Source: an uncultured Lachnospira sp.
GTDB lineage: Bacteria; Bacillota; Clostridia; Lachnospirales; Lachnospiraceae
DNA length: 64,000 bases
Reading direction: 5' to 3'
NCBI GenBank assembly: GCA_934359185.1
Contig: CAKRLE010000003.1
Span: forward strand, 201,785-265,784
The translations under genes and the position numbers were made by a program. The notes below the pieces were generated by a model. It saw only the letters and a list, made by a program, of their open reading frames with translations, was not told the DNA's origin and made no database searches. Positions 1 to 64,000 of this stretch are shown piece after piece (position 1 is the stretch's first letter; every line of letters begins with the position of its first letter).

Positions 1-437
1 TCCATATCAGCCCAGAAACCAACTGTAGATGAGAAATCCTCCCACATACCTTTGTATTTCCATACGCTCTCTTTACAATGATTGATGAATGGCTCAAGAC
101 CATATTCTTCAATCTGTTCCTTGCCATCAAGACCGAGTTTCTTCTCAACCTCAAGCTCAACAGGAAGTCCGTGTGTATCCCATCCAGCCTTTCTTGGAAC
201 CATATAACCCTTCATTGTTCTATATCTTGGAATCATATCCTTGATAACTCTTGTAAGAACATGTCCAATATGTGGCTTACCATTGGCTGTAGGAGGTCCG
301 TCATAAAATGTATATGTCTCTCCCTGCTTGCGGTTCTCAATACTCTTCTTAAAGATGTCATTATCTTTCCAGAACTTCTCAACCTGCTTTTCTCTCTCTA
401 CGAAATTCATGTCCGATGATACTTTTTCGTAAACCAT
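1..437 (-). CDS. ileS: Isoleucyl-tRNA synthetase, N-terminal part (runs off window)
   Basis: Charges tRNA-Ile with isoleucine in the cytoplasm. Only the first ~145 codons lie in the window. They carry the class I aminoacyl-tRNA synthetase HIGH signature inside [13 protein letters not shown], followed by the [13 protein letters not shown] block typical of IleS. The start ATG at 437 is set by AAGGAG a few bases upstream. The gene sits behind a T-box leader and its own promoter, so expression should respond to uncharged tRNA-Ile. Very secure, apart from the missing C-terminal part. Confidence 0.96.
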
Positions 438-510
438 GCTGAATTCTCCTTTTCGTTGATTCTTTTCCATATCATGCAGTTCTATGAACTGCTGCAGCCA
501 TCCAGACTGC

Positions 511-797
511 AAAAAGCCCCCTGCCGTAATTACGACAGGGGGCAGAATTAACTTTACCTTGTTCATTACGACATACCAGCATATGCGTCCCCTTTAACGG
601 TGGGATTACCGTCCTGGCTTAATCAAGAACGCTTACATACACTTACAACCCAATTATGATTGTATCTGCCTCCGCTTATCTCTTTCAGCTGGATGCTTGG
701 AAGTGATATTCAGACTGATTCTACCCGCATCGGCTCACACCATCCCGACTCGCTCTTGCTCTCGACTACAATCCTACTGTCTTCGTCATCGCATTTA
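511..797 (-). ncRNA. T-box leader (tRNA-Ile) of ileS
   Basis: The roughly 350-nt leader contains the Stem I distal signature GGTGTGAGCC, an ATC triplet in the context GAATATCACTTCC that fits an isoleucine specifier loop, a hairpin ending in ACCGTTA like the stem III region, and a 13-bp terminator stem (516-528 with 531-543) followed by T5. The canonical antiterminator box (AGGGTGGNACCGCG) is not seen before the terminator; the segment there reads GAACAAGGTAAAGTTAATTC. Position ahead of ileS supports the assignment. Confidence 0.85.
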
Positions 798-802
798 TAT
801 GA

Positions 803-831
803 ATAATATGCCACAAAAATGCTTTTGTCAA
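803..831 (-). promoter_or_regulatory. ileS promoter
   Basis: On the minus strand TTGACA, a 17-nt spacer and TATTAT form a near-perfect vegetative sigma promoter. Transcription would start around position 796 and run through the T-box leader into ileS. Confidence 0.85.
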
Positions 832-859
832 GGTTTTATGGGATAACTTCCTTTAAAAT

Positions 860-912
860 AAAACAAGACTGCCGCCCCAGCGGCTCAAACCGCTAGAACA
901 ACAGCCCTGTTT
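860..912 (-). terminator. Terminator of the pectin-degrading enzyme gene
   Basis: Read on the minus strand, AAACAGGGCTG pairs with CAGTCTTGTTT around an inner AGCGGTTTGAGCCGCT hairpin, followed by a T-rich tail. It lies just beyond the stop of the 956-7447 gene and before the ileS promoter. Confidence 0.75.
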
Positions 913-955
913 ATATGGTTACATATTTAATTAACCCAAAAATGTCATCGTGTCA

Positions 956-3900
956 CTATGCACGTTTCTTCTCATCAGCCTTAGAAGCCTTGATTCCAAA
1001 GTATGCTGCAGCTGCTGCACCCATGAGCATAAGCCAGAGAACGATATGTCCTGCATCTGCTGTCTTAGGTGATGCAATTGTGCTTGTTGTTATCATGCTT
1101 CTTGCAGCGGCAACATCAACAAGAACATACTGTGAACAATGGTCTATAGCAAATTCAGCAAATCCACCTGTAACAGTTGTAACCTGATACTGATTTTCAA
1201 GCTGTCCTGCTGACTCATTGTTATAATACAGTGCAAGCTGTGTTCCATCTGCAAACTTACCAGCCACATTAACCGCTACCTTGAATGTTCCAGGAAGCTT
1301 ACCTGAGTAATTGAAGTCGATTACAGTATACTTGTCACTGGCAATACCTGCATTAGATGCAGCCTTTGAAACAGTGTTACTCTTTACATCAACTGTAATC
1401 TTAAGTGTGAAATCTGATGATGCATTGCCAAGCTTGCTTCCATCAAGTGTAACAATCGCATTAACCTTGCCATTATCATCAACAACACCTATACTAAGCG
1501 TCTTTCCTGTCTCTTTAAGCTTATTAATCACCTCTGCAGATACTGACGCATCCTGTGATGCAAATACTGCTATATTAGATGCCTTTCCATTAATAATCTT
1601 ATCAATTACAGTGCTTGTAACAGTTTCTGTAGTTCCAAGGACTGCATCGCCAGTTGTTATCTGACCATTAGCATCTATAGATGATATTATTTTAGCTGCG
1701 CCTTCTGATATCTCGCCCATCTGGGTGAAATTAGTACCATCAATCTTGATTACATCAGCACCAGGAATCTCATCTGGTGTAAGTACATCATCTGTACTAT
1801 CATCGGAACTGTCATAATCATCTGATGAGCCTGAACCTGAACCGCCGTTGCTGCCATTGTTAGAACCATTATTGCCATTGTTATTAGAATTTGATTCATT
1901 ACCTAACGTATCTGTATAATTTGACTCTGGTAAACCTGTATTATCATACACAGCATCGCTGCTTGATTCTACTGTGTCAATATATGAACTCTTTTCCCAC
2001 TGAAGTGTTGAGAAATTATTTACACCTGCTCCAGTAAATGGCACTACTGTACTACTCAATGAAGCTGCATCTCTTAATACATATGAATATCCGAGTGCAG
2101 ACTTAAATGTAACAGGATCTGTAACTTTCAATGTCCTATCTGATGCATCTAATGAATTGTTTACCTTTGGAGCAAGCTTGTATCTTACTCCTTTGATATA
2201 GTAAAGTGAGTTAATTGCATTAATATAACCTGAAGGACTGCTTCCGTTACCACTGTTTAATGCGTTCATGATACCATTAATATAACAATTCTCAAGAAGC
2301 ACTTTTGCATTACATGTTGATGAAGCACCATTACTTACTATATGCTTTGCAGCATCCTTATTAGTAATAGACATTCTCGCATCAAACAAATACTGTGCAT
2401 CCATTACACAATTATACACATGAGCAGTACCAAATCTTACTCTTGGCATTCTGTCCATTGAATCATAATAATAGTTATTAGCAAATGTAACATGTAAATT
2501 TCTATTAGTTTCTGCTTCATCATTCTGACCTAACAAATGAGTCTTTTTCTGACCATAAGCATAGTCTCTTATCTGCTGCTTTGTCATTCCACTATCAAGT
2601 AATGACTTATAATATGGATATGCACCAGGATTATTCTCCAACTGTGTCATAACCTCATTAAAGAATGTATCATTCTCGCTGCCTGGCATAAACTGACACC
2701 ATGAAACTGTAATATTCATTGGTGTATCGTGTGATGCATCAGTCTTAATATCAACAACACCATCATATGATTTAAAGAATGTGCAATGGTCAACCCATAT
2801 TCCTGTACTTCCATTCTCAATTGTCATATAATCCCAGTCGTTAACATCATAATCACCGCTAGTAGCTTCATCCCACTCCCAAAGCTCGTCAAATTTAATA
2901 TTTCTTATAATAACATTCTTCGACTGCTTTATGTCTAATGCTGCATGCTTAATTGATGAAGCATTATTAGAGAATATTGTAAGATTAGTGATATCCTGAA
3001 GATATACTTTTGATACGCCTGATTTCTTTAACGTATCACTAAGAAGAGGCTCATTATGAGTTGCAAATAAACTCACAGGATATTCTGCCTTATTTTCCAC
3101 TTCATTATATCCAAGATTAATGTCTGATGTTATCTCAATAACACTTGGAACGCCCTTACTATTCTTTACTTTAACAAGAGCATCAAGGAATTCCTTACCG
3201 TTTGCTACTTTATAATAGTTACTGTTTGTTTCCTTTAAAAGTCCACCACCTGTAACACCTGTTGTACTTGCAAATCCTTCTGCATTGTACTTAGAAAGTC
3301 CTGTATCATCACTTTCATATGCAGAATACTTATCAGAAGAATCATATGCATTCTCTACAACACCATCATTGTTGACATATTTATCACCACTATATGCAGA
3401 TGATGCAAGACTTGAAGCCTTCGCTTCCCATCCAGCTTTATCTGAGCCCATAAGTTCATTGGCACCTGCCTGGCTTATCTGTCTTCTGTTTACATTGACA
3501 GCATATCCTGCACCATATGAACCACACTCATAATATCTTGTAGCTTCATATACTTCTAGATTAGATGATAATTCTTTACCACTCCAGTCAGAGTAGCCCC
3601 AATCCTTATTAATTATTGAACCCATGTAACAGTTAACAAATGCAATTGCTGCCTTATTCTGATATGGTCTTCCCAGATAATACTTAGTTCCACCGCATGA
3701 TGATTCAGAAGTAAATCTACAATTATTATATATTACGCCATATGGATAACTTTCGTCTGTATTAAATGCAGTGAAATATCCAGAATTCTTTGCTGAAGCA
3801 TATCTGAACTTTAAATCGCAATCATCAAATATTACCTTACATGTCTGTCCCCACATGAAATCAACATTACCTAATATATAACATCTCTGAAGATAATAAT

Positions 3901-6900
3901 TACCTTTCTTTACCTGTAATGTATCCTGATAACCTAACAATCTTACACCAATAAGCATAGAATTTCCTGCTTCAGAATAAAATGCCTCTGCAGATTCATT
4001 ACCACCTTTACCTGTATAAGCATATGAGTTCTCTATTGTAAGATTCTCTGCCGTAAAATTATTAGCTCCTGCATTTACAGAAAATGCGTATCTGACATCA
4101 GGTGGGTTACTGATATCCACGCAATCTGCTGTATCATAATATATACGTGTTTTTTCACTATCCTCACCTATTAATGTAATATCAGGTGTGGATACCTTAA
4201 TCTTCTCGTTATACTCACCATTTCTTATAAAGATAACCTTAGTTCCAGAAGCACTTCCCGCTGCTGCAATTGCCTCTGTAACAGTCTTGTATTCTGGTGC
4301 ACCATAAGCTGTTGTATCACCTGCTGTTCCTGTAAATGATGCATCAACAACATAATCATAATCTGAAAGATATACATAATTTAATGTCTTTTCAACTTTT
4401 AATCCATTGTTGTACTCAAGTACAAGCTTAACTTCATTACGACCCTTTTCAAGAGTTATGTTCTTATCAAATGTAAATGTATCATATACTTTAGCTACTG
4501 CTGCTGTCTGCTGCTTAGTGCCATTAACATATACTGAAACTGTACCTGGCGCACCAGCGATACCCTCAATGATAATTTTATCGTTAAATACTGTATTATA
4601 AGATCTCTTTGTTACAAATAATGGTACATTTTCATCATATGAACCGCTATGTCCATCTGTTGGTAATGTCCATGCCTCTTCGCTTAATGGACTAAAATTG
4701 TCATTAGATACTGCCTTTACTGAATAATAATAAGGCACTTCCGCTGTAACTGTAGTATCTTTATAAGATGTCCCCTCAACTGTTGCTATTACCTTAGCAT
4801 CTGTCTCATCTGAACTTCTTCTATAGACTTCATATTTAGTAGCACCTGATGCTGCTGTCCAGCTTAAATCTACAGAATTTGAAGAAGATACATAACTAAG
4901 TGTTATAACAGGAATGCTAAGTGCTGGCTCAATATATGCCACACTTGACTCAACCCATGCATTTCTATTCTTAATATTAAGTTCCTTAGAATTACCTAAT
5001 GTTCCACAAACTCTGAACTTATAATTACCACCCTCAGTTGCAGAAACTGGATATTCATATGTTGTATCTTTAAGCTCTGTCGCAACATCTGTCCATTCTG
5101 CTGCACCTGGCTTTAATACCTGAAGAACATACTTACCATCATACTTAGCTTCATCCCCTGTCCAGCTCACAGTAATCTTTGTTCTGTCTGCTGCTGGAAC
5201 TGCTGAGACACTACTTATAACAGGAGCTATACCCATTGGGTCATAGTATGTATTCTGGTCATATATTACACTGCCATCAGCCGCTGTATATACCATGTTA
5301 GTAACTGTAGCTGTTACATTATTAAGTATAAGACCATACATAAGATTGTCGGATGCAGAACTTACATAATTTGCATCATACTTCATTGTCTTAGGATTAG
5401 ACTTGCCTGCAGCGTTTACAACCTCTAATGTAATACCATCTGCACCCTTTGTAACCTTAAAATGAAGCTTTTCCTCTGCTGCTGCTGGAACTGCTGTATT
5501 ACTACTCTTACCAAGAAGTTCTGTAGCTTTCTTAGAATAAAGCATTACAACATCATTATTGCTTCTTATTGCAGATGTCATTGCTTTATAATCGCCATTC
5601 TGTTCATTAATCACACCAAATGCAACAAACTTACTTGTACCAGCTGATGAGTCATATGAAAGCACAATATCAGCCTCTAATGTATTAGCATCCGCTGTAG
5701 CTGGAAATGCATACATTGATAATTTAGTTGCAGTCATACTGTTAGTTGGTAATCCACCACCAACCTGTGTCATCGATAATGTCTGTCCTAACTCTTTAAC
5801 AGTTAAAGAGCCAGCGCCTGTTCCATCCCCTGGCATATTGATGACACTTAATTCCGCCTTAGCATTTTCTGGATGCTTCACAACATCTGGAATTAACTCT
5901 GGGCTGAAATTCTTTGTTATTGCTTCGCCAACTGCCGCATTAGTAAGATCCAGAGTATCGTCTAATGAATATTTTGCATTATCTATTGATACTGTATATT
6001 CAACACCTCTCTTAAGATCTACTATATATTTACCTTCTGCATCAATCTCTGCTTCTGCTGAATATGACTTTGATGAGAAAGTAAGCTTGTTTCCTGCAAA
6101 AGCTGCTCCTACAGAACCTGAAACTGTATTAGGAACATCTTCCACCTTATAATCTACTGCATGAATAAACGAACCATTAGCATTAACATCAATCTTTAAT
6201 GTCTGTTCTTCTGCTGATGTATTCACATATTTTATCACATTAGAAGGTGCTTCTGCTGATGTCTGTCCTTCGCTTATTGTAATTACCTTTTTATCTGAAT
6301 CATTAACATAATACTCAGCTGTAACTGGTGCTGTATTATACATACAGCCTGTTATTGTAAACTTCGCCATAGATTCCGCTGGAACTTTTACTGTAAATGT
6401 AAAACCAGTTGTTGCATACATACCATGTGTATTTGCATTTTTATCCAGCTTAGCATTATTTTTCTTTGATAAAAGAATATATCCATCTGGAGATGATTTA
6501 TCACTTATAGTAACTACATCTGCATCAAATATTTGTCCCTTAGTAAAATCATATGACTCTCCGCCACCTATTGCTGGTGCATTGAGATATCCTTCTACAA
6601 GATAAGGTATGGATAAAACTTCTTTATCACTATTGTTTTTAATAACTACCTTTTTATTATCTGTATCAAATACTGCCTTTAATGATGATGTACCAGCATA
6701 CACATTATCTGAAAGTGTTGCCAGTGTAATCTTTTCAGTATTTGGCTCTTGTGTAAATACAATCTGGTCTTTAGATGCCTTAAGTGTTATCTGATCTGCA
6801 TCATACTTTCCAGATAAACTTACAAGTGCATCTCCATCATATCTTATCTCTGCTGAAATCTTCTCACCAGTTGCACTCTGCTCTTCAACAACAACGCCAA

Positions 6901-7447
6901 AGATATCAATTGCACTATTTGATGAGCCAACATAATAAGTATTAGCTTCTGTCAATTCAAATGTATCTTTATAATATCCAGCAGCCGTACGCTCTGTAAT
7001 AGCCTTCTGTGTTCCAGTTGGATCCATTACCTTAAGCTGTCTTGCAGCATCCTTTGTATACCAGTAAACTGTAACATTAGTAGATGCTGTTGTTGTAAAA
7101 CCTATACAAGCTTGTCCAACCTTTGCTCCACCACCTGTACTTAATTTTCCTGTGGCAGTATATCCATCAAATCCACTGTCTGTCCAGCTTCCTGATGATA
7201 CCGTCGAACCTCCACCACTTTTACTATAGACAGTAAAGTATCCTGACTTGTCTGTAGCTGTCCATGACTCTGTCGCATTGGCTTCATGACCTGTAATATT
7301 ACTCATATCAAGAGTATATACAGTACCATCCGCTTTCGCTTCCTGCACACCCATACCAGCAAAATCCAATGGTACTACACCCACTACCATCAGTGCCGCC
7401 ATGAGGCATGCAACTATCCTTTCTTTGAACCCACGTTTCCTGTTCAT
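956..7447 (-). CDS. Wall-anchored pectin methylesterase / pectate lyase
   Basis: A 2163-residue secreted enzyme for pectin breakdown at the cell surface. In order: signal peptide (1-39, ending EAKADG); N-terminal beta-rich, possibly carbohydrate-binding domains (about 40-730); two fibronectin type III domains (about 741-830 and 846-926); an Ig-like domain (about 940-1020); a CE8 pectinesterase (about 1025-1335) with the Asp motifs YQDTL and GNVDFMWG and the Arg motif YLGRPY; a PL1 pectate lyase (about 1400-1770) with VDHCTFF and the catalytic-Arg block RMPRVRFGTAHVYN; a Ser/Asn/Gly/Asp linker (about 1850-1890); a membrane-proximal domain; and a C-terminal SPKTAD motif, hydrophobic helix and KADEKKRA tail, as in sortase substrates. 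Demethylation and eliminative cleavage are therefore combined in one protein. AAGGAGGG sits just before the ATG. The gene is monocistronic. Confidence 0.93.
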   Translation of the reverse strand: MNRKRGFKERIVACLMAALMVVGVVPLDFAGMGVQEAKADGTVYTLDMSNITGHEANATESWTATDKSGYFTVYSKSGGGSTVSSGSWTDSGFDGYTATGKLSTGGGAKVGQACIGFTTTASTNVTVYWYTKDAARQLKVMDPTGTQKAITERTAAGYYKDTFELTEANTYYVGSSNSAIDIFGVVVEEQSATGEKISAEIRYDGDALVSLSGKYDADQITLKASKDQIVFTQEPNTEKITLATLSDNVYAGTSSLKAVFDTDNKKVVIKNNSDKEVLSIPYLVEGYLNAPAIGGGESYDFTKGQIFDADVVTISDKSSPDGYILLSKKNNAKLDKNANTHGMYATTGFTFTVKVPAESMAKFTITGCMYNTAPVTAEYYVNDSDKKVITISEGQTSAEAPSNVIKYVNTSAEEQTLKIDVNANGSFIHAVDYKVEDVPNTVSGSVGAAFAGNKLTFSSKSYSAEAEIDAEGKYIVDLKRGVEYTVSIDNAKYSLDDTLDLTNAAVGEAITKNFSPELIPDVVKHPENAKAELSVINMPGDGTGAGSLTVKELGQTLSMTQVGGGLPTNSMTATKLSMYAFPATADANTLEADIVLSYDSSAGTSKFVAFGVINEQNGDYKAMTSAIRSNNDVVMLYSKKATELLGKSSNTAVPAAAEEKLHFKVTKGADGITLEVVNAAGKSNPKTMKYDANYVSSASDNLMYGLILNNVTATVTNMVYTAADGSVIYDQNTYYDPMGIAPVISSVSAVPAADRTKITVSWTGDEAKYDGKYVLQVLKPGAAEWTDVATELKDTTYEYPVSATEGGNYKFRVCGTLGNSKELNIKNRNAWVESSVAYIEPALSIPVITLSYVSSSNSVDLSWTAASGATKYEVYRRSSDETDAKVIATVEGTSYKDTTVTAEVPYYYSVKAVSNDNFSPLSEEAWTLPTDGHSGSYDENVPLFVTKRSYNTVFNDKIIIEGIAGAPGTVSVYVNGTKQQTAAVAKVYDTFTFDKNITLEKGRNEVKLVLEYNNGLKVEKTLNYVYLSDYDYVVDASFTGTAGDTTAYGAPEYKTVTEAIAAAGSASGTKVIFIRNGEYNEKIKVSTPDITLIGEDSEKTRIYYDTADCVDISNPPDVRYAFSVNAGANNFTAENLTIENSYAYTGKGGNESAEAFYSEAGNSMLIGVRLLGYQDTLQVKKGNYYLQRCYILGNVDFMWGQTCKVIFDDCDLKFRYASAKNSGYFTAFNTDESYPYGVIYNNCRFTSESSCGGTKYYLGRPYQNKAAIAFVNCYMGSIINKDWGYSDWSGKELSSNLEVYEATRYYECGSYGAGYAVNVNRRQISQAGANELMGSDKAGWEAKASSLASSAYSGDKYVNNDGVVENAYDSSDKYSAYESDDTGLSKYNAEGFASTTGVTGGGLLKETNSNYYKVANGKEFLDALVKVKNSKGVPSVIEITSDINLGYNEVENKAEYPVSLFATHNEPLLSDTLKKSGVSKVYLQDITNLTIFSNNASSIKHAALDIKQSKNVIIRNIKFDELWEWDEATSGDYDVNDWDYMTIENGSTGIWVDHCTFFKSYDGVVDIKTDASHDTPMNITVSWCQFMPGSENDTFFNEVMTQLENNPGAYPYYKSLLDSGMTKQQIRDYAYGQKKTHLLGQNDEAETNRNLHVTFANNYYYDSMDRMPRVRFGTAHVYNCVMDAQYLFDARMSITNKDAAKHIVSNGASSTCNAKVLLENCYINGIMNALNSGNGSSPSGYINAINSLYYIKGVRYKLAPKVNNSLDASDRTLKVTDPVTFKSALGYSYVLRDAASLSSTVVPFTGAGVNNFSTLQWEKSSYIDTVESSSDAVYDNTGLPESNYTDTLGNESNSNNNGNNGSNNGSNGGSGSGSSDDYDSSDDSTDDVLTPDEIPGADVIKIDGTNFTQMGEISEGAAKIISSIDANGQITTGDAVLGTTETVTSTVIDKIINGKASNIAVFASQDASVSAEVINKLKETGKTLSIGVVDDNGKVNAIVTLDGSKLGNASSDFTLKITVDVKSNTVSKAASNAGIASDKYTVIDFNYSGKLPGTFKVAVNVAGKFADGTQLALYYNNESAGQLENQYQVTTVTGGFAEFAIDHCSQYVLVDVAAARSMITTSTIASPKTADAGHIVLWLMLMGAAAAAYFGIKASKADEKKRA

Positions 7448-7530
7448 TTGACCCTCCTTGTTTTCCGAAGAAAATAGAAAAAATAAATATTAATGTGAAC
7501 ATACCTAATATGTTCCGCGCGCATGTCCGT

Positions 7531-7559
7531 ATCGTACCATACCCCTCCCCATTTTTCCA
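7531..7559 (-). promoter_or_regulatory. Candidate promoter of the pectinase gene
   Basis: Minus strand TGGAAA, 17 nt, TACGAT: a weak -35 and -10 as expected for an activated promoter. The predicted start is near 7524, leaving a ~75-nt leader before the pectinase ATG. The tandem repeats at 7563-7617 lie immediately upstream. Confidence 0.45.
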
Positions 7560-7562
7560 CCG

Positions 7563-7617
7563 ATATTTTTAGCTTTTTCAAAAATCATCCGCATATATTT
7601 AGCCGTTTCAAAAATTC
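7563..7617. repeat. Two direct repeats, 30-bp phased, upstream of the pectinase promoter
   Basis: ATATTTTTAGCTTTTTCAAA (from 7563) and ATATATTTAGCCGTTTCAAA (from 7593) match at 16 of 20 positions here and continue with AAAT in both. The starts are exactly 30 bp apart (about three helical turns). Relative to the candidate promoter they cover roughly -39 to -61 and -69 to -91, a typical layout for a transcription activator. No regulator is encoded next to the gene. Confidence 0.5.
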
Positions 7618-7666
7618 GTACAAAACCATCAATATATTTCCATTTTATTGTGCAATTTTCACAAAC

Positions 7667-7703
7667 AAAAAAACTTCAGGTAATGCTAACGCACCCCTGA
7701 AGT
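7667..7703 (-). terminator. Terminator of the Rpn-type gene
   Basis: Minus strand ACTTCAGG (7696-7703) pairs with CCTGAAGT (7673-7680), followed by T7. It is placed directly after the stop at 7732. Confidence 0.85.
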
Positions 7704-7731
7704 TCATATAATAATAATAATTTATTGTTTT

Positions 7732-8736
7732 CTAACCAGGAAAACAAAATCCTGCCTTTTCCATATCATTTTTCAACTGCTCAACCGACACTCCAAGCTT
7801 TTCTGCCCCTGCTTCCGGTGTAATCATCCCAGACTGTATAAAATCATATGTCGCAATAATTTTCCCCTGTTCAACTCCACGCTCTATTCCCTGTTCTATT
7901 CCCTTCTCAATTCCGCGCTCCTCAATTGCCTCACTCAAATTACACATAGAGTTCACCTCTTCCTCTAATTCTACTGACATCGCAATGCCATACTCATTCT
8001 CCAGAACCTGCTTCTTTTCATCTGGTTTTATATCTGCTGACAACAATGTAGATAACATACTTATCAGCGTATTCTTTGATTCTACTGTCTTGCTTGAATT
8101 AAGATTAATAAATACAGTTGACATCAAATCATATCTTCCTGTTGATATCTCTTCAACCGTTCCATCTGCTGGATAAAGAATAGTCGGTTTAATTGAATAT
8201 TCCACTATGGAATCTGCAACTCTTTTATATGACCTTTTCCTATCCGGTGTATTCATGCATATCCAGATTGAATATACCTTCTTAACCCCATCATAATTAT
8301 CCGCTGTATACTCTACATCCATCTGCTGCGACAGCAGTCTTGCTGGATATATTATTCCTCTCGTCACTAGGTCATAACCCGGATAAAAAGACTTCTGTGC
8401 CTCGATATTAATATACATCCTCTGTCTGTTGCCATCACGCATTCTCACATAAAATACAATATCAAAATATATCTTTCCCTCACCTGGTATATTGCTCTCA
8501 TTTTCAAGAACCGATACAGCATCTGGGCGGACATGCCGCGTTGCCACTTCCGGCTCACCTTCAATTGCAACCCTCGCTTCACTAAGGGAATAATCCTCAA
8601 ATTCCCTTACAGAATACTTTAAAATATAAGCTAATATATTCTTATCCTTCAATATCTGTCTTACGTGTTCATCATACTGTGCCTTAGCCCCAGCAGCATC
8701 AATTGTGCTTGCAATAAATGTTTCTTTTTCCCCCAT
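7732..8736 (-). CDS. Rpn-family PD-(D/E)XK nuclease / putative transposase
   Basis: A 334-residue protein of the recombination-promoting nuclease (Rpn, PF12784-like) family common in gut Firmicutes. The PD-(D/E)XK core is visible as RPDAV, then FDIVFYV and the E-x-Q motif in INIEAQKSF. The C-terminal part has the family's repetitive Glu/Gly run (EERGIEKGIEQGIERGVEQG, 20 residues) followed by a short helical tail. Known relatives nick or cut DNA and stimulate RecA-independent recombination; in this host the role is unknown. The start is the ATG at 8736 preceded by AAAGGAG; a TTG five codons upstream gives a longer frame but overlaps the ribosome binding site. Confidence 0.85.
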   Translation of the reverse strand: MGEKETFIASTIDAAGAKAQYDEHVRQILKDKNILAYILKYSVREFEDYSLSEARVAIEGEPEVATRHVRPDAVSVLENESNIPGEGKIYFDIVFYVRMRDGNRQRMYINIEAQKSFYPGYDLVTRGIIYPARLLSQQMDVEYTADNYDGVKKVYSIWICMNTPDRKRSYKRVADSIVEYSIKPTILYPADGTVEEISTGRYDLMSTVFINLNSSKTVESKNTLISMLSTLLSADIKPDEKKQVLENEYGIAMSVELEEEVNSMCNLSEAIEERGIEKGIEQGIERGVEQGKIIATYDFIQSGMITPEAGAEKLGVSVEQLKNDMEKAGFCFPG

Positions 8737-8921
8737 GCTTCTCCTTTTCAATTATATTAGATGTGATAGTGATAATCAAGACTTCCAGAGACATCCCCCA
8801 ATTTTAAATTCTCCTAACGCCTTATTTCAATCACTGTTTATTTATAATATTTATTTTAAATATACACGCTCTGCAATCTATTGTCAATATCAATTTTTAA
8901 TAATCAGTAATAAATCATAAC

Positions 8922-8957
8922 AAAAAATCTCCGGGCAGCGCTTACGCACTCCCGGAG
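8922..8957 (-). terminator. Terminator of the transporter/amidohydrolase operon
   Basis: CTCCGGG (8929-8935) pairs with CCCGGAG (8951-8957). Minus-strand transcription ends in T6 (8922-8927). It closes the operon that begins at dppB. Confidence 0.85.
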
Positions 8958-8982
8958 TTAATTCACTCTGACATTATTCAAT

Positions 8983-9906
8983 TTATTGCAGGCAATACCC
9001 TGCCACTCCCATAAATGCTGGTATTGTAATAACCGATATAATCGTGCTGAGACATACTGTCTTGACTGATAACAGATAATTTTCATTAAACTGCTTTGCA
9101 AACACAGCAATATTAGCTCCTACCGGAGTACATACTGCGATTAGTATAATCATTGCAATCTCTGTACTGATTATCGGAACAAACCTGATTACAGCAACCA
9201 TGAAAGCAAGTGTCACAGCAGGAATTAGTACAAGCCTGAAAATACTGCATATGTATACACTTATATCACAAAATATATCCTTTAGTCTAAGCTTTGACAT
9301 ATATATACCCAATATAATCATTGCAAGCGGTGAGTTCATTGCAGCTATATACCCAACGGATTTTATAACTATGTATGGCATTGTAACTCTTGACACAAAC
9401 ACCAACAATCCAACAATAAGTGCAATAACAACTGGATTTTTTACAACTGTCGGTATATTAACATTTTTTCTGTCACCAGTAAGAATATAAGCTCCATATG
9501 TCCATTGAAATATATTGAGCAGTGCAATATAAGCACTTATATAAAATACTCCATCATCCCCATATGCAGCCTGCGCCAGTGGTATTCCTATAAATCCAGC
9601 ATTACAGAAAGAAGATGCAAAATTCATCACTCGTTTTATATCTCTGTAAATTATGTACGATATAATAACCGCTATGCAAAGTGACACTAATGCAAGCGTA
9701 AATGAAACACATGCTCCCATCATCTTTTTATCAGAATACTCTGTAAAAAAAGATTTTAATATAACACATGGAATAACAACCCTGACAAGCAACGTTCCCA
9801 TATCACTAGCTGATTCTTCAGATATAAAATCTCTTTTTGCAAGCCACAGTCCCACCAGCATCAACAGAAACATAACAACAATCTGTTTCAAAAGTATGGC
9901 AGACAT
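8983..9906 (-). CDS. AEC-family permease
   Basis: A 307-residue membrane protein with about ten hydrophobic segments, of the auxin efflux carrier (AEC, PF03547) family. Bacterial members carry organic acids such as malate, or other small anions. Visible family features are the N-terminal LLKQIVVMFLLMLVGLWLAK, the FCNAGFIGIPLAQAAYG segment near residue 100, and the late APVGAN-like segment (CTPVGANIAVFA) near residue 262. It starts 23 bp after the cytidylate-kinase-like gene and is the last gene of the operon, so it may move a product or co-substrate of the pathway. The substrate cannot be read from sequence. Confidence 0.85.
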   Translation of the reverse strand: MSAILLKQIVVMFLLMLVGLWLAKRDFISEESASDMGTLLVRVVIPCVILKSFFTEYSDKKMMGACVSFTLALVSLCIAVIISYIIYRDIKRVMNFASSFCNAGFIGIPLAQAAYGDDGVFYISAYIALLNIFQWTYGAYILTGDRKNVNIPTVVKNPVVIALIVGLLVFVSRVTMPYIVIKSVGYIAAMNSPLAMIILGIYMSKLRLKDIFCDISVYICSIFRLVLIPAVTLAFMVAVIRFVPIISTEIAMIILIAVCTPVGANIAVFAKQFNENYLLSVKTVCLSTIISVITIPAFMGVAGYCLQ

Positions 9907-9929
9907 ATATACATTTTTCCTTTCAATCT

Positions 9930-10580
9930 TTAGCCAGCACTTGAGACATCTATACCCAATTTAACTTTCAATGCATTTTTAATCATTGTTACACAATTAT
10001 CATCCCCAAGTCGATAACTGTTAAGTGTAATATCGTAGTTAACCGGATTAGTCCAGTAATTGCCACCAGTATAGAACTTATAGTACTCTGCCCTGTATTT
10101 ATCAGTCTTTGTTATAAGTTCATTTGCCTCATCTACAGTTACATCCATTCTTCTCAATATATTTTTAAGGCAATGGCTTCTTGGCGCCTCAATATATACG
10201 CTTAGCACATTGTCATAATCCTTTAATATGTAATCTGCACATTTACCAACAATAACACAGCTCTCTGTCTTAGCCAGATTTTCTATAATATGCTTCTGTG
10301 CATCAAAAACACGTATATCGGATTTAAACTTATTCAGAACAGGCTTAGGAGTTGTTGTTACAGGAAGCTTTGCAAGCTGGTTAACCCATAACGCACCTTT
10401 AAGCTTCTCATCCTGCTCAACAAAATATGATTCATCATACCCACTATATTGAGATGCAAGTGTCAAAATTCTATTCTCATAACAATTGATTCCCAGCTGT
10501 TTGGCAAGTTCAACAGCAATCCTTTTTCCACCACTTCCGAAACCTCTTGCCACTGTAATAATATAATTATCCATACGCAT
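9930..10580 (-). CDS. Cytidylate kinase-like family protein
   Basis: A 216-residue P-loop kinase-like protein (PF13189 type). The N-terminus reads TVARGFGSGGKRIAVELA, a Walker-A variant of the cytidylate kinase fold; an Arg-rich lid segment (ILRRMDVTVDEANELI) and a late RAEYYKFYTGG block are typical. The true CMP kinase is normally encoded elsewhere, so the phosphate acceptor is unknown. Two ATGs are possible: the one at 10580 is very close to AGGAGG, while the one at 10574 has better spacing. It lies between the amidohydrolase (33 bp) and the AEC carrier (23 bp), so it is cotranscribed with a catabolic operon. Confidence 0.8.
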   Translation of the reverse strand: MRMDNYIITVARGFGSGGKRIAVELAKQLGINCYENRILTLASQYSGYDESYFVEQDEKLKGALWVNQLAKLPVTTTPKPVLNKFKSDIRVFDAQKHIIENLAKTESCVIVGKCADYILKDYDNVLSVYIEAPRSHCLKNILRRMDVTVDEANELITKTDKYRAEYYKFYTGGNYWTNPVNYDITLNSYRLGDDNCVTMIKNALKVKLGIDVSSAG

Positions 10581-10613
10581 TCTCCCTCCTGTTTATACCT
10601 GAATAATCTGCAG

Positions 10614-12209
10614 CTATCTCTTATACAAAGTCACACCATCTTTAATAGTCTCAAGAACAACAATGTCCTTAATATCATCTGGTGCTGCTTTAAGCGGATT
10701 CTTATCACATATAATCATATCTGCACATTTACCCGCTTTAAGGCTTCCTTTCTTATCTTCCTCAAAATATTCATAAGCTGCATTTATTGTTACTGCTTTT
10801 AAAGCTTCATATACATCTACACACTGTTCTGGCGCAATAACCCTGCCGCTTCTCGTCTTTCTATTTACTGCAGTCCACACAGAATGAAACATCTTAGGAA
10901 GTGTTACTGGCGTATCCTGATGGAAATTCACGCTTATTCCTCTCTTAACAGCAGATGCCACAGGACTTACACGACTTCCTCTCTCCTCTCCCATATTTCT
11001 CACATGAACATCGCCCCAGTAAAATACATGTCCAACAAATATAGAAGCAATCATATTAATCTTTGCCATGATATCAAGCTGTTCATCCCTTGCTGTCTGA
11101 CAGTGAATCATAACAGGCCTGAGATTATTTTTATCAGAATTATCCGATTCTTTAAGAGCTTTGACATAACTGCTAAGAAGCTGGTCTCCTGCTGCATCAC
11201 CATTGCAATGTGTCAATAACTGTCTGTCATCATCAACAGCTTTTTTACAAAAAGCATCAACCTGCTCGTCTGTAAATCTAGGATAACCCCTGTAGTCGCC
11301 CATTCCCTCGTAAGGTTTAGACATATAAGCTGAACGTCCCTGTGGTGAACCATCAAGTACCAGCTTATATCCTCCAAGCTTAAGATGGTTTTTATATTTC
11401 TCATCATACTCTGGATAATCACTGAATATCTTCTCTACACCTTCACCTATAACGGGATAAGAAACTATATCAATATCAAGTTTTCCTTCATTGCCCGCTT
11501 TTACAAATGTCTCTACATCCTTTCTTGAGGCTGCTCCATCCTGAACAGTTGTAATTCCATATGACAGATATAATTTCTGGGCTTCTCTGAGACATTTATC
11601 CACATCATCATATGTACCACGAAGCTGCCAGAAAGCCTTATTCATGGCTGTTTCCTCAAGGTAACCATTTGGCTCACCTGTTGCCTCGTCTACACCTATA
11701 TGTCCACCCTCTGGATCCTTTTCTCCCTTAACATATCCAGCCATATCAAGCATCATGCTATTCACTACGCACATATGAAGTGATGTATTAAGAATAATTA
11801 TCGGATGCTTGTCAGATGCCTTATCAAGTACATATTTATCCGGATGCTTAAAATCAGGAAGAATATTATGATCATAATTGTAGCCCATGACAAGTGTTCC
11901 AGGCTTAACATCATTATCCTCTATATACTGTTTAATAGTCTGTGTTATCTCTTCCATCGATGTACAATCACCAAGATTAGCCTTGGTAACCATCTGCATT
12001 GTCAAAGATATGTGTCCATGCGGGTCAATAAATGCCGGCATAAGTGTTTTACCATTAAGGTTAACCATTTCAGCTTCTGGATACTTTGATTTCAACTCAT
12101 CCAGATTTCCGAGTGCTTCTATAACACCATCCTTTTCAACTAATGCCTCATATTCATCCTCTTCTGACTCCATTGTTATTATTTCACCATTGTAATATAG
12201 CTTCTCCAT
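10614..12209 (-). CDS. Amidohydrolase, YtcJ-like (amidohydrolase 3 family)
   Basis: A 531-residue metal-dependent hydrolase of the PF07969 type, related to YtcJ and N-substituted formamide deformylase. The metal-binding HxH is in FIDPHGHISL near residue 60. The mid-protein block LVLDGSPQGRSAYM, the second His motif LLTHCNGDAAGDQ and the terminal adhesin-like KKGSLKAGKCADMIICD are all family signatures. It probably hydrolyses an N-acyl or amide bond of a compound brought in by the neighbouring peptide-type ABC transporter; this is inferred from context. The start is the ATG at 12209 with GGAGGT seven bases upstream. It lies 30 bp after dppF and is cotranscribed with it. Confidence 0.87.
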   Translation of the reverse strand: MEKLYYNGEIITMESEEDEYEALVEKDGVIEALGNLDELKSKYPEAEMVNLNGKTLMPAFIDPHGHISLTMQMVTKANLGDCTSMEEITQTIKQYIEDNDVKPGTLVMGYNYDHNILPDFKHPDKYVLDKASDKHPIIILNTSLHMCVVNSMMLDMAGYVKGEKDPEGGHIGVDEATGEPNGYLEETAMNKAFWQLRGTYDDVDKCLREAQKLYLSYGITTVQDGAASRKDVETFVKAGNEGKLDIDIVSYPVIGEGVEKIFSDYPEYDEKYKNHLKLGGYKLVLDGSPQGRSAYMSKPYEGMGDYRGYPRFTDEQVDAFCKKAVDDDRQLLTHCNGDAAGDQLLSSYVKALKESDNSDKNNLRPVMIHCQTARDEQLDIMAKINMIASIFVGHVFYWGDVHVRNMGEERGSRVSPVASAVKRGISVNFHQDTPVTLPKMFHSVWTAVNRKTRSGRVIAPEQCVDVYEALKAVTINAAYEYFEEDKKGSLKAGKCADMIICDKNPLKAAPDDIKDIVVLETIKDGVTLYKR

Positions 12210-12239
12210 CCTGCTTACCTCCATCTTTCCGTTCATTAT

Positions 12240-13238
12240 TTAATCATATCTTTCCATCAATTCCCTGCAGCAATGGCAAGCCACATAATGTTCAGGTGCA
12301 ACTTCCATAAGATATTCAGACTGCTCTGAGCACTCTTCTTTTGCGTATGGACATCTTGTGTGAAAACTGCATCCTTTCGGTGGATTAAGAGGACTAGGAA
12401 GATCTCCTTCCAATATAATTCTGTCCATCTTAACATCAACATCAGGAATAGGAATTGCCGATAATAATGTTTTAGTATATGGATGCATAGGATTATTAAA
12501 TAATTCATCCTTAGATGCAATTTCCACAATCCTGCCAAGATACATAACCGCTATCCTCTCACATAGATACCTTACAACACTTAAATCATGTGATATAAAC
12601 AGATATGACATATTACGCTCTTTCTGTATCTGCTTCATAAGATTTAACACCTGTGCTCTTACCGATACATCCAGCGCTGAAACTGGTTCATCACATACAA
12701 CAAAACTTGGTTTAAGTATGATTGCTCTTGCAATAACAACTCTTTGTCTCTGTCCACCTGACAAATCCTGTGGCATCTTATATATATGACTTGCTCCAAG
12801 ACCTACATATTCAAGCAGATCCCTTGCCATCTGTACTCTTTCCTGCTCAGTGCCAATCTTATATACCTCTAATGGCTCTTTAACCGAATCAAGAATAGTC
12901 ATTCTGGGATTAAGAGATGCATATGGATCCTGAAATATCATCTGCATTTCTTTTCTTATACTTTTAAGATTACCACCCTTTGTGTTGGATATGTCCATCT
13001 TATTAAATACAAGCTCGCCAGAAGTAGGTTCATACAACTTTAATAATGTACGCCCAAGAGTTGATTTGCCACATCCAGATTCTCCGACAAGACCAAGAAT
13101 CTCTCCTTTATATATATTCAAGGTAACTCCATCAACCGCTTTTAATACCTTGCTTTTTTCCTTATTAATACTTTTCTTTACTACAAAATGTTTTTTTAAA
13201 TCACTTATCCTATATAAAACTTCTCTATTTTCCGCCAT
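12240..13238 (-). CDS. dppF: Oligopeptide-type ABC transporter, ATP-binding subunit F
   Basis: A cytoplasmic ATPase of an Opp/Dpp/nickel-class importer. The sequence shows Walker [10 protein letters not shown], signature LSGGQRQRV, Walker [13 protein letters not shown], the H-loop in LFISHDLSV, and the C-terminal oligo_HPY domain with [15 protein letters not shown]. It is the second ATPase and pairs with the 13274-14245 product. The start ATG at 13238 is chosen because GGAGG lies nine bases upstream; the longer TTG frame overlaps this site. Gene order is B-C-A-D-F, with the binding protein between the permeases and the ATPases. The ligand is unknown. Confidence 0.93.
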
Positions 13239-13273
13239 ATGCAATAACCTCCATTTCAATTGTAATCTGATAA

Positions 13274-14245
13274 CTACTTAAGATATTTAAAGCATCTGAC
13301 GCTTGTATCTCCTACTTTTATCAATCCAGGATCCTCATTTTCACATCTGTCCATCTTATATGGACATCTTGTGCAGAAACGGCATCCTTTAGGCATTTCT
13401 GCCAGACTTGGTACATTTCCCTCTATTGTATACAGCTTGTCTACATCTTCATCAAGTCGTGGGATTGATTTAAGTAATCCCTGCGTATATGGATGCAATG
13501 GATTCTTGAATATGCTTCTTACATCAGCATGTTCTACAACTTTTCCTGCATACATTACCATAACTTCATCTGCAACATCTGCAACAACTCCCATATCATG
13601 GGTTATCATCATAATAGCCGTGTTATACTTTTCCTTTAATTCTTTCATTAACTGAAGAATCTGTGCCTGAATAGTTACATCCAGCGCTGTTGTAGGCTCA
13701 TCTGCAATCAGAAATAATGGATTGGATGCCAGTGCCATCGCAATCATCACTCTCTGTCTCATACCACCTGATAACTGATGAGGATATTCATGCATTCTCT
13801 GTCTTGGTGAAGGGATTCCTACTTTATCAAGCATCTCGACACCATATTCAAATGCTTCCTTCTTACTCTTTTTCTTATCAAATGCCTTTATAGCTTCCAC
13901 CATCTGGGCACCTATTGTATACACTGGATTAAGAGAAGTCATAGGCTCCTGAAATATCATTGATATCTTAGAAGCCCGGATATCTCTTATCTGTTTATCT
14001 GTCATCTTGGTAAGATCCTCCCCTTCAAGGAGAATCTCACCTGATGTAATCTTACTTGTTGCCTTAGGAAGAAGACGAAGAATTGAAGTGGCAGTTACAC
14101 TCTTTCCACATCCAGATTCTCCAACAACTCCAAGCGTTCTGCCCTTTCCAATTTCGAAAGACACATCTGATATTGCTGTAACCTGCTTTTTATCAATCAT
14201 AAAATCTACTGATAATCCTTTAACCTGAAGAATTGTATCTGCCAT
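13274..14245 (-). CDS. dppD: Oligopeptide-type ABC transporter, ATP-binding subunit D
   Basis: The first ATPase of the importer. Walker A GESGCGKS (about residue 38), Q-loop in [12 protein letters not shown], signature LSGGMRQRV, Walker [13 protein letters not shown] and H-loop ITHDMGVVA are all intact. The oligo_HPY C-terminus has the four-Cys pattern [14 protein letters not shown], seen in many Opp/Dpp ATPases. The start ATG at 14245 has GGAGGA upstream. It lies 39 bp after the binding-protein gene and 35 bp before dppF. Confidence 0.93.
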
Positions 14246-14284
14246 AACTCTTCCTCCTCTTCTCATTTTCAAATAAAATATCTA

Positions 14285-15874
14285 TTACTTAACAATCCAG
14301 TTCCATGTATCGTTATTATAATAATTAGCTCCAAATACATCTGCATTAGTAAGTCTTGTCGATGTACCAGCATATGACTTCTTCCAGATTACATTACAGT
14401 TAGGACACTGCTCATAGAAATAATCCATCAGCTGCTGTAACATTTCCTTCTGCTTAGCTGGATCTTTCTCAGCTTTAGCATCTGCATACATCTGTGTTAT
14501 CTTAGGATCTTTATAACTTCCATATGTTGTTGCATTAACATCAAATATAGGCTCAAATGTCCAAGGATCTGTCGTTGGCATAAGTCCCATCATACAGATA
14601 TCATATTTACCCTCAAACATGCCATTCCACATAGTTGCTGAATCAAGGTGCTGTACTGAAGACTTAACACCTATGTTTGCAAGCCACTGCTGAACCATTG
14701 CACACTGCTTCTCTCTTGATGCAGTATTACATACAATCTTTACTTCATAGTTAAAATCAAATCCTGACTCCTGTAATAACTTCTTTGCTGCATCTGGATC
14801 ATACTTGTATACATACTTGCTTGATGCATCAGATGGTGCACAAGAACTGTCTGGATGAATCCAGTTATCAAACACCTGGCCTGTTCCAGCATAGAAACCT
14901 TCATTTAATGTATTTCTGTCAATTGCCATTGTAAGTGCCTGTCTCCAACGGTTATCCTTGAGACTGTCATTGTTATATACCATAAGCTCAAGGAAATCAG
15001 CCTGAGTATTAGTAAGTACTGATACATTAGGGTTATCCTTAATTGCAAGTGCATCATCAATTCCTAAGAATATCCACTCAAGATCAATCTCATTGGCAAG
15101 AAGTGAATTAATAAAGTTTGACTGATCCATAACTCTTAATACAAGATGTCCAAACTTAGGAGCACCAAGATAATAATCTGAGAAACTTGCAAGTGTAAGC
15201 TCTGAACCAGCAATATCACTCTCATACTTACATGGGCCAGAACCAACTGGACTAAACCAGAACGAATCACCTGCTACACTTGATGCTGGCTTATCCTTTA
15301 ACAGATGTGCTGGGAGAACATATAATCCCTTATTATAATTAAGCCAGAAGCTTTCAAAAGGAATGTCTTCCTTCATAGTCATTGTAAATGTATAATCATC
15401 AACCTTACTTACCTTTAATGAACCACTTGATGTCTCTATGCCAGATGCATCTGTACCTTCAATCTTAGATGCTATAGACCTTACTGAACCTGTAAAATCT
15501 TTATTAGCAAGAAGATTTAATGTATATATCCAGTCATCTGCTGTAACAGCCTGACCATCATGCCACTTTGAAGCCTTATTAAGATGGAATGTCCAGACGT
15601 TATTGTTAGTTTCATAGCTCTCACAAGCTCTTGATTTAAGCTCACAATTTCCTGATACATAAAACAACCTGTCATATATCTGATCCCATGTAACACCACA
15701 GAAACTGTCCGATGCATTGTAAGGCATCAATGTACTCCATGCTCCTGCCAGAGCATATACAAGTGTAATGTCTGATGTGTCGCCACTGCCCGACTTACTG
15801 CCAGAACATCCAAATACCGAAAATGACATTATGACAGACATAACAAGTGCAACTAATTTCTTTGTAATTTTCAT
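14285..15874 (-). CDS. dppA: Peptide/nickel-type ABC transporter substrate-binding lipoprotein
   Basis: A 529-residue extracellular binding protein of the SBP_bac_5 family. The signal peptide ends in the lipobox SVFGC with Cys23 as the lipid anchor, followed by a Ser/Gly linker. Family landmarks are DRLFYVSG near residue 70, WTFHLNKASKWHDGQAVTAD (20 residues) around 110, and RQALTMAIDRNTLNEG around 300. It captures the substrate outside the cell and hands it to the DppBC pore. The ligand could be a peptide, or an acylated or cationic small molecule; the amidohydrolase gene downstream favours an amide-bearing compound. Confidence 0.93.
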   Translation of the reverse strand: MKITKKLVALVMSVIMSFSVFGCSGSKSGSGDTSDITLVYALAGAWSTLMPYNASDSFCGVTWDQIYDRLFYVSGNCELKSRACESYETNNNVWTFHLNKASKWHDGQAVTADDWIYTLNLLANKDFTGSVRSIASKIEGTDASGIETSSGSLKVSKVDDYTFTMTMKEDIPFESFWLNYNKGLYVLPAHLLKDKPASSVAGDSFWFSPVGSGPCKYESDIAGSELTLASFSDYYLGAPKFGHLVLRVMDQSNFINSLLANEIDLEWIFLGIDDALAIKDNPNVSVLTNTQADFLELMVYNNDSLKDNRWRQALTMAIDRNTLNEGFYAGTGQVFDNWIHPDSSCAPSDASSKYVYKYDPDAAKKLLQESGFDFNYEVKIVCNTASREKQCAMVQQWLANIGVKSSVQHLDSATMWNGMFEGKYDICMMGLMPTTDPWTFEPIFDVNATTYGSYKDPKITQMYADAKAEKDPAKQKEMLQQLMDYFYEQCPNCNVIWKKSYAGTSTRLTNADVFGANYYNNDTWNWIVK

Positions 15875-15902
15875 AAACCTTTCCTCCTTTTTTCTTTATG
15901 TA

Positions 15903-16748
15903 TTATCTCTTTCTTGGATCAAATGCATCTCTTACACCATCACCAATAAAGTTAATACCAATAACAGTAACAATGATACATATACCTGCTGACAACCAAA
16001 CCCATGGTCTCATTGAGAAATTGATATATGTCTGGGCAGCATTCATAATATTGCCCCATGATGCTTCTGGAGATGGAACACCCATTCCCATAAAACTAAG
16101 TGCTGATTCCGTAAGGATTGCTGCTGATATATTAGTTGTAAGCTGCATCCATACAGGAGAAATCGAATTAGGAAGTACATGTTTGAACATTATCCCAAAA
16201 TTGCTGACGCCACAGGTTTTAGCAGCTTCTACATATTCCTTTTTCTTAACTGATAATACGTTGCTGTATACAAGTCTTCCTACACCTGTCCAGCCAATAA
16301 CACCTATAACTGCTATAACAATTCCAATTGATGGACCAGTTACAGAAACAATTACAAGTATAAGAACCATCTGCGGAAATGATTGGAATATATCTGCAAA
16401 TCTCATAATTATACTTCCGATAAGCCCGCCTTTATATCCAGCTATTAATCCAAGTGGAAGACCAATCACAACAGATATCAGCGTCGATAAAATACCAACC
16501 ATAAGTGAAACTCTGCCACCATATACAAGTCTTGCGAATACATCTCTTCCTACATCATCTGTTCCTAAAATATGTCCATCTATTCCAGGCTTTACATTAA
16601 ATACATACGTCTGGTACGGATCAAGTTTCAATATATATGGAAGAATGATAACCATAATAATTTCAATCAAAACCACTGCAAATCCAACTATTGCCAGCTT
16701 GTTTTTAGCATATTTCTTTATAAATGAAGCAACACCTTTATTATGCAT
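15903..16748 (-). CDS. dppC: Oligopeptide-type ABC transporter permease C
   Basis: The second membrane subunit, 281 residues from the chosen start. The N-terminal helix follows a short cytoplasmic segment (FIKKYAKNKLAIVGF). The periplasmic HILGTDDVGRDVFARLVYG block and the EAA-type loop EAAKTCGVSNFGIMFKHVLPN (first 20 residues) identify the DppC family. The ATG at 16748 has AAAGGAGG upstream; the longer frame would overlap dppB. It begins 13 bp after dppB and ends 28 bp before dppA. Confidence 0.93.
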   Translation of the reverse strand: MHNKGVASFIKKYAKNKLAIVGFAVVLIEIIMVIILPYILKLDPYQTYVFNVKPGIDGHILGTDDVGRDVFARLVYGGRVSLMVGILSTLISVVIGLPLGLIAGYKGGLIGSIIMRFADIFQSFPQMVLILVIVSVTGPSIGIVIAVIGVIGWTGVGRLVYSNVLSVKKKEYVEAAKTCGVSNFGIMFKHVLPNSISPVWMQLTTNISAAILTESALSFMGMGVPSPEASWGNIMNAAQTYINFSMRPWVWLSAGICIIVTVIGINFIGDGVRDAFDPRKR

Positions 16749-16761
16749 ATCCACCCCTCCT

Positions 16762-17724
16762 TTATTTGTCATATGATATTCTTGGATCAATAAATGCATA
16801 TATAATATCCATCAGAATGTTAACAAGAAGTACTACCACCGATATGATAACTGCAACTCCCATTATTACCGGATAATCTCTTGAATTAATTGATGTACTC
16901 ATAAGACTTCCAAGTCCAGGCCATGCAAATACATTTTCTACTACAACTGCTCCTCCTACAAGGAATGGAACCATAAGACCAATCTGTGTAACAATAGGTA
17001 TAAGAGCATTTCTAAATCCATGTTTTACAACAACCACTATTTCGCTAAGACCCTTGGCACGTGCTGTCTTAATGTACTCTTCATTCATTATCTCTAAAAG
17101 ACTGGCTCTTGTCTGTTTGATAAATCCACCAACTATATTAAACATCAGTACTATTGATGGCATTATCAGATGCTGTATAACAACTCCGATTGTCTTAGGT
17201 CCCGCCGCATTATACATTCCAGATGCCGGCAGCAGCGAAAGCTTAACCGAGAACAAATATATAAGACATAAGCTGAAAAAGAATGTCGGCATTGATGAAC
17301 CTATGTATATACAGAAATTTGCAATGGCCGACCAGACTGATTTAGGCTTATATGCTGATGCAAGACCAAGAGGAATGCCAACAATAAGTGCAAGCACCAA
17401 TGATGTTAGTGTAAGTGTAAGTGTTGGTACTATTCTCTGTCCTATAACATCAATAACTGGTTTTTTATTTCTATACGATGTTCCAAGATCCCCATGAAAT
17501 AAATCTCCCAGCCAGTCCGCATATTGTACTATTACGGGCCTGTCAAATCCATATTGATGATTAAGGGCTGCTATCTGCTCCTCCGTCATTGGAACATCAC
17601 TTGAGCCGACTATCTGGTCAACTATATTACCTGGTGCCATGCTTGATAACATAAATACTGCAAATGTAATACCTATAAATATTGGTACTGCAATCAGTAA
17701 TCTTTTAAATATGTATTTAATCAT
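16762..17724 (-). CDS. dppB: Oligopeptide-type ABC transporter permease B
   Basis: The first gene of the transporter operon. The 320-residue DppB-type permease starts MIKYIFKRLLIAVPIFIGI, with the family motif YGFDRPVIVQY near residue 65, GTSYRNKKPV, and the loop YIKTARAKGLSEIVVVVKHG (20 residues) that contacts the ATPase. Six hydrophobic segments are seen. The ATG at 17724 has AAGGAAGG upstream; the extra N-terminal residues of the longer frame are untranslated leader. The leader contains a strong terminator-like hairpin. Confidence 0.93.
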   Translation of the reverse strand: MIKYIFKRLLIAVPIFIGITFAVFMLSSMAPGNIVDQIVGSSDVPMTEEQIAALNHQYGFDRPVIVQYADWLGDLFHGDLGTSYRNKKPVIDVIGQRIVPTLTLTLTSLVLALIVGIPLGLASAYKPKSVWSAIANFCIYIGSSMPTFFFSLCLIYLFSVKLSLLPASGMYNAAGPKTIGVVIQHLIMPSIVLMFNIVGGFIKQTRASLLEIMNEEYIKTARAKGLSEIVVVVKHGFRNALIPIVTQIGLMVPFLVGGAVVVENVFAWPGLGSLMSTSINSRDYPVIMGVAVIISVVVLLVNILMDIIYAFIDPRISYDK

Positions 17725-17758
17725 ACCACTGCCTTCCTTTCTCTTCAGATTAATCTGC

Positions 17759-17798
17759 AAAAAGGCGTCTGTCACATTCCAATGTAACAGACGCCTTT
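17759..17798 (-). terminator. Terminator-like hairpin in the dppB leader
   Basis: Minus strand: AAAGGCGTCTGT, one U-G pair, ACATT, a two-base loop, then the complementary arm and T5. The stem is 18 bp. It begins about 22 nt after the predicted start of the dpp transcript, so it must be read through for dpp expression; it could also end transcripts from the upstream pucR operon. A similar hairpin occupies the same place at 24695-24743. Confidence 0.8.
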
Positions 17799-17826
17799 GT
17801 CTTGCAAGATTTATTTGATAGTTCAG

Positions 17827-17855
17827 ATTGTATTCTTTCTTGCTAACTTTCACAA
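17827..17855 (-). promoter_or_regulatory. dpp operon promoter
   Basis: Minus strand TTGTGA, 17 nt, TACAAT. The -35 is imperfect, as for an activator-dependent promoter. The palindrome at 17877-17892 is centred 29.5 bp upstream of the -35 edge, near -64.5 from the likely start. The promoter at 24773-24801 has the same spacing. Confidence 0.65.
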
Positions 17856-17876
17856 TATAGACATGATTAATAAAAT

Positions 17877-17892
17877 TTGTGCTCATGCACAA
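17877..17892. promoter_or_regulatory. Palindromic operator 1 (dpp promoter)
   Basis: TTGTGC-TCAT-GCACAA is a perfect 6+6 inverted repeat with a TCAT centre. It matches the operators at 24821-24840 and 24905-24920. It is most likely bound by the PucR-type regulator encoded immediately upstream (inference). Confidence 0.7.
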
Positions 17893-17916
17893 CAATAAGC
17901 AGTTTTATCTAAAAGC

Positions 17917-19101
17917 TTATATAAGTTCCGACAATTTAAGAGCCAGATATACTTCCACCTTAGTATCAAAATCTGTTAAATCACAGTCAAGTATTTCTTC
18001 TATTTTACGCAGTTTATAATTGACTGTATTCCTATGCAGATACAAGGCATCAGCCGTATTAATTACACTTCCAGCCTCCTTAAAATACACCTTTAAAAAC
18101 TCCACATATTCTGTCTTATTAAGCTCATCATAACGTACAAGTTTTTCAAGAAGTTCATTATAGTATTCCTTTGCTATCTCAATATCTTCAATAGCCATAA
18201 GAGTTCTATACACTCCCATCTCCTTAAATATAGCTGGTTCTCCGACAGCACCTCTTCTTATCTGCAGTTTCACTGCCTTTAAAGCAAGATTATAGCTTTT
18301 ATGAAGACATCTTACACTCCTCGTATTCCTTCCCACGCCACAGTACACATTTTCATATATTCCACCCATTCTGCGAAGATAATCAATTATGCTATGGACA
18401 TCTGTCTCAATCTCACCGTATTCACAATTTTTAAATATAACAAATATTGTTCCACGCTTTGAGAAAACAAAGCACTCTTTTCTGCCAGTCCCACTATAAT
18501 CGTGAGTTATATGTCTTATTGATTCTTCAATTGTTCCTCTCCGGTTTTCTTTTTCTTCAAGCTTTTCTATAAAAAACAGCGCAACGCAATAAGGCAGCTC
18601 ACAGTCTATGCCATTCTTTTCAAACAACGGCATATACATGCTTTGCTGCAAGGGAAAAAATATTGCATTTTCCATAGCCCCGGTGATTTCCATATCAGCT
18701 CGGTCTGCCATAGTGAGTGTTTCACTGAAACTTTTCATTATACCTGCCATGTGTACATGCCACGGCACTTCAAATAATGCAAAATCATTATAGTTGCAAA
18801 AATCAATCACAATCTGCGGTATCTGTTTTATATACGGTCCTATATTAATAACAGCTGCACTTGCTTTATTATTATAAATAGACTCAATCAGTTCCAGAAG
18901 AAGATCATCATCTCCTTCAGTGCTGATTCCAGTTGTAAATGCTATCTCATTTCCCTCAAGGAACTCCGATATAGCAACACTTTCCACCATGTGAACCCAG
19001 TTAACAACTTTATCCATTCCGGTCTGCCCGGCAATACATTTCATTTCATACCTGTCGTCATCTTTTACAGACTTATATAAATCTTCTACAGTTACAGCCA
19101 T
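17917..19101 (-). CDS. PucR-family transcriptional regulator
   Basis: A 394-residue regulator. The N-terminal PucR domain (about 1-125) includes VNWVHMVESVAISEFLEGNE and the FALFEVPWHVHM segment. The middle holds a GGDEF-like CdaR region (about 165-290). The C-terminus is an HTH_30 helix-turn-helix with LYLHRNTVNYKLRKIEEIL near residue 360. Relatives are activators of purine, amino-acid or aldehyde catabolic genes. Its start overlaps the end of the M42 peptidase gene by 10 bp, so it is translated with it. A palindrome lies 25 bp beyond its stop and again at both other promoters of the locus, suggesting it controls the whole regulon. Confidence 0.88.
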   Translation of the reverse strand: MAVTVEDLYKSVKDDDRYEMKCIAGQTGMDKVVNWVHMVESVAISEFLEGNEIAFTTGISTEGDDDLLLELIESIYNNKASAAVINIGPYIKQIPQIVIDFCNYNDFALFEVPWHVHMAGIMKSFSETLTMADRADMEITGAMENAIFFPLQQSMYMPLFEKNGIDCELPYCVALFFIEKLEEKENRRGTIEESIRHITHDYSGTGRKECFVFSKRGTIFVIFKNCEYGEIETDVHSIIDYLRRMGGIYENVYCGVGRNTRSVRCLHKSYNLALKAVKLQIRRGAVGEPAIFKEMGVYRTLMAIEDIEIAKEYYNELLEKLVRYDELNKTEYVEFLKVYFKEAGSVINTADALYLHRNTVNYKLRKIEEILDCDLTDFDTKVEVYLALKLSELI

Positions 19102-20189
19102 GCTTTCACCTCCATATCAACCGGAGTATATACAAGTTTTTCAATTAATCTGTACACATCAACACAATCATTAAGATTAATTACCTCTGTCGGAGAATGT
19201 GAATATCTTCTTGGAAGAGCTATCGTCATAACTGCATTACCTTTTCCAGAATTGACTGCCCCGGCAGCATCAGTTGAATAGAATGCACCTGTAAATGCAA
19301 ATTCCTGAATATCCATTTTCATACCTGCTGCCACACTCCTGATTGTCTTAACCAAGGCTGGATGAGATACAACATAATTATGGAATCTGGGATTATGCTG
19401 CAATAATACAGCAACAGGCCCATTGCCAAGCTTTATTGGATTATCTATATCATTAATGTCAGGAACATCTCCGGCTGGAATTGTATCTAATATATAACAA
19501 TAATCCGGATTGACAATCTCAACAACCGAACGGAGCGCCGCTGTCGTAACCTCCTCCATTACGGTAAACACAAAAAAATGTCTTCCTGATAATTTCTCTC
19601 TGTCAATATGTCCGATTAATTCAAAAATTATTGCACATAATGCCCGGCAATCCGCAGCTTTAGTAACGAGATAATCAGAATTTTTCAAAGAAGTACATGG
19701 ACTGTCAATCACCATCTGACATCCACTTCTGACACCCCATTCAATTGCTTCATCTCTATCTTTAGCACATATATCTACATATGATGCACTTACTGTCTGC
19801 ATCTTCTTAGCTTCCTCTTCTGTCAGCATATGTGTAGAACGTACACCTATAACTCCTGGAATATCACCTTTTTCGGTCTTAATGATAACCTTTCTGCCTG
19901 GTATAATATTATCTGACGAACCACCAATTTTACCAAAATGCAGAAAGCCATTATCATCAATGCTCTTAATAACATATCCAACCTCATCCAGATGGACTCC
20001 ATATAGTACATTCGGTCCTGAAGTACTGCCATTTACAGTTACAATAAGATTGCCATTAGGAGTTATATTTATATCATCAGCATATTCTTTAAGCATACCT
20101 GCTATATAAGCCGCCAGGCCCCATTCGTAGCCACTCACTGCTGTTCTGCCTGTCAAATCAATAATTCTTTTTCTTAACAACTCTTTCAT
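19092..20189 (-). CDS. M42-family metallopeptidase (glutamyl aminopeptidase-like)
   Basis: A 365-residue cytosolic aminopeptidase of family M42. Metal-site segments are seen in order: VHLDEVGYV (His-x-Asp-Glu), TKAADCRAL (bridging Asp region; the usual DDR is ADCR here), MEEVTTAAL (Glu-Glu), DTIPAGD, and the final metal His in RRYSHSP. Members cut N-terminal residues from short peptides as tetrahedral complexes. The deviation at DDR to DCR may alter activity. It overlaps pucR by 10 bp and follows the P-II gene by 36 bp. It may process peptides or conjugates imported by the Dpp system. Confidence 0.85.
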   Translation of the reverse strand: MKELLRKRIIDLTGRTAVSGYEWGLAAYIAGMLKEYADDINITPNGNLIVTVNGSTSGPNVLYGVHLDEVGYVIKSIDDNGFLHFGKIGGSSDNIIPGRKVIIKTEKGDIPGVIGVRSTHMLTEEEAKKMQTVSASYVDICAKDRDEAIEWGVRSGCQMVIDSPCTSLKNSDYLVTKAADCRALCAIIFELIGHIDREKLSGRHFFVFTVMEEVTTAALRSVVEIVNPDYCYILDTIPAGDVPDINDIDNPIKLGNGPVAVLLQHNPRFHNYVVSHPALVKTIRSVAAGMKMDIQEFAFTGAFYSTDAAGAVNSGKGNAVMTIALPRRYSHSPTEVINLNDCVDVYRLIEKLVYTPVDMEVKAWL

Positions 20190-20225
20190 GGCAAATCTCC
20201 TTATAACTTTCTAATATGCACAATA

Positions 20226-20552
20226 CTAATTATCCTTGCTCCTGCTTGATATTGTATATGCTTCCTCTATCGGAACCACAAATATCCTTCCATCACCAGA
20301 ATTACCATTTTCTCCTGTCTGGGCAGAGTCCATGATTACATCTATAACTGCATTCTTGTCATCATCCTCGCAGGCAATCATAAGCATATTCTTAGTCATT
20401 TCGTCATATATAATATCTCCAACCTGAATACCATGCTGCTTTCCTCTTCCTGCCACAGTCCATTTAGTTGACGCACCAAATCCAGCTTCTGCCAGTGCAC
20501 GATTTACCTCATATACCTTTTCTGGTCTTACTATTGCATATATCATCTTCAT
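20226..20552 (-). CDS. P-II-family nitrogen regulatory protein
   Basis: A 108-residue P-II-like protein: MKMIYAIVRPEKVYEVNRAL at the N-terminus, the T-loop region around VAGRGKQHGIQVGD (near residues 36-49), and a final DGRIFVVPIEEAYTI strand as in GlnB/NifI. There is no Tyr at the usual uridylylation site of the T-loop; the T-loop looks NifI-like or divergent. P-II proteins sense ADP/ATP and 2-oxoglutarate and often plug a neighbouring transporter. Here the gene lies 27 bp after a GltS-type carrier and not next to amtB. The ATG at 20552 has GGAG nine bases upstream; an earlier ATG abuts the GGAG and is unlikely. Confidence 0.85.
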   Translation of the reverse strand: MKMIYAIVRPEKVYEVNRALAEAGFGASTKWTVAGRGKQHGIQVGDIIYDEMTKNMLMIACEDDDKNAVIDVIMDSAQTGENGNSGDGRIFVVPIEEAYTISSRSKDN

Positions 20553-20579
20553 ATCTGACATCTCCTCTCAATCATTCAT

Positions 20580-22097
20580 TTACTGCATACTGTTATTAAC
20601 AAGTGTCTCAACATCACTTACATTATTGATTCCTATATCATGCAGATATCCCTTAAGATACTCTTCCTGAGATTCATTATCCGCACCATCCCATATACGC
20701 CCTTTAGCAATTGTAAATGTCGGTTTTCTCCATACTCCAAAAACTTTAAGCAATATTAAATAAACAAATATCGTAATGAATATACCACCACAAGCTATTG
20801 GCAATGATATATAATGAAGTCCTGCAAATGTTATAAACAACATAGTCGGTGTTGAAAACATCATGCCCATATTCATAACGCCAAGCTCTGCACCTGTACT
20901 CGTCTGTAATTTAGGATCAACCATCCTTACAAGTGACAAGCCACTTGGTGTTGTTCCTGTACTTGTTCCATATACGCCAAGAACTCTCTCAAAATCATGG
21001 TCACTTCCAAGTCTTTCTCCAAAATACATTGAAACAAGAAATGTAGCTATGGCATCAATTATACCTACAACAATAATTGGAACAATCCATTTTCCAATAA
21101 CACCAACCTGTATTGCCATAAATGAACTTACTACAAGATAATCAGAGAAAAATCCTGTTATTCTGCTCTGAAATGCATTATTGATAAGATAACTAATCTT
21201 TAACTTGCCCATTATCCATCTCACAATATAAGCTGCAAACATGCCCCACATAAATAACATCGCTGCAAATGTAGGTCCAAGTCCCGGTATTAATCTGATA
21301 ACATCTGCCATCAGGAGTGCAAGCAGATATGTAACACCCATGATTGCAAAATGTGCCGCAAAAGTCTCTATATTAGCACTATGAAAAGTAGATCTTCCTA
21401 GAGGTTCTCTCTGTTCTTCAGGAGTAAAATAGCCTCTTTCAACAGAACTGTTAATTGTACTCTTATTTTTTGCAATTCCCTTTTTCAAACCATATCTTGC
21501 AATAGGAACACCTATTCCAAATGCTGCTATAAATCCGATTACTGCATATGTAAGAGCAACCATCTCAGCATTCTCATATCCATATGTATACTCAAATAAT
21601 CTTCCATATGTAGATGCCTGTCCTGGGCCCTGACAGAAAGCAAAAGGAACGAGAATTCCATACATAGAATCCATATTGACGGCTTTACCCATAATAGCTG
21701 TAACACCTATTCCAATTAATGGCTGCACTGCATATAAAATACACCATATCAGTGCCATGCCAAGAGCACCTCTTACTGCTCCACTACTTTTTGCCCGCTT
21801 ATTCTTTTTATCCTTGTCTTTTTCTTTATTCTGCTTCTTCTTGCCACCACCAGTAAGTCCAATTGATATAAATGACATCACAAAGAACACATCAACAATA
21901 TTGCTGAAATCCTTAATAGATACTCCACCCACATCAACCTTACCAATGATTATATTCATAACTATAAATCCAATAAGACCACCTATAACACTGGTCGGCA
22001 TAAGCATATGTCTGAAAAATGGCACTTTTGCTCTTATAACCATGCCAAGGCACAGCATAACACTTGCCATTCCAAAAGCTATTACAACGCTATACAT
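20580..22097 (-). CDS. GltS-type sodium/glutamate symporter family carrier
   Basis: A 505-residue membrane protein with about a dozen hydrophobic segments in two halves. It has the family motifs MPTSVIGGLIGF near residue 38, FCQGPGQASTYG near 185 (compare GPGTA/GPGQA in GltS) and a matching second-half TGTTPSGLSLVR. A highly charged insert rich in Lys, Glu and Asp (about 105-130) separates early helices and is unusual; it could contact the P-II protein encoded next. AAGGAG lies about 12 bases before the ATG at 22097. The transported acid is not known; glutamate or a pathway intermediate is plausible. Confidence 0.85.
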   Translation of the reverse strand: MYSVVIAFGMASVMLCLGMVIRAKVPFFRHMLMPTSVIGGLIGFIVMNIIIGKVDVGGVSIKDFSNIVDVFFVMSFISIGLTGGGKKKQNKEKDKDKKNKRAKSSGAVRGALGMALIWCILYAVQPLIGIGVTAIMGKAVNMDSMYGILVPFAFCQGPGQASTYGRLFEYTYGYENAEMVALTYAVIGFIAAFGIGVPIARYGLKKGIAKNKSTINSSVERGYFTPEEQREPLGRSTFHSANIETFAAHFAIMGVTYLLALLMADVIRLIPGLGPTFAAMLFMWGMFAAYIVRWIMGKLKISYLINNAFQSRITGFFSDYLVVSSFMAIQVGVIGKWIVPIIVVGIIDAIATFLVSMYFGERLGSDHDFERVLGVYGTSTGTTPSGLSLVRMVDPKLQTSTGAELGVMNMGMMFSTPTMLFITFAGLHYISLPIACGGIFITIFVYLILLKVFGVWRKPTFTIAKGRIWDGADNESQEEYLKGYLHDIGINNVSDVETLVNNSMQ

Positions 22098-22137
22098 AGA
22101 GCCATCACGCTCCTTTCCTCTCTTTTCTTCCCTCTTC

Positions 22138-23259
22138 CTACGCCATGCTGTGGTACATCTCGTCCAGCATCTCATCCGTTATATCAACCGGATTGTTATA
22201 CAGGTTAGGGTGACGGCTGATTTTTACAAGCTCCGCTATCTGCTCCTCTGATAAATGTAAATCCTTTAAATCATTTCTAAGATGAAGCTTTTCCTTTAGA
22301 GCATGAATTGCATCTGCCATGTCGTTTGTATCGGCAAATCCAAGCTTTCTTGCAAACTCATCAATCCTGGCGCCTTCTTCACCCTTTGCATTAATTCTTG
22401 CAAAATAATCCAGTGTAAGTCCGCACGCCTCACCATGTGGGATATGGTGAATATTGGTCAGTGGAAATGAGCATGCATGCGAAGCAGTTGTCTTAGGAAG
22501 TGTAAATGCAAGACCAGCTATAAGTGATGCCTCACACATTTTTTCTCTTGCTTCCTTATCTGTTGGATTCTCATAAGCCCTGTACAGATACTTAAATACA
22601 AGCTCTGCCGCATGTAATGCACACGCATCGCAGACAGGCTGATGTCCCTTGCTCCAGAATCCCTCAATCGCATGTGACAGCACATCAATACCAGTTCCTG
22701 CTGTAACCTTAGGTGGCATTGTGTATGTAAGCTCAGGGTCGATAATTGCATAATCAGGGAAGAATCCGTCTGACACAATTGGCGACTTTTTACCATTAGC
22801 ATGGTCTGTAAGAACAGCTACACATGTAACCTCGCTTCCTGTTCCTGCTGTCGTTGGAACCGCTATAAGTGGAAGATGCTCCTGTGGCATTGCCACACCT
22901 GTTCCATGATATTTTCTTATTGAATCTTCTGTCAGCGCAATACTGGCAGCCGCCTTGGCACAGTCCATTGAACTGCCTCCGCCAAGTGCAACAACAAATC
23001 CTATATCATTCTTTCTTATAACTTCCGCACATGCATCAACCTCTGTTACATCCGGATTAGGTGATAATTCTCCAAATGAGGCTGTAAGTGCGCCATCGCT
23101 GTCCTTTATAATCTTATCTGCAAGTCCGTTGGTGAAGAAGAATGGATCTGCAACAAGCAGACCATTCTTTGCTCCAAGTGTTTTCGCAAGATCCTTTATC
23201 TCTACACATCTTCCTGCGCCGAATCTTATCTTGACCGGCTGAATATAATCCCAGTTCAT
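22138..23259 (-). CDS. Iron-containing alcohol dehydrogenase
   Basis: A 373-residue class III alcohol dehydrogenase. The NAD site GGGSSMDCAKAA is near residue 95, VPTTAGTGSEVT is near 140, and the metal-binding histidines lie in DVLSHAIEGFW and NIHHIPHGEACG. It would interconvert an aldehyde and alcohol. Following an aminotransferase in the same operon, the likely job is reducing the semialdehyde formed by transamination, as in GABA to 4-hydroxybutyrate-type routes (inference). The ATG at 23259 is preceded by GGGAGGT; the longer frame overlaps the upstream gene. The gap to the aminotransferase is 16 bp. Confidence 0.9.
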   Translation of the reverse strand: MNWDYIQPVKIRFGAGRCVEIKDLAKTLGAKNGLLVADPFFFTNGLADKIIKDSDGALTASFGELSPNPDVTEVDACAEVIRKNDIGFVVALGGGSSMDCAKAAASIALTEDSIRKYHGTGVAMPQEHLPLIAVPTTAGTGSEVTCVAVLTDHANGKKSPIVSDGFFPDYAIIDPELTYTMPPKVTAGTGIDVLSHAIEGFWSKGHQPVCDACALHAAELVFKYLYRAYENPTDKEAREKMCEASLIAGLAFTLPKTTASHACSFPLTNIHHIPHGEACGLTLDYFARINAKGEEGARIDEFARKLGFADTNDMADAIHALKEKLHLRNDLKDLHLSEEQIAELVKISRHPNLYNNPVDITDEMLDEMYHSMA

Positions 23260-23275
23260 AGCATTACCTCCCGAC

Positions 23276-24616
23276 CTAATCACAGAATTTCTCATCAGCG
23301 AGTGTAAGCACCTCGTCAAGAATTGGAAGGTACTCATCAAGCTCTTCCTTAGTTATGATAAGAGGTGGACATATCTCGATAAAGTTTTCACGTCCAAATG
23401 TTGCAAAACCTCTTTTCTTTAACTCTGCAAATATCCAAGGCATTGCAGTTCCTGGAATACCATACTCCTGAAGTGGCTCTCTTGTTTCCTTATTTTTAAC
23501 CATCTCAAGTGCTCCGAACAAGCCTATGCATCTTGCCTCACCAACACATTTATGCTTTTCAACCATCTTATCCATGAATGCCTTGACAATCTCATGCATT
23601 TCTGCCACATGCTGTTCAATATTGTGTTCCTTATAATATGTAACTGCTGCCACACCAGCCGCACATGCAAGTGTATGACCTGAATAAGTAAGACCACACT
23701 GAAGTACATTTTCTTCAAAATATTTTGCAATCTTTTCATTAACGATAACACCACCAAGCTGTACATAACCACATGTAACACCCTTTGCAAATGTAATCAT
23801 ATCTGGCTTAAAATCAAAATTCTGCCATGCAAACCACTTACCTGTTCTAAAGAAGCCTGCCATAACCTCATCACATATCATCAAGATGCCATATTTATCG
23901 CAAAGTGCTCTTACACCTTCCATATATCCCTTTGGAGGAAGAATAACACCATTGGCACCTACAATTGACTCCATAATGATTGCAGCCACATTCTGTGGGC
24001 CTTCATATCTTAACTGTAAATCAAGGTCTGCAAGTGCTTTCTTAGTAACAACTTCATCATCAACACCATATGTATAACCATCTCTGTACATCTGTGGATT
24101 CATAAACTTAACAAAGCCATTGGCACCACCAATCTCTGCTGCAAATCTTCTCCAGTCACCTGATGCATTAGAAGCACCAAGTGTAGCACCATGATAACTT
24201 CTGTAACATGAAAAAATCTTTGTTCTTCCTGTTACCATTCTTGCCATCTTGATTGCATTTTCATTAGATTCAGCACCGCCATTAGTAAAGAATACTCTCT
24301 TATATGTATCCTCACCTGCTGCCTCAACAAGCAGCTTTGCAAGCTTGCTCTTAGGTTCTGATGCATAAGCTGGAGCCATGAAACACATTTTGTCTGCCTG
24401 CTCCTTAATTGCCTCAACAATCTCTGGAAGCTCATGTCCAAGGTTAGAACATACAAGGAGTGATGCCATATCAGCATACTTCTTACCATCATAATCCCAG
24501 AAATATATGCCTTTCGCCTTCTCAACCGGTAAAACATCTCCGCCAGCCTTAGACCATGACTGTAAAATATACTTCTTATGTAACTCTGCTACTTCCTGTC
24601 CTGTTAAATTTGCCAT
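23276..24616 (-). CDS. Class III aminotransferase (PLP-dependent)
   Basis: A 446-residue fold-type I transaminase of the omega-amino acid group (GABA, putrescine, beta-alanine, acetylornithine). Visible: the substrate/cofactor loop TNGGAESNENAIKMAR near residue 105, YRSYHGAT near 140, the PLP-ring Asp in ICDEVMAGFFRTGK, and the Schiff-base Lys in MITFAKGVTCGY. It removes an amino group from an omega-amine and makes a semialdehyde for the dehydrogenase encoded next. The ATG at 24616 has AAGGAGG eight bases upstream. First gene of the operon that runs to pucR. Confidence 0.9.
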   Translation of the reverse strand: MANLTGQEVAELHKKYILQSWSKAGGDVLPVEKAKGIYFWDYDGKKYADMASLLVCSNLGHELPEIVEAIKEQADKMCFMAPAYASEPKSKLAKLLVEAAGEDTYKRVFFTNGGAESNENAIKMARMVTGRTKIFSCYRSYHGATLGASNASGDWRRFAAEIGGANGFVKFMNPQMYRDGYTYGVDDEVVTKKALADLDLQLRYEGPQNVAAIIMESIVGANGVILPPKGYMEGVRALCDKYGILMICDEVMAGFFRTGKWFAWQNFDFKPDMITFAKGVTCGYVQLGGVIVNEKIAKYFEENVLQCGLTYSGHTLACAAGVAAVTYYKEHNIEQHVAEMHEIVKAFMDKMVEKHKCVGEARCIGLFGALEMVKNKETREPLQEYGIPGTAMPWIFAELKKRGFATFGRENFIEICPPLIITKEELDEYLPILDEVLTLADEKFCD

Positions 24617-24694
24617 ATCATTATCCTCCTTATATCCTTCCCAGATTCTCATTAGTTCTGACCTATCTGGATGTTATGCTATAAACAGATAAAC

Positions 24695-24743
24695 AAAAAA
24701 GCGCCTGAACCCCACTTGTCCCGTGGTAAGTTCAAACGCCTTT
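24695..24743 (-). terminator. Terminator-like hairpin in the aminotransferase leader
   Basis: Minus strand AAAGGCGTTTGAAC pairs (two U-G pairs and one bulge) with GTTCAGGCGCTTT around an inner CCAC/GTGG stem, followed by T6. It starts about 23 nt after the predicted transcription start, like the hairpin at 17759-17798, and both begin with the same AAAGGCGT. Confidence 0.75.
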
Positions 24744-24772
24744 GTTTGTTCATCTATTTAATTGTTGACATC

Positions 24773-24801
24773 ATAATATGACATGCAATATATGTTTTCA
24801 A
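24773..24801 (-). promoter_or_regulatory. Promoter of the aminotransferase-pucR operon
   Basis: Minus strand TTGAAA, 17 nt, TATTAT. Operator 2 is centred 29.5 bp upstream of the -35 edge, identical to the dpp promoter, so a single activator in the same pose could serve both. Confidence 0.75.
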
Positions 24802-24820
24802 TATACTACTTACCAAGTTT

Positions 24821-24840
24821 ATATGTGCTCATGCACATAT
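24821..24840. promoter_or_regulatory. Palindromic operator 2
   Basis: ATATGTGC-TCAT-GCACATAT is a perfect 8+8 inverted repeat. The TGTGC-TCAT-GCACA core is identical to operator 1. Confidence 0.75.
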
Positions 24841-24904
24841 GTCAAGTGTTTTTTTGAATTTATACCTATATTATATATACTCCTGTGCCTATATGGAAAT
24901 TTAT

Positions 24905-24948
24905 TTGTGTGCATGCACAAAATGCAGCGGATAAATATAAGCTATAAT
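24905..24948 (+). promoter_or_regulatory. Operator 3 and promoter of the TauE-type gene
   Basis: TTGTGTGCATGCACAA (24905-24920) differs from operator 1 at two positions. A consensus -10 TATAAT is at 24943-24948, with no good -35. The palindrome is centred near -42 from the likely start, a class II activator position. Confidence 0.6.
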
Positions 24949-25010
24949 AACATAAAAATCTACATATTTTTATTACAAATGCTGATTAAATGCGAGAGGA
25001 GCTGGCCATT

Positions 25011-25778
25011 ATGTTTAATATTAAAGATTTAATTGTATTTATCATTTTATTTGGAGCTAATCTGCTGCAGGCAATAACTGGATTTGCTGGAACTTTGATA
25101 TCCATGCCGCCGACAATCAAACTTATAGGCGTAGGCGAAGCCAAAGCCCTGCTTAATGCTATTGCACAGATTTCAAGTCTCATGATTGTCTGCACAGGAT
25201 TTAAACATATCAACTGGAAAGAATTTACCAGAATGTTCATCTGCATGATAATAGGCATGGCTGCTGGAATTAAGATATTTGAAATCTTTCCACTGCACCA
25301 GCTTCTTATATTATATGGAATTATGATAATCGCAATTGCTATAAAAAAGCTTTTGTTCAGCCGCACCAATACAGATAAGGCTTCTTATAACAGTAAAACA
25401 TCTTCTGAACATGGCAGCACTTCCATTTCAAAATTATTTATGCTTATCATTCTTCTAACTGCCGGCATCATACATGGCATGTTTGTATCTGGCGGAGCCT
25501 TGCTTGTAGTATATGCTGCAGCAGTCCTTAAAGATAAAGAAGAATTCCGTGCAACTATTGCCATGATATGGCTTACAACAGGATGTTACATGACAGGTAC
25601 GCAGATAATGCTTGGTAATTTCAACACACATGTCATTATGCTGTTAATTGTCGGAATTGTGCCTGTGTTTGCAGGTACATTAATAGGTACAAAGCTTGTT
25701 AAAAAAATACCTCAGGAAATATTCATGAAGCTTACATATATACTTCTGTTATTATCTGGTGCAATGGCAATACTGTAG
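25011..25778 (+). CDS. TauE/SafE-family permease (sulfite/organosulfonate exporter type)
   Basis: A 255-residue membrane protein with about eight hydrophobic segments and the internal duplication of the TauE family (PF01925). The first half contains QAITGFAGTLISMPP (GFGGG-like motif); the second contains GIIHGMFVSGGALLVVYAA. Members export small anions such as sulfite, sulfoacetate or organic acids. It is divergent from the aminotransferase operon and carries operator 3, so it probably belongs to the same regulon. GAGAGGAG lies nine bases before the ATG at 25011; an upstream ATG at 24990 would cover that site. Confidence 0.82.
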   Translation: MFNIKDLIVFIILFGANLLQAITGFAGTLISMPPTIKLIGVGEAKALLNAIAQISSLMIVCTGFKHINWKEFTRMFICMIIGMAAGIKIFEIFPLHQLLILYGIMIIAIAIKKLLFSRTNTDKASYNSKTSSEHGSTSISKLFMLIILLTAGIIHGMFVSGGALLVVYAAAVLKDKEEFRATIAMIWLTTGCYMTGTQIMLGNFNTHVIMLLIVGIVPVFAGTLIGTKLVKKIPQEIFMKLTYILLLLSGAMAIL

Positions 25779-25906
25779 CGCTATTATATTTTTTATTTAA
25801 TACATTTTTAATTTCATATATTTTTCTATGGAATTCTCGCATTTAAAGTAGTAAAGTATTCAATTGGAATAAATTATGACAATATGGGGGAAGGATAAAA
25901 CAGATT

Positions 25907-27715
25907 ATGAAAGATACTAATGTTACCAGAAAACGTTATGGCATCAAGAAATTACTGTATCGCTACAGCAACACACTTATAGCAGCAGGAATTATTGTAG
26001 TGATTCTTGCTGGTGGAGCATGTGCAGTTATTTTAAGCCACAACAACAGGAAAAAGGCAGAAATTGCCAATGCGCAGGTTCAGCAGGAAATGCTGGAGCA
26101 GACGACTGAAAGTGCAGAAGAAGCCAGCCTCCGCGCCGCCAAAGAGGCAAAAATGCGTGAGCTGTTAAACAATCTCGAAACATCCTATACAAATTTCCGT
26201 GTTGTATTCGATGTGTACACAGACAGTGACACTTCCAAAGCATGTGTCGATGACCTGATTGCCAATATCAACCCATTTATCAGCATATCATCAACTGGCG
26301 ATAACACATCCTCTGATAATCAATATATCAATGAAGCCCAGAAGAATGTCATCAGCCAGATCAGCAATAAAGACAGTGACAGTCTCGTTTTCTCCGATTT
26401 CAAGACTTTAAATACAATAGCTTCACATCTCCTTGAAAATCTTGAAGACAATGATACATACCAGACACTTACAGCATCACTTGGTGAGGTTCCTGATTTT
26501 GAGGGCTATACCAATGCACTCAATGAAAAAATCGCCGCCGAAGAAGCTGCCGCTGCACAGGCTGCTGCTGAAGCCGCCGCTGCTGAGAAAGCTGCTGCCG
26601 AAGCTGCTAACAGTAAAGTCGCAGACGACGGAAGCGGTGCTGATGTATCAGAAGAAGATGAACATTCCAACGATGACGTATCTGATGGAACAGATAAGGT
26701 TCCTATGGTGCTGACATCTAACATGTCATTTGGTGTTGACGTATCACATTACCAGAGTGACCATGGAGCTATTGACTGGAAGAAAGTCAAAGATTCAGGC
26801 ATAACATTTGCAATCATTAAATGCGGTGGACGTTCTATCGGTTCTGATGGAAAACTCTATAAAGACCCGGCATTTGAACAAAATATTGTCGGTGCACTTG
26901 CCAATGGAATCCAGGTAGGAATATATTTCTTCTCACAGGCAAAGAACACCAGCGAAGCGGCTGCTGAAGCTGACTACTGCCTGAGTCTGATACAGAAATA
27001 CAAGATAACTTACCCAGTTGCATTTGACTGGGAATCAGGCAAGAATTACCGTGTTAACAAAGTAAAGATAAGTAACCAGCAGCTTACAAACATTTGCACA
27101 ACATTTGCTGATAAAATAGCTGCCGCAGGATACACTCCTATGGTTTATTTCTGCAAGAATGACTGGCTTGGACGTGTTGATGGCGCTTCACTTACCAAGA
27201 AATACAAGACATGGCTTGCATATTACTTCAAAGATTACTACTACACAGAAAAGCAATGGAAGCCTGGTGATGATGGTCCAGAATTCGATTACAATTATGA
27301 TATCTGGCAGTATGGTGTAACTAATACGGTTCCAGGAATTAACTACTACACAGATATGAATGTTGCGATGTTCTCATACGATAATTACACAATTGATTTG
27401 TATGAACCATATATATCGCTTGACTCAGACACTATAACAGTTCCTTACGGCAAAGCATCTGCCTTTCTCGACCAGTGCCATGCAATCAACTGTCTCGGTG
27501 TTGACAACTCTGTTAATGTAGTCATAGACGGCAAGAAATATACAACCAAAGACAAAATAAACCGTATATCATATGGCAGCCATAAGGTTAAGATATATTT
27601 CAACGATCCTCTGTACGGGACACTTACTAAAGAATTTACTATCAAAGTAGCTTCTAAAGTGTCTGGTTCAAGTTCTAGCGCGACTACGAAGACTACAGCG
27701 GCGAGCGCCGATTGA
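25907..27715 (+). CDS. GH25 lysozyme with N-terminal membrane anchor
   Basis: A 602-residue muramidase. A Lys/Arg-rich start and one transmembrane helix (about 23-44) hold it to the membrane. A charged, Ala/Glu-rich helical stalk (about 45-235, with a dense Ala/Glu stretch at 205-235) is followed by an acidic linker. The glycosyl hydrolase 25 domain (about 272-505) begins FGVDVSHYQ with a catalytic Asp and contains the catalytic pair in AFDWESG. A C-terminal beta domain (about 510-595) precedes a Ser/Thr tail. It cuts MurNAc-GlcNAc bonds in peptidoglycan, so it is probably a wall-remodelling enzyme and not a phage endolysin, given the anchor. Monocistronic. Confidence 0.9.
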   Translation: MKDTNVTRKRYGIKKLLYRYSNTLIAAGIIVVILAGGACAVILSHNNRKKAEIANAQVQQEMLEQTTESAEEASLRAAKEAKMRELLNNLETSYTNFRVVFDVYTDSDTSKACVDDLIANINPFISISSTGDNTSSDNQYINEAQKNVISQISNKDSDSLVFSDFKTLNTIASHLLENLEDNDTYQTLTASLGEVPDFEGYTNALNEKIAAEEAAAAQAAAEAAAAEKAAAEAANSKVADDGSGADVSEEDEHSNDDVSDGTDKVPMVLTSNMSFGVDVSHYQSDHGAIDWKKVKDSGITFAIIKCGGRSIGSDGKLYKDPAFEQNIVGALANGIQVGIYFFSQAKNTSEAAAEADYCLSLIQKYKITYPVAFDWESGKNYRVNKVKISNQQLTNICTTFADKIAAAGYTPMVYFCKNDWLGRVDGASLTKKYKTWLAYYFKDYYYTEKQWKPGDDGPEFDYNYDIWQYGVTNTVPGINYYTDMNVAMFSYDNYTIDLYEPYISLDSDTITVPYGKASAFLDQCHAINCLGVDNSVNVVIDGKKYTTKDKINRISYGSHKVKIYFNDPLYGTLTKEFTIKVASKVSGSSSSATTKTTAASAD

Positions 27716-27867
27716 TGCGATAGCATGATTTTAAGCATTTCAACAACTTAAATATTAGGGATAAATAATTCATGTGGCTGGAAAATTGGATTTTCCAGCC
27801 CATTTCTTTCAGAAAGCTCCAAAATCCCCTGTTTTTCACTTCGCTAAACCTGTACTTTTTCTTTATA

Positions 27868-27930
27868 TCAAAAAAGCTGCGAAAAAATCCACATTCCAAG
27901 GAATTTCTGGATTTTTTCGCAGCTTTTATT
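27868..27930. terminator. Long bidirectional terminator
   Basis: AAAAGCTGCGAAAAAATCCA pairs with TGGATTTTTTCGCAGCTTTT across a 16-base loop. It lies between two convergent genes (lysozyme, plus; chemoreceptor, minus), with T-rich runs on both sides. Confidence 0.85.
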
Positions 27931-28093
27931 CACATTAAGCCAACCATGTATTTTCAGCGCATTTACCGAAGCTATAATTGTGCTATTTTGGATTTATTTC
28001 ATTCATCCGGCTTATTTCAGCCAAAAATGGCAATTCCTACCCCAAAAATGGCAATTTCAACCACAAAATGTATTCTGCCATGCTTAAAATTGC

Positions 28094-29464
28094 TTAAATA
28101 ACGCTGAACTTTGCAATCTCCTGCTTTAAATCATTAGATACACCCTCATTGACATTCGTGCAGTCCTGAATATCTGTCATATTAGACAGAAGCTTATCAA
28201 CCGCATCTGAAAATGCTGATACTCTGCCCTTTTCCTCATCAATTGTATCAGATATCTGTAAAATCTTATCTCCTACATGTGCAGAAGAATCAAGCAATGT
28301 CTCTGTCTTGTTCTCAAAATCTGTCATAATGCCCTCTAATGTATCGGCATCCTGTGTATACTGCTGTGATGCAGCAACAAACTTATCATAATCATCAAGC
28401 ACATTAGTTGTAACATACTTAAGAAGCTTGTCTGATGATGCTGCAAGCTGTTCAACCGATGTAACAACCTCGTTGCTGATTTCCTGGATACTGTTAGCTG
28501 TATTTCTGCTGTTGTCAGCAAGCTGTCTGATTTCATCAGCGACAACCGCAAATCCCTTGCCTGCCTCACCAGCTCTTGCTGCCTCTATAGACGCATTAAG
28601 TGCAAGAAGATTTGTCTGGCTTGCTATTGATAAAATCTCATCGGTAAGGTCTCTGATTGCATTAACGCTCTTGCTACTCTCAACAGATGTACGAAGATCA
28701 TCCTCAAGTGACGCAGTAATCTGCTGTGATGCTTGCTTGCTGCTCCCTGCCATTGACTGTATTTCAGTCGCTCTATCCTTCATCTGGGCTGTGTAATCCT
28801 TACCAGATGCACTTGCATCAGCAATAGATGTACCATTCTCTTCTAAAAGCTTAATATCATGTGAAATTGCCTCAACAGCCTCTGATATCTCATCAATTTC
28901 GCTGCAAAGTCTGCCTGTCTCATCAGCAAGCTCATTCGCACTTGTTGAAGATGATGAAACAGTCTGTAAAATATTGCCTGATGAACTATCTAACGAAATA
29001 GAATGTCCCTCAATTCTCTTCATAATAACCTGAAGCTTGTCAAGAAACATGTTGATTCCAAATATAAGACGACCAATCTCATCCTGCTTCCTAGTCTCTA
29101 TACGCTCTTCCAGATTACCCTCGTTATTTTCCAGCTTTTCAATCAATGAATCAAGCTGTTTCTGAGTCTTCTGCAATGGCTTTACAACAGATACATATGT
29201 AACAATAATTGTAACAATAACCATCGCAAGCTGTAATGATGATATAATTCCATTAGTTGATAAACCAGCAGTAATACTGTCTGACATTCCTGCCGCTGTG
29301 TCACGTATCTGTTGTGGAACATCTGCCGATGTCGAATTAGTAATTTCCTGACAAGCACTTCTAAATGACTGGAACTGGCTTGTGGTACTTATGTTTACCA
29401 TCAAAGTTAATACAAATATAATAATTAATGGCAGCATAATCTTAAATGCTATGTGTTTTTTCAT
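28094..29464 (-). CDS. Methyl-accepting chemotaxis protein
   Basis: A 456-residue transducer. Two hydrophobic helices (about 7-25 and 72-94) enclose an external loop of only about 45 residues, too small for the usual sensory domain. A HAMP-like linker follows (about 95-155, including [14 protein letters not shown]). The signalling domain carries the conserved tip [20 protein letters not shown] (20 residues) and [15 protein letters not shown]. It should couple to CheA/CheW. With such a small outside domain it may sense membrane state or a bound partner. The ATG at 29464 is preceded by a modest AGGGAG; upstream in-frame residues look untranslated. Confidence 0.9.
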
Positions 29465-29668
29465 TTCCCTGTATCTCCCTCTAATACAATTAGTTATTGT
29501 GAGGGACCATGTAAAAAGCGCACAAAACACCTGTTAAATTTTATCCCCCCACAAAAAAGAATAATCTATATATTTACATGTGTCAATCCCGATTTCTCTC
29601 AATTAAACCAAATTATTCCTGATGTTTTGCAATTCTGCTTCTGTCTGCAGCATTCCTGAACCCACAGA

Positions 29669-29705
29669 ATAAGCCTGTGCCAGTATAATATCAACTGGCA
29701 CAGGC
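29669..29705. terminator. Strong hairpin downstream of a small ORF
   Basis: AGCCTGTGCCAGT pairs perfectly with ACTGGCACAGGCT around TATAATATCA-type loop bases. Tails are only mildly T-rich. It could end the small minus-strand gene at 29732. Confidence 0.6.
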
Positions 29706-29731
29706 TCTAAGAACTTTGTTTAGTTCAGTTA

Positions 29732-30010
29732 TCAGTATGTATATTCATGACGTGGACAGTAGTAAAATGTCTGGAGCTGGCTGTTATTGTTGTAAGTAAC
29801 TGTATAGCAGTCTTCAGGCGCCATGTGGGTAGTCCCAACATTAACCTTCATATCGTAATAACGATTACCCTGCTGGCTGTTTCCCTGATATCCGGCATTC
29901 GTGCCATCACGTTTTACGCCTTTAGTATTACTGATTGTCTGAACAGGATACACTCTTGAATCGCTAAAAATTCCATTTGCTGCAATAATCCCTCCTTGGA
30001 CATATTTCAA
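29732..30010 (-). CDS. Small hypothetical protein, start uncertain
   Basis: An open frame of about 85-92 codons ending ...YYCPRHEYTY. It is rich in Tyr, Asn, Gln and Gly, has two Cys and no membrane helix, and no family is recognised. A perfect AAGGAGGG lies inside the 5' part, but no ATG follows it in this frame: the next codons are ATT ATT GCA. The frame's first possible start is the TTG at 30010, upstream of the Shine-Dalgarno. A rare start codon (ATT), a later GTG, or a decayed gene are all possible. The hairpin beyond the stop supports transcription. Confidence 0.35.
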   Translation of the reverse strand: MKYVQGGIIAANGIFSDSRVYPVQTISNTKGVKRDGTNAGYQGNSQQGNRYYDMKVNVGTTHMAPEDCYTVTYNNNSQLQTFYYCPRHEYTY

Positions 30011-30158
30011 AGTGTTCTTGTTATAAATCTATTATCGGCAGGTACTCATAAAAAGTATAGAGGTAAACTAAAATAAAATACACCTCTATAAGAACAAGTA
30101 CAATTTGGAACGATTGGCGCTCTATCTCCTGTCTTAGGCGAAGAAACAGTCTTACCAA

Positions 30159-30914
30159 TCAATCGGTAAACATCTGTACCCAATATCTGCCATTAGCATT
30201 GCTGAATCCCACACCTAGCTTTTTGAAATCACTCTTTATCATATTAGAATAATGAGCTGGAGAATTTTTCCAACCAGTTACAACATCTTCAGGACTATTT
30301 GCACCTGATGCGATATTCTCACCCGAAGAACTATATTTAATCCCATATGCAGTTAATGCAGTGCTATACTTTGAACCATTCGGTCTTGTATGTGATAATA
30401 CTTTTGCATTATCCATCTCCATAGCTCTTGTCGTTGCCGCATAACACATTGTAGTGTCAAGTGTAAGCGGACTTACCCCTGCCTCTGCTCTTATCTGATT
30501 AACCAAAGTTAACACTTCCTGATAATAATCCATATTGAGTTTTGCCTGCGCCGCCGGATCACCTGATACAACGCGGGATGCTGCTGTAGTCTTAGGCTGA
30601 GTGGATTCTGTTGTCTGCACTGCTGCTGTCTTAGGCTCTTCCTGTTCTTTTGCAATCGTTTCCTGTTCTTTTTCCTTTGCTTTAACAGACTCACTCTGCT
30701 TAGAATTATCTATTGTGCTTACCTCAGTTGTCTCTTCCTGCGTTGTCGGTTCCTGTTGAGTAGTTGTCTCCTGCTCTCTTGTTTCTTCTGATATATTAGT
30801 TGTAGTGTTCTGTTCACTAACATCTGATGTATTAACTGTTGATGAATTATTACCACATCCTGTTAATACCAATGTCATCATTGCTGTTGTTGCTAATAAT
30901 TTAATTTTTCTCAT
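30159..30914 (-). CDS. CAP-domain lipoprotein
   Basis: A 251-residue secreted lipoprotein. The signal peptide ends in the lipobox LVLTGC (Cys20). A long Glu/Gln/Thr-rich stalk (about 25-120) spans the wall, and a C-terminal CAP/SCP domain follows (about 130-250), with VLTLVNQIRAEAGVSPLTLD at its start, LSHTRPNGS (metal His) and SGENIASGANSPEDVVTGWK (20 residues). Bacterial CAP proteins (YkwD type) are common in Firmicutes; functions are mostly unknown. AAAGGGAG precedes the ATG. The gene lies 53 bp downstream of hairpin element A, so that element may be its 5' leader. Confidence 0.88.
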   Translation of the reverse strand: MRKIKLLATTAMMTLVLTGCGNNSSTVNTSDVSEQNTTTNISEETREQETTTQQEPTTQEETTEVSTIDNSKQSESVKAKEKEQETIAKEQEEPKTAAVQTTESTQPKTTAASRVVSGDPAAQAKLNMDYYQEVLTLVNQIRAEAGVSPLTLDTTMCYAATTRAMEMDNAKVLSHTRPNGSKYSTALTAYGIKYSSSGENIASGANSPEDVVTGWKNSPAHYSNMIKSDFKKLGVGFSNANGRYWVQMFTD

Positions 30915-30966
30915 GATAATCTCCCTTTGACTGTAACTATTTAGAAATTCTCACTGTTATTCCATC

Positions 30967-31169
30967 TTATAAATAAAGGGCATCACTTGTTAGTGATGCC
31001 CTTTATTTATAAGGTTGAACCACATCTCCATGCAGTTCATTAATTTAAAAAGTAAAGTTGTTTTTGAAAAATTTATAATGAGATTTTTAACTTGGTTTTA
31101 GTATATAAGTAAACGATTAACAAAGCATGTTATTTATGTTAATATGTAATTAATTAATTGTTAACAAAT
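30967..31169. repeat. Promoter/hairpin repeat element, copy A
   Basis: About 200 bp shared with copy B (33358-33568). It contains a perfect 21-bp stem with a TGTT loop (30967-31012), a second hairpin (about 31016-31040, GAAC...GTTC), an identical ~45-bp AT-rich block (TTTTTGAAAAATTTATAATG and on to TTGGTTTTAGTATAT), and the plus-strand promoter at 31117-31145. It lies between divergent genes, so the strong stem does not terminate either neighbour. Confidence 0.85.
31117..31145 (+). promoter_or_regulatory. Promoter in repeat copy A
   Basis: TTAACA, 17 nt, TAATAT. The same architecture and position are kept in copy B. It should drive the zinc-ribbon gene at 31195. Confidence 0.65.
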
Positions 31170-31194
31170 AATGAACGTAAAAAGGAAGTATACC

Positions 31195-31929
31195 ATGGCA
31201 GATAACAATAATGAATTAGGCAAAGAACTGGCTCTTATTATTAAATTTGATAAAGAAATAGATTACAAAAACATTAAATCTGTTAAATCATTATATGACG
31301 ATATTACTATGCACAATACCTTCAATACAATTCTTGGCAAAAAATACGCTGCTAAACTAAAAGATATCATTGATGGCAATGAGAACGAAAAATGTGTATT
31401 CTGTAATAAATTTATTTTCAACCCTGTCAGGACAGTATTCTGTCCAGACTGCATTGAAAAAATCATTTCCAGAAATGACCACCCAGCAACTAAGCCTTTA
31501 ACTGCATCTAATCATAACATTTCCACTAACGCCACGCAAAGGCAAAACACTCCCCAAAAGAATAAAAAGCGATTTACAGTCATAACTGCATTTATTCTGG
31601 TATTATCTCTAACCATCTGGGGATTGCTCAACCTTATTATTCCTCATTCCAGAAATGCCTTGAAATATATTGGTATCAATAATAGAATCAATGGCGTAAT
31701 ACTCAACACTTCATCCAACACATCACTCGATATTGCCGGTATTCATGTTGGTGATGCCGCATCAGACGTCATACAGGTCATGGACAATCTAGGTGCCGTC
31801 TACGACTACACCAACTCCTCATCTGGCATTACCGAGATATATTATCTTACATACAAAAAACGCAATTACAAAATCGTATTTGATATCAGTGACAGAAAAG
31901 TCGCACGAATAACAGCTGAAATCAATTAA
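31195..31929 (+). CDS. Zinc-ribbon membrane protein of unknown function
   Basis: A 244-residue protein. The N-terminal cytoplasmic part (1-120) includes a four-Cys zinc ribbon (CVFCNKF ... CPDC) around residues 68-91. One transmembrane helix follows (about 130-150), then an external C-terminal domain (about 165-244) with a GIHVGDAASDVIQVMDNLG-type segment that recalls small PepSY/BLIP-like folds; this resemblance is weak. The ATG at 31195 has AAAAGGAAG upstream; an earlier ATG at 31171 lacks a site. It is transcribed from the promoter in repeat A. Its end overlaps the next, convergent gene by 8 bp. No function is assigned. Confidence 0.7.
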   Translation: MADNNNELGKELALIIKFDKEIDYKNIKSVKSLYDDITMHNTFNTILGKKYAAKLKDIIDGNENEKCVFCNKFIFNPVRTVFCPDCIEKIISRNDHPATKPLTASNHNISTNATQRQNTPQKNKKRFTVITAFILVLSLTIWGLLNLIIPHSRNALKYIGINNRINGVILNTSSNTSLDIAGIHVGDAASDVIQVMDNLGAVYDYTNSSSGITEIYYLTYKKRNYKIVFDISDRKVARITAEIN

Positions 31930-32350
31930 TATACTCCCTGATTTTCTTCTCACTGTTAAGGCCGCACGCCACAACTGTCGACAAAATCATATAACGCACA
32001 ACATTTTTGGCTATCTCATCTTCAAACATTGCCTTCATCCTTGCAGGATAGCCCGACACCAGAAAATGCACATTATATTTGTCAGCTTTTCTTGATATAA
32101 ATGCACTTATATACAGACCATTGAGTGCTGCCGTTACAATCTCCTCATCCGTAACTGGCACATCTATCTTATATCCCTTTGATACAAATGTAACCTTTCT
32201 TCCGTTATCTTCTTTATCAATCTTAAAATTACCGTCCGCAATCTCCGCAATTGAATAATCCATCGTGTGTGTCATCATCGCTGAAAGAACATCCGTCTCA
32301 AGATTGTTGTCCGTTATATATTCATAAGCTTCATTTGGTGATTTAAACAT
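31922..32350 (-). CDS. Hypothetical protein, 142 residues
   Basis: A soluble 142-residue protein without recognised family. The sequence alternates charged helices and strands (for example DGNFKIDKEDNGRKVTFVSK) and has a mildly hydrophobic C-terminal segment (VVRYMILSTVVACGL). It lies 34 bp after the YitT gene with a ribosome binding site (AGGAGG-like, GGAGGC), so the two are probably cotranscribed. It converges with and overlaps the end of the zinc-ribbon gene by 8 bp. Confidence 0.65.
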   Translation of the reverse strand: MFKSPNEAYEYITDNNLETDVLSAMMTHTMDYSIAEIADGNFKIDKEDNGRKVTFVSKGYKIDVPVTDEEIVTAALNGLYISAFISRKADKYNVHFLVSGYPARMKAMFEDEIAKNVVRYMILSTVVACGLNSEKKIREYIN

Positions 32351-32383
32351 ACAGCCTCCTAATGTCGTTAAGTATCTACCTAT

Positions 32384-33268
32384 TTAATCCTGCGGAATAT
32401 CATGGAACCTTCCGTCCAGCTCCTGCGTCTTTACAATATTAATAAATGCATGCTCATCAATTGAACGTATCAAAGGTATCAGCTCTCTTTTCGCCTCAGA
32501 ATTGATTACTGAGTATATAAGTGTTCTCTCCTTCTCCTCATAGCAGCCGACTCCCTTAAAAAGTGTCGCATCATGGTTCGTCATTTCACGGATTGCATGA
32601 TATATCTCATTTGATTTGTCAGATATTATAAATAAAGTTTCCTTCTGATAGCGCTTATAGAGCATCTGGATAATCTGTGTGCTGCAGAACTGGTAAATTA
32701 TAGAATATAAAGCAATCGACCAGCCAAATAACGCACCCGCAACAACAAGCATGATAACATTGCCCACAAGAATATAATTCCACGCATCAATTCCCTTCAT
32801 TCTTGATAAGAATATGCTTATAAAATCTGTTCCACCTGTCGTCGCTCCAACATTTAAACACAGACTTATTGCAAATCCATTAAGTAATCCACCAAATACG
32901 CTGATCAGCATAATATCATCTGTGAACTGATATGGTGGCAGTATATCCACAAATACACTCGAAAGTATAATAACAACAATAGAATACAGCGTAAATCTCC
33001 TACCTATATATCTGTACGCAATGTAAGCCGGAATACAATTCAAAATCACATTGAATACTGTAAATGGAATATCAACCCCGATAAAATCCAGCCCAATCTT
33101 CTGCAACAAAAGCGATAGTCCGGAAAATCCTCCCGGAAATAATTCTCCCATCTTGGCAAAGCAACGGAGATTCCACGCATAAAATATCGATGCAAACACA
33201 ACAACGAATATTCTGAACACCTGATAAAATTTAGGATGCCTTAACTCTAACGATTGAAACATATTCAC
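32384..33268 (-). CDS. YitT-family membrane protein
   Basis: A 294-residue protein with five or six hydrophobic segments (about 10-190) and a C-terminal soluble DUF2179 domain (about 215-290). Family landmarks are FPGGFSGLSLLLQKIG near residue 42 and the GATTGGTDFIS segment near residue 140. The YitT family (PF02588) is widespread in Firmicutes with no firm biochemical role. It is preceded by repeat element B, whose minus-strand hairpins would lie in its 5' leader about 90 bp upstream. Confidence 0.87.
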   Translation of the reverse strand: MNMFQSLELRHPKFYQVFRIFVVVFASIFYAWNLRCFAKMGELFPGGFSGLSLLLQKIGLDFIGVDIPFTVFNVILNCIPAYIAYRYIGRRFTLYSIVVIILSSVFVDILPPYQFTDDIMLISVFGGLLNGFAISLCLNVGATTGGTDFISIFLSRMKGIDAWNYILVGNVIMLVVAGALFGWSIALYSIIYQFCSTQIIQMLYKRYQKETLFIISDKSNEIYHAIREMTNHDATLFKGVGCYEEKERTLIYSVINSEAKRELIPLIRSIDEHAFINIVKTQELDGRFHDIPQD

Positions 33269-33357
33269 GCACCTCCTTATGTAGAATTACGCATTTATAT
33301 TAATATTATTATACACATTCAATGTACTAATTCAATAATTCCCATGCAGCCGCATAG

Positions 33358-33568
33358 CATAAATAAGGGGCATCACTTATCAGCGACGCCCCTTATTTAT
33401 GGAGTAGAACTGCATCTTCATACAGTTCATAGTTTTGAGAAAAAAGTTTTTTTGTTTTTGAAAAATTTATAATGAGATTTTTAACTTGGTTTTAGTATAT
33501 CGGTAAACCATTAATAATGCATGTTATTTGTGTTAATATGCAGTTAACTAATTGTTAATAAATTATGA
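33358..33568. repeat. Promoter/hairpin repeat element, copy B
   Basis: Second copy of the element at 30967-31169. The main stem (33358-33401) has two positions that are A-C mismatches on the plus strand but G-U pairs on the minus strand. The second hairpin (GAAC...GTTC, about 33407-33430) is kept by changes that also pair on the minus strand. The AT-rich block and the plus-strand promoter are conserved. Confidence 0.85.
33511..33539 (+). promoter_or_regulatory. Promoter in repeat copy B
   Basis: TTAATA, 17 nt, TAATAT, matching the promoter in copy A. It drives the small gene at 33678 with a ~130-nt leader. Confidence 0.6.
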
Positions 33569-33677
33569 ACATGTGTATATTTGTTAAATTTTCAACAAAT
33601 TTGTTTACTTTTGCACTTATCAGTCCTATAATAATTCACGAATAAAAGGCACATACCTTATGAAAGAAGGAATTTTT

Positions 33678-34034
33678 ATGTTATTTCAGAAAAAAACACC
33701 TGAAGAAAAGATGGAAAAACTTGTACACAAAAAGGATTGGAGCCGCCTTGCAGACTATGTCTATGGAGACCACGACCAGAAGCTTGAACTAGCTCAGGCA
33801 CTGGCAACATCTGATGACAATAGCAGCCTTGATCTGCTTCTGCGTCTTGCTGATGTCGCAATAGCAGCCAACGAAGACGACGTTATGAACGCAGTATGCG
33901 AATCACTTAAAAAAGTCGGCAACGACCATGTAACTGCCGACCTGCAGGAGATTCTTCTAAAGCTTCCTAAAGAAAAGGAACCTCTTAAGAAAGAAATCAG
34001 CTCAACAATACAGCTGCTTCACAAGAAACTATAG
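33678..34034 (+). CDS. Small alpha-helical (HEAT-like) hypothetical protein
   Basis: A 118-residue, all-helical, soluble protein: LVHKKDWSRLADYVYGD, then repeated leucine-rich helices (ALATSDDNSSLDLLLRLADV, 20 residues; AVCESLKKVGND; LQEILLKLPKEKEPLKKEI). The pattern resembles two or three HEAT-type repeats. No family can be named with certainty. The ATG at 33678 has GAAGGAA upstream, the better choice over the ATG at 33660. The gene is expressed from repeat B and ends before a strong terminator. Confidence 0.65.
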   Translation: MLFQKKTPEEKMEKLVHKKDWSRLADYVYGDHDQKLELAQALATSDDNSSLDLLLRLADVAIAANEDDVMNAVCESLKKVGNDHVTADLQEILLKLPKEKEPLKKEISSTIQLLHKKL

Positions 34035-34088
34035 TAACTTAATTTTGTAATTTGATTGATTTCAAGCTAAATGTGATTTAATTATACT

Positions 34089-34152
34089 AATGCCCCATAG
34101 TGTCAGTGAAACCATCTTGTTCAAATATGGTTTCTTAATGACACTATGGGGC
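34089..34152. terminator. Long bidirectional terminator
   Basis: TGCCCCATAGTGTCA pairs with TGACACTATGGGGCA, with an inner AACCA/TGGTT stem. It lies between convergent genes (34034, plus; 34159, minus). Confidence 0.8.
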
Positions 34153-34158
34153 ATAATT

Positions 34159-36390
34159 TTATGATTCACGCCAATTCACATAACCAATCAAAATTGTCAT
34201 TAACATTAACATAATAATACCCATCAATAGAATACCATTATTATCTCCTGTTTTTGGAGATTCACTATTATTTACCTGCCCTGCAAAACTTACAGCTGCT
34301 GTTTCTGAGATATTTCCCGATGTTCCACCAGCCATACCAGAACCGGATATATTCCCTGTATTTTCTTCCGGTATTCTATCATCATTATTATTATTATTGT
34401 TGTTATTATTGTCGCCATTATTGTTGCTGTTATTGTTATTATTATTGCCACCATTATTATTACTGTTATTGTTGTTATTATTGCTGCCATTATTATTATT
34501 GCTGCCACCACCACTTTTAACAACAGTAAACTCGGCTGTTGCAGTTCCATTCAGTGATACAATGCTTATACTATGATTTCCTTCTGACAAAGACACTATA
34601 TATGATGGCGTAAGCGTAACTATAGTACTTCCTTCTTTCAACGTATAATCTTTATCCTTTGTGATAACATTTCCATCACACTCTACCCTCTGAAATTCGC
34701 TCAACGGAGCACTCGAACGAAATGACACAGTTGTATTTCCTGACAAAGAAGAATTACTAATATTAATTACAGTTTTATTCCCATCAAGGATTACTGGTTT
34801 CACAAGTTTCTCCAACGCGACACCATACTCAAGAACCTGTCCGCAGTCACTGCAATATACATCTCCTGTGTAACCGTACTCATCAAATGTAGGATCTTTC
34901 TGTCCCCGACGTATTGTATGAATATGGTTATGTGCATTGATTTCTCCGTATTCATTGCCACAAATATCACACACTGCTTTATGTATACAATCAGCTTCTC
35001 CTCCAGAATGTATATGGCTCTGATATTCCCCACCTTCTATAGAAAATGTAAGCTCATTATCATCTATACTGATAACCTTAATCTTTATCTTATCTTTAAC
35101 CTGGATTGTATCTCCAGCTCCCAGTGCAGCATCTGACTTAGTTGCCTGAGTTCCACCAAGAGCTTCATAATTCCAGCCATCTTCCCCTTTATATGTATTG
35201 CTCGGAAAACGCATTCCCTCATTAGCAAGATAACATACAAGCCCTGATTTCAGGTCAAGGTTCATCCCAGACACATTGGCCCCATCTGTACGTGTAAGCT
35301 TCTTTGTCTGAGAATCATATTTGTTGCCACCATTTCCAAAATTTCTATATTCAAGATATAATACCTTTTCGATTCCAGGTATAGCTATCTTATACCCTGC
35401 GATATCAGATTCACTTGCACTAATACCAGCAGCTTTAAGCGTATATGGCCCATCAACCTCTATAGTTTTAAGACTTTTTTCATCAACCCAGCCAAGTGCT
35501 TCTTTTTCCTTAATAGTTATTCCCTGAGGCACTGGTGATATAGCATTTGACATGGCAGACATATAATAAATAGGAGAAACACCAACATTATAATACAAAT
35601 CTTTCAGTTCAAATATATGCCCCATCTCATGTATCGGTGTCTTAAGCGAAACTATAGGCTCATTATCAGACGACTGATACAGATTATCATATGAATTAGT
35701 AAGCTGGACATAATACTTGCTTTTTATAATTTTACCACCAACATTAATTTCAATATAATCTGAATAATCCTTATAATTCCATAACGGATCATTACGATAA
35801 ACCGATATATTCTGTGTTGTATTCTTATATATAACAGTAATTGCATCTATCATGCCATCACCATTTTTATCAAGCTCTGAATAACTATACTGTCTGTTAC
35901 CATCTACATCAGTTATAGCATTGCCATTACTTACAGCATTGTTTACAGCATTAGACCAGTCCTGACGTAATTCATACATTCTGACTGCCTTCTCACCAGA
36001 TGTCTTATATCCAATTGGATTATCTGCACTATATGCCGCATAATAGCCTCTTTCATGAGGCAGCTTTATAGAACCGCCATTATCATATATGTATACACTA
36101 TTCATCCGGAGTTTGTTTCCTGATATACTTCTATAATAGTCAGAAACACAATAGTCCGCTGTATTATATGAATTATCCGTTATCTTCCTTACAGAATTAC
36201 CATCATATATATCATTAATAAATTCATCCTCGTCCGCAAATCTTGCAAACACAATGAGATTCGTAAAATTACTGTTATCCGCTTCTGCTGATACACTGAC
36301 CAGACCTGCTGTATCAGCCAACGTAATGCATAACAAGAACGATGCAATAGTATACACTATATGTTTCATACGTATTTTTATCATCTTCAT
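34159..36390 (-). CDS. Secreted M6-type metalloprotease with cell-wall sorting signal
   Basis: A 743-residue exported zinc protease. A signal peptide (about 1-36) is followed by the M6 (immune-inhibitor-A-like) catalytic domain (about 40-450) with HEMGHIFELKD around residue 250, where HExxH plus the later Asp matches the family. A Cys/His-rich stretch (about 455-520, CDICG and CSDCG pairs) looks like a zinc-binding module. A beta domain, a very Asn-rich linker (about 620-665) and a C-terminal SPKTGD motif with hydrophobic helix and short charged tail complete it. It is probably attached to the wall by a sortase. Monocistronic with AAAGGATG before the ATG. Confidence 0.85.
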   Translation of the reverse strand: MKMIKIRMKHIVYTIASFLLCITLADTAGLVSVSAEADNSNFTNLIVFARFADEDEFINDIYDGNSVRKITDNSYNTADYCVSDYYRSISGNKLRMNSVYIYDNGGSIKLPHERGYYAAYSADNPIGYKTSGEKAVRMYELRQDWSNAVNNAVSNGNAITDVDGNRQYSYSELDKNGDGMIDAITVIYKNTTQNISVYRNDPLWNYKDYSDYIEINVGGKIIKSKYYVQLTNSYDNLYQSSDNEPIVSLKTPIHEMGHIFELKDLYYNVGVSPIYYMSAMSNAISPVPQGITIKEKEALGWVDEKSLKTIEVDGPYTLKAAGISASESDIAGYKIAIPGIEKVLYLEYRNFGNGGNKYDSQTKKLTRTDGANVSGMNLDLKSGLVCYLANEGMRFPSNTYKGEDGWNYEALGGTQATKSDAALGAGDTIQVKDKIKIKVISIDDNELTFSIEGGEYQSHIHSGGEADCIHKAVCDICGNEYGEINAHNHIHTIRRGQKDPTFDEYGYTGDVYCSDCGQVLEYGVALEKLVKPVILDGNKTVINISNSSLSGNTTVSFRSSAPLSEFQRVECDGNVITKDKDYTLKEGSTIVTLTPSYIVSLSEGNHSISIVSLNGTATAEFTVVKSGGGSNNNNGSNNNNNNSNNNGGNNNNNNSNNNGDNNNNNNNNNDDRIPEENTGNISGSGMAGGTSGNISETAAVSFAGQVNNSESPKTGDNNGILLMGIIMLMLMTILIGYVNWRES

Positions 36391-36435
36391 CCAAACACAT
36401 CCTTTTATCTAAACCTGTTTTTTAACATACCATTC

Positions 36436-37032
36436 TTATAATTTTGTACCTTCCCACTTCTGATCTTTCTCACTCAGCACCAGTGGTGTTCCGTCTGCTA
36501 AAGTATACCCTTCCGCAGATGCATTTCCTTTGTATTCCCCCTTGACACCTGGCCATTCAATGCCAATAGAAGGGTCATTCCATGCCATGCCACCTTCGTC
36601 ATTAAGATGCCAGAAATCATTAACCTTATAACAAAATTCAGCTTCATCGCTAAGAACCAGAAAGCCATGAGCAAAACCCTCAGGAATAAGAAACTGCTTC
36701 TTATTATCTGCAGATAATATGATGCCATACCACTTGCCATATGTGGCAGAGCCTTCACGCAGGTCAACCGCAACATCAAATACCTCTCCGCGTATAACCC
36801 TTACAAGTTTACACTGTGGATATTGCTTCTGGTAATGTAATCCGCGAAGCACTCCCTTAGTAGACATAGACTGGTTATCCTGCACAAAATGCACATCAAG
36901 TCCAGCCTCCTTCATATCCCTTTCATTATATGTCTCAACAAAATATCCACGCGAATCTCCATGTACAGCAGGCTCAATTACGCAAAGCCCCTCAATTCCA
37001 CCGAGATTTTTTTCAACCTTAATCTGTCCCAT
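36436..37032 (-). CDS. rfbC: dTDP-4-dehydrorhamnose 3,5-epimerase
   Basis: A 198-residue cupin epimerase, third enzyme of dTDP-L-rhamnose synthesis. The motifs GDSRGYFVETYNERD, VQDNQSMSTKGVLRGLHYQ and GFAHGFLVLSDEAEFCYK contain the catalytic His/Asp and Tyr residues of the RmlC family. It is the last gene of the rfbA-B-D-C operon and gives rhamnose for cell-surface glycans. Confidence 0.95.
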   Translation of the reverse strand: MGQIKVEKNLGGIEGLCVIEPAVHGDSRGYFVETYNERDMKEAGLDVHFVQDNQSMSTKGVLRGLHYQKQYPQCKLVRVIRGEVFDVAVDLREGSATYGKWYGIILSADNKKQFLIPEGFAHGFLVLSDEAEFCYKVNDFWHLNDEGGMAWNDPSIGIEWPGVKGEYKGNASAEGYTLADGTPLVLSEKDQKWEGTKL

Positions 37033-37062
37033 TTTACCTAACTATTCTCCAATTATTATATG

Positions 37063-37977
37063 TTATTCTCCAATTTCCTTCAAATATCTGCTCACTGCAT
37101 CCTGCCATGTCGGAAGTGGCACAAATCCAGCTTCAGTAAGCTTGCTCTTATCCAAACGGCTGTTAAATGGTCTGGCAGCCTTGCTCATGCCATATTCTTC
37201 GGTTGTCACTGGCATAACAACTGTGCTATAACCCGCCTGGCGATATATTTCTTTTGCAAAATCATACCAGCTTATGTAACCACCTTCATTAGTTGCATGA
37301 TAATATCCATAACGCTGCGTCTCAACCATATCAACCAACAGACGAGCCAGATCATACGTGTATGTTGGTGTTCCAATCTGGTCATTAACAACACGCACAG
37401 TATCATGAGATTTACCAACATTAAGCATTGTCTTAATGAAATTATTACCATTCAACCCAAATACCCATGCAATACGAACAATAAAATACTTATCAAGAAT
37501 CTGACTTACAGCCAGCTCCCCTTCAAGCTTAGTCTGCCCATAAACATTTAATGGTTTATATTCCTTGCAGTCCGGTTTCCATGGATTAATTCCCTGACCA
37601 TCAAATACATAATCCGTGCTTATATACATCATCTTACAGTCTATAAGGCGGCAAGCTTCCGCTATATTACGAGTTCCATCAGCATTAATCGCACGTACTT
37701 TGTCAATCTTGTCACTGTCTTCAGCCAAATCAACAGCCGTCCATGCCGCACAATGTATAACCGCATCTGGCTTAATATCAGCAAGTATCCTTAAAACAGC
37801 ATCTTTATCAGTTATGTCTAATTGTGTATATTCTGCATTAGTTACAGCAGATCCATCCGATACTCCACTATAAACTTCATGAATATCAGAACCAACTCCG
37901 TCATACCCACGCTTTAGAAGTTCATTCATAACATCATGCCCCAGCTGACCGCCAACACCAGTCACCAGTATTTTCAT
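37063..37977 (-). CDS. rfbD: dTDP-4-dehydrorhamnose reductase
   Basis: A 304-residue extended short-chain dehydrogenase that performs the final NAD(P)H-dependent step to dTDP-L-rhamnose. GVGGQLGHDV is the nucleotide motif, STDYVFDG and YGQTKLEGE carry the Thr/Tyr/Lys catalytic set, and the RIAWVFG strand is typical of RmlD. The ATG at 37977 has GGAGG upstream, so the longer frame is rejected. It lies between rfbB and rfbC. Confidence 0.95.
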   Translation of the reverse strand: MKILVTGVGGQLGHDVMNELLKRGYDGVGSDIHEVYSGVSDGSAVTNAEYTQLDITDKDAVLRILADIKPDAVIHCAAWTAVDLAEDSDKIDKVRAINADGTRNIAEACRLIDCKMMYISTDYVFDGQGINPWKPDCKEYKPLNVYGQTKLEGELAVSQILDKYFIVRIAWVFGLNGNNFIKTMLNVGKSHDTVRVVNDQIGTPTYTYDLARLLVDMVETQRYGYYHATNEGGYISWYDFAKEIYRQAGYSTVVMPVTTEEYGMSKAARPFNSRLDKSKLTEAGFVPLPTWQDAVSRYLKEIGE

Positions 37978-38025
37978 AGAAAACCTCCATATTAACATTC
38001 ACATGAATTTATAAATATGACATCT

Positions 38026-39045
38026 CTAACGATTACCATACATCTTCTCATAGTAATTCTGATACTCTCCGCTAATAATAGTCTCCCACCATTCGCGGTT
38101 ATCCAGATACCACTGAATTGTCTTCTTGATGCCATCCTCGAATTTCGTCTCAGGAAGCCAGCCAAGCTCATTGTGGATTTTAGCAGGGTCGATAGCGTAA
38201 CGCATGTCGTGACCCTTTCGGTCTGCCACATGAGTAATTAACGATTCCGGTTTACCAAGCTCCTTGCAAATAAGCTTCACAATCTCAATATTCGTCTTCT
38301 CATTATGTCCACCGACATTATAAACCTCACCAACACGTCCCTTGTGAATAATGAGGTCTATCGCCTTGCAATGATCCTCTACATAAAGCCAGTCACGCAC
38401 ATTTAAACCCTCACCATATACCGGCAATGGCTTATCAGCCAACGCATTGGCTATCATAAGCGGAATCAGCTTCTCTGGAAAATGATATGGTCCATAATTA
38501 TTAGAACATCTACTTATAGATACAGGCAATCCATATGTACGATAATACGCCAGTACAAGCAAATCTGCTGCCGCCTTTGATGAGCTATACGGAGAGCTTG
38601 TATGTATAGGAGTTTCCTCTGTAAAAAATAAATCTGGTCTATCCAATGGAAGATCCCCATAAACTTCATCAGTAGATACCTGATGATATCTCTTGATACC
38701 ATATTTACGACATGCATCCATCAAAGTTGCTGTTCCTATGATATTAGTCTGTAAAAATATCTCTGGATTCTCAATAGAACGGTCAACATGCGATTCTGCC
38801 GCAAAATTTACAACAATATCTGGATGTTCTTCTTCAAATAACTTATATACCGCATCCCTGTCACATATGTCTGCTTTCACAAATCTAAACATAGGATTAT
38901 CCATAACTGGAACAAGCGTTGACATATTGCCGGCATAAGTAAGCTCGTCCAGACACACAATCCTGTAATCCGGGTATTTTTTCAACATGTGAAATATAAA
39001 ATTACTGCCAATAAAACCTGCCCCACCTGTAACTATAATATTCAT
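38026..39045 (-). CDS. rfbB: dTDP-glucose 4,6-dehydratase
   Basis: A 339-residue NAD-dependent dehydratase, second step of dTDP-rhamnose synthesis. GGAGFIGSNF binds NAD, the active-site STDEVYGDL and YSSSKAAAD (Tyr-x3-Lys) are present, and RCSNNYGPYHFPEKLIPL is diagnostic of RmlB. A decayed DNA copy of its NIEIVKLICKE segment occurs at 53930-53970. Confidence 0.96.
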   Translation of the reverse strand: MNIIVTGGAGFIGSNFIFHMLKKYPDYRIVCLDELTYAGNMSTLVPVMDNPMFRFVKADICDRDAVYKLFEEEHPDIVVNFAAESHVDRSIENPEIFLQTNIIGTATLMDACRKYGIKRYHQVSTDEVYGDLPLDRPDLFFTEETPIHTSSPYSSSKAAADLLVLAYYRTYGLPVSISRCSNNYGPYHFPEKLIPLMIANALADKPLPVYGEGLNVRDWLYVEDHCKAIDLIIHKGRVGEVYNVGGHNEKTNIEIVKLICKELGKPESLITHVADRKGHDMRYAIDPAKIHNELGWLPETKFEDGIKKTIQWYLDNREWWETIISGEYQNYYEKMYGNR

Positions 39046-39076
39046 TCTAATTCTCTCTCTTCTAAAATATTAATAA

Positions 39077-39973
39077 TCAATACAGTTTTTCCTGATATTT
39101 GCCATCCATGACATCCTTCAGGTACTGTCCATACTGGTTCTTCTTCATGACTTCATATACAGCCATCAAATCACCCCTGCTGATCCAGCCATTAAGATAA
39201 GCAATCTCCTCAAGACATGCAATTTTTCTATGCTGATGCTGCTCAACTGTCTTAACAAAATTCGTTGCATCAACAAGACTCTCATGTGTACCAGTATCAA
39301 GCCATGTAAAGCCCTGTCCAAGCAATTCAACATTCAGTGAACCATTTTCAAGATAAATGCGGTTAAGGTCAGTAATCTCAAGCTCTCCTCTTGCAGAAGG
39401 TGTAAGGCTCTTCGCATAATCAACAACACGATTGTCATAGAAATACAATCCTGTCACACAGTAGTTACTCTTAGGCTTCTCTGGCTTCTCCTCAATTGAT
39501 ACAGCCCTGCCATTCTTATCAAATTCAACAATTCCGAATCGCTCCGGGTCATCTACATAATATCCAAATACAGTTGCGCCTTCACCGTTCTCTGCTTTTG
39601 CAACTGCCGTTTCGAGACGTTTCTTAAGTCCATGACCTGCAAATATATTATCACCGAGCACCATAGCTACTGTATCATCACCTATGAACTCCGCTCCTAT
39701 AATAAATGCCTGTGCCAGTCCATCTGGTGATGGCTGAACCGCATATGACAGATTAACACCAAACTGATTACCATTTCCCAGCAATTCCTGAAATCTTGGT
39801 GTATCCTGTGGCGTAGATATAATAAGAATATCCCTGATACCTGCATTCATCAATACAGACATGGGATAATAAATCATTGGTTTGTCATATACTGGCAGCA
39901 ATTGTTTACTTGTGACTTTAGTTAATGGATATAGCCTTGTACCCGAGCCACCTGCTAAAATTATACCTTTCAT
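39077..39973 (-). CDS. rfbA: Glucose-1-phosphate thymidylyltransferase
   Basis: A 298-residue nucleotidyltransferase forming dTDP-glucose. [11 protein letters not shown] at residue 8 is the nucleotide loop, followed by [23 protein letters not shown] (metal Asp) and [11 protein letters not shown], all RmlA features. First gene of the operon, with its own promoter upstream. Confidence 0.96.
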
Positions 39974-40010
39974 TTGTTTCCCCTTGGTCTTCTTATAGAT
40001 ATATGTTTAT

Positions 40011-40039
40011 ATATTAACATGTCCCATATTTAAGTTCAA
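40011..40039 (-). promoter_or_regulatory. rfb operon promoter
   Basis: Minus strand TTGAAC, 17 nt, TAATAT, ending about 38 bp before the rfbA start codon. Confidence 0.7.
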
Positions 40040-40087
40040 CCATTATGCCTACTCCGCTTGATATCAATTGGTCTGATAAAGATACTA

Positions 40088-40681
40088 TATTTCAAAAAAC
40101 TCACCCTTTAAAAATAACATCTAAGGCGTCCTCTGATTCATCTATACATATATCAGGGCAGCATCCATTGAATAGCCATTACACATGCGGTTCAGGTCAA
40201 AATGCGCCAGCGATTCTTCCAGATTTGCCCATAAATCTGGGACATCAAAATATTCTTCAAGAGCTTTACGGACTGGATCTTCTTTTTTCATTGAGTCACG
40301 AAATGAATAATAACTAGAGCGTACTCCATGCATCATATCAAACCCATTGCCCAGTATAAAAAGTGTTTTACTCTCATCTGGATGGATAGATTCCATCGGC
40401 ACTACATTCCACGATTTCAGCTTATCTAAGAATTTATGTTGATTTTCCCTCCATTCAGCTTCTTTAATCTGCTGATTTTTTAATTTTTCTTCTTTTTCTA
40501 ACAATGCCTGTTTCTCTTCAATACAGTCCTTCCAGCACTGATAGCACAGAACCGGAGGCTCCATGTGATGTGCCTCATTCTGCTCCTGCCACTTCACGCC
40601 ATATACAAACTGCATTCCACATCTGGAGCATGTTATAAGTGTTGCTTGTCTCACGGCTTTATCTCCTTGTAAATAAATCAT
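40088..40681 (-). pseudogene. AbiH-family protein, truncated/frameshifted
   Basis: The intact 179-codon frame begins with a CxxC..CxxC zinc-ribbon (CSRCGMQF ... CYQCWKDC), a Glu/Lys coiled segment, then the AbiH start TLFILGNGFDMMHGVRSSYY (20 residues) and the NLEESLAHFD block. It stops after MDAALIYV. In the next frame the reading continues with DICIDESEDALDVIFKG, which fits the family's usual Asp/Glu-rich continuation, before another stop. So the gene seems to have a frameshift near 40155 and has lost the large C-terminal part. AbiH proteins are abortive-infection factors. Confidence 0.65.
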
Positions 40682-40762
40682 TCTATAGTTTATACCTCTA
40701 ATAATGATTAAACTGGGCTGAATAATATCATCAGTCCAGTTTATTTATCATAATTACATCTC

Positions 40763-41083
40763 TTATTCATTTATTTTATTTATTGTTGATAATAAATATG
40801 AATACATATTCTGTATTTGCATAAACAGATTTTCTTTTATTTGTTGATCTGATAATTCTTTAAATGGAATTGGGACATTCCCTGACTGCATCATTGTTTT
40901 AAACCATATGTCAGGATACTTTATATTATTTTCCATGATTTTATTTTCTAAATCAGTTCTGTTATATGGAACTTTATTTAAAACATTTATAGACGATACA
41001 ATATATTGTTCCAAATCCGTAAGTACTTTTTTATTTTTCAAGTACTCTAAAATCATGTCTGTGGTATATTGTCCTAAATTCAT
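40763..41083 (-). CDS. Hypothetical protein, 106 residues
   Basis: A small, helical, Asn/Lys/Ile-rich soluble protein with no recognised domain. Its AT content and codon use match the surrounding accessory island and not the rfb operon. A GGAGGA site precedes the ATG. It lies between the AbiH pseudogene and the RloB gene and could be cargo of the same island. Confidence 0.55.
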   Translation of the reverse strand: MNLGQYTTDMILEYLKNKKVLTDLEQYIVSSINVLNKVPYNRTDLENKIMENNIKYPDIWFKTMMQSGNVPIPFKELSDQQIKENLFMQIQNMYSYLLSTINKINE

Positions 41084-41442
41084 AGAATTCCTCCATCTGT
41101 TGTTTATAGTAATCTAATGATACTACTAACAGATTGGCAGATACTGTCGAAAAAAGGATTTAAATATAAAATTACAATTTTTTATCATTTAATCTTATCC
41201 ATCACAATCCTCGCCACTCCACTCATCGCAATTTCTGCTCCAAACAAACTTTATAATATTCCATCTGTATGGCAAACATTGCCTGACATTCTATGAAATA
41301 CCACTCCAAGAGCTGCCATTCATCCAATGTTAAGTCCTAGCTTAAACCATAATTGTTGGCATTTTCCATCGTACTATATCCTTGTTGAATTTTTGTAAAA
41401 TTAATGTAACCGGCATTTCTTTAGACAAAGACGTTATATCGC
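41084..41442. other. Intergenic stretch with possible decayed coding DNA
   Basis: No intact gene. Minus-strand frames give short peptide-like pieces (for example LLEWYFIECQAMFAIQMEYY, 20 residues, and GAEIAMSGVARIVMDKIK) interrupted by stops, suggesting an old gene remnant whose family is not recognised. Confidence 0.35.
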
Positions 41443-42144
41443 TTAAATTTCTGGTTCTTCTTTCATAATAGACTCAATAATACATCCTACATTACTGGTA
41501 ACTACTCCCTTACACTTATGAATATCCTGATTAATCTTTTTTTCTTGAGAAATAGCATATAAGACTTTTTCAGCTAAATCTCCTATATTGGAATTCTTTT
41601 TTGCATTCATACCAGTAATATCACGTAAAACATCATATGCATGATGATAACCACCATTTTCATCTTTAGATAAAAATTCACTTTCATGACCTGATATATA
41701 TTTTTCAAAGCTATCCTCTTCATGAAGAATCAGAAATAATTCAAAGCCAGGATTCGTAACTGCGGCTATATCAGACTTTTGAATTTCTTGAATAAGTTCA
41801 TCATATCCCTGTACCTTTTCTTCAAAAATATCTGCATCAAAAACAACAACCATCTTATCTCTTTCCGCATCAAATCCATTATTCTCAATCTTTTTCTGTT
41901 CAAATGCAAAATTCACAAGATTCTTGGCAAATGAAATGTCTTTATCTGCTCCTGTTTTCTCCCATAAACGAATATCAATAAGAGGATGAATACCGAGTTC
42001 TTTCCTCATATCAATTAATCTTTTAAAATAAAATGTCTCAGTATTTGCACCTTCACATATAAAGAAATATTTTCTAAATGGCTCCCTCTGTTCTTCTGTA
42101 TCACTTTGTCGTTTGTTCCAATTTGTATATGTGTGTACCGGCAT
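41443..42144 (-). CDS. RloB/AbiLii-family protein (TOPRIM-like)
   Basis: A 233-residue protein of the RloB family (PF13707). FFICEGANTETFYFKRL near residue 30 is the TOPRIM-like Glu motif, VVVFDADIF near residue 105 the Asp motif, and NPGFELFLILHEED a family signature. It is a putative nuclease effector. It starts 4 bp after the ATPase gene, with AAAGGAGG inside the end of that gene, so translation is coupled. Together they match AbiL of Lactococcus and RloA/RloB pairs linked with restriction loci: an ATPase that senses phage and an effector nuclease. The ATG at 42144 is chosen by the ribosome binding site. Confidence 0.82.
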   Translation of the reverse strand: MPVHTYTNWNKRQSDTEEQREPFRKYFFICEGANTETFYFKRLIDMRKELGIHPLIDIRLWEKTGADKDISFAKNLVNFAFEQKKIENNGFDAERDKMVVVFDADIFEEKVQGYDELIQEIQKSDIAAVTNPGFELFLILHEEDSFEKYISGHESEFLSKDENGGYHHAYDVLRDITGMNAKKNSNIGDLAEKVLYAISQEKKINQDIHKCKGVVTSNVGCIIESIMKEEPEI

Positions 42145-42148
42145 ATTA

Positions 42149-43504
42149 TCAAACCTCCTTTTTGAAAGTAAACTGTTTGAATACCGGAATCGCACCATAC
42201 CGTCCTTCCAAATATGCCTTGCTCAGTTTTTTATCATACCGTTCCTTAAATCTATCTAAAGAATAAATCTTGCTGGCATTTACACTATCACGTTCCACAA
42301 ACCATATTTCATCTCTACGGAATAATTCCTGATCCATAATGGTATCTTCATGTGTTGTAAATACTAATTGCACTCTATCATCTGCATGCACTTCCATAAA
42401 CAATTTCAAGAAATGCTCTGTCAACTTAGGATGCAGACTTCTTTCAAGTTCATCTACAACAAATACAACATCTTCTCTTTTACTCATCAACATGTCTATC
42501 AAATCAAAAAGTCTTTTTGTTCCATCTGATTCATCATTAAAGCTAAAATCAAATATAGATTTGCCATGCTTCAAAGCAAGTGTTGTAATTTCTGGTTCTC
42601 CAGCTTCTTGAATACGGATATTAAAAAAGCCATCATCAAATCTCCAAGTCATTTTCAACTGTGGTAAATTTGTCATTTGCATTTGTTTCTTCAACGTATC
42701 AAAAATCTCAGAAATCACTTCTTTAGGAAGCATCTGACTCATCTCTTCTACAGTAATCTGCTTTGTTTTAATTTCACTTACCCCTGTATCAAAAGTTCTT
42801 ATCAGATTACTGATTGTTTCCAAAGATTGATCATTATAGTATGCATCCGTGTTAGAAATACCTCTGTTAGGATTAATTACGATAATATCATTCATAATCC
42901 ACTGAAATGTTTTTTTGAAAAACAGCAGTTTAGAATTGTCGTCGTATTTTTTGCCTCTATTCATCTCTGCCAAAAACAGTTGTGCATCATGTCCTACAAA
43001 ATCCTCTGCATATACAGAAAATCTATTTTTTTCAGAAGCACTTAGATTAACACCATCGCCTAGTATAGGAGATTTATCCGTTTCTCTTAAAAAAAGATTA
43101 TGCGCAGAGCCATCCTGCATCAGCTCATACAACCATTCCTCTGTAATTTTTCTTTGATTCAAAATTGCAGAAAAGCCATATGCATAAAATTTATCTTCCA
43201 CTGTGAACTGAAGTTCAAACACACTTTCCCTGCTCTGATTCTCTGCACAATTCCTGCAAAAATCATTTACAGATCTCACAGACAGCCCCTCTATAAGAGT
43301 ATTTTTCATAAAAGCAATAGCTTTAACCAAATTAGATTTTCCTGATGCATTTGCACCATATACAACTGCATTTTTTAAAATATTAGTTTGCTTAATTTTT
43401 ACTCTATGACTCTTGTTCGTCTGGATTTTGCTTGATGATATCAATGATAATTCTTCTCTCTGATCAAATGATTTGTAATTCTCCACTGACACGCACAATA
43501 ACAT
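42149..43504 (-). CDS. RloA/AbiLi-type AAA ATPase
   Basis: A 451-residue SMC/ABC-like ATPase (AAA_15/21 type). Walker A GANASGKSNLVKAI is near residue 52 and Walker B with downstream signature is VVFVVDELERSLHPKL near residue 345; TTHEDTIMD is the switch His region. The central part is the helical insertion typical of the group. The partner is the adjacent RloB-like protein. The ATG at 43504 has AGAGGTG upstream. The likely role is the sensor/motor part of an AbiL-like abortive-infection system. Confidence 0.83.
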   Translation of the reverse strand: MLLCVSVENYKSFDQREELSLISSSKIQTNKSHRVKIKQTNILKNAVVYGANASGKSNLVKAIAFMKNTLIEGLSVRSVNDFCRNCAENQSRESVFELQFTVEDKFYAYGFSAILNQRKITEEWLYELMQDGSAHNLFLRETDKSPILGDGVNLSASEKNRFSVYAEDFVGHDAQLFLAEMNRGKKYDDNSKLLFFKKTFQWIMNDIIVINPNRGISNTDAYYNDQSLETISNLIRTFDTGVSEIKTKQITVEEMSQMLPKEVISEIFDTLKKQMQMTNLPQLKMTWRFDDGFFNIRIQEAGEPEITTLALKHGKSIFDFSFNDESDGTKRLFDLIDMLMSKREDVVFVVDELERSLHPKLTEHFLKLFMEVHADDRVQLVFTTHEDTIMDQELFRRDEIWFVERDSVNASKIYSLDRFKERYDKKLSKAYLEGRYGAIPVFKQFTFKKEV

Positions 43505-43677
43505 AATGAGCACCTCTTTAACCATGATTATTAAATCTACTTCTACTGTTTATACTATACTCTTTATGCATGTATTATTCAACAACAAGCTTGTTTATTT
43601 AGAGTTATTTTCTCTATATGAGCATGTTATGTTTAGAATTATTCATAATAAATAAAATCTATATGTATCAACAAAAT

Positions 43678-44637
43678 TCACGTTTTTATTTTCCTATTAA
43701 TACTATCGCTAATATCTGAATCAATGGTCATATATTCTGCAACATCAGCAATTTTATCTACAGAAAATCCTGTTACCCTGACTATTTCACTTATTAGTAA
43801 ACCTCTATTCAACATTTTTTCTATACCTCTTAATGCTATAGGAGTTGAACTAACATTTGTCATTCCTGCTTTATTTATCTTATTCTGCAACGAATCAAAT
43901 ACAGCATATGCTTTTAACTGTTTTCCTTTGATATTCGTAAACATATATTTTCTTTCTTTATATATTTGCATCTCCATATATCTTTCAAACATAGATGTAA
44001 GTTCATCACTAATATATAATTGTATTGCATCATATCCATTATTCTTTATTAACAACATTTTTTCATTAATATCTACTGCATCAACAGGCATTTCCAAAAT
44101 AACGTTTGTCTTTAACCCATATGTAACCATTAGGTTGTAAATTATCTTTTGTCCATAAGGATAGAACTTTTTATCACTAAGATTATCAGCAAGTGCATTT
44201 ATTAATTTTTCTTGATATTCAGTAATAGGAAGATATATCCCTTTTTTTATTTCTTTATCTAAAGCTTCAATTATCCTTCTTATTATTTCCGTATGTCTAC
44301 ATCCATCTTCCATGCATGCACAATATATCTTCATCTTATTAATATGATTTTTATACAAAAAATCCATAGCACTAAGAAAACGATTTATTGCTTCTATTGA
44401 TTTTACTCTTTTACTGGTTTCAAAGTATAACTTTCCAGCCTGAACTATATCATTGAGACATACCGCACTTTCAAATAGCTCTTTTAAAGAATAATCAGGA
44501 TATGTATTAACACAATATGTTTCAAATGCAGCTATACATGATTTGTAATTATTTCGTTCATACTGCTTAAATATTGTTGTTCTATAAAAATCTTCCAAGG
44601 TTGAATGCAAAGCATCTTTTAACATTTCGTCCCCCAT
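43678..44637 (-). CDS. Degenerate tyrosine-recombinase-like protein
   Basis: A 319-residue protein whose C-terminal half follows the phage-integrase layout: LMVTYGLKTNVILEMPVDAV corresponds to the T-G-L-R-x-S-E box but has Lys in place of the catalytic Arg, and TPIALRGIEKMLNRGLLISE to the H-x-L-R box but without His. It is probably catalytically dead, or a diverged DNA-binding protein. The N-terminal half is helical, like a core-binding domain. The start may be 44637 or the ATG at 44625 (preceded by GGGGGA). A perfect palindrome lies 20 bp upstream. Confidence 0.55.
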   Translation of the reverse strand: MGDEMLKDALHSTLEDFYRTTIFKQYERNNYKSCIAAFETYCVNTYPDYSLKELFESAVCLNDIVQAGKLYFETSKRVKSIEAINRFLSAMDFLYKNHINKMKIYCACMEDGCRHTEIIRRIIEALDKEIKKGIYLPITEYQEKLINALADNLSDKKFYPYGQKIIYNLMVTYGLKTNVILEMPVDAVDINEKMLLIKNNGYDAIQLYISDELTSMFERYMEMQIYKERKYMFTNIKGKQLKAYAVFDSLQNKINKAGMTNVSSTPIALRGIEKMLNRGLLISEIVRVTGFSVDKIADVAEYMTIDSDISDSINRKIKT

Positions 44638-44657
44638 TATACTTCTATAAATTTATA

Positions 44658-44679
44658 ATTATACTTGTTTAAGTATAAT
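44658..44679. promoter_or_regulatory. Perfect palindrome upstream of the integrase-like gene
   Basis: ATTATACTT-GTTT-AAGTATAAT, a 9+9 inverted repeat, lies 21-42 bp before the gene start. It looks like an operator, possibly autoregulatory. Confidence 0.5.
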
Positions 44680-44819
44680 GGTATTATACAACTAATAAAA
44701 TGCTTTTTATGTCGAAAAATGTAACAACAAATTTTATTTTAAATATTAGCAGACAGTATAGTTTGTAGACAAAATTCAGATGTCCCCCCCGTTTGAGCTG
44801 GCAGTTAATAGCCTGTACT

Positions 44820-45482
44820 CTAATGTGCGTCGAACTCCTTCGCCATGGATACAATGCATGAAATGCTCGACCATTTCAATCCTAATAATCCGCAAAAATA
44901 TATCATCACTGCCGACCGCGGTTATGAGCCCTATGACCTGATTTTTCAGTGCGAACTCAAAAAACTTGGCTATGTATTCAGGGTTAAAGCTCCATCATCT
45001 GGAAAATGCATACTTACTTCTTCCGTGATGAACTCACTGACAATCAGGATGAGTTTGATATCAATATAGAGCGTTTTTTCACAGACAAATATAATAGAAA
45101 GAAAAACGCTGTAATAAACGTAACAATAACAAATACACCTACGATATTGATATATCAACTGCGCTAAAGCTTGCACGAAAATACTTTATTCGAAGAGATA
45201 CTGGCCCTGGCATTGATATAATCAGGCTTATGAATCAATATGTTCATGCAGTCAAAACGGAATTTCGTCAATTTGACCGTCCTCTCAGAGGAATTAGTGC
45301 CATCCATTTCCATTATCGATGACATTGAGCAATTTAATAACTTTTTCAGACAGATGTCAGCATCTGTCTATTTGTCATGCTCAAAAACAATGTTTTCCTT
45401 CCTATGTTCAATAATTCTACGATATATATACCATTATTTATAACACCGAACGATTTATCGAACATTTAGCTTAATGGCATTG
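44820..45482 (+). mobile_element. IS4-like transposase remnant, copy 1
   Basis: Broken transposase DNA. Pieces in order: MDTMHEMLDHFN ... ITADRGYEPYDLIF (the Asp motif region of IS4-type DDE transposases), after a frameshift FRDELTDNQDEFD ... ERFFTDKYN, then after an internal deletion of about 120 bp relative to copy 2 TYDIDISTALKLARKYFIRR and FRQFDRPLRGISAIHFHYR to a TGA. The segment from about 45100 to the end is identical to copy 2. The outer end reads CGAACATTTAGCTTAATGGC followed by ATTGCC. The 5' part is lost. Confidence 0.8.
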
Positions 45483-45498
45483 CCTTGTAGAACTTTAG

Positions 45499-46419
45499 TT
45501 ATGTTCTAATTTTTCGCCAAAAATTTCGAACATTCTTTATTGTAATATGATTCTGTAGTATCCCGCACAAATGCTTTCTGATTTCAACAGCATCATTTGA
45601 ATCATAGTAATAGAAATCGCATTTGTTCAATTTTCCATTCCGTGACAACTGAACAAACAACTGCTCATCATTACAAGCTGACAATCCTATTATATCAACC
45701 CTATCCTCAATTTGACTAAATTCTTTTATGCCATATCTTATATCACTATGCTCTTGACCATATTTTTCAACCCAATACCAAGTCATGATCCCATTGCAAT
45801 ACATATGCTTCCAATCTTCTGGCTCATCTTCATGACCAACACTTATGTCATCAAAGCTTCCATGAATATGATAAATGGGAACACTCCCCTCAAGATAGCT
45901 ATCCAAATTTGTATCATAATTTAATGTAAAAATTGCATCATAATTATTCAAAAATTTTTTTAATTTATCTGGAAAAACCTTATACAGCTCATTAATTTTC
46001 CCTTCATTATATATGGCATCTAATATAATCATCTGCATCAACTGTCGTTCTTGTTCCTTATTCCCAGAAAAATCTTGTATATGACTTGAAAGCTCATGTC
46101 CGAGGAAATAATCCTCTAGACCGATTTCACTAAAAGCCGGATTTGCTTTATAATAATTACGTACTCTTTCCATTTCCATTAGCAGAAATAAATAACCATC
46201 ATTCTCAGAAATGTTCCAAGTTCCTTTTATCACCTGATTGATTATATTCCTATTTCCATCGAAAAGTTTCATTAATGTTTCAGGTGTTTCTTTTAATATG
46301 TCTGTGTAACGTCCTGCCTGTATGTTATTGTGAACACGATCCAATATAGCTTTATTTCCACATACTCCTAGTCCTCCAAACTCTATATCTATCCCATTTC
46401 CCACAATCAATGATTTCAT
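45499..46419 (-). CDS. SIR2/AbiH-like domain protein
   Basis: A 306-residue soluble protein of the SIR2-like/AbiH superfamily. The Rossmann start is MKSLIVGNGIDIEFGG. Mid-protein motifs are IFTLNYDTNLDSYL and IYHIHGSFDD, as in SIR2-like effectors, and DRVDIIGLSACNDEQLF matches the late G-x-S-x-x-D segment. Such domains bind or hydrolyse NAD, or act in abortive infection. The ATG at 46419 lies 18 bp after the ART-like gene with GAAGGTG upstream, so the two form an operon. It ends 17 bp from the IS remnant. The exact activity cannot be deduced; the usual catalytic His/Asn set needs structural alignment. Confidence 0.7.
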   Translation of the reverse strand: MKSLIVGNGIDIEFGGLGVCGNKAILDRVHNNIQAGRYTDILKETPETLMKLFDGNRNIINQVIKGTWNISENDGYLFLLMEMERVRNYYKANPAFSEIGLEDYFLGHELSSHIQDFSGNKEQERQLMQMIILDAIYNEGKINELYKVFPDKLKKFLNNYDAIFTLNYDTNLDSYLEGSVPIYHIHGSFDDISVGHEDEPEDWKHMYCNGIMTWYWVEKYGQEHSDIRYGIKEFSQIEDRVDIIGLSACNDEQLFVQLSRNGKLNKCDFYYYDSNDAVEIRKHLCGILQNHITIKNVRNFWRKIRT

Positions 46420-46437
46420 TTCTAAGCACCTTCTCAC

Positions 46438-46935
46438 TTAATAAATTCTTTTAAAGTTATCACCTACTACTGCCAATATTTCCTCTTCATCTCCATTTTT
46501 TGAAAAATACGCAATAACATTATCTTTTGAAATAGTTGCTTGAAACATATGCGAAGGACCAAAATTCTTGGCTACATTTTTCAATAAACTCCAAGATATT
46601 CGTGGTTTTTCTTCATTCGGATCTTGACTACCACGATAAATTGTAATCATATCCGGAAATGCCTCATATTTTATCAAATCTTCTTCAAACATTATATCCT
46701 TCCTATCCACTCCCGAAAAAGCTTCTATTAAGGTATCCATTAGCACTTCGTCAGTATCTGTAACAAACAATTTATATAAGCACATTGCATATAGCTCTTT
46801 TGGTATTATAGTTTTTAAACTAATCAGCTTTTGAAACGCCTTCTCATTTTCCCAATCTTCTTGCAATTGAAATACTTCTATGCACTCTGAATATTTACCA
46901 ACTAAATCCTTAAATTTACTAAAATCAAGCATCAT
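46438..46935 (-). CDS. ADP-ribosyltransferase-like protein (putative toxin or modifier)
   Basis: A 165-residue protein with a helical N-terminal half (about 1-95). The C-terminal half follows the R-S-E layout of ADP-ribosyltransferases: ITIYRGSQDP (Arg), RISWSLLKNVAKNFG (Ser-x-Ser) and AYFSKNGDEEEILAVVG (Glu-x-Glu). This resembles small phage- and plasmid-borne ART-like proteins. No close named family is recognised. Two adjacent ATGs follow GAAGGAGGG; the second (46932) has better spacing. It is cotranscribed with a SIR2/AbiH-like gene, so both products may act on NAD. Confidence 0.55.
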   Translation of the reverse strand: MMLDFSKFKDLVGKYSECIEVFQLQEDWENEKAFQKLISLKTIIPKELYAMCLYKLFVTDTDEVLMDTLIEAFSGVDRKDIMFEEDLIKYEAFPDMITIYRGSQDPNEEKPRISWSLLKNVAKNFGPSHMFQATISKDNVIAYFSKNGDEEEILAVVGDNFKRIY

Positions 46936-47128
46936 TTCCCTCCTTCGATATATTCTACTTCTGATATACGACTACTTTTTCCTTTTTCAACTCACAACTC
47001 AATATTTTTTATTTATTTTGAACCATCAGGAATTTTTATTTTGACACTCTAAATCTGACTAAAAGGCATGTGCGTAAGCTCTACATAAACCACCGTATAA
47101 ATATTCACCTCATCTGATCCATAAAAAA

Positions 47129-47212
47129 TCAGATTTCCGAATGCCTATTAAGGTTACATGTTCCCTGCATCATCTCTGACCATGGCATAAGGTCTTCAAG
47201 GATGCTTTCAAC
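47129..47212 (-). mobile_element. IS66-like transposase C-terminal remnant
   Basis: Minus-strand reading ESILEDLMPWSEMMQ and a stop matches the L-E-D-L-x-P-W tail of IS66-family transposases. The same tail (FLEDLLPWSPKLP) occurs at 51973-52074. The rest of the 46936-47314 gap shows nothing else clear. Confidence 0.5.
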
Positions 47213-47314
47213 CTAAAAAGTGTCAAAGATGGAATTTTATATCACTTTTAACACATTTTCCAAATATATATTTTAGGTTTTATAAGTATTTTATAGTGTC
47301 TGTCACCTTGTACC

Positions 47315-47977
47315 TCATATGTCACATCTACTGTTTTCTAACTTTAAATCATATTTCTTATTCATTCGTGCAATCTTAACTGGCAATTCATATATGTAAT
47401 ACAGAATTGTCTCCATAAAATCAATCAGTTCAAGCACATCACTCTGCGATAATTTAATATCATCACCATGTGCACCAGAATTGCCAAGCTTTCTGATTAG
47501 GAAGCTGCATTTATCCAAAGTTTCTGGAAGAATATTCTTACTTACCATCTCTTTCAACATAGCTTCCAGATTATTCTTCTTGCTTCCACGCTCTTTGCAT
47601 ATCTTTTCCAAAACAAGCCGAATTGCTATCAGACTAACGTTCGAATCTATCTTTGATGTTTTTACTGCAGCCTGGTATGATTCAAGAATTGACTCAGGTA
47701 CATATATAAAATCATATCTATCTCTAGGATATTCTATAGATTCTTCTTGAAAATAATCACCATGAATATCAATCATACTATCATCAGAATATGTCTTGTG
47801 CAAAGAAACCTCCCTACATACTGGACATTCAAGCATCCTCCATATAGTATCCATTTCAAAGATTACTTCACCATCATCATAATCTGTATAATGCTGCTTG
47901 TGTTGAGCAGCATTTTTCAATAATCCCTTATTTCCACAATGCTTACATGTCTGTAAAATGTATTTCTCTTCACTCAT
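47315..47977 (-). CDS. DUF4145-domain protein with zinc ribbon
   Basis: A 220-residue protein. The N-terminal zinc ribbon (CKHCGNKG and CPVCREV, residues 11-56) is followed by a helical DUF4145 domain (about 95-205) with SLIAIRLVLEKICKERG and KLGNSGAHGDD, where the R-x3-E and A-H-G pattern is typical. DUF4145 occurs as a fusion partner in type I restriction subunits and as free proteins near defence genes, probably as an RNA- or DNA-handling accessory. It stands alone here, with about 200 bp of AT-rich DNA upstream. Confidence 0.75.
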   Translation of the reverse strand: MSEEKYILQTCKHCGNKGLLKNAAQHKQHYTDYDDGEVIFEMDTIWRMLECPVCREVSLHKTYSDDSMIDIHGDYFQEESIEYPRDRYDFIYVPESILESYQAAVKTSKIDSNVSLIAIRLVLEKICKERGSKKNNLEAMLKEMVSKNILPETLDKCSFLIRKLGNSGAHGDDIKLSQSDVLELIDFMETILYYIYELPVKIARMNKKYDLKLENSRCDI

Positions 47978-48202
47978 GATTGTTACCTCTTGTATCTATA
48001 TATATTTTATAATGCCCTGCACCTTATACTTATTCACGCATCCATCTTTTCTGTATCAAATCCACCATCAAATAAATATATAATTCCACTGAAAAGTTTA
48101 ACCTAATAACATTTAGTTATGTTTATTCAAATTTAATAAGCTCTAATTTTCCTCACAAACCTATATACTATAATACCTATTACCTTTTTCAAATCATCAG
48201 CA

Positions 48203-49519
48203 TTACAGCTTTTCCCCATTGCAAACAGCAATACATTCTTCCTTTATATCATCCGACAATTCAAAACTTAAACTTAATTCCCCCAAGCCACCAAATATGT
48301 ACCTATATATTTCCATCCATTTAGCTAATCCATTATCAAACTTTTCATTTTCTTCAACTCTATAATCTGCAAATCTACATACTAACTTGTTAATACTCTT
48401 GACCTCCTTGCAGAGTGTCATAAATATGTCGCTATTTCCATTCATAAATTCATTTTTTGCACTTTGATTCACAATTTCTAACACTTTAATTATTGGAACA
48501 AATAATGACATAACCCATCCATATTGTGTTCTGTCATCAAAGAACTGTTTTGAAGTTGTCTCCATATTCTGCTGATATATTATTGCATCTCTTAATGACA
48601 AATTATAATATTCACTTAATTCATTAACAATATTTTTAACATAATATTGTTCATAACTAGTTGAAAATACATCTATATTTTTCTGTTTAACTGATGGCAG
48701 ACATATACTTATATCAAAAAATTTGTTTAAGTACGCTGTTGAATCAAATCCTTGTCCATAATATTTAGATATTGTATACCCCAGTTGTTCTTTATTAATA
48801 GAAAATATAAAGATTATTCTATCGTCATCAAAGTAATGCTTTAATCGCTCCAACATTTCTATTGCATAACTAGGTTTACATCTATCAAGTTCATCTACAA
48901 TGATAATTAATTTCTGTGTACTTTCGACTATAATATCGTCCAATATTCTCTTCACACTTTCTCTGATTTCCTCTGCTGTTTTAATATCATTTAATAAATC
49001 GACACCTCTAAACTCATCCTTTATCTGCTTAATATTAACTTCACAAAACCTTGTCTTAATCGACGGCATAATATCTATTATTTTTTCTATTGCTGACTTA
49101 CTATTTATCTTGGTTATATTAATATTTTTTTCACCTTCTTTTACTATTATGTAGAGAAGTGATAACAATGGGTCATTATGACAATCATATAACCATGCAT
49201 TGTAATAAATTGGAAAATATGATTTACTTATTAAATCGTCTTCCTTTATAGTATTAATAAAATATTCTTCCATATTAGATGTATCTTCTTTTAATATCCT
49301 CTTTGTCATATACTTAAGAGTCCATTCAATCTGTCTGACATAAAATGTCTTTCCTTCTCCCCATCTTGCATCAAGGCTAATAAATACATTCGAATCTATC
49401 ATATCCAAGCTTTTTATAAAATTCTTCACTGAAGACATCCTTCCGTATTTATTCTCCTTAATAGACTGTAATACATTCTCATCTGTAGCATCTATATTAT
49501 ATTTTTTATAATTGCTCAT
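48203..49519 (-). CDS. KAP-family P-loop NTPase
   Basis: A 438-residue KAP NTPase (PF07693). Walker A WGEGKTFY is near residue 53, YYNAWLYDCHNDPLLSLLY near 110 is the KAP-specific segment, and Walker B LIIIVDELDRCKPSYAIEML near 205 includes the DELDR signature, with the sensor in IIFIFSINKEQL. The usual transmembrane insertion of many KAP proteins is absent. KAP NTPases are often found on prophages and plasmids and include anti-phage exclusion factors such as PifA. GGAGGTG precedes the ATG. No partner is cotranscribed. Confidence 0.85.
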   Translation of the reverse strand: MSNYKKYNIDATDENVLQSIKENKYGRMSSVKNFIKSLDMIDSNVFISLDARWGEGKTFYVRQIEWTLKYMTKRILKEDTSNMEEYFINTIKEDDLISKSYFPIYYNAWLYDCHNDPLLSLLYIIVKEGEKNINITKINSKSAIEKIIDIMPSIKTRFCEVNIKQIKDEFRGVDLLNDIKTAEEIRESVKRILDDIIVESTQKLIIIVDELDRCKPSYAIEMLERLKHYFDDDRIIFIFSINKEQLGYTISKYYGQGFDSTAYLNKFFDISICLPSVKQKNIDVFSTSYEQYYVKNIVNELSEYYNLSLRDAIIYQQNMETTSKQFFDDRTQYGWVMSLFVPIIKVLEIVNQSAKNEFMNGNSDIFMTLCKEVKSINKLVCRFADYRVEENEKFDNGLAKWMEIYRYIFGGLGELSLSFELSDDIKEECIAVCNGEKL

Positions 49520-49749
49520 GTAACACCTCCATTTATGTTAAACATTAATCCTTCGTATTTTATATTACCTTTTTTCATATATAAAACCATACGCTTAATA
49601 TATCATCTCATATTAATATTTCAATACGCTTTGCATGAACTGCACAAAATCGAGCATGAACTGCACATAAAATCCTTCTTTCTGTGATTTGATACTTTAG
49701 AATGTAACCATTAGAGCGTTTACAAATATTTCATTTACACAATCAACTC

Positions 49750-49918
49750 CTAATATAATATAAGATTACTAAACAGATACTCTGAATCTTCACTTCCAAT
49801 TTTATCTATGTATCCTCCATTAAATAATAAATAATCTCTCGGAATCTCTAAGTCAGTAAATGCAAGACTTCCAGATTCCTTTTTTTTATTAAAATCCCCA
49901 CTTTTTTGAAAAATTAGG
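49750..49918 (-). pseudogene. C-terminal coding fragment, family unknown
   Basis: Minus strand gives about 55 uninterrupted residues (including LAFTDLEIPRDYLLFNGGY) ending in TAG, with no start codon. It abuts the repeat at 49925, so an insertion or deletion probably removed the rest of the gene. The rest of the 49520-49750 gap holds AT-rich DNA with nothing recognised. Confidence 0.4.
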
Positions 49919-49924
49919 TAGTAT

Positions 49925-49969
49925 CTTAACTTAACGAAAACTACCTACCATTGGTGCCTGGCACCTTAT
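49925..49969. repeat. Palindromic repeat end, copy 1
   Basis: CTTAACTTAA, a variable centre, ACCATTG, then GTGCCTGGCACCTTAT. A similar block in the same orientation is at 58235-58277. GGTGCC-T-GGCACC is itself a palindrome. Confidence 0.5.
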
Positions 49970-50467
49970 AGATCTCTCCGTAATAAACAGTCCGCCTATC
50001 AGCGTGACCGCCCATAGCGGGATACTCTCAAAAAATCCGCAATCTTCAACGGCTGTCACGATTTCCTGCGGCAACACCGTCTGCTGTGCCGAGCCAAATC
50101 CTGCGGCATTCATAATCGTGGAAATCATACCCTGCACAATCTTAAACAGTGCCATCATCAGTTCTAATCCGTAGGTCACTGCACCTTTGGCAATGGCAAA
50201 GCGGATAAACAGCTTCAAAGCCTGCTCTGGTCGCTTGACTTCTGCAAAATTTCCGCAGGTACGCATCACACCCACAACAAAGAACAGCACGAGCAGGGCA
50301 AGTCCGATAGCCTGCACCGCACCGTGAATATCCACGATGACATTCCATATCGTGCCTCCCTTAAAGTTCTCTGGGGATTGGGTAATGAGCTGCCATATCT
50401 CGGCTAATTTCTCATTCCAAGTGTTTAAGGCGTTCTCCAAATTTTGTACGACCCAGTTATCTGACAC
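49931..50467 (-). pseudogene. Conjugal transfer membrane protein (TrbL/VirB6-like), truncated
   Basis: The first ~165 residues look like the start of the Gram-positive ICE TrbL-like channel protein: a helical start (NLENALNTWNEKLAEIWQLI, 20 residues), a hydrophobic segment (AIGLALLVLFFVVGVM), FIRFAIAKGAVTYGLELMMA and PLWAVTLIGGLFIT. The normal second half with further helices is missing, and the frame ends in RSIRCQAPMVGSFR read from the palindromic repeat. Its GC content is clearly higher than that of its neighbours, a sign of separate origin. Start GTG at 50467 with AAAGGAGG upstream. Remnant of an integrative conjugative element. Confidence 0.75.
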
Positions 50468-50644
50468 TGTTCACGACCTCCTTTCATTGAATAATTTGTT
50501 TTCTGCATCTTTGACCTCCTTTCAGTTTTATTTATCAAAACAGGTTGAAAAGTAACATAAAAATGTTACAATATAAAATAGCTTTTTAGTTCACATATAT
50601 ATGCAAAACCAAAAAGCTATGTAATTTGTAAAGGTAGAATTTCT

Positions 50645-51882
50645 ATGGATATTTTAATAAATTTTTTTAAGAGTGGTATTCTGATACCTTTTTTTTAATT
50701 CTGTTTGCAACATTTCTTTTTAGCATTCTTTGCGAATTAATAATTACTAGCAGCATAACTTTTTATTTTTGGATTCAAAATATTTTAATTGTTAATTCTA
50801 GTAGTTCAAACAAACTGATTATTAGCAAATTAATAATCAGTTTCTATAAAATCCACAAAATAATTATCTCATTTTTTGTACGAATAAGACCTTTTCAATT
50901 TAAAAGTTATGAGTCTTCCGAAACTTTTCATCCTATGCTTTGTACAACAAAATCTAAAAGAAATATTATAAGTATATTGATTTGTTTTGGAATCACTATG
51001 GTAATCAACTTCGTTTTGAATAATATTAATATATTTAAAAAAGCCTATTTATGGTTTCTTGATGAACAAATCGCTAAAAATATATTGACTTTTATCTCCG
51101 AAAACAAATGGATGCTACTAACTACTTTTGGCGTAGTATTTCTTGTATATGAAGTCTTAAAAGACAGATTTACAAACAAGATTATTTCAGAAATTCATGA
51201 TGAAGAATTGAAAAACATAATCATAACCCATAAAGAGCTCTTCATGGATTTTATTACTCTTCGTAATACCTTGTGTTTTAATATAAATCATTTTTTTGAT
51301 ACTCCGAAAGAAAATGGAATAATCTATCACATACATATGAGCATCACCGAAAAATTCCCTTCTTTTGAATTCGATTCAGTTCATCGCAGTTTCAAAAAGA
51401 AAGAATGTCAAAACTTATACTCTCCTTTAAACGCAGGAACGTATGGTTATAAAAATATTGCTGATATTTTAAACAAAATGAAAATAAGAATAGAAGAATT
51501 TAAAAATACAAATCCTTTTTATAATACATCAGCAATCAATAAATATGTTCGCGGATTACAAGGGTTTGATATTTCACGTGCCATTAAAGAAAACGATATA
51601 AACCATTTGCTTTGTGAAGAATTCATCAAAAGTTTGTATGAACTATACCCTGAACATATTACCGAATTTATAACAAATAGCAATTTTGAGGATAAAAGCA
51701 AAATCATAAAACTTAATGAGCTTTTAGACTCTGGCAATTATCTTGCTGCCAATACTGTATTAAAAACCATTGAATATACAATTGATATTGAAACATATAT
51801 TTATAAATTCAGTAAGGCTTTTGCTCTTAAAACCAGACGAAAAGAATTGTCTTTTGAACAAATTCTTGATAAATATAAGTAA
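50645..51882 (+). pseudogene. Multi-pass membrane protein split at an 8-T tract
   Basis: The ATG at 50645 (AAAGGTAG upstream) opens MDILINFFKSGILIPFF and meets a stop immediately after TTTTTTTT (50689-50696). With one more T the frame would continue without a stop from LILFATFLFSILCELIITSS (20 residues) through the ATG at 50935 to 51882, giving about 413 residues. As read, only the internal ORF 50935-51882 (315 residues) is open. It has two hydrophobic segments (about 12-32 and 58-76 of that ORF) and a soluble helical C-terminal domain. No family is recognised. The gene may be a phase-variable locus, a recent pseudogene or an assembly error. A terminator follows. Confidence 0.6.
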
Positions 51883-51895
51883 TCTTTATGTATAT

Positions 51896-51928
51896 GCCGT
51901 ATCCTATTATGGATACGGCTATTTTTTA
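51896..51928 (+). terminator. Terminator of the split membrane gene
   Basis: GCCGTATCC pairs with GGATACGGC around TATTAT, followed by TATTTTTTAG on the plus strand. Confidence 0.85.
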
Positions 51929-51964
51929 GCCGTAAACGCTCCAACCAATGTACCTTGACTTTTA

Positions 51965-51990
51965 AAAGACCGTTAACAACGGTCTTTTTG
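51965..51990. terminator. Small terminator overlapping a transposase remnant
   Basis: AAAGACCGTT-AAC-AACGGTCTTT with a TTTG tail. It can act on both strands. Confidence 0.65.
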
Positions 51991-52074
51991 TTTTCTGATG
52001 TATTCTGGCAGTTTTGGTGACCATGGAAGAAGATCTTCTAGAAATGAGCGGTCTGTATCCATATAGGAAAATAT
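51973..52074 (-). mobile_element. IS66-like transposase C-terminal remnant
   Basis: Minus-strand reading DRSFLEDLLPWSPKLPEYI then a Lys/Asp-rich end and TAA. It matches the tail at 47129-47212. No upstream transposase sequence is left. Confidence 0.5.
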
Positions 52075-52155
52075 GGATAATATTTATCAATTAATGAACT
52101 GCAATATTCACTTGATTTGTGACTATAAATCCCTGTAAAGGAATTTTATTTAGTT

Positions 52156-52665
52156 TTAAACAATTAAACGTTTCTTTCTAGCTTGTTCTTCATTAAGTAT
52201 TATAAAATCTTGTATTTTCCAAATATGCATTTCCGGATATAATTCTTTCCTAAATTTTTCCTGGAGAGGAATTATCCAAGATTTGTCTGCATTTTTTATT
52301 ACCAGAACTAAACGTATGGTCAGATTTTCTATATTTTTCATTTCTTCAGAAACTCCATCCAGTGCATATCTATTCAGAAGAATATTCGCATATAAATCCA
52401 GGAAATGTCGCATCTTCTCTACAATTTCTTTTATTTCTGTATTATACTGATTCTCATCTTTTATTATTCCATTAATTGGATCAGGATAACTTTTCTTTGC
52501 TTCTATAAACAACAATTTATTTGATTTTAACAATATAAATTCACAACAACGTACTCTCTGTTGTCTTAACTTTTTCTTATATTGTTCACTCTCTTCAATT
52601 CGAAACACCTGTTTTTCTTGGTATGTTCCAAACTTCATACCTGACTCTGGAATAATAATTCCCAT
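52156..52665 (-). CDS. Nuclease-like partner of the adjacent ATPase
   Basis: A 169-residue protein with a PD-(D/E)XK-like core: CCEFILLKSNKLLFIEAKKS contains an upstream Glu and the E-x-K pair (EAK) followed by SYPDP. Helices with many Lys and Glu follow. It overlaps the ATPase frame by one base, so they are translationally coupled. ATPase plus PD-(D/E)XK pairs are a common plan in phage-defence modules. Family membership is by motif only. The start at 52665 coincides with the ATPase stop. Confidence 0.6.
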   Translation of the reverse strand: MGIIIPESGMKFGTYQEKQVFRIEESEQYKKKLRQQRVRCCEFILLKSNKLLFIEAKKSYPDPINGIIKDENQYNTEIKEIVEKMRHFLDLYANILLNRYALDGVSEEMKNIENLTIRLVLVIKNADKSWIIPLQEKFRKELYPEMHIWKIQDFIILNEEQARKKRLIV

Positions 52666-53692
52666 TAAAGTACCTCCTCTATTTCCTGCTCATACAATTG
52701 AATAGATGTATCTATAATAGAATTATCAGGCATACCATCATGCAGATCACATATTTGTGCCTCCTGACCTTTATTTAAGGAAATACATTTCACTGTATTT
52801 TCTTTTTTTAGCGCAATTAAAAACAATTTTTTAATTACAAAATATGAATGACTGGTTATAAACACCTGAAGTCCCATCTCATTTGCTATATTGTCAATCA
52901 TATCCAAAAACTGGCATACCGCTTTCGGATGTAACGCAGATTCAATTTCATCAATAAAAATAATGGAATTTGTATTTAAATAGCCATTGGCAAGCAGTCG
53001 ATCCATTATAGCAATTTTCTTCACGCCTTCTGAAGTTGCACCAATCGAAAATTTTTGATTTTTTTATTTTTATAGTACCATTTACCATTGTTTTCATCAT
53101 ATTCTACTTTACCATCAATAACATCTCCAGCCACCTTGCGCAAATTCGCAAATACTGCATAATTTTTACCTCTGGATGGAGAAATTCTCAATGCTTTAAC
53201 AAGATCATAATAAGTATCATCAAAACCAAATGACTTATCTATCTCTCTCGATTTTAAAATAACCGAAAATAACGATAGTACTTCTTTGGCTGGTATAAAA
53301 ATAGAATTTCCTTCTTTACCATTTTCAATTGGCTCTACCATACCAACTTTACTAGCTGCGCTTTTTGAAAATTGATAATTTAACGCTATTTTATCTAATT
53401 TCATATGAAAGTCCAAACTTTCTTCTGCACTTCTGGATACAATGTCCCCCAACTTATCTACCTGAAATGTCCATCTCAATTTTTTTGACAAAATATCGTT
53501 TATAGGTGATATATCATCTCCTCTTTTATATTCTTCTAATGCTTTTACAGCAGAGTATAATGCTTTTAGCAAAAATGTTTTTCCTGTTCCGTTTTCACCT
53601 ATAATCAAATTTATATTTGAAAACTGATTGCACTCAAAGCTCTCTATCATACCGAAATTTTTCAGTTGTAAATCTTCAAGTCTATATGACAT
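52665..53692 (-). pseudogene. AAA (ABC/SMC-like) ATPase with frameshift
   Basis: Two open frames make one gene. 53021-53692 has the N-terminal part with QLKNFGMIESF and Walker A GENGTGKTFLLKALY (near residue 34). 52665-53024 has Walker B IIFIDEIESALHPKAVCQFL (20 residues) and the switch ITSHSYF. At about 53050 the run AAAAATTTTC breaks the frame; with one extra base the text reads FSIGATSEGVKKIAIMDRLL, exactly the linker expected in AAA_21 ATPases. The gene is either inactivated, slippage-controlled or an assembly error. The partner is the nuclease-like gene downstream. Confidence 0.75.
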
Positions 53693-53929
53693 TCTTGTAT
53701 GCCTCCCATCTTTGTTTTATTAACCAAATCCTTTTCCATCATCATACGCAAATATTAAAGCAATTGTAGTATTTTATATTAATGCAAACAACATTTTTCT
53801 TTTTTATACAGCTTTGAAAGGTAAATTTATTCTATAGCCTGCCAATTTTTCACTTAATCGGCATTTCTTTATTAAGGTTATATCAAATTTTTCAGATTGA
53901 TTACAGGTACATGGGTTGAAGCGATCCTG

Positions 53930-53970
53930 CTCCTTACATATAAGCTTCACAATCTTAATATTCGCATTTC
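53930..53970 (-). pseudogene. Small decayed copy of an rfbB segment
   Basis: Minus strand reads NANIKIVKLICKE, matching NIEIVKLICKE of the intact rfbB; about 34 of 39 DNA bases agree with 38252-38290. Surrounding DNA (53693-54132) shows nothing else recognisable, so this is an isolated fragment of a second dehydratase gene. Confidence 0.5.
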
Positions 53971-54132
53971 CCTCAAGTCTGCTTTGACAAATCCAAGCCA
54001 CAGATTATTCGTCCAATCATAATTTTATATTTTTCGTGTACAGAAAACCGATTTGATAGTCCTCTCTTTCATACTTACTTCAAAGACATACTATTCACAA
54101 AATGTCAAAAATAATATTAAGGAGATTAAATT

Positions 54133-54306
54133 ATGAAAATTAAAGAATTTATAATTAGTATACTTAGGAAATATGGCACGGTAATAATATCCTATTTGCT
54201 TTTTAAAAGTAATTTTTTTGCCGATTTTTCTTTTAGCTGTATCATTATTAAGGTTCTATCCACATTAATAAATAAGCTATTCATTTATTTGCTTCAAAAA
54301 ATCTAA
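54133..54306 (+). CDS. Small hydrophobic peptide, 57 residues
   Basis: ATG at 54133 with AAGGAG seven to eight bases upstream. The product starts MKIKEFIISILRKYGTVIIS and ends NKLFIYLLQKI: two hydrophobic stretches, a basic N-terminus, one Cys, no acidic tail. It stands alone on the plus strand between minus-strand genes and is followed by a hairpin. A membrane-active peptide such as a type I toxin, or a small membrane regulator, is possible; no family is recognised. Confidence 0.55.
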   Translation: MKIKEFIISILRKYGTVIISYLLFKSNFFADFSFSCIIIKVLSTLINKLFIYLLQKI

Positions 54307-54325
54307 TATTTAAGGATAAAATTTA

Positions 54326-54354
54326 TGGAGTGCCCTATTGCTATGGGCACTCCA
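54326..54354. terminator. Hairpin after the small peptide gene
   Basis: TGGAGTGCCC pairs perfectly with GGGCACTCCA around a nine-base loop. The T tail is poor, so termination efficiency is uncertain. Confidence 0.55.
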
Positions 54355-54418
54355 CATAAAAGTCTGCTATTTTTCAATTCATTTTATGCTACTTGTCGCC
54401 TTGTATTTTTTCTAAACA

Positions 54419-54449
54419 ATTATCGAACATTTAGCTTAATAGCATTGCC
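54419..54449. mobile_element. Isolated IS4-like element end
   Basis: TATCGAACATTTAGCTTAAT then AGCATTGCC matches the outer ends of IS copies 1 and 2 with one difference. No other IS sequence is next to it. It directly abuts the truncated Abi_2 gene. Confidence 0.65.
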
Positions 54450-54453
54450 AATG

Positions 54454-54654
54454 TTACATCACTCCAAATAATTTTTCTATCTCTTTCTTATCTGAGCTTA
54501 TCATATTTTTATAAAATTTTGACAATGTTCCAAAACTAAACACTTCAATCAACGCATATAATGGTAATTTGCTATCTTCATAATATTTTCCATCCTTAAC
54601 TTTTAAATTCAAACTATATACCTTAATTAATCTAAAACATGACATATCATTCAA
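54454..54654 (-). pseudogene. Abi_2 (AbiD/F-like) protein fragment
   Basis: 66 codons containing LPLYALIEVFSFGTLSKFYK and EIEKLFGV, the central motif of Abi_2 abortive-infection proteins (usually about 300 residues). Both ends are missing. The 3' break coincides with the IS end at 54419-54449, so insertion truncated it. Confidence 0.7.
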
Positions 54655-54670
54655 TATTTTCTTAGCAAAA

Positions 54671-54720
54671 AATTAAAAGACCCAACGTGGTCCGCATCGT
54701 TGAGAGGCGTGTTGGGTTCT
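54671..54720 (-). terminator. Terminator of the XRE regulator gene
   Basis: Minus strand AGAACCCAAC pairs with GTTGGGTCT, followed by TTTTAATTTTTT. Confidence 0.7.
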
Positions 54721-54805
54721 GTTATTTATATTATATTCAATTGAATAAAAAATACAACCGCTTTAATATATTTTATAAAATTTTTCACTGTACATACTTT
54801 TCTTC

Positions 54806-55150
54806 TTACTTCTTCAATGCATCCAGATACCCCAACACTCTCTTCTGCATATCTGGGTCAAGCTGCTGATATGATTCCACAAGATTACCTATCTCCGTTC
54901 CCTTACTGATAACATATGTGTTATTATCTCTACTTCTGCTTCCCATGTGTTCTGCACCAGATAAGAGCTCATATGGTGTAACACCAAGTACCTCGCAAAT
55001 AATTAATATCTTATCACTTACCGGATTTGTTCTCTTTCTCTTCCAATCACTTATGGAACTCTCTGCTATGCCTGTTTGAGCTGCAAATTCCTTCTGGCTC
55101 ATTCCTTTTTCTTTTAACAACTCAAATATTCTGTCACTGATTGTTTTCAT
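54806..55150 (-). CDS. XRE-family helix-turn-helix regulator
   Basis: A 114-residue DNA-binding protein. The HTH (about 4-62) reads MSQKEFAAQTGIAESSISDW with KRKRTNPVSDKILIICEVLG, a Cro/C1-type fold. A short helical dimerisation tail ends in GYLDALKK. This small type often represses phage or mobile-element genes. It stands alone with its own terminator. Confidence 0.88.
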   Translation of the reverse strand: MKTISDRIFELLKEKGMSQKEFAAQTGIAESSISDWKRKRTNPVSDKILIICEVLGVTPYELLSGAEHMGSRSRDNNTYVISKGTEIGNLVESYQQLDPDMQKRVLGYLDALKK

Positions 55151-55255
55151 TCTGATGTTACCTTTCTTTGTAAATTATGTTTGTTTTATTTGATTTATAC
55201 GTTTATGCGTATTATGGTTGCAAAAAAATAAGGTCTAACACCTTCACATAAAATA

Positions 55256-55567
55256 CTATAACTTACTTTGATAGTTTTCCAATTGATGAAAAATACCAAT
55301 TATATCTACTATATCATTTCTCACATTAAATATAATGATATAATTCATATCAGGAACAATAGCTTCATGATATCCCTTTTTAGTAAGATATGCATCTCTA
55401 CACTCCGGAAACTGAAATGGATTCAACTCCAATCTGTCATAAATAGTATCTATACTATCAAGTAAATGCTTTGCTGCCTGCATGTTTTTTAAGCAATAAA
55501 TCAAATGATATATGATATTGTCAAGTAATTGATTAGCATGCTCTGTAACATTTAATTTATAAGTCAT
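55256..55567 (-). CDS. ParE/RelE-family toxin
   Basis: A 103-residue toxin of the RelE/ParE superfamily: an N-terminal strand YKLNVTEHANQLLDNII, the helical hairpin, NPFQFPECRDAYL and the beta core HEAIVPDMNYIIIFNV, with IIGIFHQLENY at the end. Related toxins cut ribosome-bound mRNA or poison gyrase; which applies is unclear. It overlaps the antitoxin gene by 11 bp. Confidence 0.85.
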   Translation of the reverse strand: MTYKLNVTEHANQLLDNIIYHLIYCLKNMQAAKHLLDSIDTIYDRLELNPFQFPECRDAYLTKKGYHEAIVPDMNYIIIFNVRNDIVDIIGIFHQLENYQSKL

Positions 55568-55817
55568 ACTTTACCCTCATCTCTCTAAGTGCTCCCCTCG
55601 CATCTTTTACCTGTCCATCTTCTATCTGTTTTTCAGATATTTCAATATCCCTATACATCTCAATCTGCTTCATCATTGACTCATAAATCTCCATACTCAT
55701 AATAACCATATCTCCATAACCATTCTTCGTTACATAAATCGGCTCATCCGCCTTGTGACACATCTCTGAAATCTCCCCTGTATTTTTCAAATCTTTAATC
55801 GGAATTATTTGTGGCAT
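55557..55817 (-). CDS. Phd/YefM-family antitoxin
   Basis: An 86-residue antitoxin: MPQIIPIKDLKNTGEISEMC then EPIYVTKNGYGDMVIMSME, the conserved N-terminal DNA-binding fold, and a charged C-terminus that would wrap the toxin. The ATG at 55817 has GGGGAGGG upstream. Antitoxin precedes toxin, as usual; the complex probably represses its own promoter. Confidence 0.87.
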   Translation of the reverse strand: MPQIIPIKDLKNTGEISEMCHKADEPIYVTKNGYGDMVIMSMEIYESMMKQIEMYRDIEISEKQIEDGQVKDARGALREMRVKYDL

Positions 55818-55977
55818 AATATATCCCTCCCCGCTTACATGGTTTAATTGTACCATAATTATGTCCTCTTTCAACCTTTTTATTATATATTTGCCACAAT
55901 TATTTCATCAATTTTATCATTTTCGTATTAATATAATTATATCATCGTCTATACGGTTTGTAAATATATATTTTTAT

Positions 55978-56082
55978 AAATATCTTGAAAGCTCTGAAAA
56001 GTTCTACTTGTGTGATAGTGGTATTCGATATGCAATACTAGAAAACAGAAATATGGATTATGACAGAGTATATGAAAATGCA
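55978..56082 (+). pseudogene. DUF4143 ATPase fragment
   Basis: KYLESSEKFYLCDSGIRYAI and NRNMDYDRVYEN match the DUF4143 part of AAA_14 ATPases (normally about 400 residues). The reading then jumps into IS copy 2, so the gene was cut by the IS. Upstream sequence is not coding. Confidence 0.7.
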
Positions 56083-56668
56083 TACTTACTTCTTTCCGTG
56101 ATGAACTCCCTGACAATCAGGATGAGTTTGATATCACCATAGAGCGGTTTTTCACAGACAAATATAATAATGTCATGAAACTAACCTTCCTTATTCTTTT
56201 GACATTAATGATATCAGGGAAATCTACGCAAATCTAATTCTCTACAACTTTGGTATATTTATCGCAAATGAAGCTGCAAGAGAAAAACGCTGTAATAAAC
56301 GTAACAATAACAAATACACCTACGATATTGATATATCAACTGCGCTAAAGCTTGCACGAAAATACTTTATTCGAAGAGATACTGGCCCTGGCATTGATAT
56401 AATCAGGCTTATGAATCAATATGTTCATGCAGTCAAAACGGAATTTCGTCAATTTGACCGTCCTCTCAGAGGAATTAGTGCCATCCATTTCCATTATCGA
56501 TGACATTGAGCAATTTAATAACTTTTTCAGACAGATGTCAGCATCTGTCTATTTGTCATGCTCAAAAACAATGTTTTCCTTCCTATGTTCAATAATTCTA
56601 CGATATATATACCATTATTTATAACACCGAACGATTTATCGAACATTTAGCTTAATGGCATTGCCTTG
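56083..56668 (+). mobile_element. IS4-like transposase remnant, copy 2
   Basis: Lacks the 5' half but keeps the stretch from FRDELPDNQDEFD on, including the segment deleted in copy 1 (REIYANLILYNFGIFIANEA), and the same C-terminus FRQFDRPLRGISAIHFHYR. From about 56282 it is identical to copy 1 through the end CGAACATTTAGCTTAATGGC, ATTGCC. Confidence 0.8.
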
Positions 56669-57641
56669 TGTATTTAGTTATCGTTATTTTACCATAAATA
56701 TATGAAATTAATATGCATATCATCCCACCAACAACTGCAACTAGATATTTACTTCTTACATTTTCTACATACTCAATTAAATATACCACAACCGGAGTAT
56801 GTAAATAATATATCATCAACGACATGGCTCCAAGTAGTGTTGCCTTATGACTAATCATTGCATTTATTTTACAAATATTTGTACATATATAACACAACAA
56901 TAAAGTGCCACATCCAAAAACAACATTTGTAAACAATGTATATACATAATAATTAATTCTATGTTCAAATAAAATTGTTAATTGTTCATCCGAATGAAAA
57001 AATACAATCCATAATCCCACAATTAAAATGCTTATAATTGTTAATAAAAATAATTTACTTGTTTGTTTTATACGATATCTTTTTTCTTTTAACACTTCAG
57101 AATAAAAAACTCCAACAGAAAATGACAAACTATATGTGTTAGCCAATCCATATGTCTCTGGCACTATACACCACATTACAATGGTAACTAATAACCATAT
57201 AATTAATCTAACATTTCTATTAGATATAAAATTATACACTCCATAAAACAAAATATACCAAACAAGTAATAATTTAAGATACCACAAATATTTTCCAACA
57301 ATAATAGTATCATTTAGCATAAATATATCTTTAAATAGAAAGCCCCTGTCAAAAGGGATAACTCCAAGTATTAACAATTCAATTGCGGCAAATAAATTAA
57401 CACATACTGCTGGAATATATATTTTTATAAATTTTTTCTCCCAATATCTATCCATTTTATTGAAATAATATGATTGAACCAATCCATATCCAGATAAAAA
57501 TAAAAATGTAAACATCGCAATATGTGTAATATTGTGTCCATAAACAGTCCCACGGTTTAAAGCTAAAAATATATGCTGTAACATAACTATCACAGCACAT
57601 ACAAATTTTGCAACATTTGATGTTTCTTTAGTAATATCCAT
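56652..57641 (-). CDS. Acyltransferase 3-family membrane protein
   Basis: A 329-residue membrane protein with about ten hydrophobic segments of the PF01757 family (OatA, exopolysaccharide O-acetylases). VMLQHIF (His) and FTFLFLSGYGLVQSYYFNKM (20 residues) match the conserved N-terminal region. It probably adds O-acyl groups to a surface glycan. The last five residues and the stop are read from the end of IS copy 2 (56652-56668), so the native C-terminus has been replaced, although all helices seem present. A decayed partial copy of the N-terminus is at 62785-62851. Confidence 0.82.
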   Translation of the reverse strand: MDITKETSNVAKFVCAVIVMLQHIFLALNRGTVYGHNITHIAMFTFLFLSGYGLVQSYYFNKMDRYWEKKFIKIYIPAVCVNLFAAIELLILGVIPFDRGFLFKDIFMLNDTIIVGKYLWYLKLLLVWYILFYGVYNFISNRNVRLIIWLLVTIVMWCIVPETYGLANTYSLSFSVGVFYSEVLKEKRYRIKQTSKLFLLTIISILIVGLWIVFFHSDEQLTILFEHRINYYVYTLFTNVVFGCGTLLLCYICTNICKINAMISHKATLLGAMSLMIYYLHTPVVVYLIEYVENVRSKYLVAVVGGMICILISYIYGKITITKYTRQCH

Positions 57642-58234
57642 TTCTCCTCTAACATCCCTCTCATATTATTTTTTATTTATCATTTCTCATATAATTAAAA
57701 GCGTAGATATAACACTACAGCATACGAAAATAACATTATCCCTATATACCAGTAAATATGATATCATTAACATCTTACTTTTTGTATTATTGTTTACACA
57801 ACATATATATATGCATAACAATATTAGCCAGAATGGAAATCTGCTATTATATAAATACCGAATTCCTGATATATATAATATTCTGTTATATAACGCAAAT
57901 GCTATATCCCGATTATATAATATAATAGTGCTATTTCTAAATGCATTGAATTTTTAAGACGTTCGTACCATTTGTGTAATTTGCCGCCTCTTAATGTTGC
58001 TGCATTATTAAATAAAGAACTGATTAACATTAGACCCAATAGAAGCTATCCGCGCTATATGAGAACACGGACAGCAACAACTTTTCAATACCGATGATTT
58101 TTATGTGTCTTAATATTTTTCAGTATGCAGATTCCCCAATCTGTCTGTTTACCATGCCTGTGATTTTGATCTGAGACGCAAAATAAGAACTGTATTAGAC
58201 ACTTTTATTTTTTTCGGCTTTTATAGTATAATTC
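57642..58234. other. Intergenic, with an IS4-type C-terminal remnant
   Basis: AT-rich and non-coding, except 58019-58098 on the plus strand, which reads LINIRPNRSYPRYMRTRTA and ends FQYR-stop. This parallels the FRQFDRPLRGISAIHFHYR end of the IS4-like copies, so it is a remnant of a related but different transposase. Confidence 0.5.
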
Positions 58235-58277
58235 TTAACTTAATGGTATCTATTTACCATTGTTGCCTGGCACCTTA
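58235..58277. repeat. Palindromic repeat end, copy 2
   Basis: CTTAACTTAA, a variable centre, ACCATTG, TTGCCTGGCACCTTAT. It matches 49925-49969 in the same orientation and directly abuts the decarboxylase gene. Confidence 0.5.
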
Positions 58278-58282
58278 TCTTT

Positions 58283-59404
58283 TTATATCTCCCTCAAATA
58301 TCCCATAAAGTTCTCTTTATTCTCAATTGCAGTAGTTGTAGGTCTTCCCAAATCCTCTCTTGCCCCAATAGAACACTTCACTTCTATCATGCTAAGTTCA
58401 TTTTTATTCTTAGCAAGCTTTAGTTCTTTATCAAGATCATTGAAATTATCAACAGATACAGCATTAGGATATCCGCATGCCTTTGCAACAGCAACTATAT
58501 CAACCTGACCAGCCACTGTTGGCATTCCACCTACTGTTTCATGTGCACCATTATTAATAATAACATGTACAAGATTAGAAGGTGCATTAGTTCCAAGGAC
58601 AGCCATTGAACCCATGTGCATAAGAACTGCACCATCCCCATCAATGCACCAGATTTTATTATCCGGCTTGTTAATGGCAACTCCTAATGCAATTGATGAT
58701 GCATGTCCCATAGAACCAACTGTCAGAAAATCATATTTATGGCTCTGGCCATTTGCCTCTCTGATTTCAAAGAGTTCCCTGCTTGCCTTTCCTGTTGTAC
58801 TTACAATAGGATCTTCACCTGATACTGCCACAATATGTCTGATAATTTCCTCACGGTTCATTGTGTTATCATTCTTATATACAACCTTCTCATCATAAGA
58901 AAGAGCACCTTTTCTTATAACAAATGCTACATCTTTACCTTCTGCCAGAACAGATTTAAACTCGTCCATTACAGCTGTCACCTGTTCGTCTGTTGTCTCT
59001 TTTCCTATTACAAATGTCCTGATATCCATATCTTCAAGAAGCTTTAATGTAACTTCTCCCTGATATATATGCTGTGGCTCATCATGAATTCCTGGTTCGC
59101 CCCTCCAGCCTACAATAAACACCATTGGTATAGCATATACTTTATCATTGAGTAGTGATGCAACTGGATTTATTATGTTACCCTCACCACTGTTCTGCAT
59201 ATATACAACCGGAACCTTACCAGTAGCCATATGATATCCAGCCGCAAGAGCTGTACAATTTCCTTCATTAGCAGCTATAATATGATGTTTCTTATCTATG
59301 CCATATGTATTCATAAGATAATTACACAATGCCTTTAACTGAGAATCTGGCACTCCTGTATAAAAATCCGAACCTATTATTTCTACAAGCTTTTCAACCT
59401 TCAC
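58283..59404 (-). CDS. ppd: Phosphonopyruvate decarboxylase
   Basis: A 373-residue thiamine-diphosphate enzyme that turns phosphonopyruvate into phosphonoacetaldehyde and pulls the unfavourable PEP mutase step. Seen: the N-terminal catalytic Glu in ANEGNCTALAAGYHMATG, YMQNSGEGNIINP, GWRGEPGIHDEPQHIYQGE (diagnostic of the family) and the TPP/Mg motif CIDGDGAVLMHMGSMAVLG. It overlaps the nucleotidyltransferase gene by 4 bp. Last gene of the phosphonate operon. Confidence 0.94.
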   Translation of the reverse strand: MKVEKLVEIIGSDFYTGVPDSQLKALCNYLMNTYGIDKKHHIIAANEGNCTALAAGYHMATGKVPVVYMQNSGEGNIINPVASLLNDKVYAIPMVFIVGWRGEPGIHDEPQHIYQGEVTLKLLEDMDIRTFVIGKETTDEQVTAVMDEFKSVLAEGKDVAFVIRKGALSYDEKVVYKNDNTMNREEIIRHIVAVSGEDPIVSTTGKASRELFEIREANGQSHKYDFLTVGSMGHASSIALGVAINKPDNKIWCIDGDGAVLMHMGSMAVLGTNAPSNLVHVIINNGAHETVGGMPTVAGQVDIVAVAKACGYPNAVSVDNFNDLDKELKLAKNKNELSMIEVKCSIGAREDLGRPTTTAIENKENFMGYLREI

Positions 59405-60114
59405 ACCGACATCTCCTTATCAATAACTCTTTTATTAACTTCCTCAAGCTCTGCAACCGTATCAATCTCAACAATCTGACTATGTTCAACAGGATAAACC
59501 ATGAGGTTAAATTCACTAATATGCTTATTAACTACATCGTCCCAGAACATTGTTTCATATCCAGACTTTCCATATTCCTCATTAATAGCGTTATACAACA
59601 CCCTTGCATCATCAGCCTTAAAATATGCAATACCAGTCATGTTATAACAATCATCACCATATTTTCCAACTCTTGTTATAATTCCGTTCTCATCCTGATC
59701 AAACACCCAGTCATCAGAATGTCCCTTAACCATCTTTCCGTAATAACATGAACAATTAAGTTCAGCTTCAAGAATAGAAGTGTCTGATACATATAAATCA
59801 GCCTCGCATATATAGCAGTCGCCATCAAGAAGATATTCTCTTGCTACGTATACTGATGAAATATTATTGACTGTCTCATACACATCATTTTTTACTATTA
59901 AAATCCCATGATATTTATTTTTCAGATAATCAAATTGTTCACCAAGATATCCAACAACAATAATAATATTGTCAACCTTTCTCCTGATAAGCCCTTCTAT
60001 AATAGTCTCTATCATAGGTTTACCACCAACTTTAACAAGTGGCTTAGGTGTTACTTCTGTTATGGGACGCATTCTTGTCCCCATACCTGATGCCATTAAA
60101 ATCGCATTTAACAT
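59401..60114 (-). CDS. CTP-type nucleotidyltransferase (PntC/LicC-like) for aminoethylphosphonate
   Basis: A 237-residue nucleotidyltransferase. GMGTRMRPITEVTPKPLVKV is the nucleotide loop, ICEADLYV the metal site, and WDDVV a late motif as in LicC/PntC. LicC activates phosphocholine; PntC activates 2-aminoethylphosphonate with CTP for transfer to glycans. Context with pepM, ppd and phnW favours the second role (inference). It lies 40 bp after pepM and overlaps ppd. Confidence 0.82.
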   Translation of the reverse strand: MLNAILMASGMGTRMRPITEVTPKPLVKVGGKPMIETIIEGLIRRKVDNIIIVVGYLGEQFDYLKNKYHGILIVKNDVYETVNNISSVYVAREYLLDGDCYICEADLYVSDTSILEAELNCSCYYGKMVKGHSDDWVFDQDENGIITRVGKYGDDCYNMTGIAYFKADDARVLYNAINEEYGKSGYETMFWDDVVNKHISEFNLMVYPVEHSQIVEIDTVAELEEVNKRVIDKEMSV

Positions 60115-60154
60115 ATAAAACAGCCTCTACACTAAAGGCCTCCTCCTTATCTGT

Positions 60155-61450
60155 TTACAATGTATCTATCAAAGATATAATCTGTTTAATTGGCATAAGT
60201 CTGTCATCAACTTCTTTAGCTCTATGATGAATAAGAATATCTTTAGCAGTCTGCTCCATTGCCGGAAATGCACTTCTTGTAAGCTGATTAGCATAGATAA
60301 CAACATTAACACCATGTTCCGCTAGTTCCTCTTCTGTAATTGTGTTAAATGATGATGGAACAACTACTATCGGTGTTTCCTTATTAACAGCTCTGAATTT
60401 GTCACAGAATTCCAGAATCTCATCTGGCTCTTTCTTACGGCTGTGAATCATGATTCCATCAGCCCCTGCTTCTACAAAAGCATGTGCCCTAGTAAGAGCA
60501 TCTTCCATTCCCTGCTCAAGTATAAGGCTCTCAATACGTGCAATAATCATGAAATCATCTGTAAGCTGAACTTTCTTACCTGCTCGGATTTTCTCTGAAA
60601 AATGTTCTATCGAATCCTGTGTCTGTGCAACTTCTGTACCAAAGAGCGAGTTTTTCTTAAGTCCTGTTTTGTCTTCGATAATAACTGCAGATACCCCCAT
60701 TCTTTCGAGCGAACGCACTGTGTACACAAAATGCTCTGTAAGTCCACCTGTATCACCATCAAATATGATTGGTTTAGTTGTGACTTCAGTTACATCCTCA
60801 ATTGTTCTAAAACGTGAGGTCATGTCTACAAGTTCAATATCAGGCTTACCCTTAGCTGTAGAATCACATAATGACGAAATCCACATTGCATCAAACTGAT
60901 CAAGCCTTCCCTCATGTTCAACAACTGTCTTTTCAGCAATAAGTCCTGTAAGTCCACTGTGAACTTCAATTGCCTTAACAATTGGTCTTATATCAAGAAG
61001 CTGTTTCAGTCGTTTCCTTCTGAACTCAGGCATCATAAGCTTCTCTCTTATCTTATCATCAACATGCTTGACATTCTCATTATAAGTATATGGAACATCA
61101 ATAATTTGCCCACCATATTCTGACAGAAGCTCTTCTACATTATCACGAATAGCTTTGATAGGTCCACTTAACCAATTATCGCCGTGTATTACGTAATCAG
61201 GATGAATCTGTGCTATCACATCATCATACATAACTTTATCCTGTTTGATAACTCTGTCAACACCTGGAGTATTCTTGACAAGTTCCATTCTCTCTTCAAA
61301 TGAAATAGTTGGAAATCTGTCAAAACTCACCATTGCTTCATCTGTCAGAACACCTACAACAAGTTCTCCATATTTCTTAGCTTCATTAATAATATTAATA
61401 TGTCCCTCATGTATAACATCGGTAGTAAAACATGCATATATTGTTTTCAT
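60155..61450 (-). CDS. pepM: Phosphoenolpyruvate mutase with N-terminal cytidylyltransferase-like domain
   Basis: A 431-residue enzyme that rearranges PEP to phosphonopyruvate, making the C-P bond. Residues 1-135 are a cytidylyltransferase-like domain (TTDVIHEGHINII, the HxGH motif). Residues 140-431 are the mutase, with FDGDTGG near 230, the signature EDKTGLKKNSLFG near 257 and IARIESLI. Both domains keep their catalytic motifs. The fused domain may act in activation or only in regulation. It sits 28 bp after phnW. Confidence 0.93.
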   Translation of the reverse strand: MKTIYACFTTDVIHEGHINIINEAKKYGELVVGVLTDEAMVSFDRFPTISFEERMELVKNTPGVDRVIKQDKVMYDDVIAQIHPDYVIHGDNWLSGPIKAIRDNVEELLSEYGGQIIDVPYTYNENVKHVDDKIREKLMMPEFRRKRLKQLLDIRPIVKAIEVHSGLTGLIAEKTVVEHEGRLDQFDAMWISSLCDSTAKGKPDIELVDMTSRFRTIEDVTEVTTKPIIFDGDTGGLTEHFVYTVRSLERMGVSAVIIEDKTGLKKNSLFGTEVAQTQDSIEHFSEKIRAGKKVQLTDDFMIIARIESLILEQGMEDALTRAHAFVEAGADGIMIHSRKKEPDEILEFCDKFRAVNKETPIVVVPSSFNTITEEELAEHGVNVVIYANQLTRSAFPAMEQTAKDILIHHRAKEVDDRLMPIKQIISLIDTL

Positions 61451-61477
61451 TTAATTTCTCCCTCATCTGTTCATCAT

Positions 61478-62611
61478 TTAATTATACTTTGCTGGAATTC
61501 GGATATTGTACTCATTAAGTGCATCTTTAAACACTTTAAAGAACTCAACAATATCTGCCTCATCAATTGCACCCAATGCGCACAATCTGAATGTATTAGT
61601 GGTTGATATTTTTCCAGGATATATTGTAAAACCTCTATCATAGCAGTAATCATGTACTTTCATGAAATCCCAGTTAGGATCATCTGGATAAATGACTGAA
61701 ACAACAAGACCAGACTGGAGTTCTCTCTTGATAACATCTTTAAATCCAAGTTCATCAAGACCTCTGTGAATAGCTTCAAATACTCTTGTATGTCTTGCCC
61801 ATTTGTTCTGCTCACCCTCTGCCCAGTATTCTTTTAATGCCTGCATTGTTGCATATATAGTTTGGACTGGTGGCGTAAAATGCATTTCACCGGTTCTCTC
61901 AAAGAAATCATACTGCATATATAAGTTACAATAATATGATCTCTTAGGATATTCTGAGGATTTCTTAATTATGTCTGTTCTTCCAACAATAAACGAAAGT
62001 CCTGTCATAGCCATAAGGCCCTTTTGTGCAGAAGCCATACAGAAATCGATATTATCTTCATATACATTGATAGGACGCATAGCATATGTTGATGTTGTAT
62101 CAACTGTAAATACTGCACCATATTTATGTGCTAATGCTCCGATTGCACTAATAGGATTAAGAATTCCAGTTCCTGTTTCGTTATGTGTTGTATGTACAAG
62201 TGCTATATCTGGATTTTCCTTAAGAGTTTTCTCAACAACTGTAAGATCAGGAAGTTCATCTACTGGGAATTTCAAATCTATATATGGCATTCCGTAATAC
62301 TCACATATTTCAACTGCTCTTGCACTATATGCACCATTATTTACAACAAGTATCTTCCTTCCTTCTGGCAATAAGGAATTAAGACATACATCAATATTAA
62401 TTGTTCCTGAACCGCAGAACAGCACTGATGTATATTCATCAAGACTGCCATGCACAATCTTAACTAAATCCTCTCTTAATCCCTTCATCATTGAACCAAA
62501 TTCTTTCTCTCTTGGACAGATATCTGGTACAACCTGTGCCATCTTGACTGTATCTGTTGTTGTTGAAGGTCCTGGATTTAACAGGATATTTCTCTTAATA
62601 TTCATTATCAT
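61478..62611 (-). CDS. phnW: 2-aminoethylphosphonate-pyruvate transaminase
   Basis: A 377-residue class V aminotransferase: NILLNPGPSTTTDTVK at the N-terminus, SVLFCGSGTINIDV near residue 65, VDTTSTYAM, and the PLP Lys in ASAQKGLMAMTG (about residue 194). In degradative pathways it deaminates aminoethylphosphonate; here, with pepM and ppd, it would run in reverse to make it from phosphonoacetaldehyde. Starts at 62611 or at the ATG six bases later. First gene of the operon. Confidence 0.92.
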   Translation of the reverse strand: MIMNIKRNILLNPGPSTTTDTVKMAQVVPDICPREKEFGSMMKGLREDLVKIVHGSLDEYTSVLFCGSGTINIDVCLNSLLPEGRKILVVNNGAYSARAVEICEYYGMPYIDLKFPVDELPDLTVVEKTLKENPDIALVHTTHNETGTGILNPISAIGALAHKYGAVFTVDTTSTYAMRPINVYEDNIDFCMASAQKGLMAMTGLSFIVGRTDIIKKSSEYPKRSYYCNLYMQYDFFERTGEMHFTPPVQTIYATMQALKEYWAEGEQNKWARHTRVFEAIHRGLDELGFKDVIKRELQSGLVVSVIYPDDPNWDFMKVHDYCYDRGFTIYPGKISTTNTFRLCALGAIDEADIVEFFKVFKDALNEYNIRIPAKYN

Positions 62612-62784
62612 CCTTATCTCCTTACTATAATTTGAAACGATATTTTATAAGTTCTATTATTATTTTGTCAGCTTAAATGTAACATTATATCTACTTGATT
62701 ACCAGATTTAAGATTATAACTTTCTATTTTATTATAAAATATACTTATAATAATATCAAATACTAATATTTAATCGTAATTATC

Positions 62785-62851
62785 TATGCTGTAACATAAC
62801 TATGATGTACATATAAACTTAACGACATTTTACGCTTCTTTAGTGATATTC
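62785..62851 (-). pseudogene. Decayed fragment of an acyltransferase N-terminus
   Basis: Minus strand NITKEA-stop-NVVKFICTS parallels DITKETSNVAKFVCAV at the start of the intact acyltransferase (57641). The DNA includes TATGCTGTAACATAACTAT found in both. It has in-frame stops. The rest of 62612-62865 is AT-rich with no feature seen. Confidence 0.55.
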
Positions 62852-62865
62852 CCTCTCTTATCTCT

Positions 62866-63843
62866 CTAGCAAAAAATTTGATACAACTTAAATAGATATA
62901 GATACACAAACCATTGTACCTGATGTTTATATGATAAATGCTTTCTTATGTCTCTCAACTTTACACTTCTTGATTTTTGTCTTAGGTATAAATAATCATC
63001 TTTAATTGCATAATAGTATTTTTCATGTAACATACTATTAAATAGTTGTCTATAAATCATAATTTTATATAAATTAAAACTGTCTTTTAAATTTCCTGTA
63101 TAACTGTTATATTTAAGCATTATATTCTGCATTTTATCAATTACTGAAACATTACATAAGCTTTCACTGCTGTATTTTTTCCCTGTCATCTGACTTTCTC
63201 TATGATCATATGTATATCCTATATAAGAAATCCTTCCGTATCTATTGCACTTAAGCATTGCCTCACAATTAAATAACGTATCCTCACCATATGGACATTT
63301 TTCATCAAAATATATCCCCTCTACAACCTGCTTTTTATACAATTTATCCCATACAACAGTTCTTATTCCACCTGCATATGAAAACATATCACATAAAGCT
63401 TTTTCCCCGTCAATAACCGGTAAATTATTATCGTTTGCACGTTCTTCAACATGATTATCTATATATATTTCTCTAATTGACGCCGATACGATATCTAAAT
63501 TTTTTTTCTGCATTAATTCATATAACTTTTCATACACTTCACATTCTATATAATCATCTGCATCTAAAAATGTAATATATTCACCAGTAACTTCTTTTAA
63601 TCCTACATTCCTTGCAGAAGCAGCACCACCATTCTGCTTTGAAATGACCTTAATTCTCGATTCTAATTCTGCACATTTCTTGAGTATTGATAATGTTGTA
63701 TCTTTCGATCCATCATCGACAACAATTATTTCAAGATTACTGTATGTCTGATTTATTATAGAATCTAGGCATCGTTTTATAGTTTTAGATGCGTTATATG
63801 CTGGAATTATTATTGATATTTTTTCTTTATTGTCTTTACCCAT
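62866..63843 (-). CDS. Glycosyltransferase family 2
   Basis: A 325-residue GT-A enzyme. SIIIPAYNASKTIKRCLDSI (20 residues) starts the nucleotide-sugar domain, EIIVVDDGSKDTT follows, TFLDADDY holds the DxD-type metal site near residue 95, and GEDTLFNCEAM is the acceptor-side motif. The C-terminus is basic and hydrophobic. It would extend a surface polysaccharide, perhaps the one carrying phosphonate, given its place beside the phosphonate operon. Confidence 0.9.
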   Translation of the reverse strand: MGKDNKEKISIIIPAYNASKTIKRCLDSIINQTYSNLEIIVVDDGSKDTTLSILKKCAELESRIKVISKQNGGAASARNVGLKEVTGEYITFLDADDYIECEVYEKLYELMQKKNLDIVSASIREIYIDNHVEERANDNNLPVIDGEKALCDMFSYAGGIRTVVWDKLYKKQVVEGIYFDEKCPYGEDTLFNCEAMLKCNRYGRISYIGYTYDHRESQMTGKKYSSESLCNVSVIDKMQNIMLKYNSYTGNLKDSFNLYKIMIYRQLFNSMLHEKYYYAIKDDYLYLRQKSRSVKLRDIRKHLSYKHQVQWFVYLYLFKLYQIFC

Positions 63844-63867
63844 ATTAAACTCTCATTTATATTTATA

Positions 63868-64000
63868 TTATTTTGTCTTTCCTTTTACCCACACACCATT
63901 CTCATCTACATAGTATCTGTTACTATCTACCCACTCTGACTTTGCCATTGTTCCATCACTCTTTAGATAATAATTTCCTACCCAGACGCTCTTCTGCATC
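63868..64000 (-). CDS. Wall-binding-repeat protein, C-terminal end (runs off window)
   Basis: The last ~44 codons read VWVGNYYLKSDGTMAKSEWV and RYYVDENGVWVKGKTK-stop, two units of the choline/cell-wall-binding repeat (W-x-G-x-x-YYL-x-x-DG-x-M-A). Such repeats bind choline or related groups on wall glycans; near a phosphonate operon the ligand could be aminoethylphosphonate (speculation). The catalytic part is outside the window. Confidence 0.8.
   Translation of the reverse strand, partial: MQKSVWVGNYYLKSDGTMAKSEWVDSNRYYVDENGVWVKGKTK

Follow-up and report, generated by a model that had tools for sequence, protein, structure and literature searches.

Duplicated minus-strand elements in a 64-kb bacterial window: putative small RNA genes sharing a promoter with an apparently widespread RNA family

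Introduction

Two similar stretches of non-coding DNA, here called copies A and B, occur in the window (the whole 64-kb stretch of DNA analysed) next to a CAP-domain lipoprotein gene and a YitT-type membrane protein gene, respectively, and they raise the question of what has been duplicated: a leader controlling the gene behind it, a gene for an RNA of its own, the remnant of such a gene or a mobile piece of DNA. The explanation judged probable is that A and B are duplicated and diverged genes for a standalone small RNA read from the minus strand, which would be roughly 130–140 nt long, with a leader free of pairing, then a hairpin and a second hairpin serving as terminator (Table 1).

The window also encodes a secreted protein of 2163 aa with pectinesterase and pectate lyase domains (956–7447) and a defence-like gene cluster (41443–49519 and 53021–53692), for which the best PADLOC models are AbiLi (6e-85), AbiLii (3.5e-15), PD-T7-4, PDC-S20 (2.5e-50) and HEC-02A (1.5e-82). 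The gene between the two copies (31195–31929) has no Pfam family, and 5.8 billion proteins contain one homologue of it, which is 97% identical; a 23-nt inverted repeat (34083–34161, 87% complementary) between convergent genes is probably their shared terminator.

Table 1. Features of the two copies and their neighbouring genes in the window
Feature	Position	Strand	Basis
Copy A promoter repeat array, TTCATT-N5-TTAACA-N5-TTAATT-N5-TTAACA plus two weaker steps, period 11 bp	31106..31175	-	Promoter model of 27 loci, none from the window, E 3.9e-9
Copy A -10 box TATACT	31100..31105	-	70 nt past first repeat
Copy A unpaired 5' leader, contains UCUCAUUAUAAAUUUUU	31060..31099	-	Identical to copy B leader
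Copy A hairpin 1, GAACUGCAU GGAG AUGUGGUUC	31016..31039	-	Fold and two-copy alignment
Copy A hairpin 2, stem of 22 bp whose 3' arm is U-rich, putative terminator	30966..31013	-	Fold; terminator scan did not pick it
Copy B promoter repeat array, TTCATA-N5-TTAACA-N5-TTAACT-N5-TTAACA	33500..33569	-	Promoter model, E 8e-10
Copy B -10 box TATACT	33494..33499	-	70 nt past first repeat
Copy B unpaired 5' leader	33454..33493	-	Identical to copy A leader
Copy B hairpin 1, GAACUGUAU GAAG AUGCAGUUC	33407..33428	-	Fold and two-copy alignment
Copy B hairpin 2, 20-bp stem, putative terminator	33358..33401	-	Fold
Promoter-like site of the YitT gene, TTGAAT-16-TATAAT	33308..33335	-	10 of 12, consensus match only
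CAP-domain lipoprotein gene, start AUG-AGA-AAA	30159..30914	-	PF00188
YitT/DUF2179 membrane protein gene	32384..33268	-	PF02588, PF10035

The duplicated element

Pairwise alignment of the two copies, which are 2.4 kb apart, gives 83% identity across 212 nt and bears out the duplication described in the first-pass annotation; no third copy is present within the 64-kb window. Read from the minus strand, each copy is composed of an unpaired leader, a 9–10 bp hairpin and a terminator-like hairpin of 20–22 bp, and these folds are more stable than those of shuffled sequences (z −5.6 and −6.4 for the two copies); the plus strand of copy B folds well too (z −4.9). All 29 stem pairs in the two-copy alignment are retained on the minus strand in both copies, two of them through two-sided and five through one-sided changes, whereas the plus-strand reading retains 27 of 29 in copy A and 26 of 29 in copy B, so that all five one-sided changes pair solely on the minus strand, as the first-pass annotation had claimed of the stem substitutions. 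By our own estimate, the bias of these five changes, taken alone, has a chance probability of about 1 in 32.

The remaining differences are unevenly spread, with none at the 41 counted positions of the −10 and leader against 34 at 166 positions elsewhere (p 0.0006), and a run of 46 nt from the −10 onward is identical between the copies. This run is the block of about 45 AT-rich base pairs recognised earlier as common to both; its conservation holds, and it is in fact the minus-strand −10 and leader. A plus-strand promoter had also been proposed but is not supported, the promoter-like sites numbering 19 against 16.5 ± 3.8 in shuffled sequences, and the same scan of the region lent no support to an overlapping bidirectional promoter. 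Its rule returned no terminator-like site in the region because the U-rich tract sits within the stem; hairpin 2 of both copies is read here as a putative terminator. Upstream of the minus-strand −10 lies an array of repeats spaced by 11 bp, a feature absent from the first-pass annotation.

A 22-mer of the leader has no exact match among the genome contigs and viral contigs searched. At a lax Rfam cut-off, eight matches were obtained in 3 kb, all below the gathering score and mostly to microRNA hairpin models; these, including the best, mir-7552 (42 of 59 bits, E 6.1e-5), were taken as generic hairpins.

The closeness of the two copies, together with an almost perfect palindrome able to fold on either strand, would also suit a mobile or repeat DNA element of the MITE type, in which the palindromes matter as DNA. 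This is considered highly improbable, since the changes favour pairing in a minus-strand RNA, no terminal repeats were seen, copy A matched none of 50,697 phage records and none of 72,556 plasmid records, and the relatives described below usually have one promoter match per genome.

The promoter and its spread

The genome sample consisted of 397 genomes of one family, that of G001 ('Clostridiales bacterium isolate SUG1695'), which appears to be the Lachnospiraceae. A blastn search with copy B gave matches in 60 of them at E ≤ 0.01, many weak; L031–L033, L035 and L056, and later L034 and L036, were inspected, and the remainder were taken as AT-rich noise. L032, L033, L035 and L056 are relatives that match upstream of the leader. 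L031 is no relative, L034 falls within an ORF and in L036 no promoter is evident. The relatives carry direct repeats in 11-bp steps of the type TTCATA-N5-TTAACA-N5-TTAACT-N5-TTAACA, and the distance from the first repeat to TATACT is 70 nt in A, B, L032 and L033 and also in L035 (gapless 88-nt alignment); in L056 the −10 follows after 48 nt, two steps fewer.

A sequence-only promoter model (R1), built from a set that included A and B, matches 233 of the 397 genomes at E ≤ 0.01, mostly once per genome. A second model of 27 loci, drawn from the best 30 R1 matches with the window and seed loci left out, scores copy B at E 8e-10 (34.4 bits) and copy A at E 3.9e-9 (32.2 bits), with the next site in the window at 6.5 bits (E 0.37) and the best in 20 Markov-resampled windows at 9.6 bits; the test is not fully independent, since its loci were gathered with R1, which contains A and B. 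Both copies have the 88-nt repeat-array promoter with TATACT 70 nt past the first repeat. Among 299 genomes of the phylum, the promoter model matches five, four of them without the core described below.

Direct repeats spaced by 11 bp are, as we take it, in the style of response regulators of the OmpR/PhoB family. A regulator of this family would bind the repeats and activate a promoter with a good −10 box that lacks a proper −35, and PhoP is a candidate. At 13 pstS loci of the same genomes the best four-box scores are 17–21, mostly inside the background of 300 random windows (15–20). Four of the 13 (L092, L099, L100 and L103) carry a different array, TTTACA-N5-TTTACA-N5-TATACY with TATACT 60 nt past the first box, which is possibly a Pho box of the sampled family.

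Some promoter-model matches precede protein genes. Weak ones lie upstream of small lipoprotein-like genes (L254 and L257) and, by eye, of lipoprotein or secreted-protein genes (L315–L318), and L271 precedes the gene of a membrane protein that presumably resembles an LtaS-type N-terminus.

The RNA family behind the promoter

In 96 of the 106 fetched matches, UUUUCAU comes after the promoter, then a hairpin that covaries and then CCUCC, the usual body being UUUUUCAUAAUA - hairpin - CUCCUCCC. A fixed pattern recovers this core in 77 of 86 matches (L061–L090 and L118–L176; L162 is counted, as its core is present and the pattern cuts it wrongly) and in 19 of another 20, the weakest at E about 2.4e-6; by chance, 200 nt would yield 0.004 (34 occurrences in 1.6 million strand-bases). 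The nine misses among the 86 comprise two at a contig edge, six with a partial core and L072 with CUCCUCCC only. The core is present in 29 of the 30 best promoter matches (all except L072) and in most later ones, and by eye 11 of 20 weaker second matches (E 0.0008–0.008) have a core-like body; a terminator-like hairpin often follows the core (by eye, uncounted). Local duplication is not confined to A and B, since two copies with the core lie about 220 bp from each other in G067.

The hairpin covaries strongly. Among 66 members, 89.2% of its cells are paired, a share that falls to 67.5% in shuffles and to no more than 44.8% on sliding, and its covariation score is equalled by none of 500 shuffles. 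Double changes occur in 10 of its 10 pairs, a number attained in 51 of 500 shuffles, and the other four measures of the control are attained by none of the 500. UUCAUAA and CCUCC are invariant among members, partly by construction, because the pattern required CAU and a C-rich run.

No Rfam 15 family reaches gathering score in the window or in eight loci, and 14 member loci give no match at E ≤ 0.05. The core model found a sole match among the 299 phylum genomes, G208, itself of the first family, a negative that is weak because 19 candidates were scored per genome. Literature searches found no published description of the RNA, of which an unnamed candidate may exist in supplements, and the term-matched passages of PMC8040213, PMC11109978 and PMC5171806 contain none. 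The family of putative small RNAs is widespread and apparently undescribed.

Neighbouring genes

The first-pass annotation had left a choice between a cis-acting leader and a small RNA family. The recurrence of the promoter in 233 of 397 genomes with an RNA-like body behind it supports a family of minus-strand small RNAs, and the neighbouring genes speak against a leader: of 89 relatives, 22 are followed by a gene on their own strand and 45 by one on the opposite strand, and for 22 no gene was seen in the stretch, some stretches being only about 1 kb long. The steady same-strand downstream gene of a riboswitch or cis leader is lacking, and the element is independent of its neighbours.

For the window itself, the possibility is that the RNA forms the 5' UTR of the CAP gene (copy A) and of the YitT gene (copy B), hairpin 2 being a regulated terminator. 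Both genes share the strand of the element and follow hairpin 2 at 53 and about 90 nt, no separate promoter was detected between hairpin 2 and the CAP gene, and the few weak matches before lipoprotein genes mentioned above (L254 and L257; L315–L318 by eye) fit such an arrangement. This leader or attenuator is nevertheless unlikely, given the 22 of 89 relatives, the promoter-like site of YitT's own after the hairpin (33335–33308) and the seven nearest YitT relatives, which have no such element upstream of YitT save a weak promoter match in G178 (E 0.22). With A as a standalone small RNA gene, read-through into the CAP gene 53 nt on may occur.

Position of copies A and B in the family

Copies A and B share with the family the promoter and, on the promoter's strand, the layout of leader, hairpin and terminator-like hairpin, by which they would belong to it, but they lack its core, CCUCC/UUUUUCAUAA: the arms UUUUUCAUAA and CCUCC, which in other members stand unpaired on either side of hairpin 1, are absent, and the core model (R2) scores them at chance level (E 5.9 and 8.6), its best site in the window (0.31) being elsewhere. 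Among the seven genomes nearest by YitT (71–79%), four have the core, namely G019 (L056), G010 (L192), G178 (L193) and G183 (L194, hairpin-less), and no core was recognised in G001, G002 and G342.

A type resembling that of the window was found in the genus of G010, in which 16 of 22 genomes have a promoter match. By eye, the 20 matches comprise 13 canonical ones, five in or before apparent protein genes and two window-like loci, L300 in G714 and L301 in G717, in a genus other than that of the window. In blast against copy B, the loci of these genomes (also labelled L298/L299) match at 4e-13 and 2.4e-14 over query positions 7–113 of 226, that is, in the promoter and early leader only. The leaders of L300 and L301 contain UCUCAUUUUAAAUUU, where the window has UCUCAUUAUAAAUUUUU. 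AT-rich sequence, a hairpin and a long stem resembling a terminator come next. The two are longer (201–205 nt), with extra helices folded in the leader region. Both loci (L298/L300) are placed directly after a cyclophilin gene and near a class-II aldolase gene (fba, assigned for L300 by likeness), and since the canonical L035 is also placed between cyclophilin and fba genes, the window-like type probably descends from a canonical gene.

A core lost while the promoter was kept could also mark A and B as decayed remnants of the canonical RNA, inert or only binding the regulator. Such decay is decidedly unlikely in view of a leader that stayed identical as 34 of 166 positions elsewhere came to differ, of stems maintained by compensation and of the retention of the window-like type in G714 and G717.

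Antisense to translation start sites

The body of the canonical family suggests how its members act. CUCCUCCC is complementary to GGGAGGAG and UUUUUUCAUAAUA to UAUUAUGAAAAAA, the unpaired arms being antisense to the Shine-Dalgarno (SD) sequence and to AUG-AAA-AA. Three hairpin-less members, L142, L194 and L253, are the antisense of SD-spacer-AUGAAAAA, with adjacent arms at the natural SD-AUG spacing: L142 is antisense to GGGGAGG-AUACA-AUGAAAAAA, L194 to GGGGAG-UAAA-AUGAAAAAA and L253 to GGAAG-AAAA-AUGAAAAAG. L261, identical in sequence to L262, lacks hairpin 1 and reads as the antisense of a GUG start. The usual form has the hairpin in the position of the SD-AUG spacer. From these arms and the natural spacing of the hairpin-less variants, the wider family probably blocks translation initiation, like Listeria LhrC. 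Acting in trans, the body would base-pair with the start regions of mRNAs, with an arm each on the SD and on AUG-AAA-AA, the hairpin would bulge across the spacer, and ribosomes could not load.

Starts of this kind are over-represented among exported-looking proteins (AUGAAAAA starts) in three of four genome samples of 360–400 kb under a crude signal-peptide rule. For ATGAAAAA starts, the counts among exported vs other proteins are 5/39 vs 7/245 in G717 (p 0.015), 8/35 vs 1/210 in G711 (p 6.6e-7), 9/60 vs 8/228 in G297 (p 0.0026) and 3/40 vs 7/289 in G248 (p 0.11). Ranking of starts by duplex energy gave little enrichment, with seven exported proteins in the top 20 against 4.3 expected in G297 and four against 2.4 in G248.

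The leader shared by A and B carries UCUCAUU, antisense to AUG-AGA, with which the CAP gene beside copy A begins, and for pairing with the leader the CAP start comes 4th among 42 starts in the window (z −2.7), a weak result. ATGAGA starts in G717 make up 3/39 among exported proteins against 9/245 among the others (p 0.22), which does not support a retuned arm in the window type. A bolder proposal is that the small RNA of one response regulator is a generic antisense of exported-protein starts (SD plus AUG-AAA-AA, the MKK start of signal peptides), throttling much of the secretome as a stress regulon in a large family of gut bacteria, and that in lineages such as that of the window the gene was duplicated, with its anti-start arm shifted to UCUCAU; this may be so, but it is advanced as a tentative idea that we would not expect to hold in full.

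Comparison with known systems

A report on Listeria monocytogenes describes LhrC1–5 as several copies that depend on the LisRK two-component system, with promoter elements upstream of −53, and whose CU-rich UCCC sites block translation of a surface protein target at the Shine-Dalgarno (PMC4132741). LhrC is the nearest working analogue, with its multiple copies, regulator-type promoter and action at the SD; the present family differs in its bipartite arms, anti-SD and anti-AUG-AAA, around one variable hairpin, and A and B are without a CU-rich site. LhrC is included in Rfam, whose scans matched no family in the window, in the eight loci (gathering score) or in the 14 member loci (E ≤ 0.05).

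RsaE/RoxS and FsrA are named in the same report as UCCC-type small RNAs of Firmicutes (PMC4132741). No Rfam match to them was found among the loci scanned here. They resemble the present family in setting an unpaired C-rich motif against SD sequences and differ from it in layout and promoter. AbcR1/AbcR2 of Sinorhizobium are reported to be tandem sibling small RNAs, homologues of which regulate ABC transporters (PMC3712013). These are alphaproteobacterial and are likened to A and B in their tandem sibling arrangement.

Significance

Two antisense arms, against the SD and AUG-AAA, around a freely varying hairpin would, if true, make this a small RNA aimed at a class of start sites and not at one gene. 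Since the sequence of the family spells out its likely mode of action, the proposal is testable in easily grown commensals.
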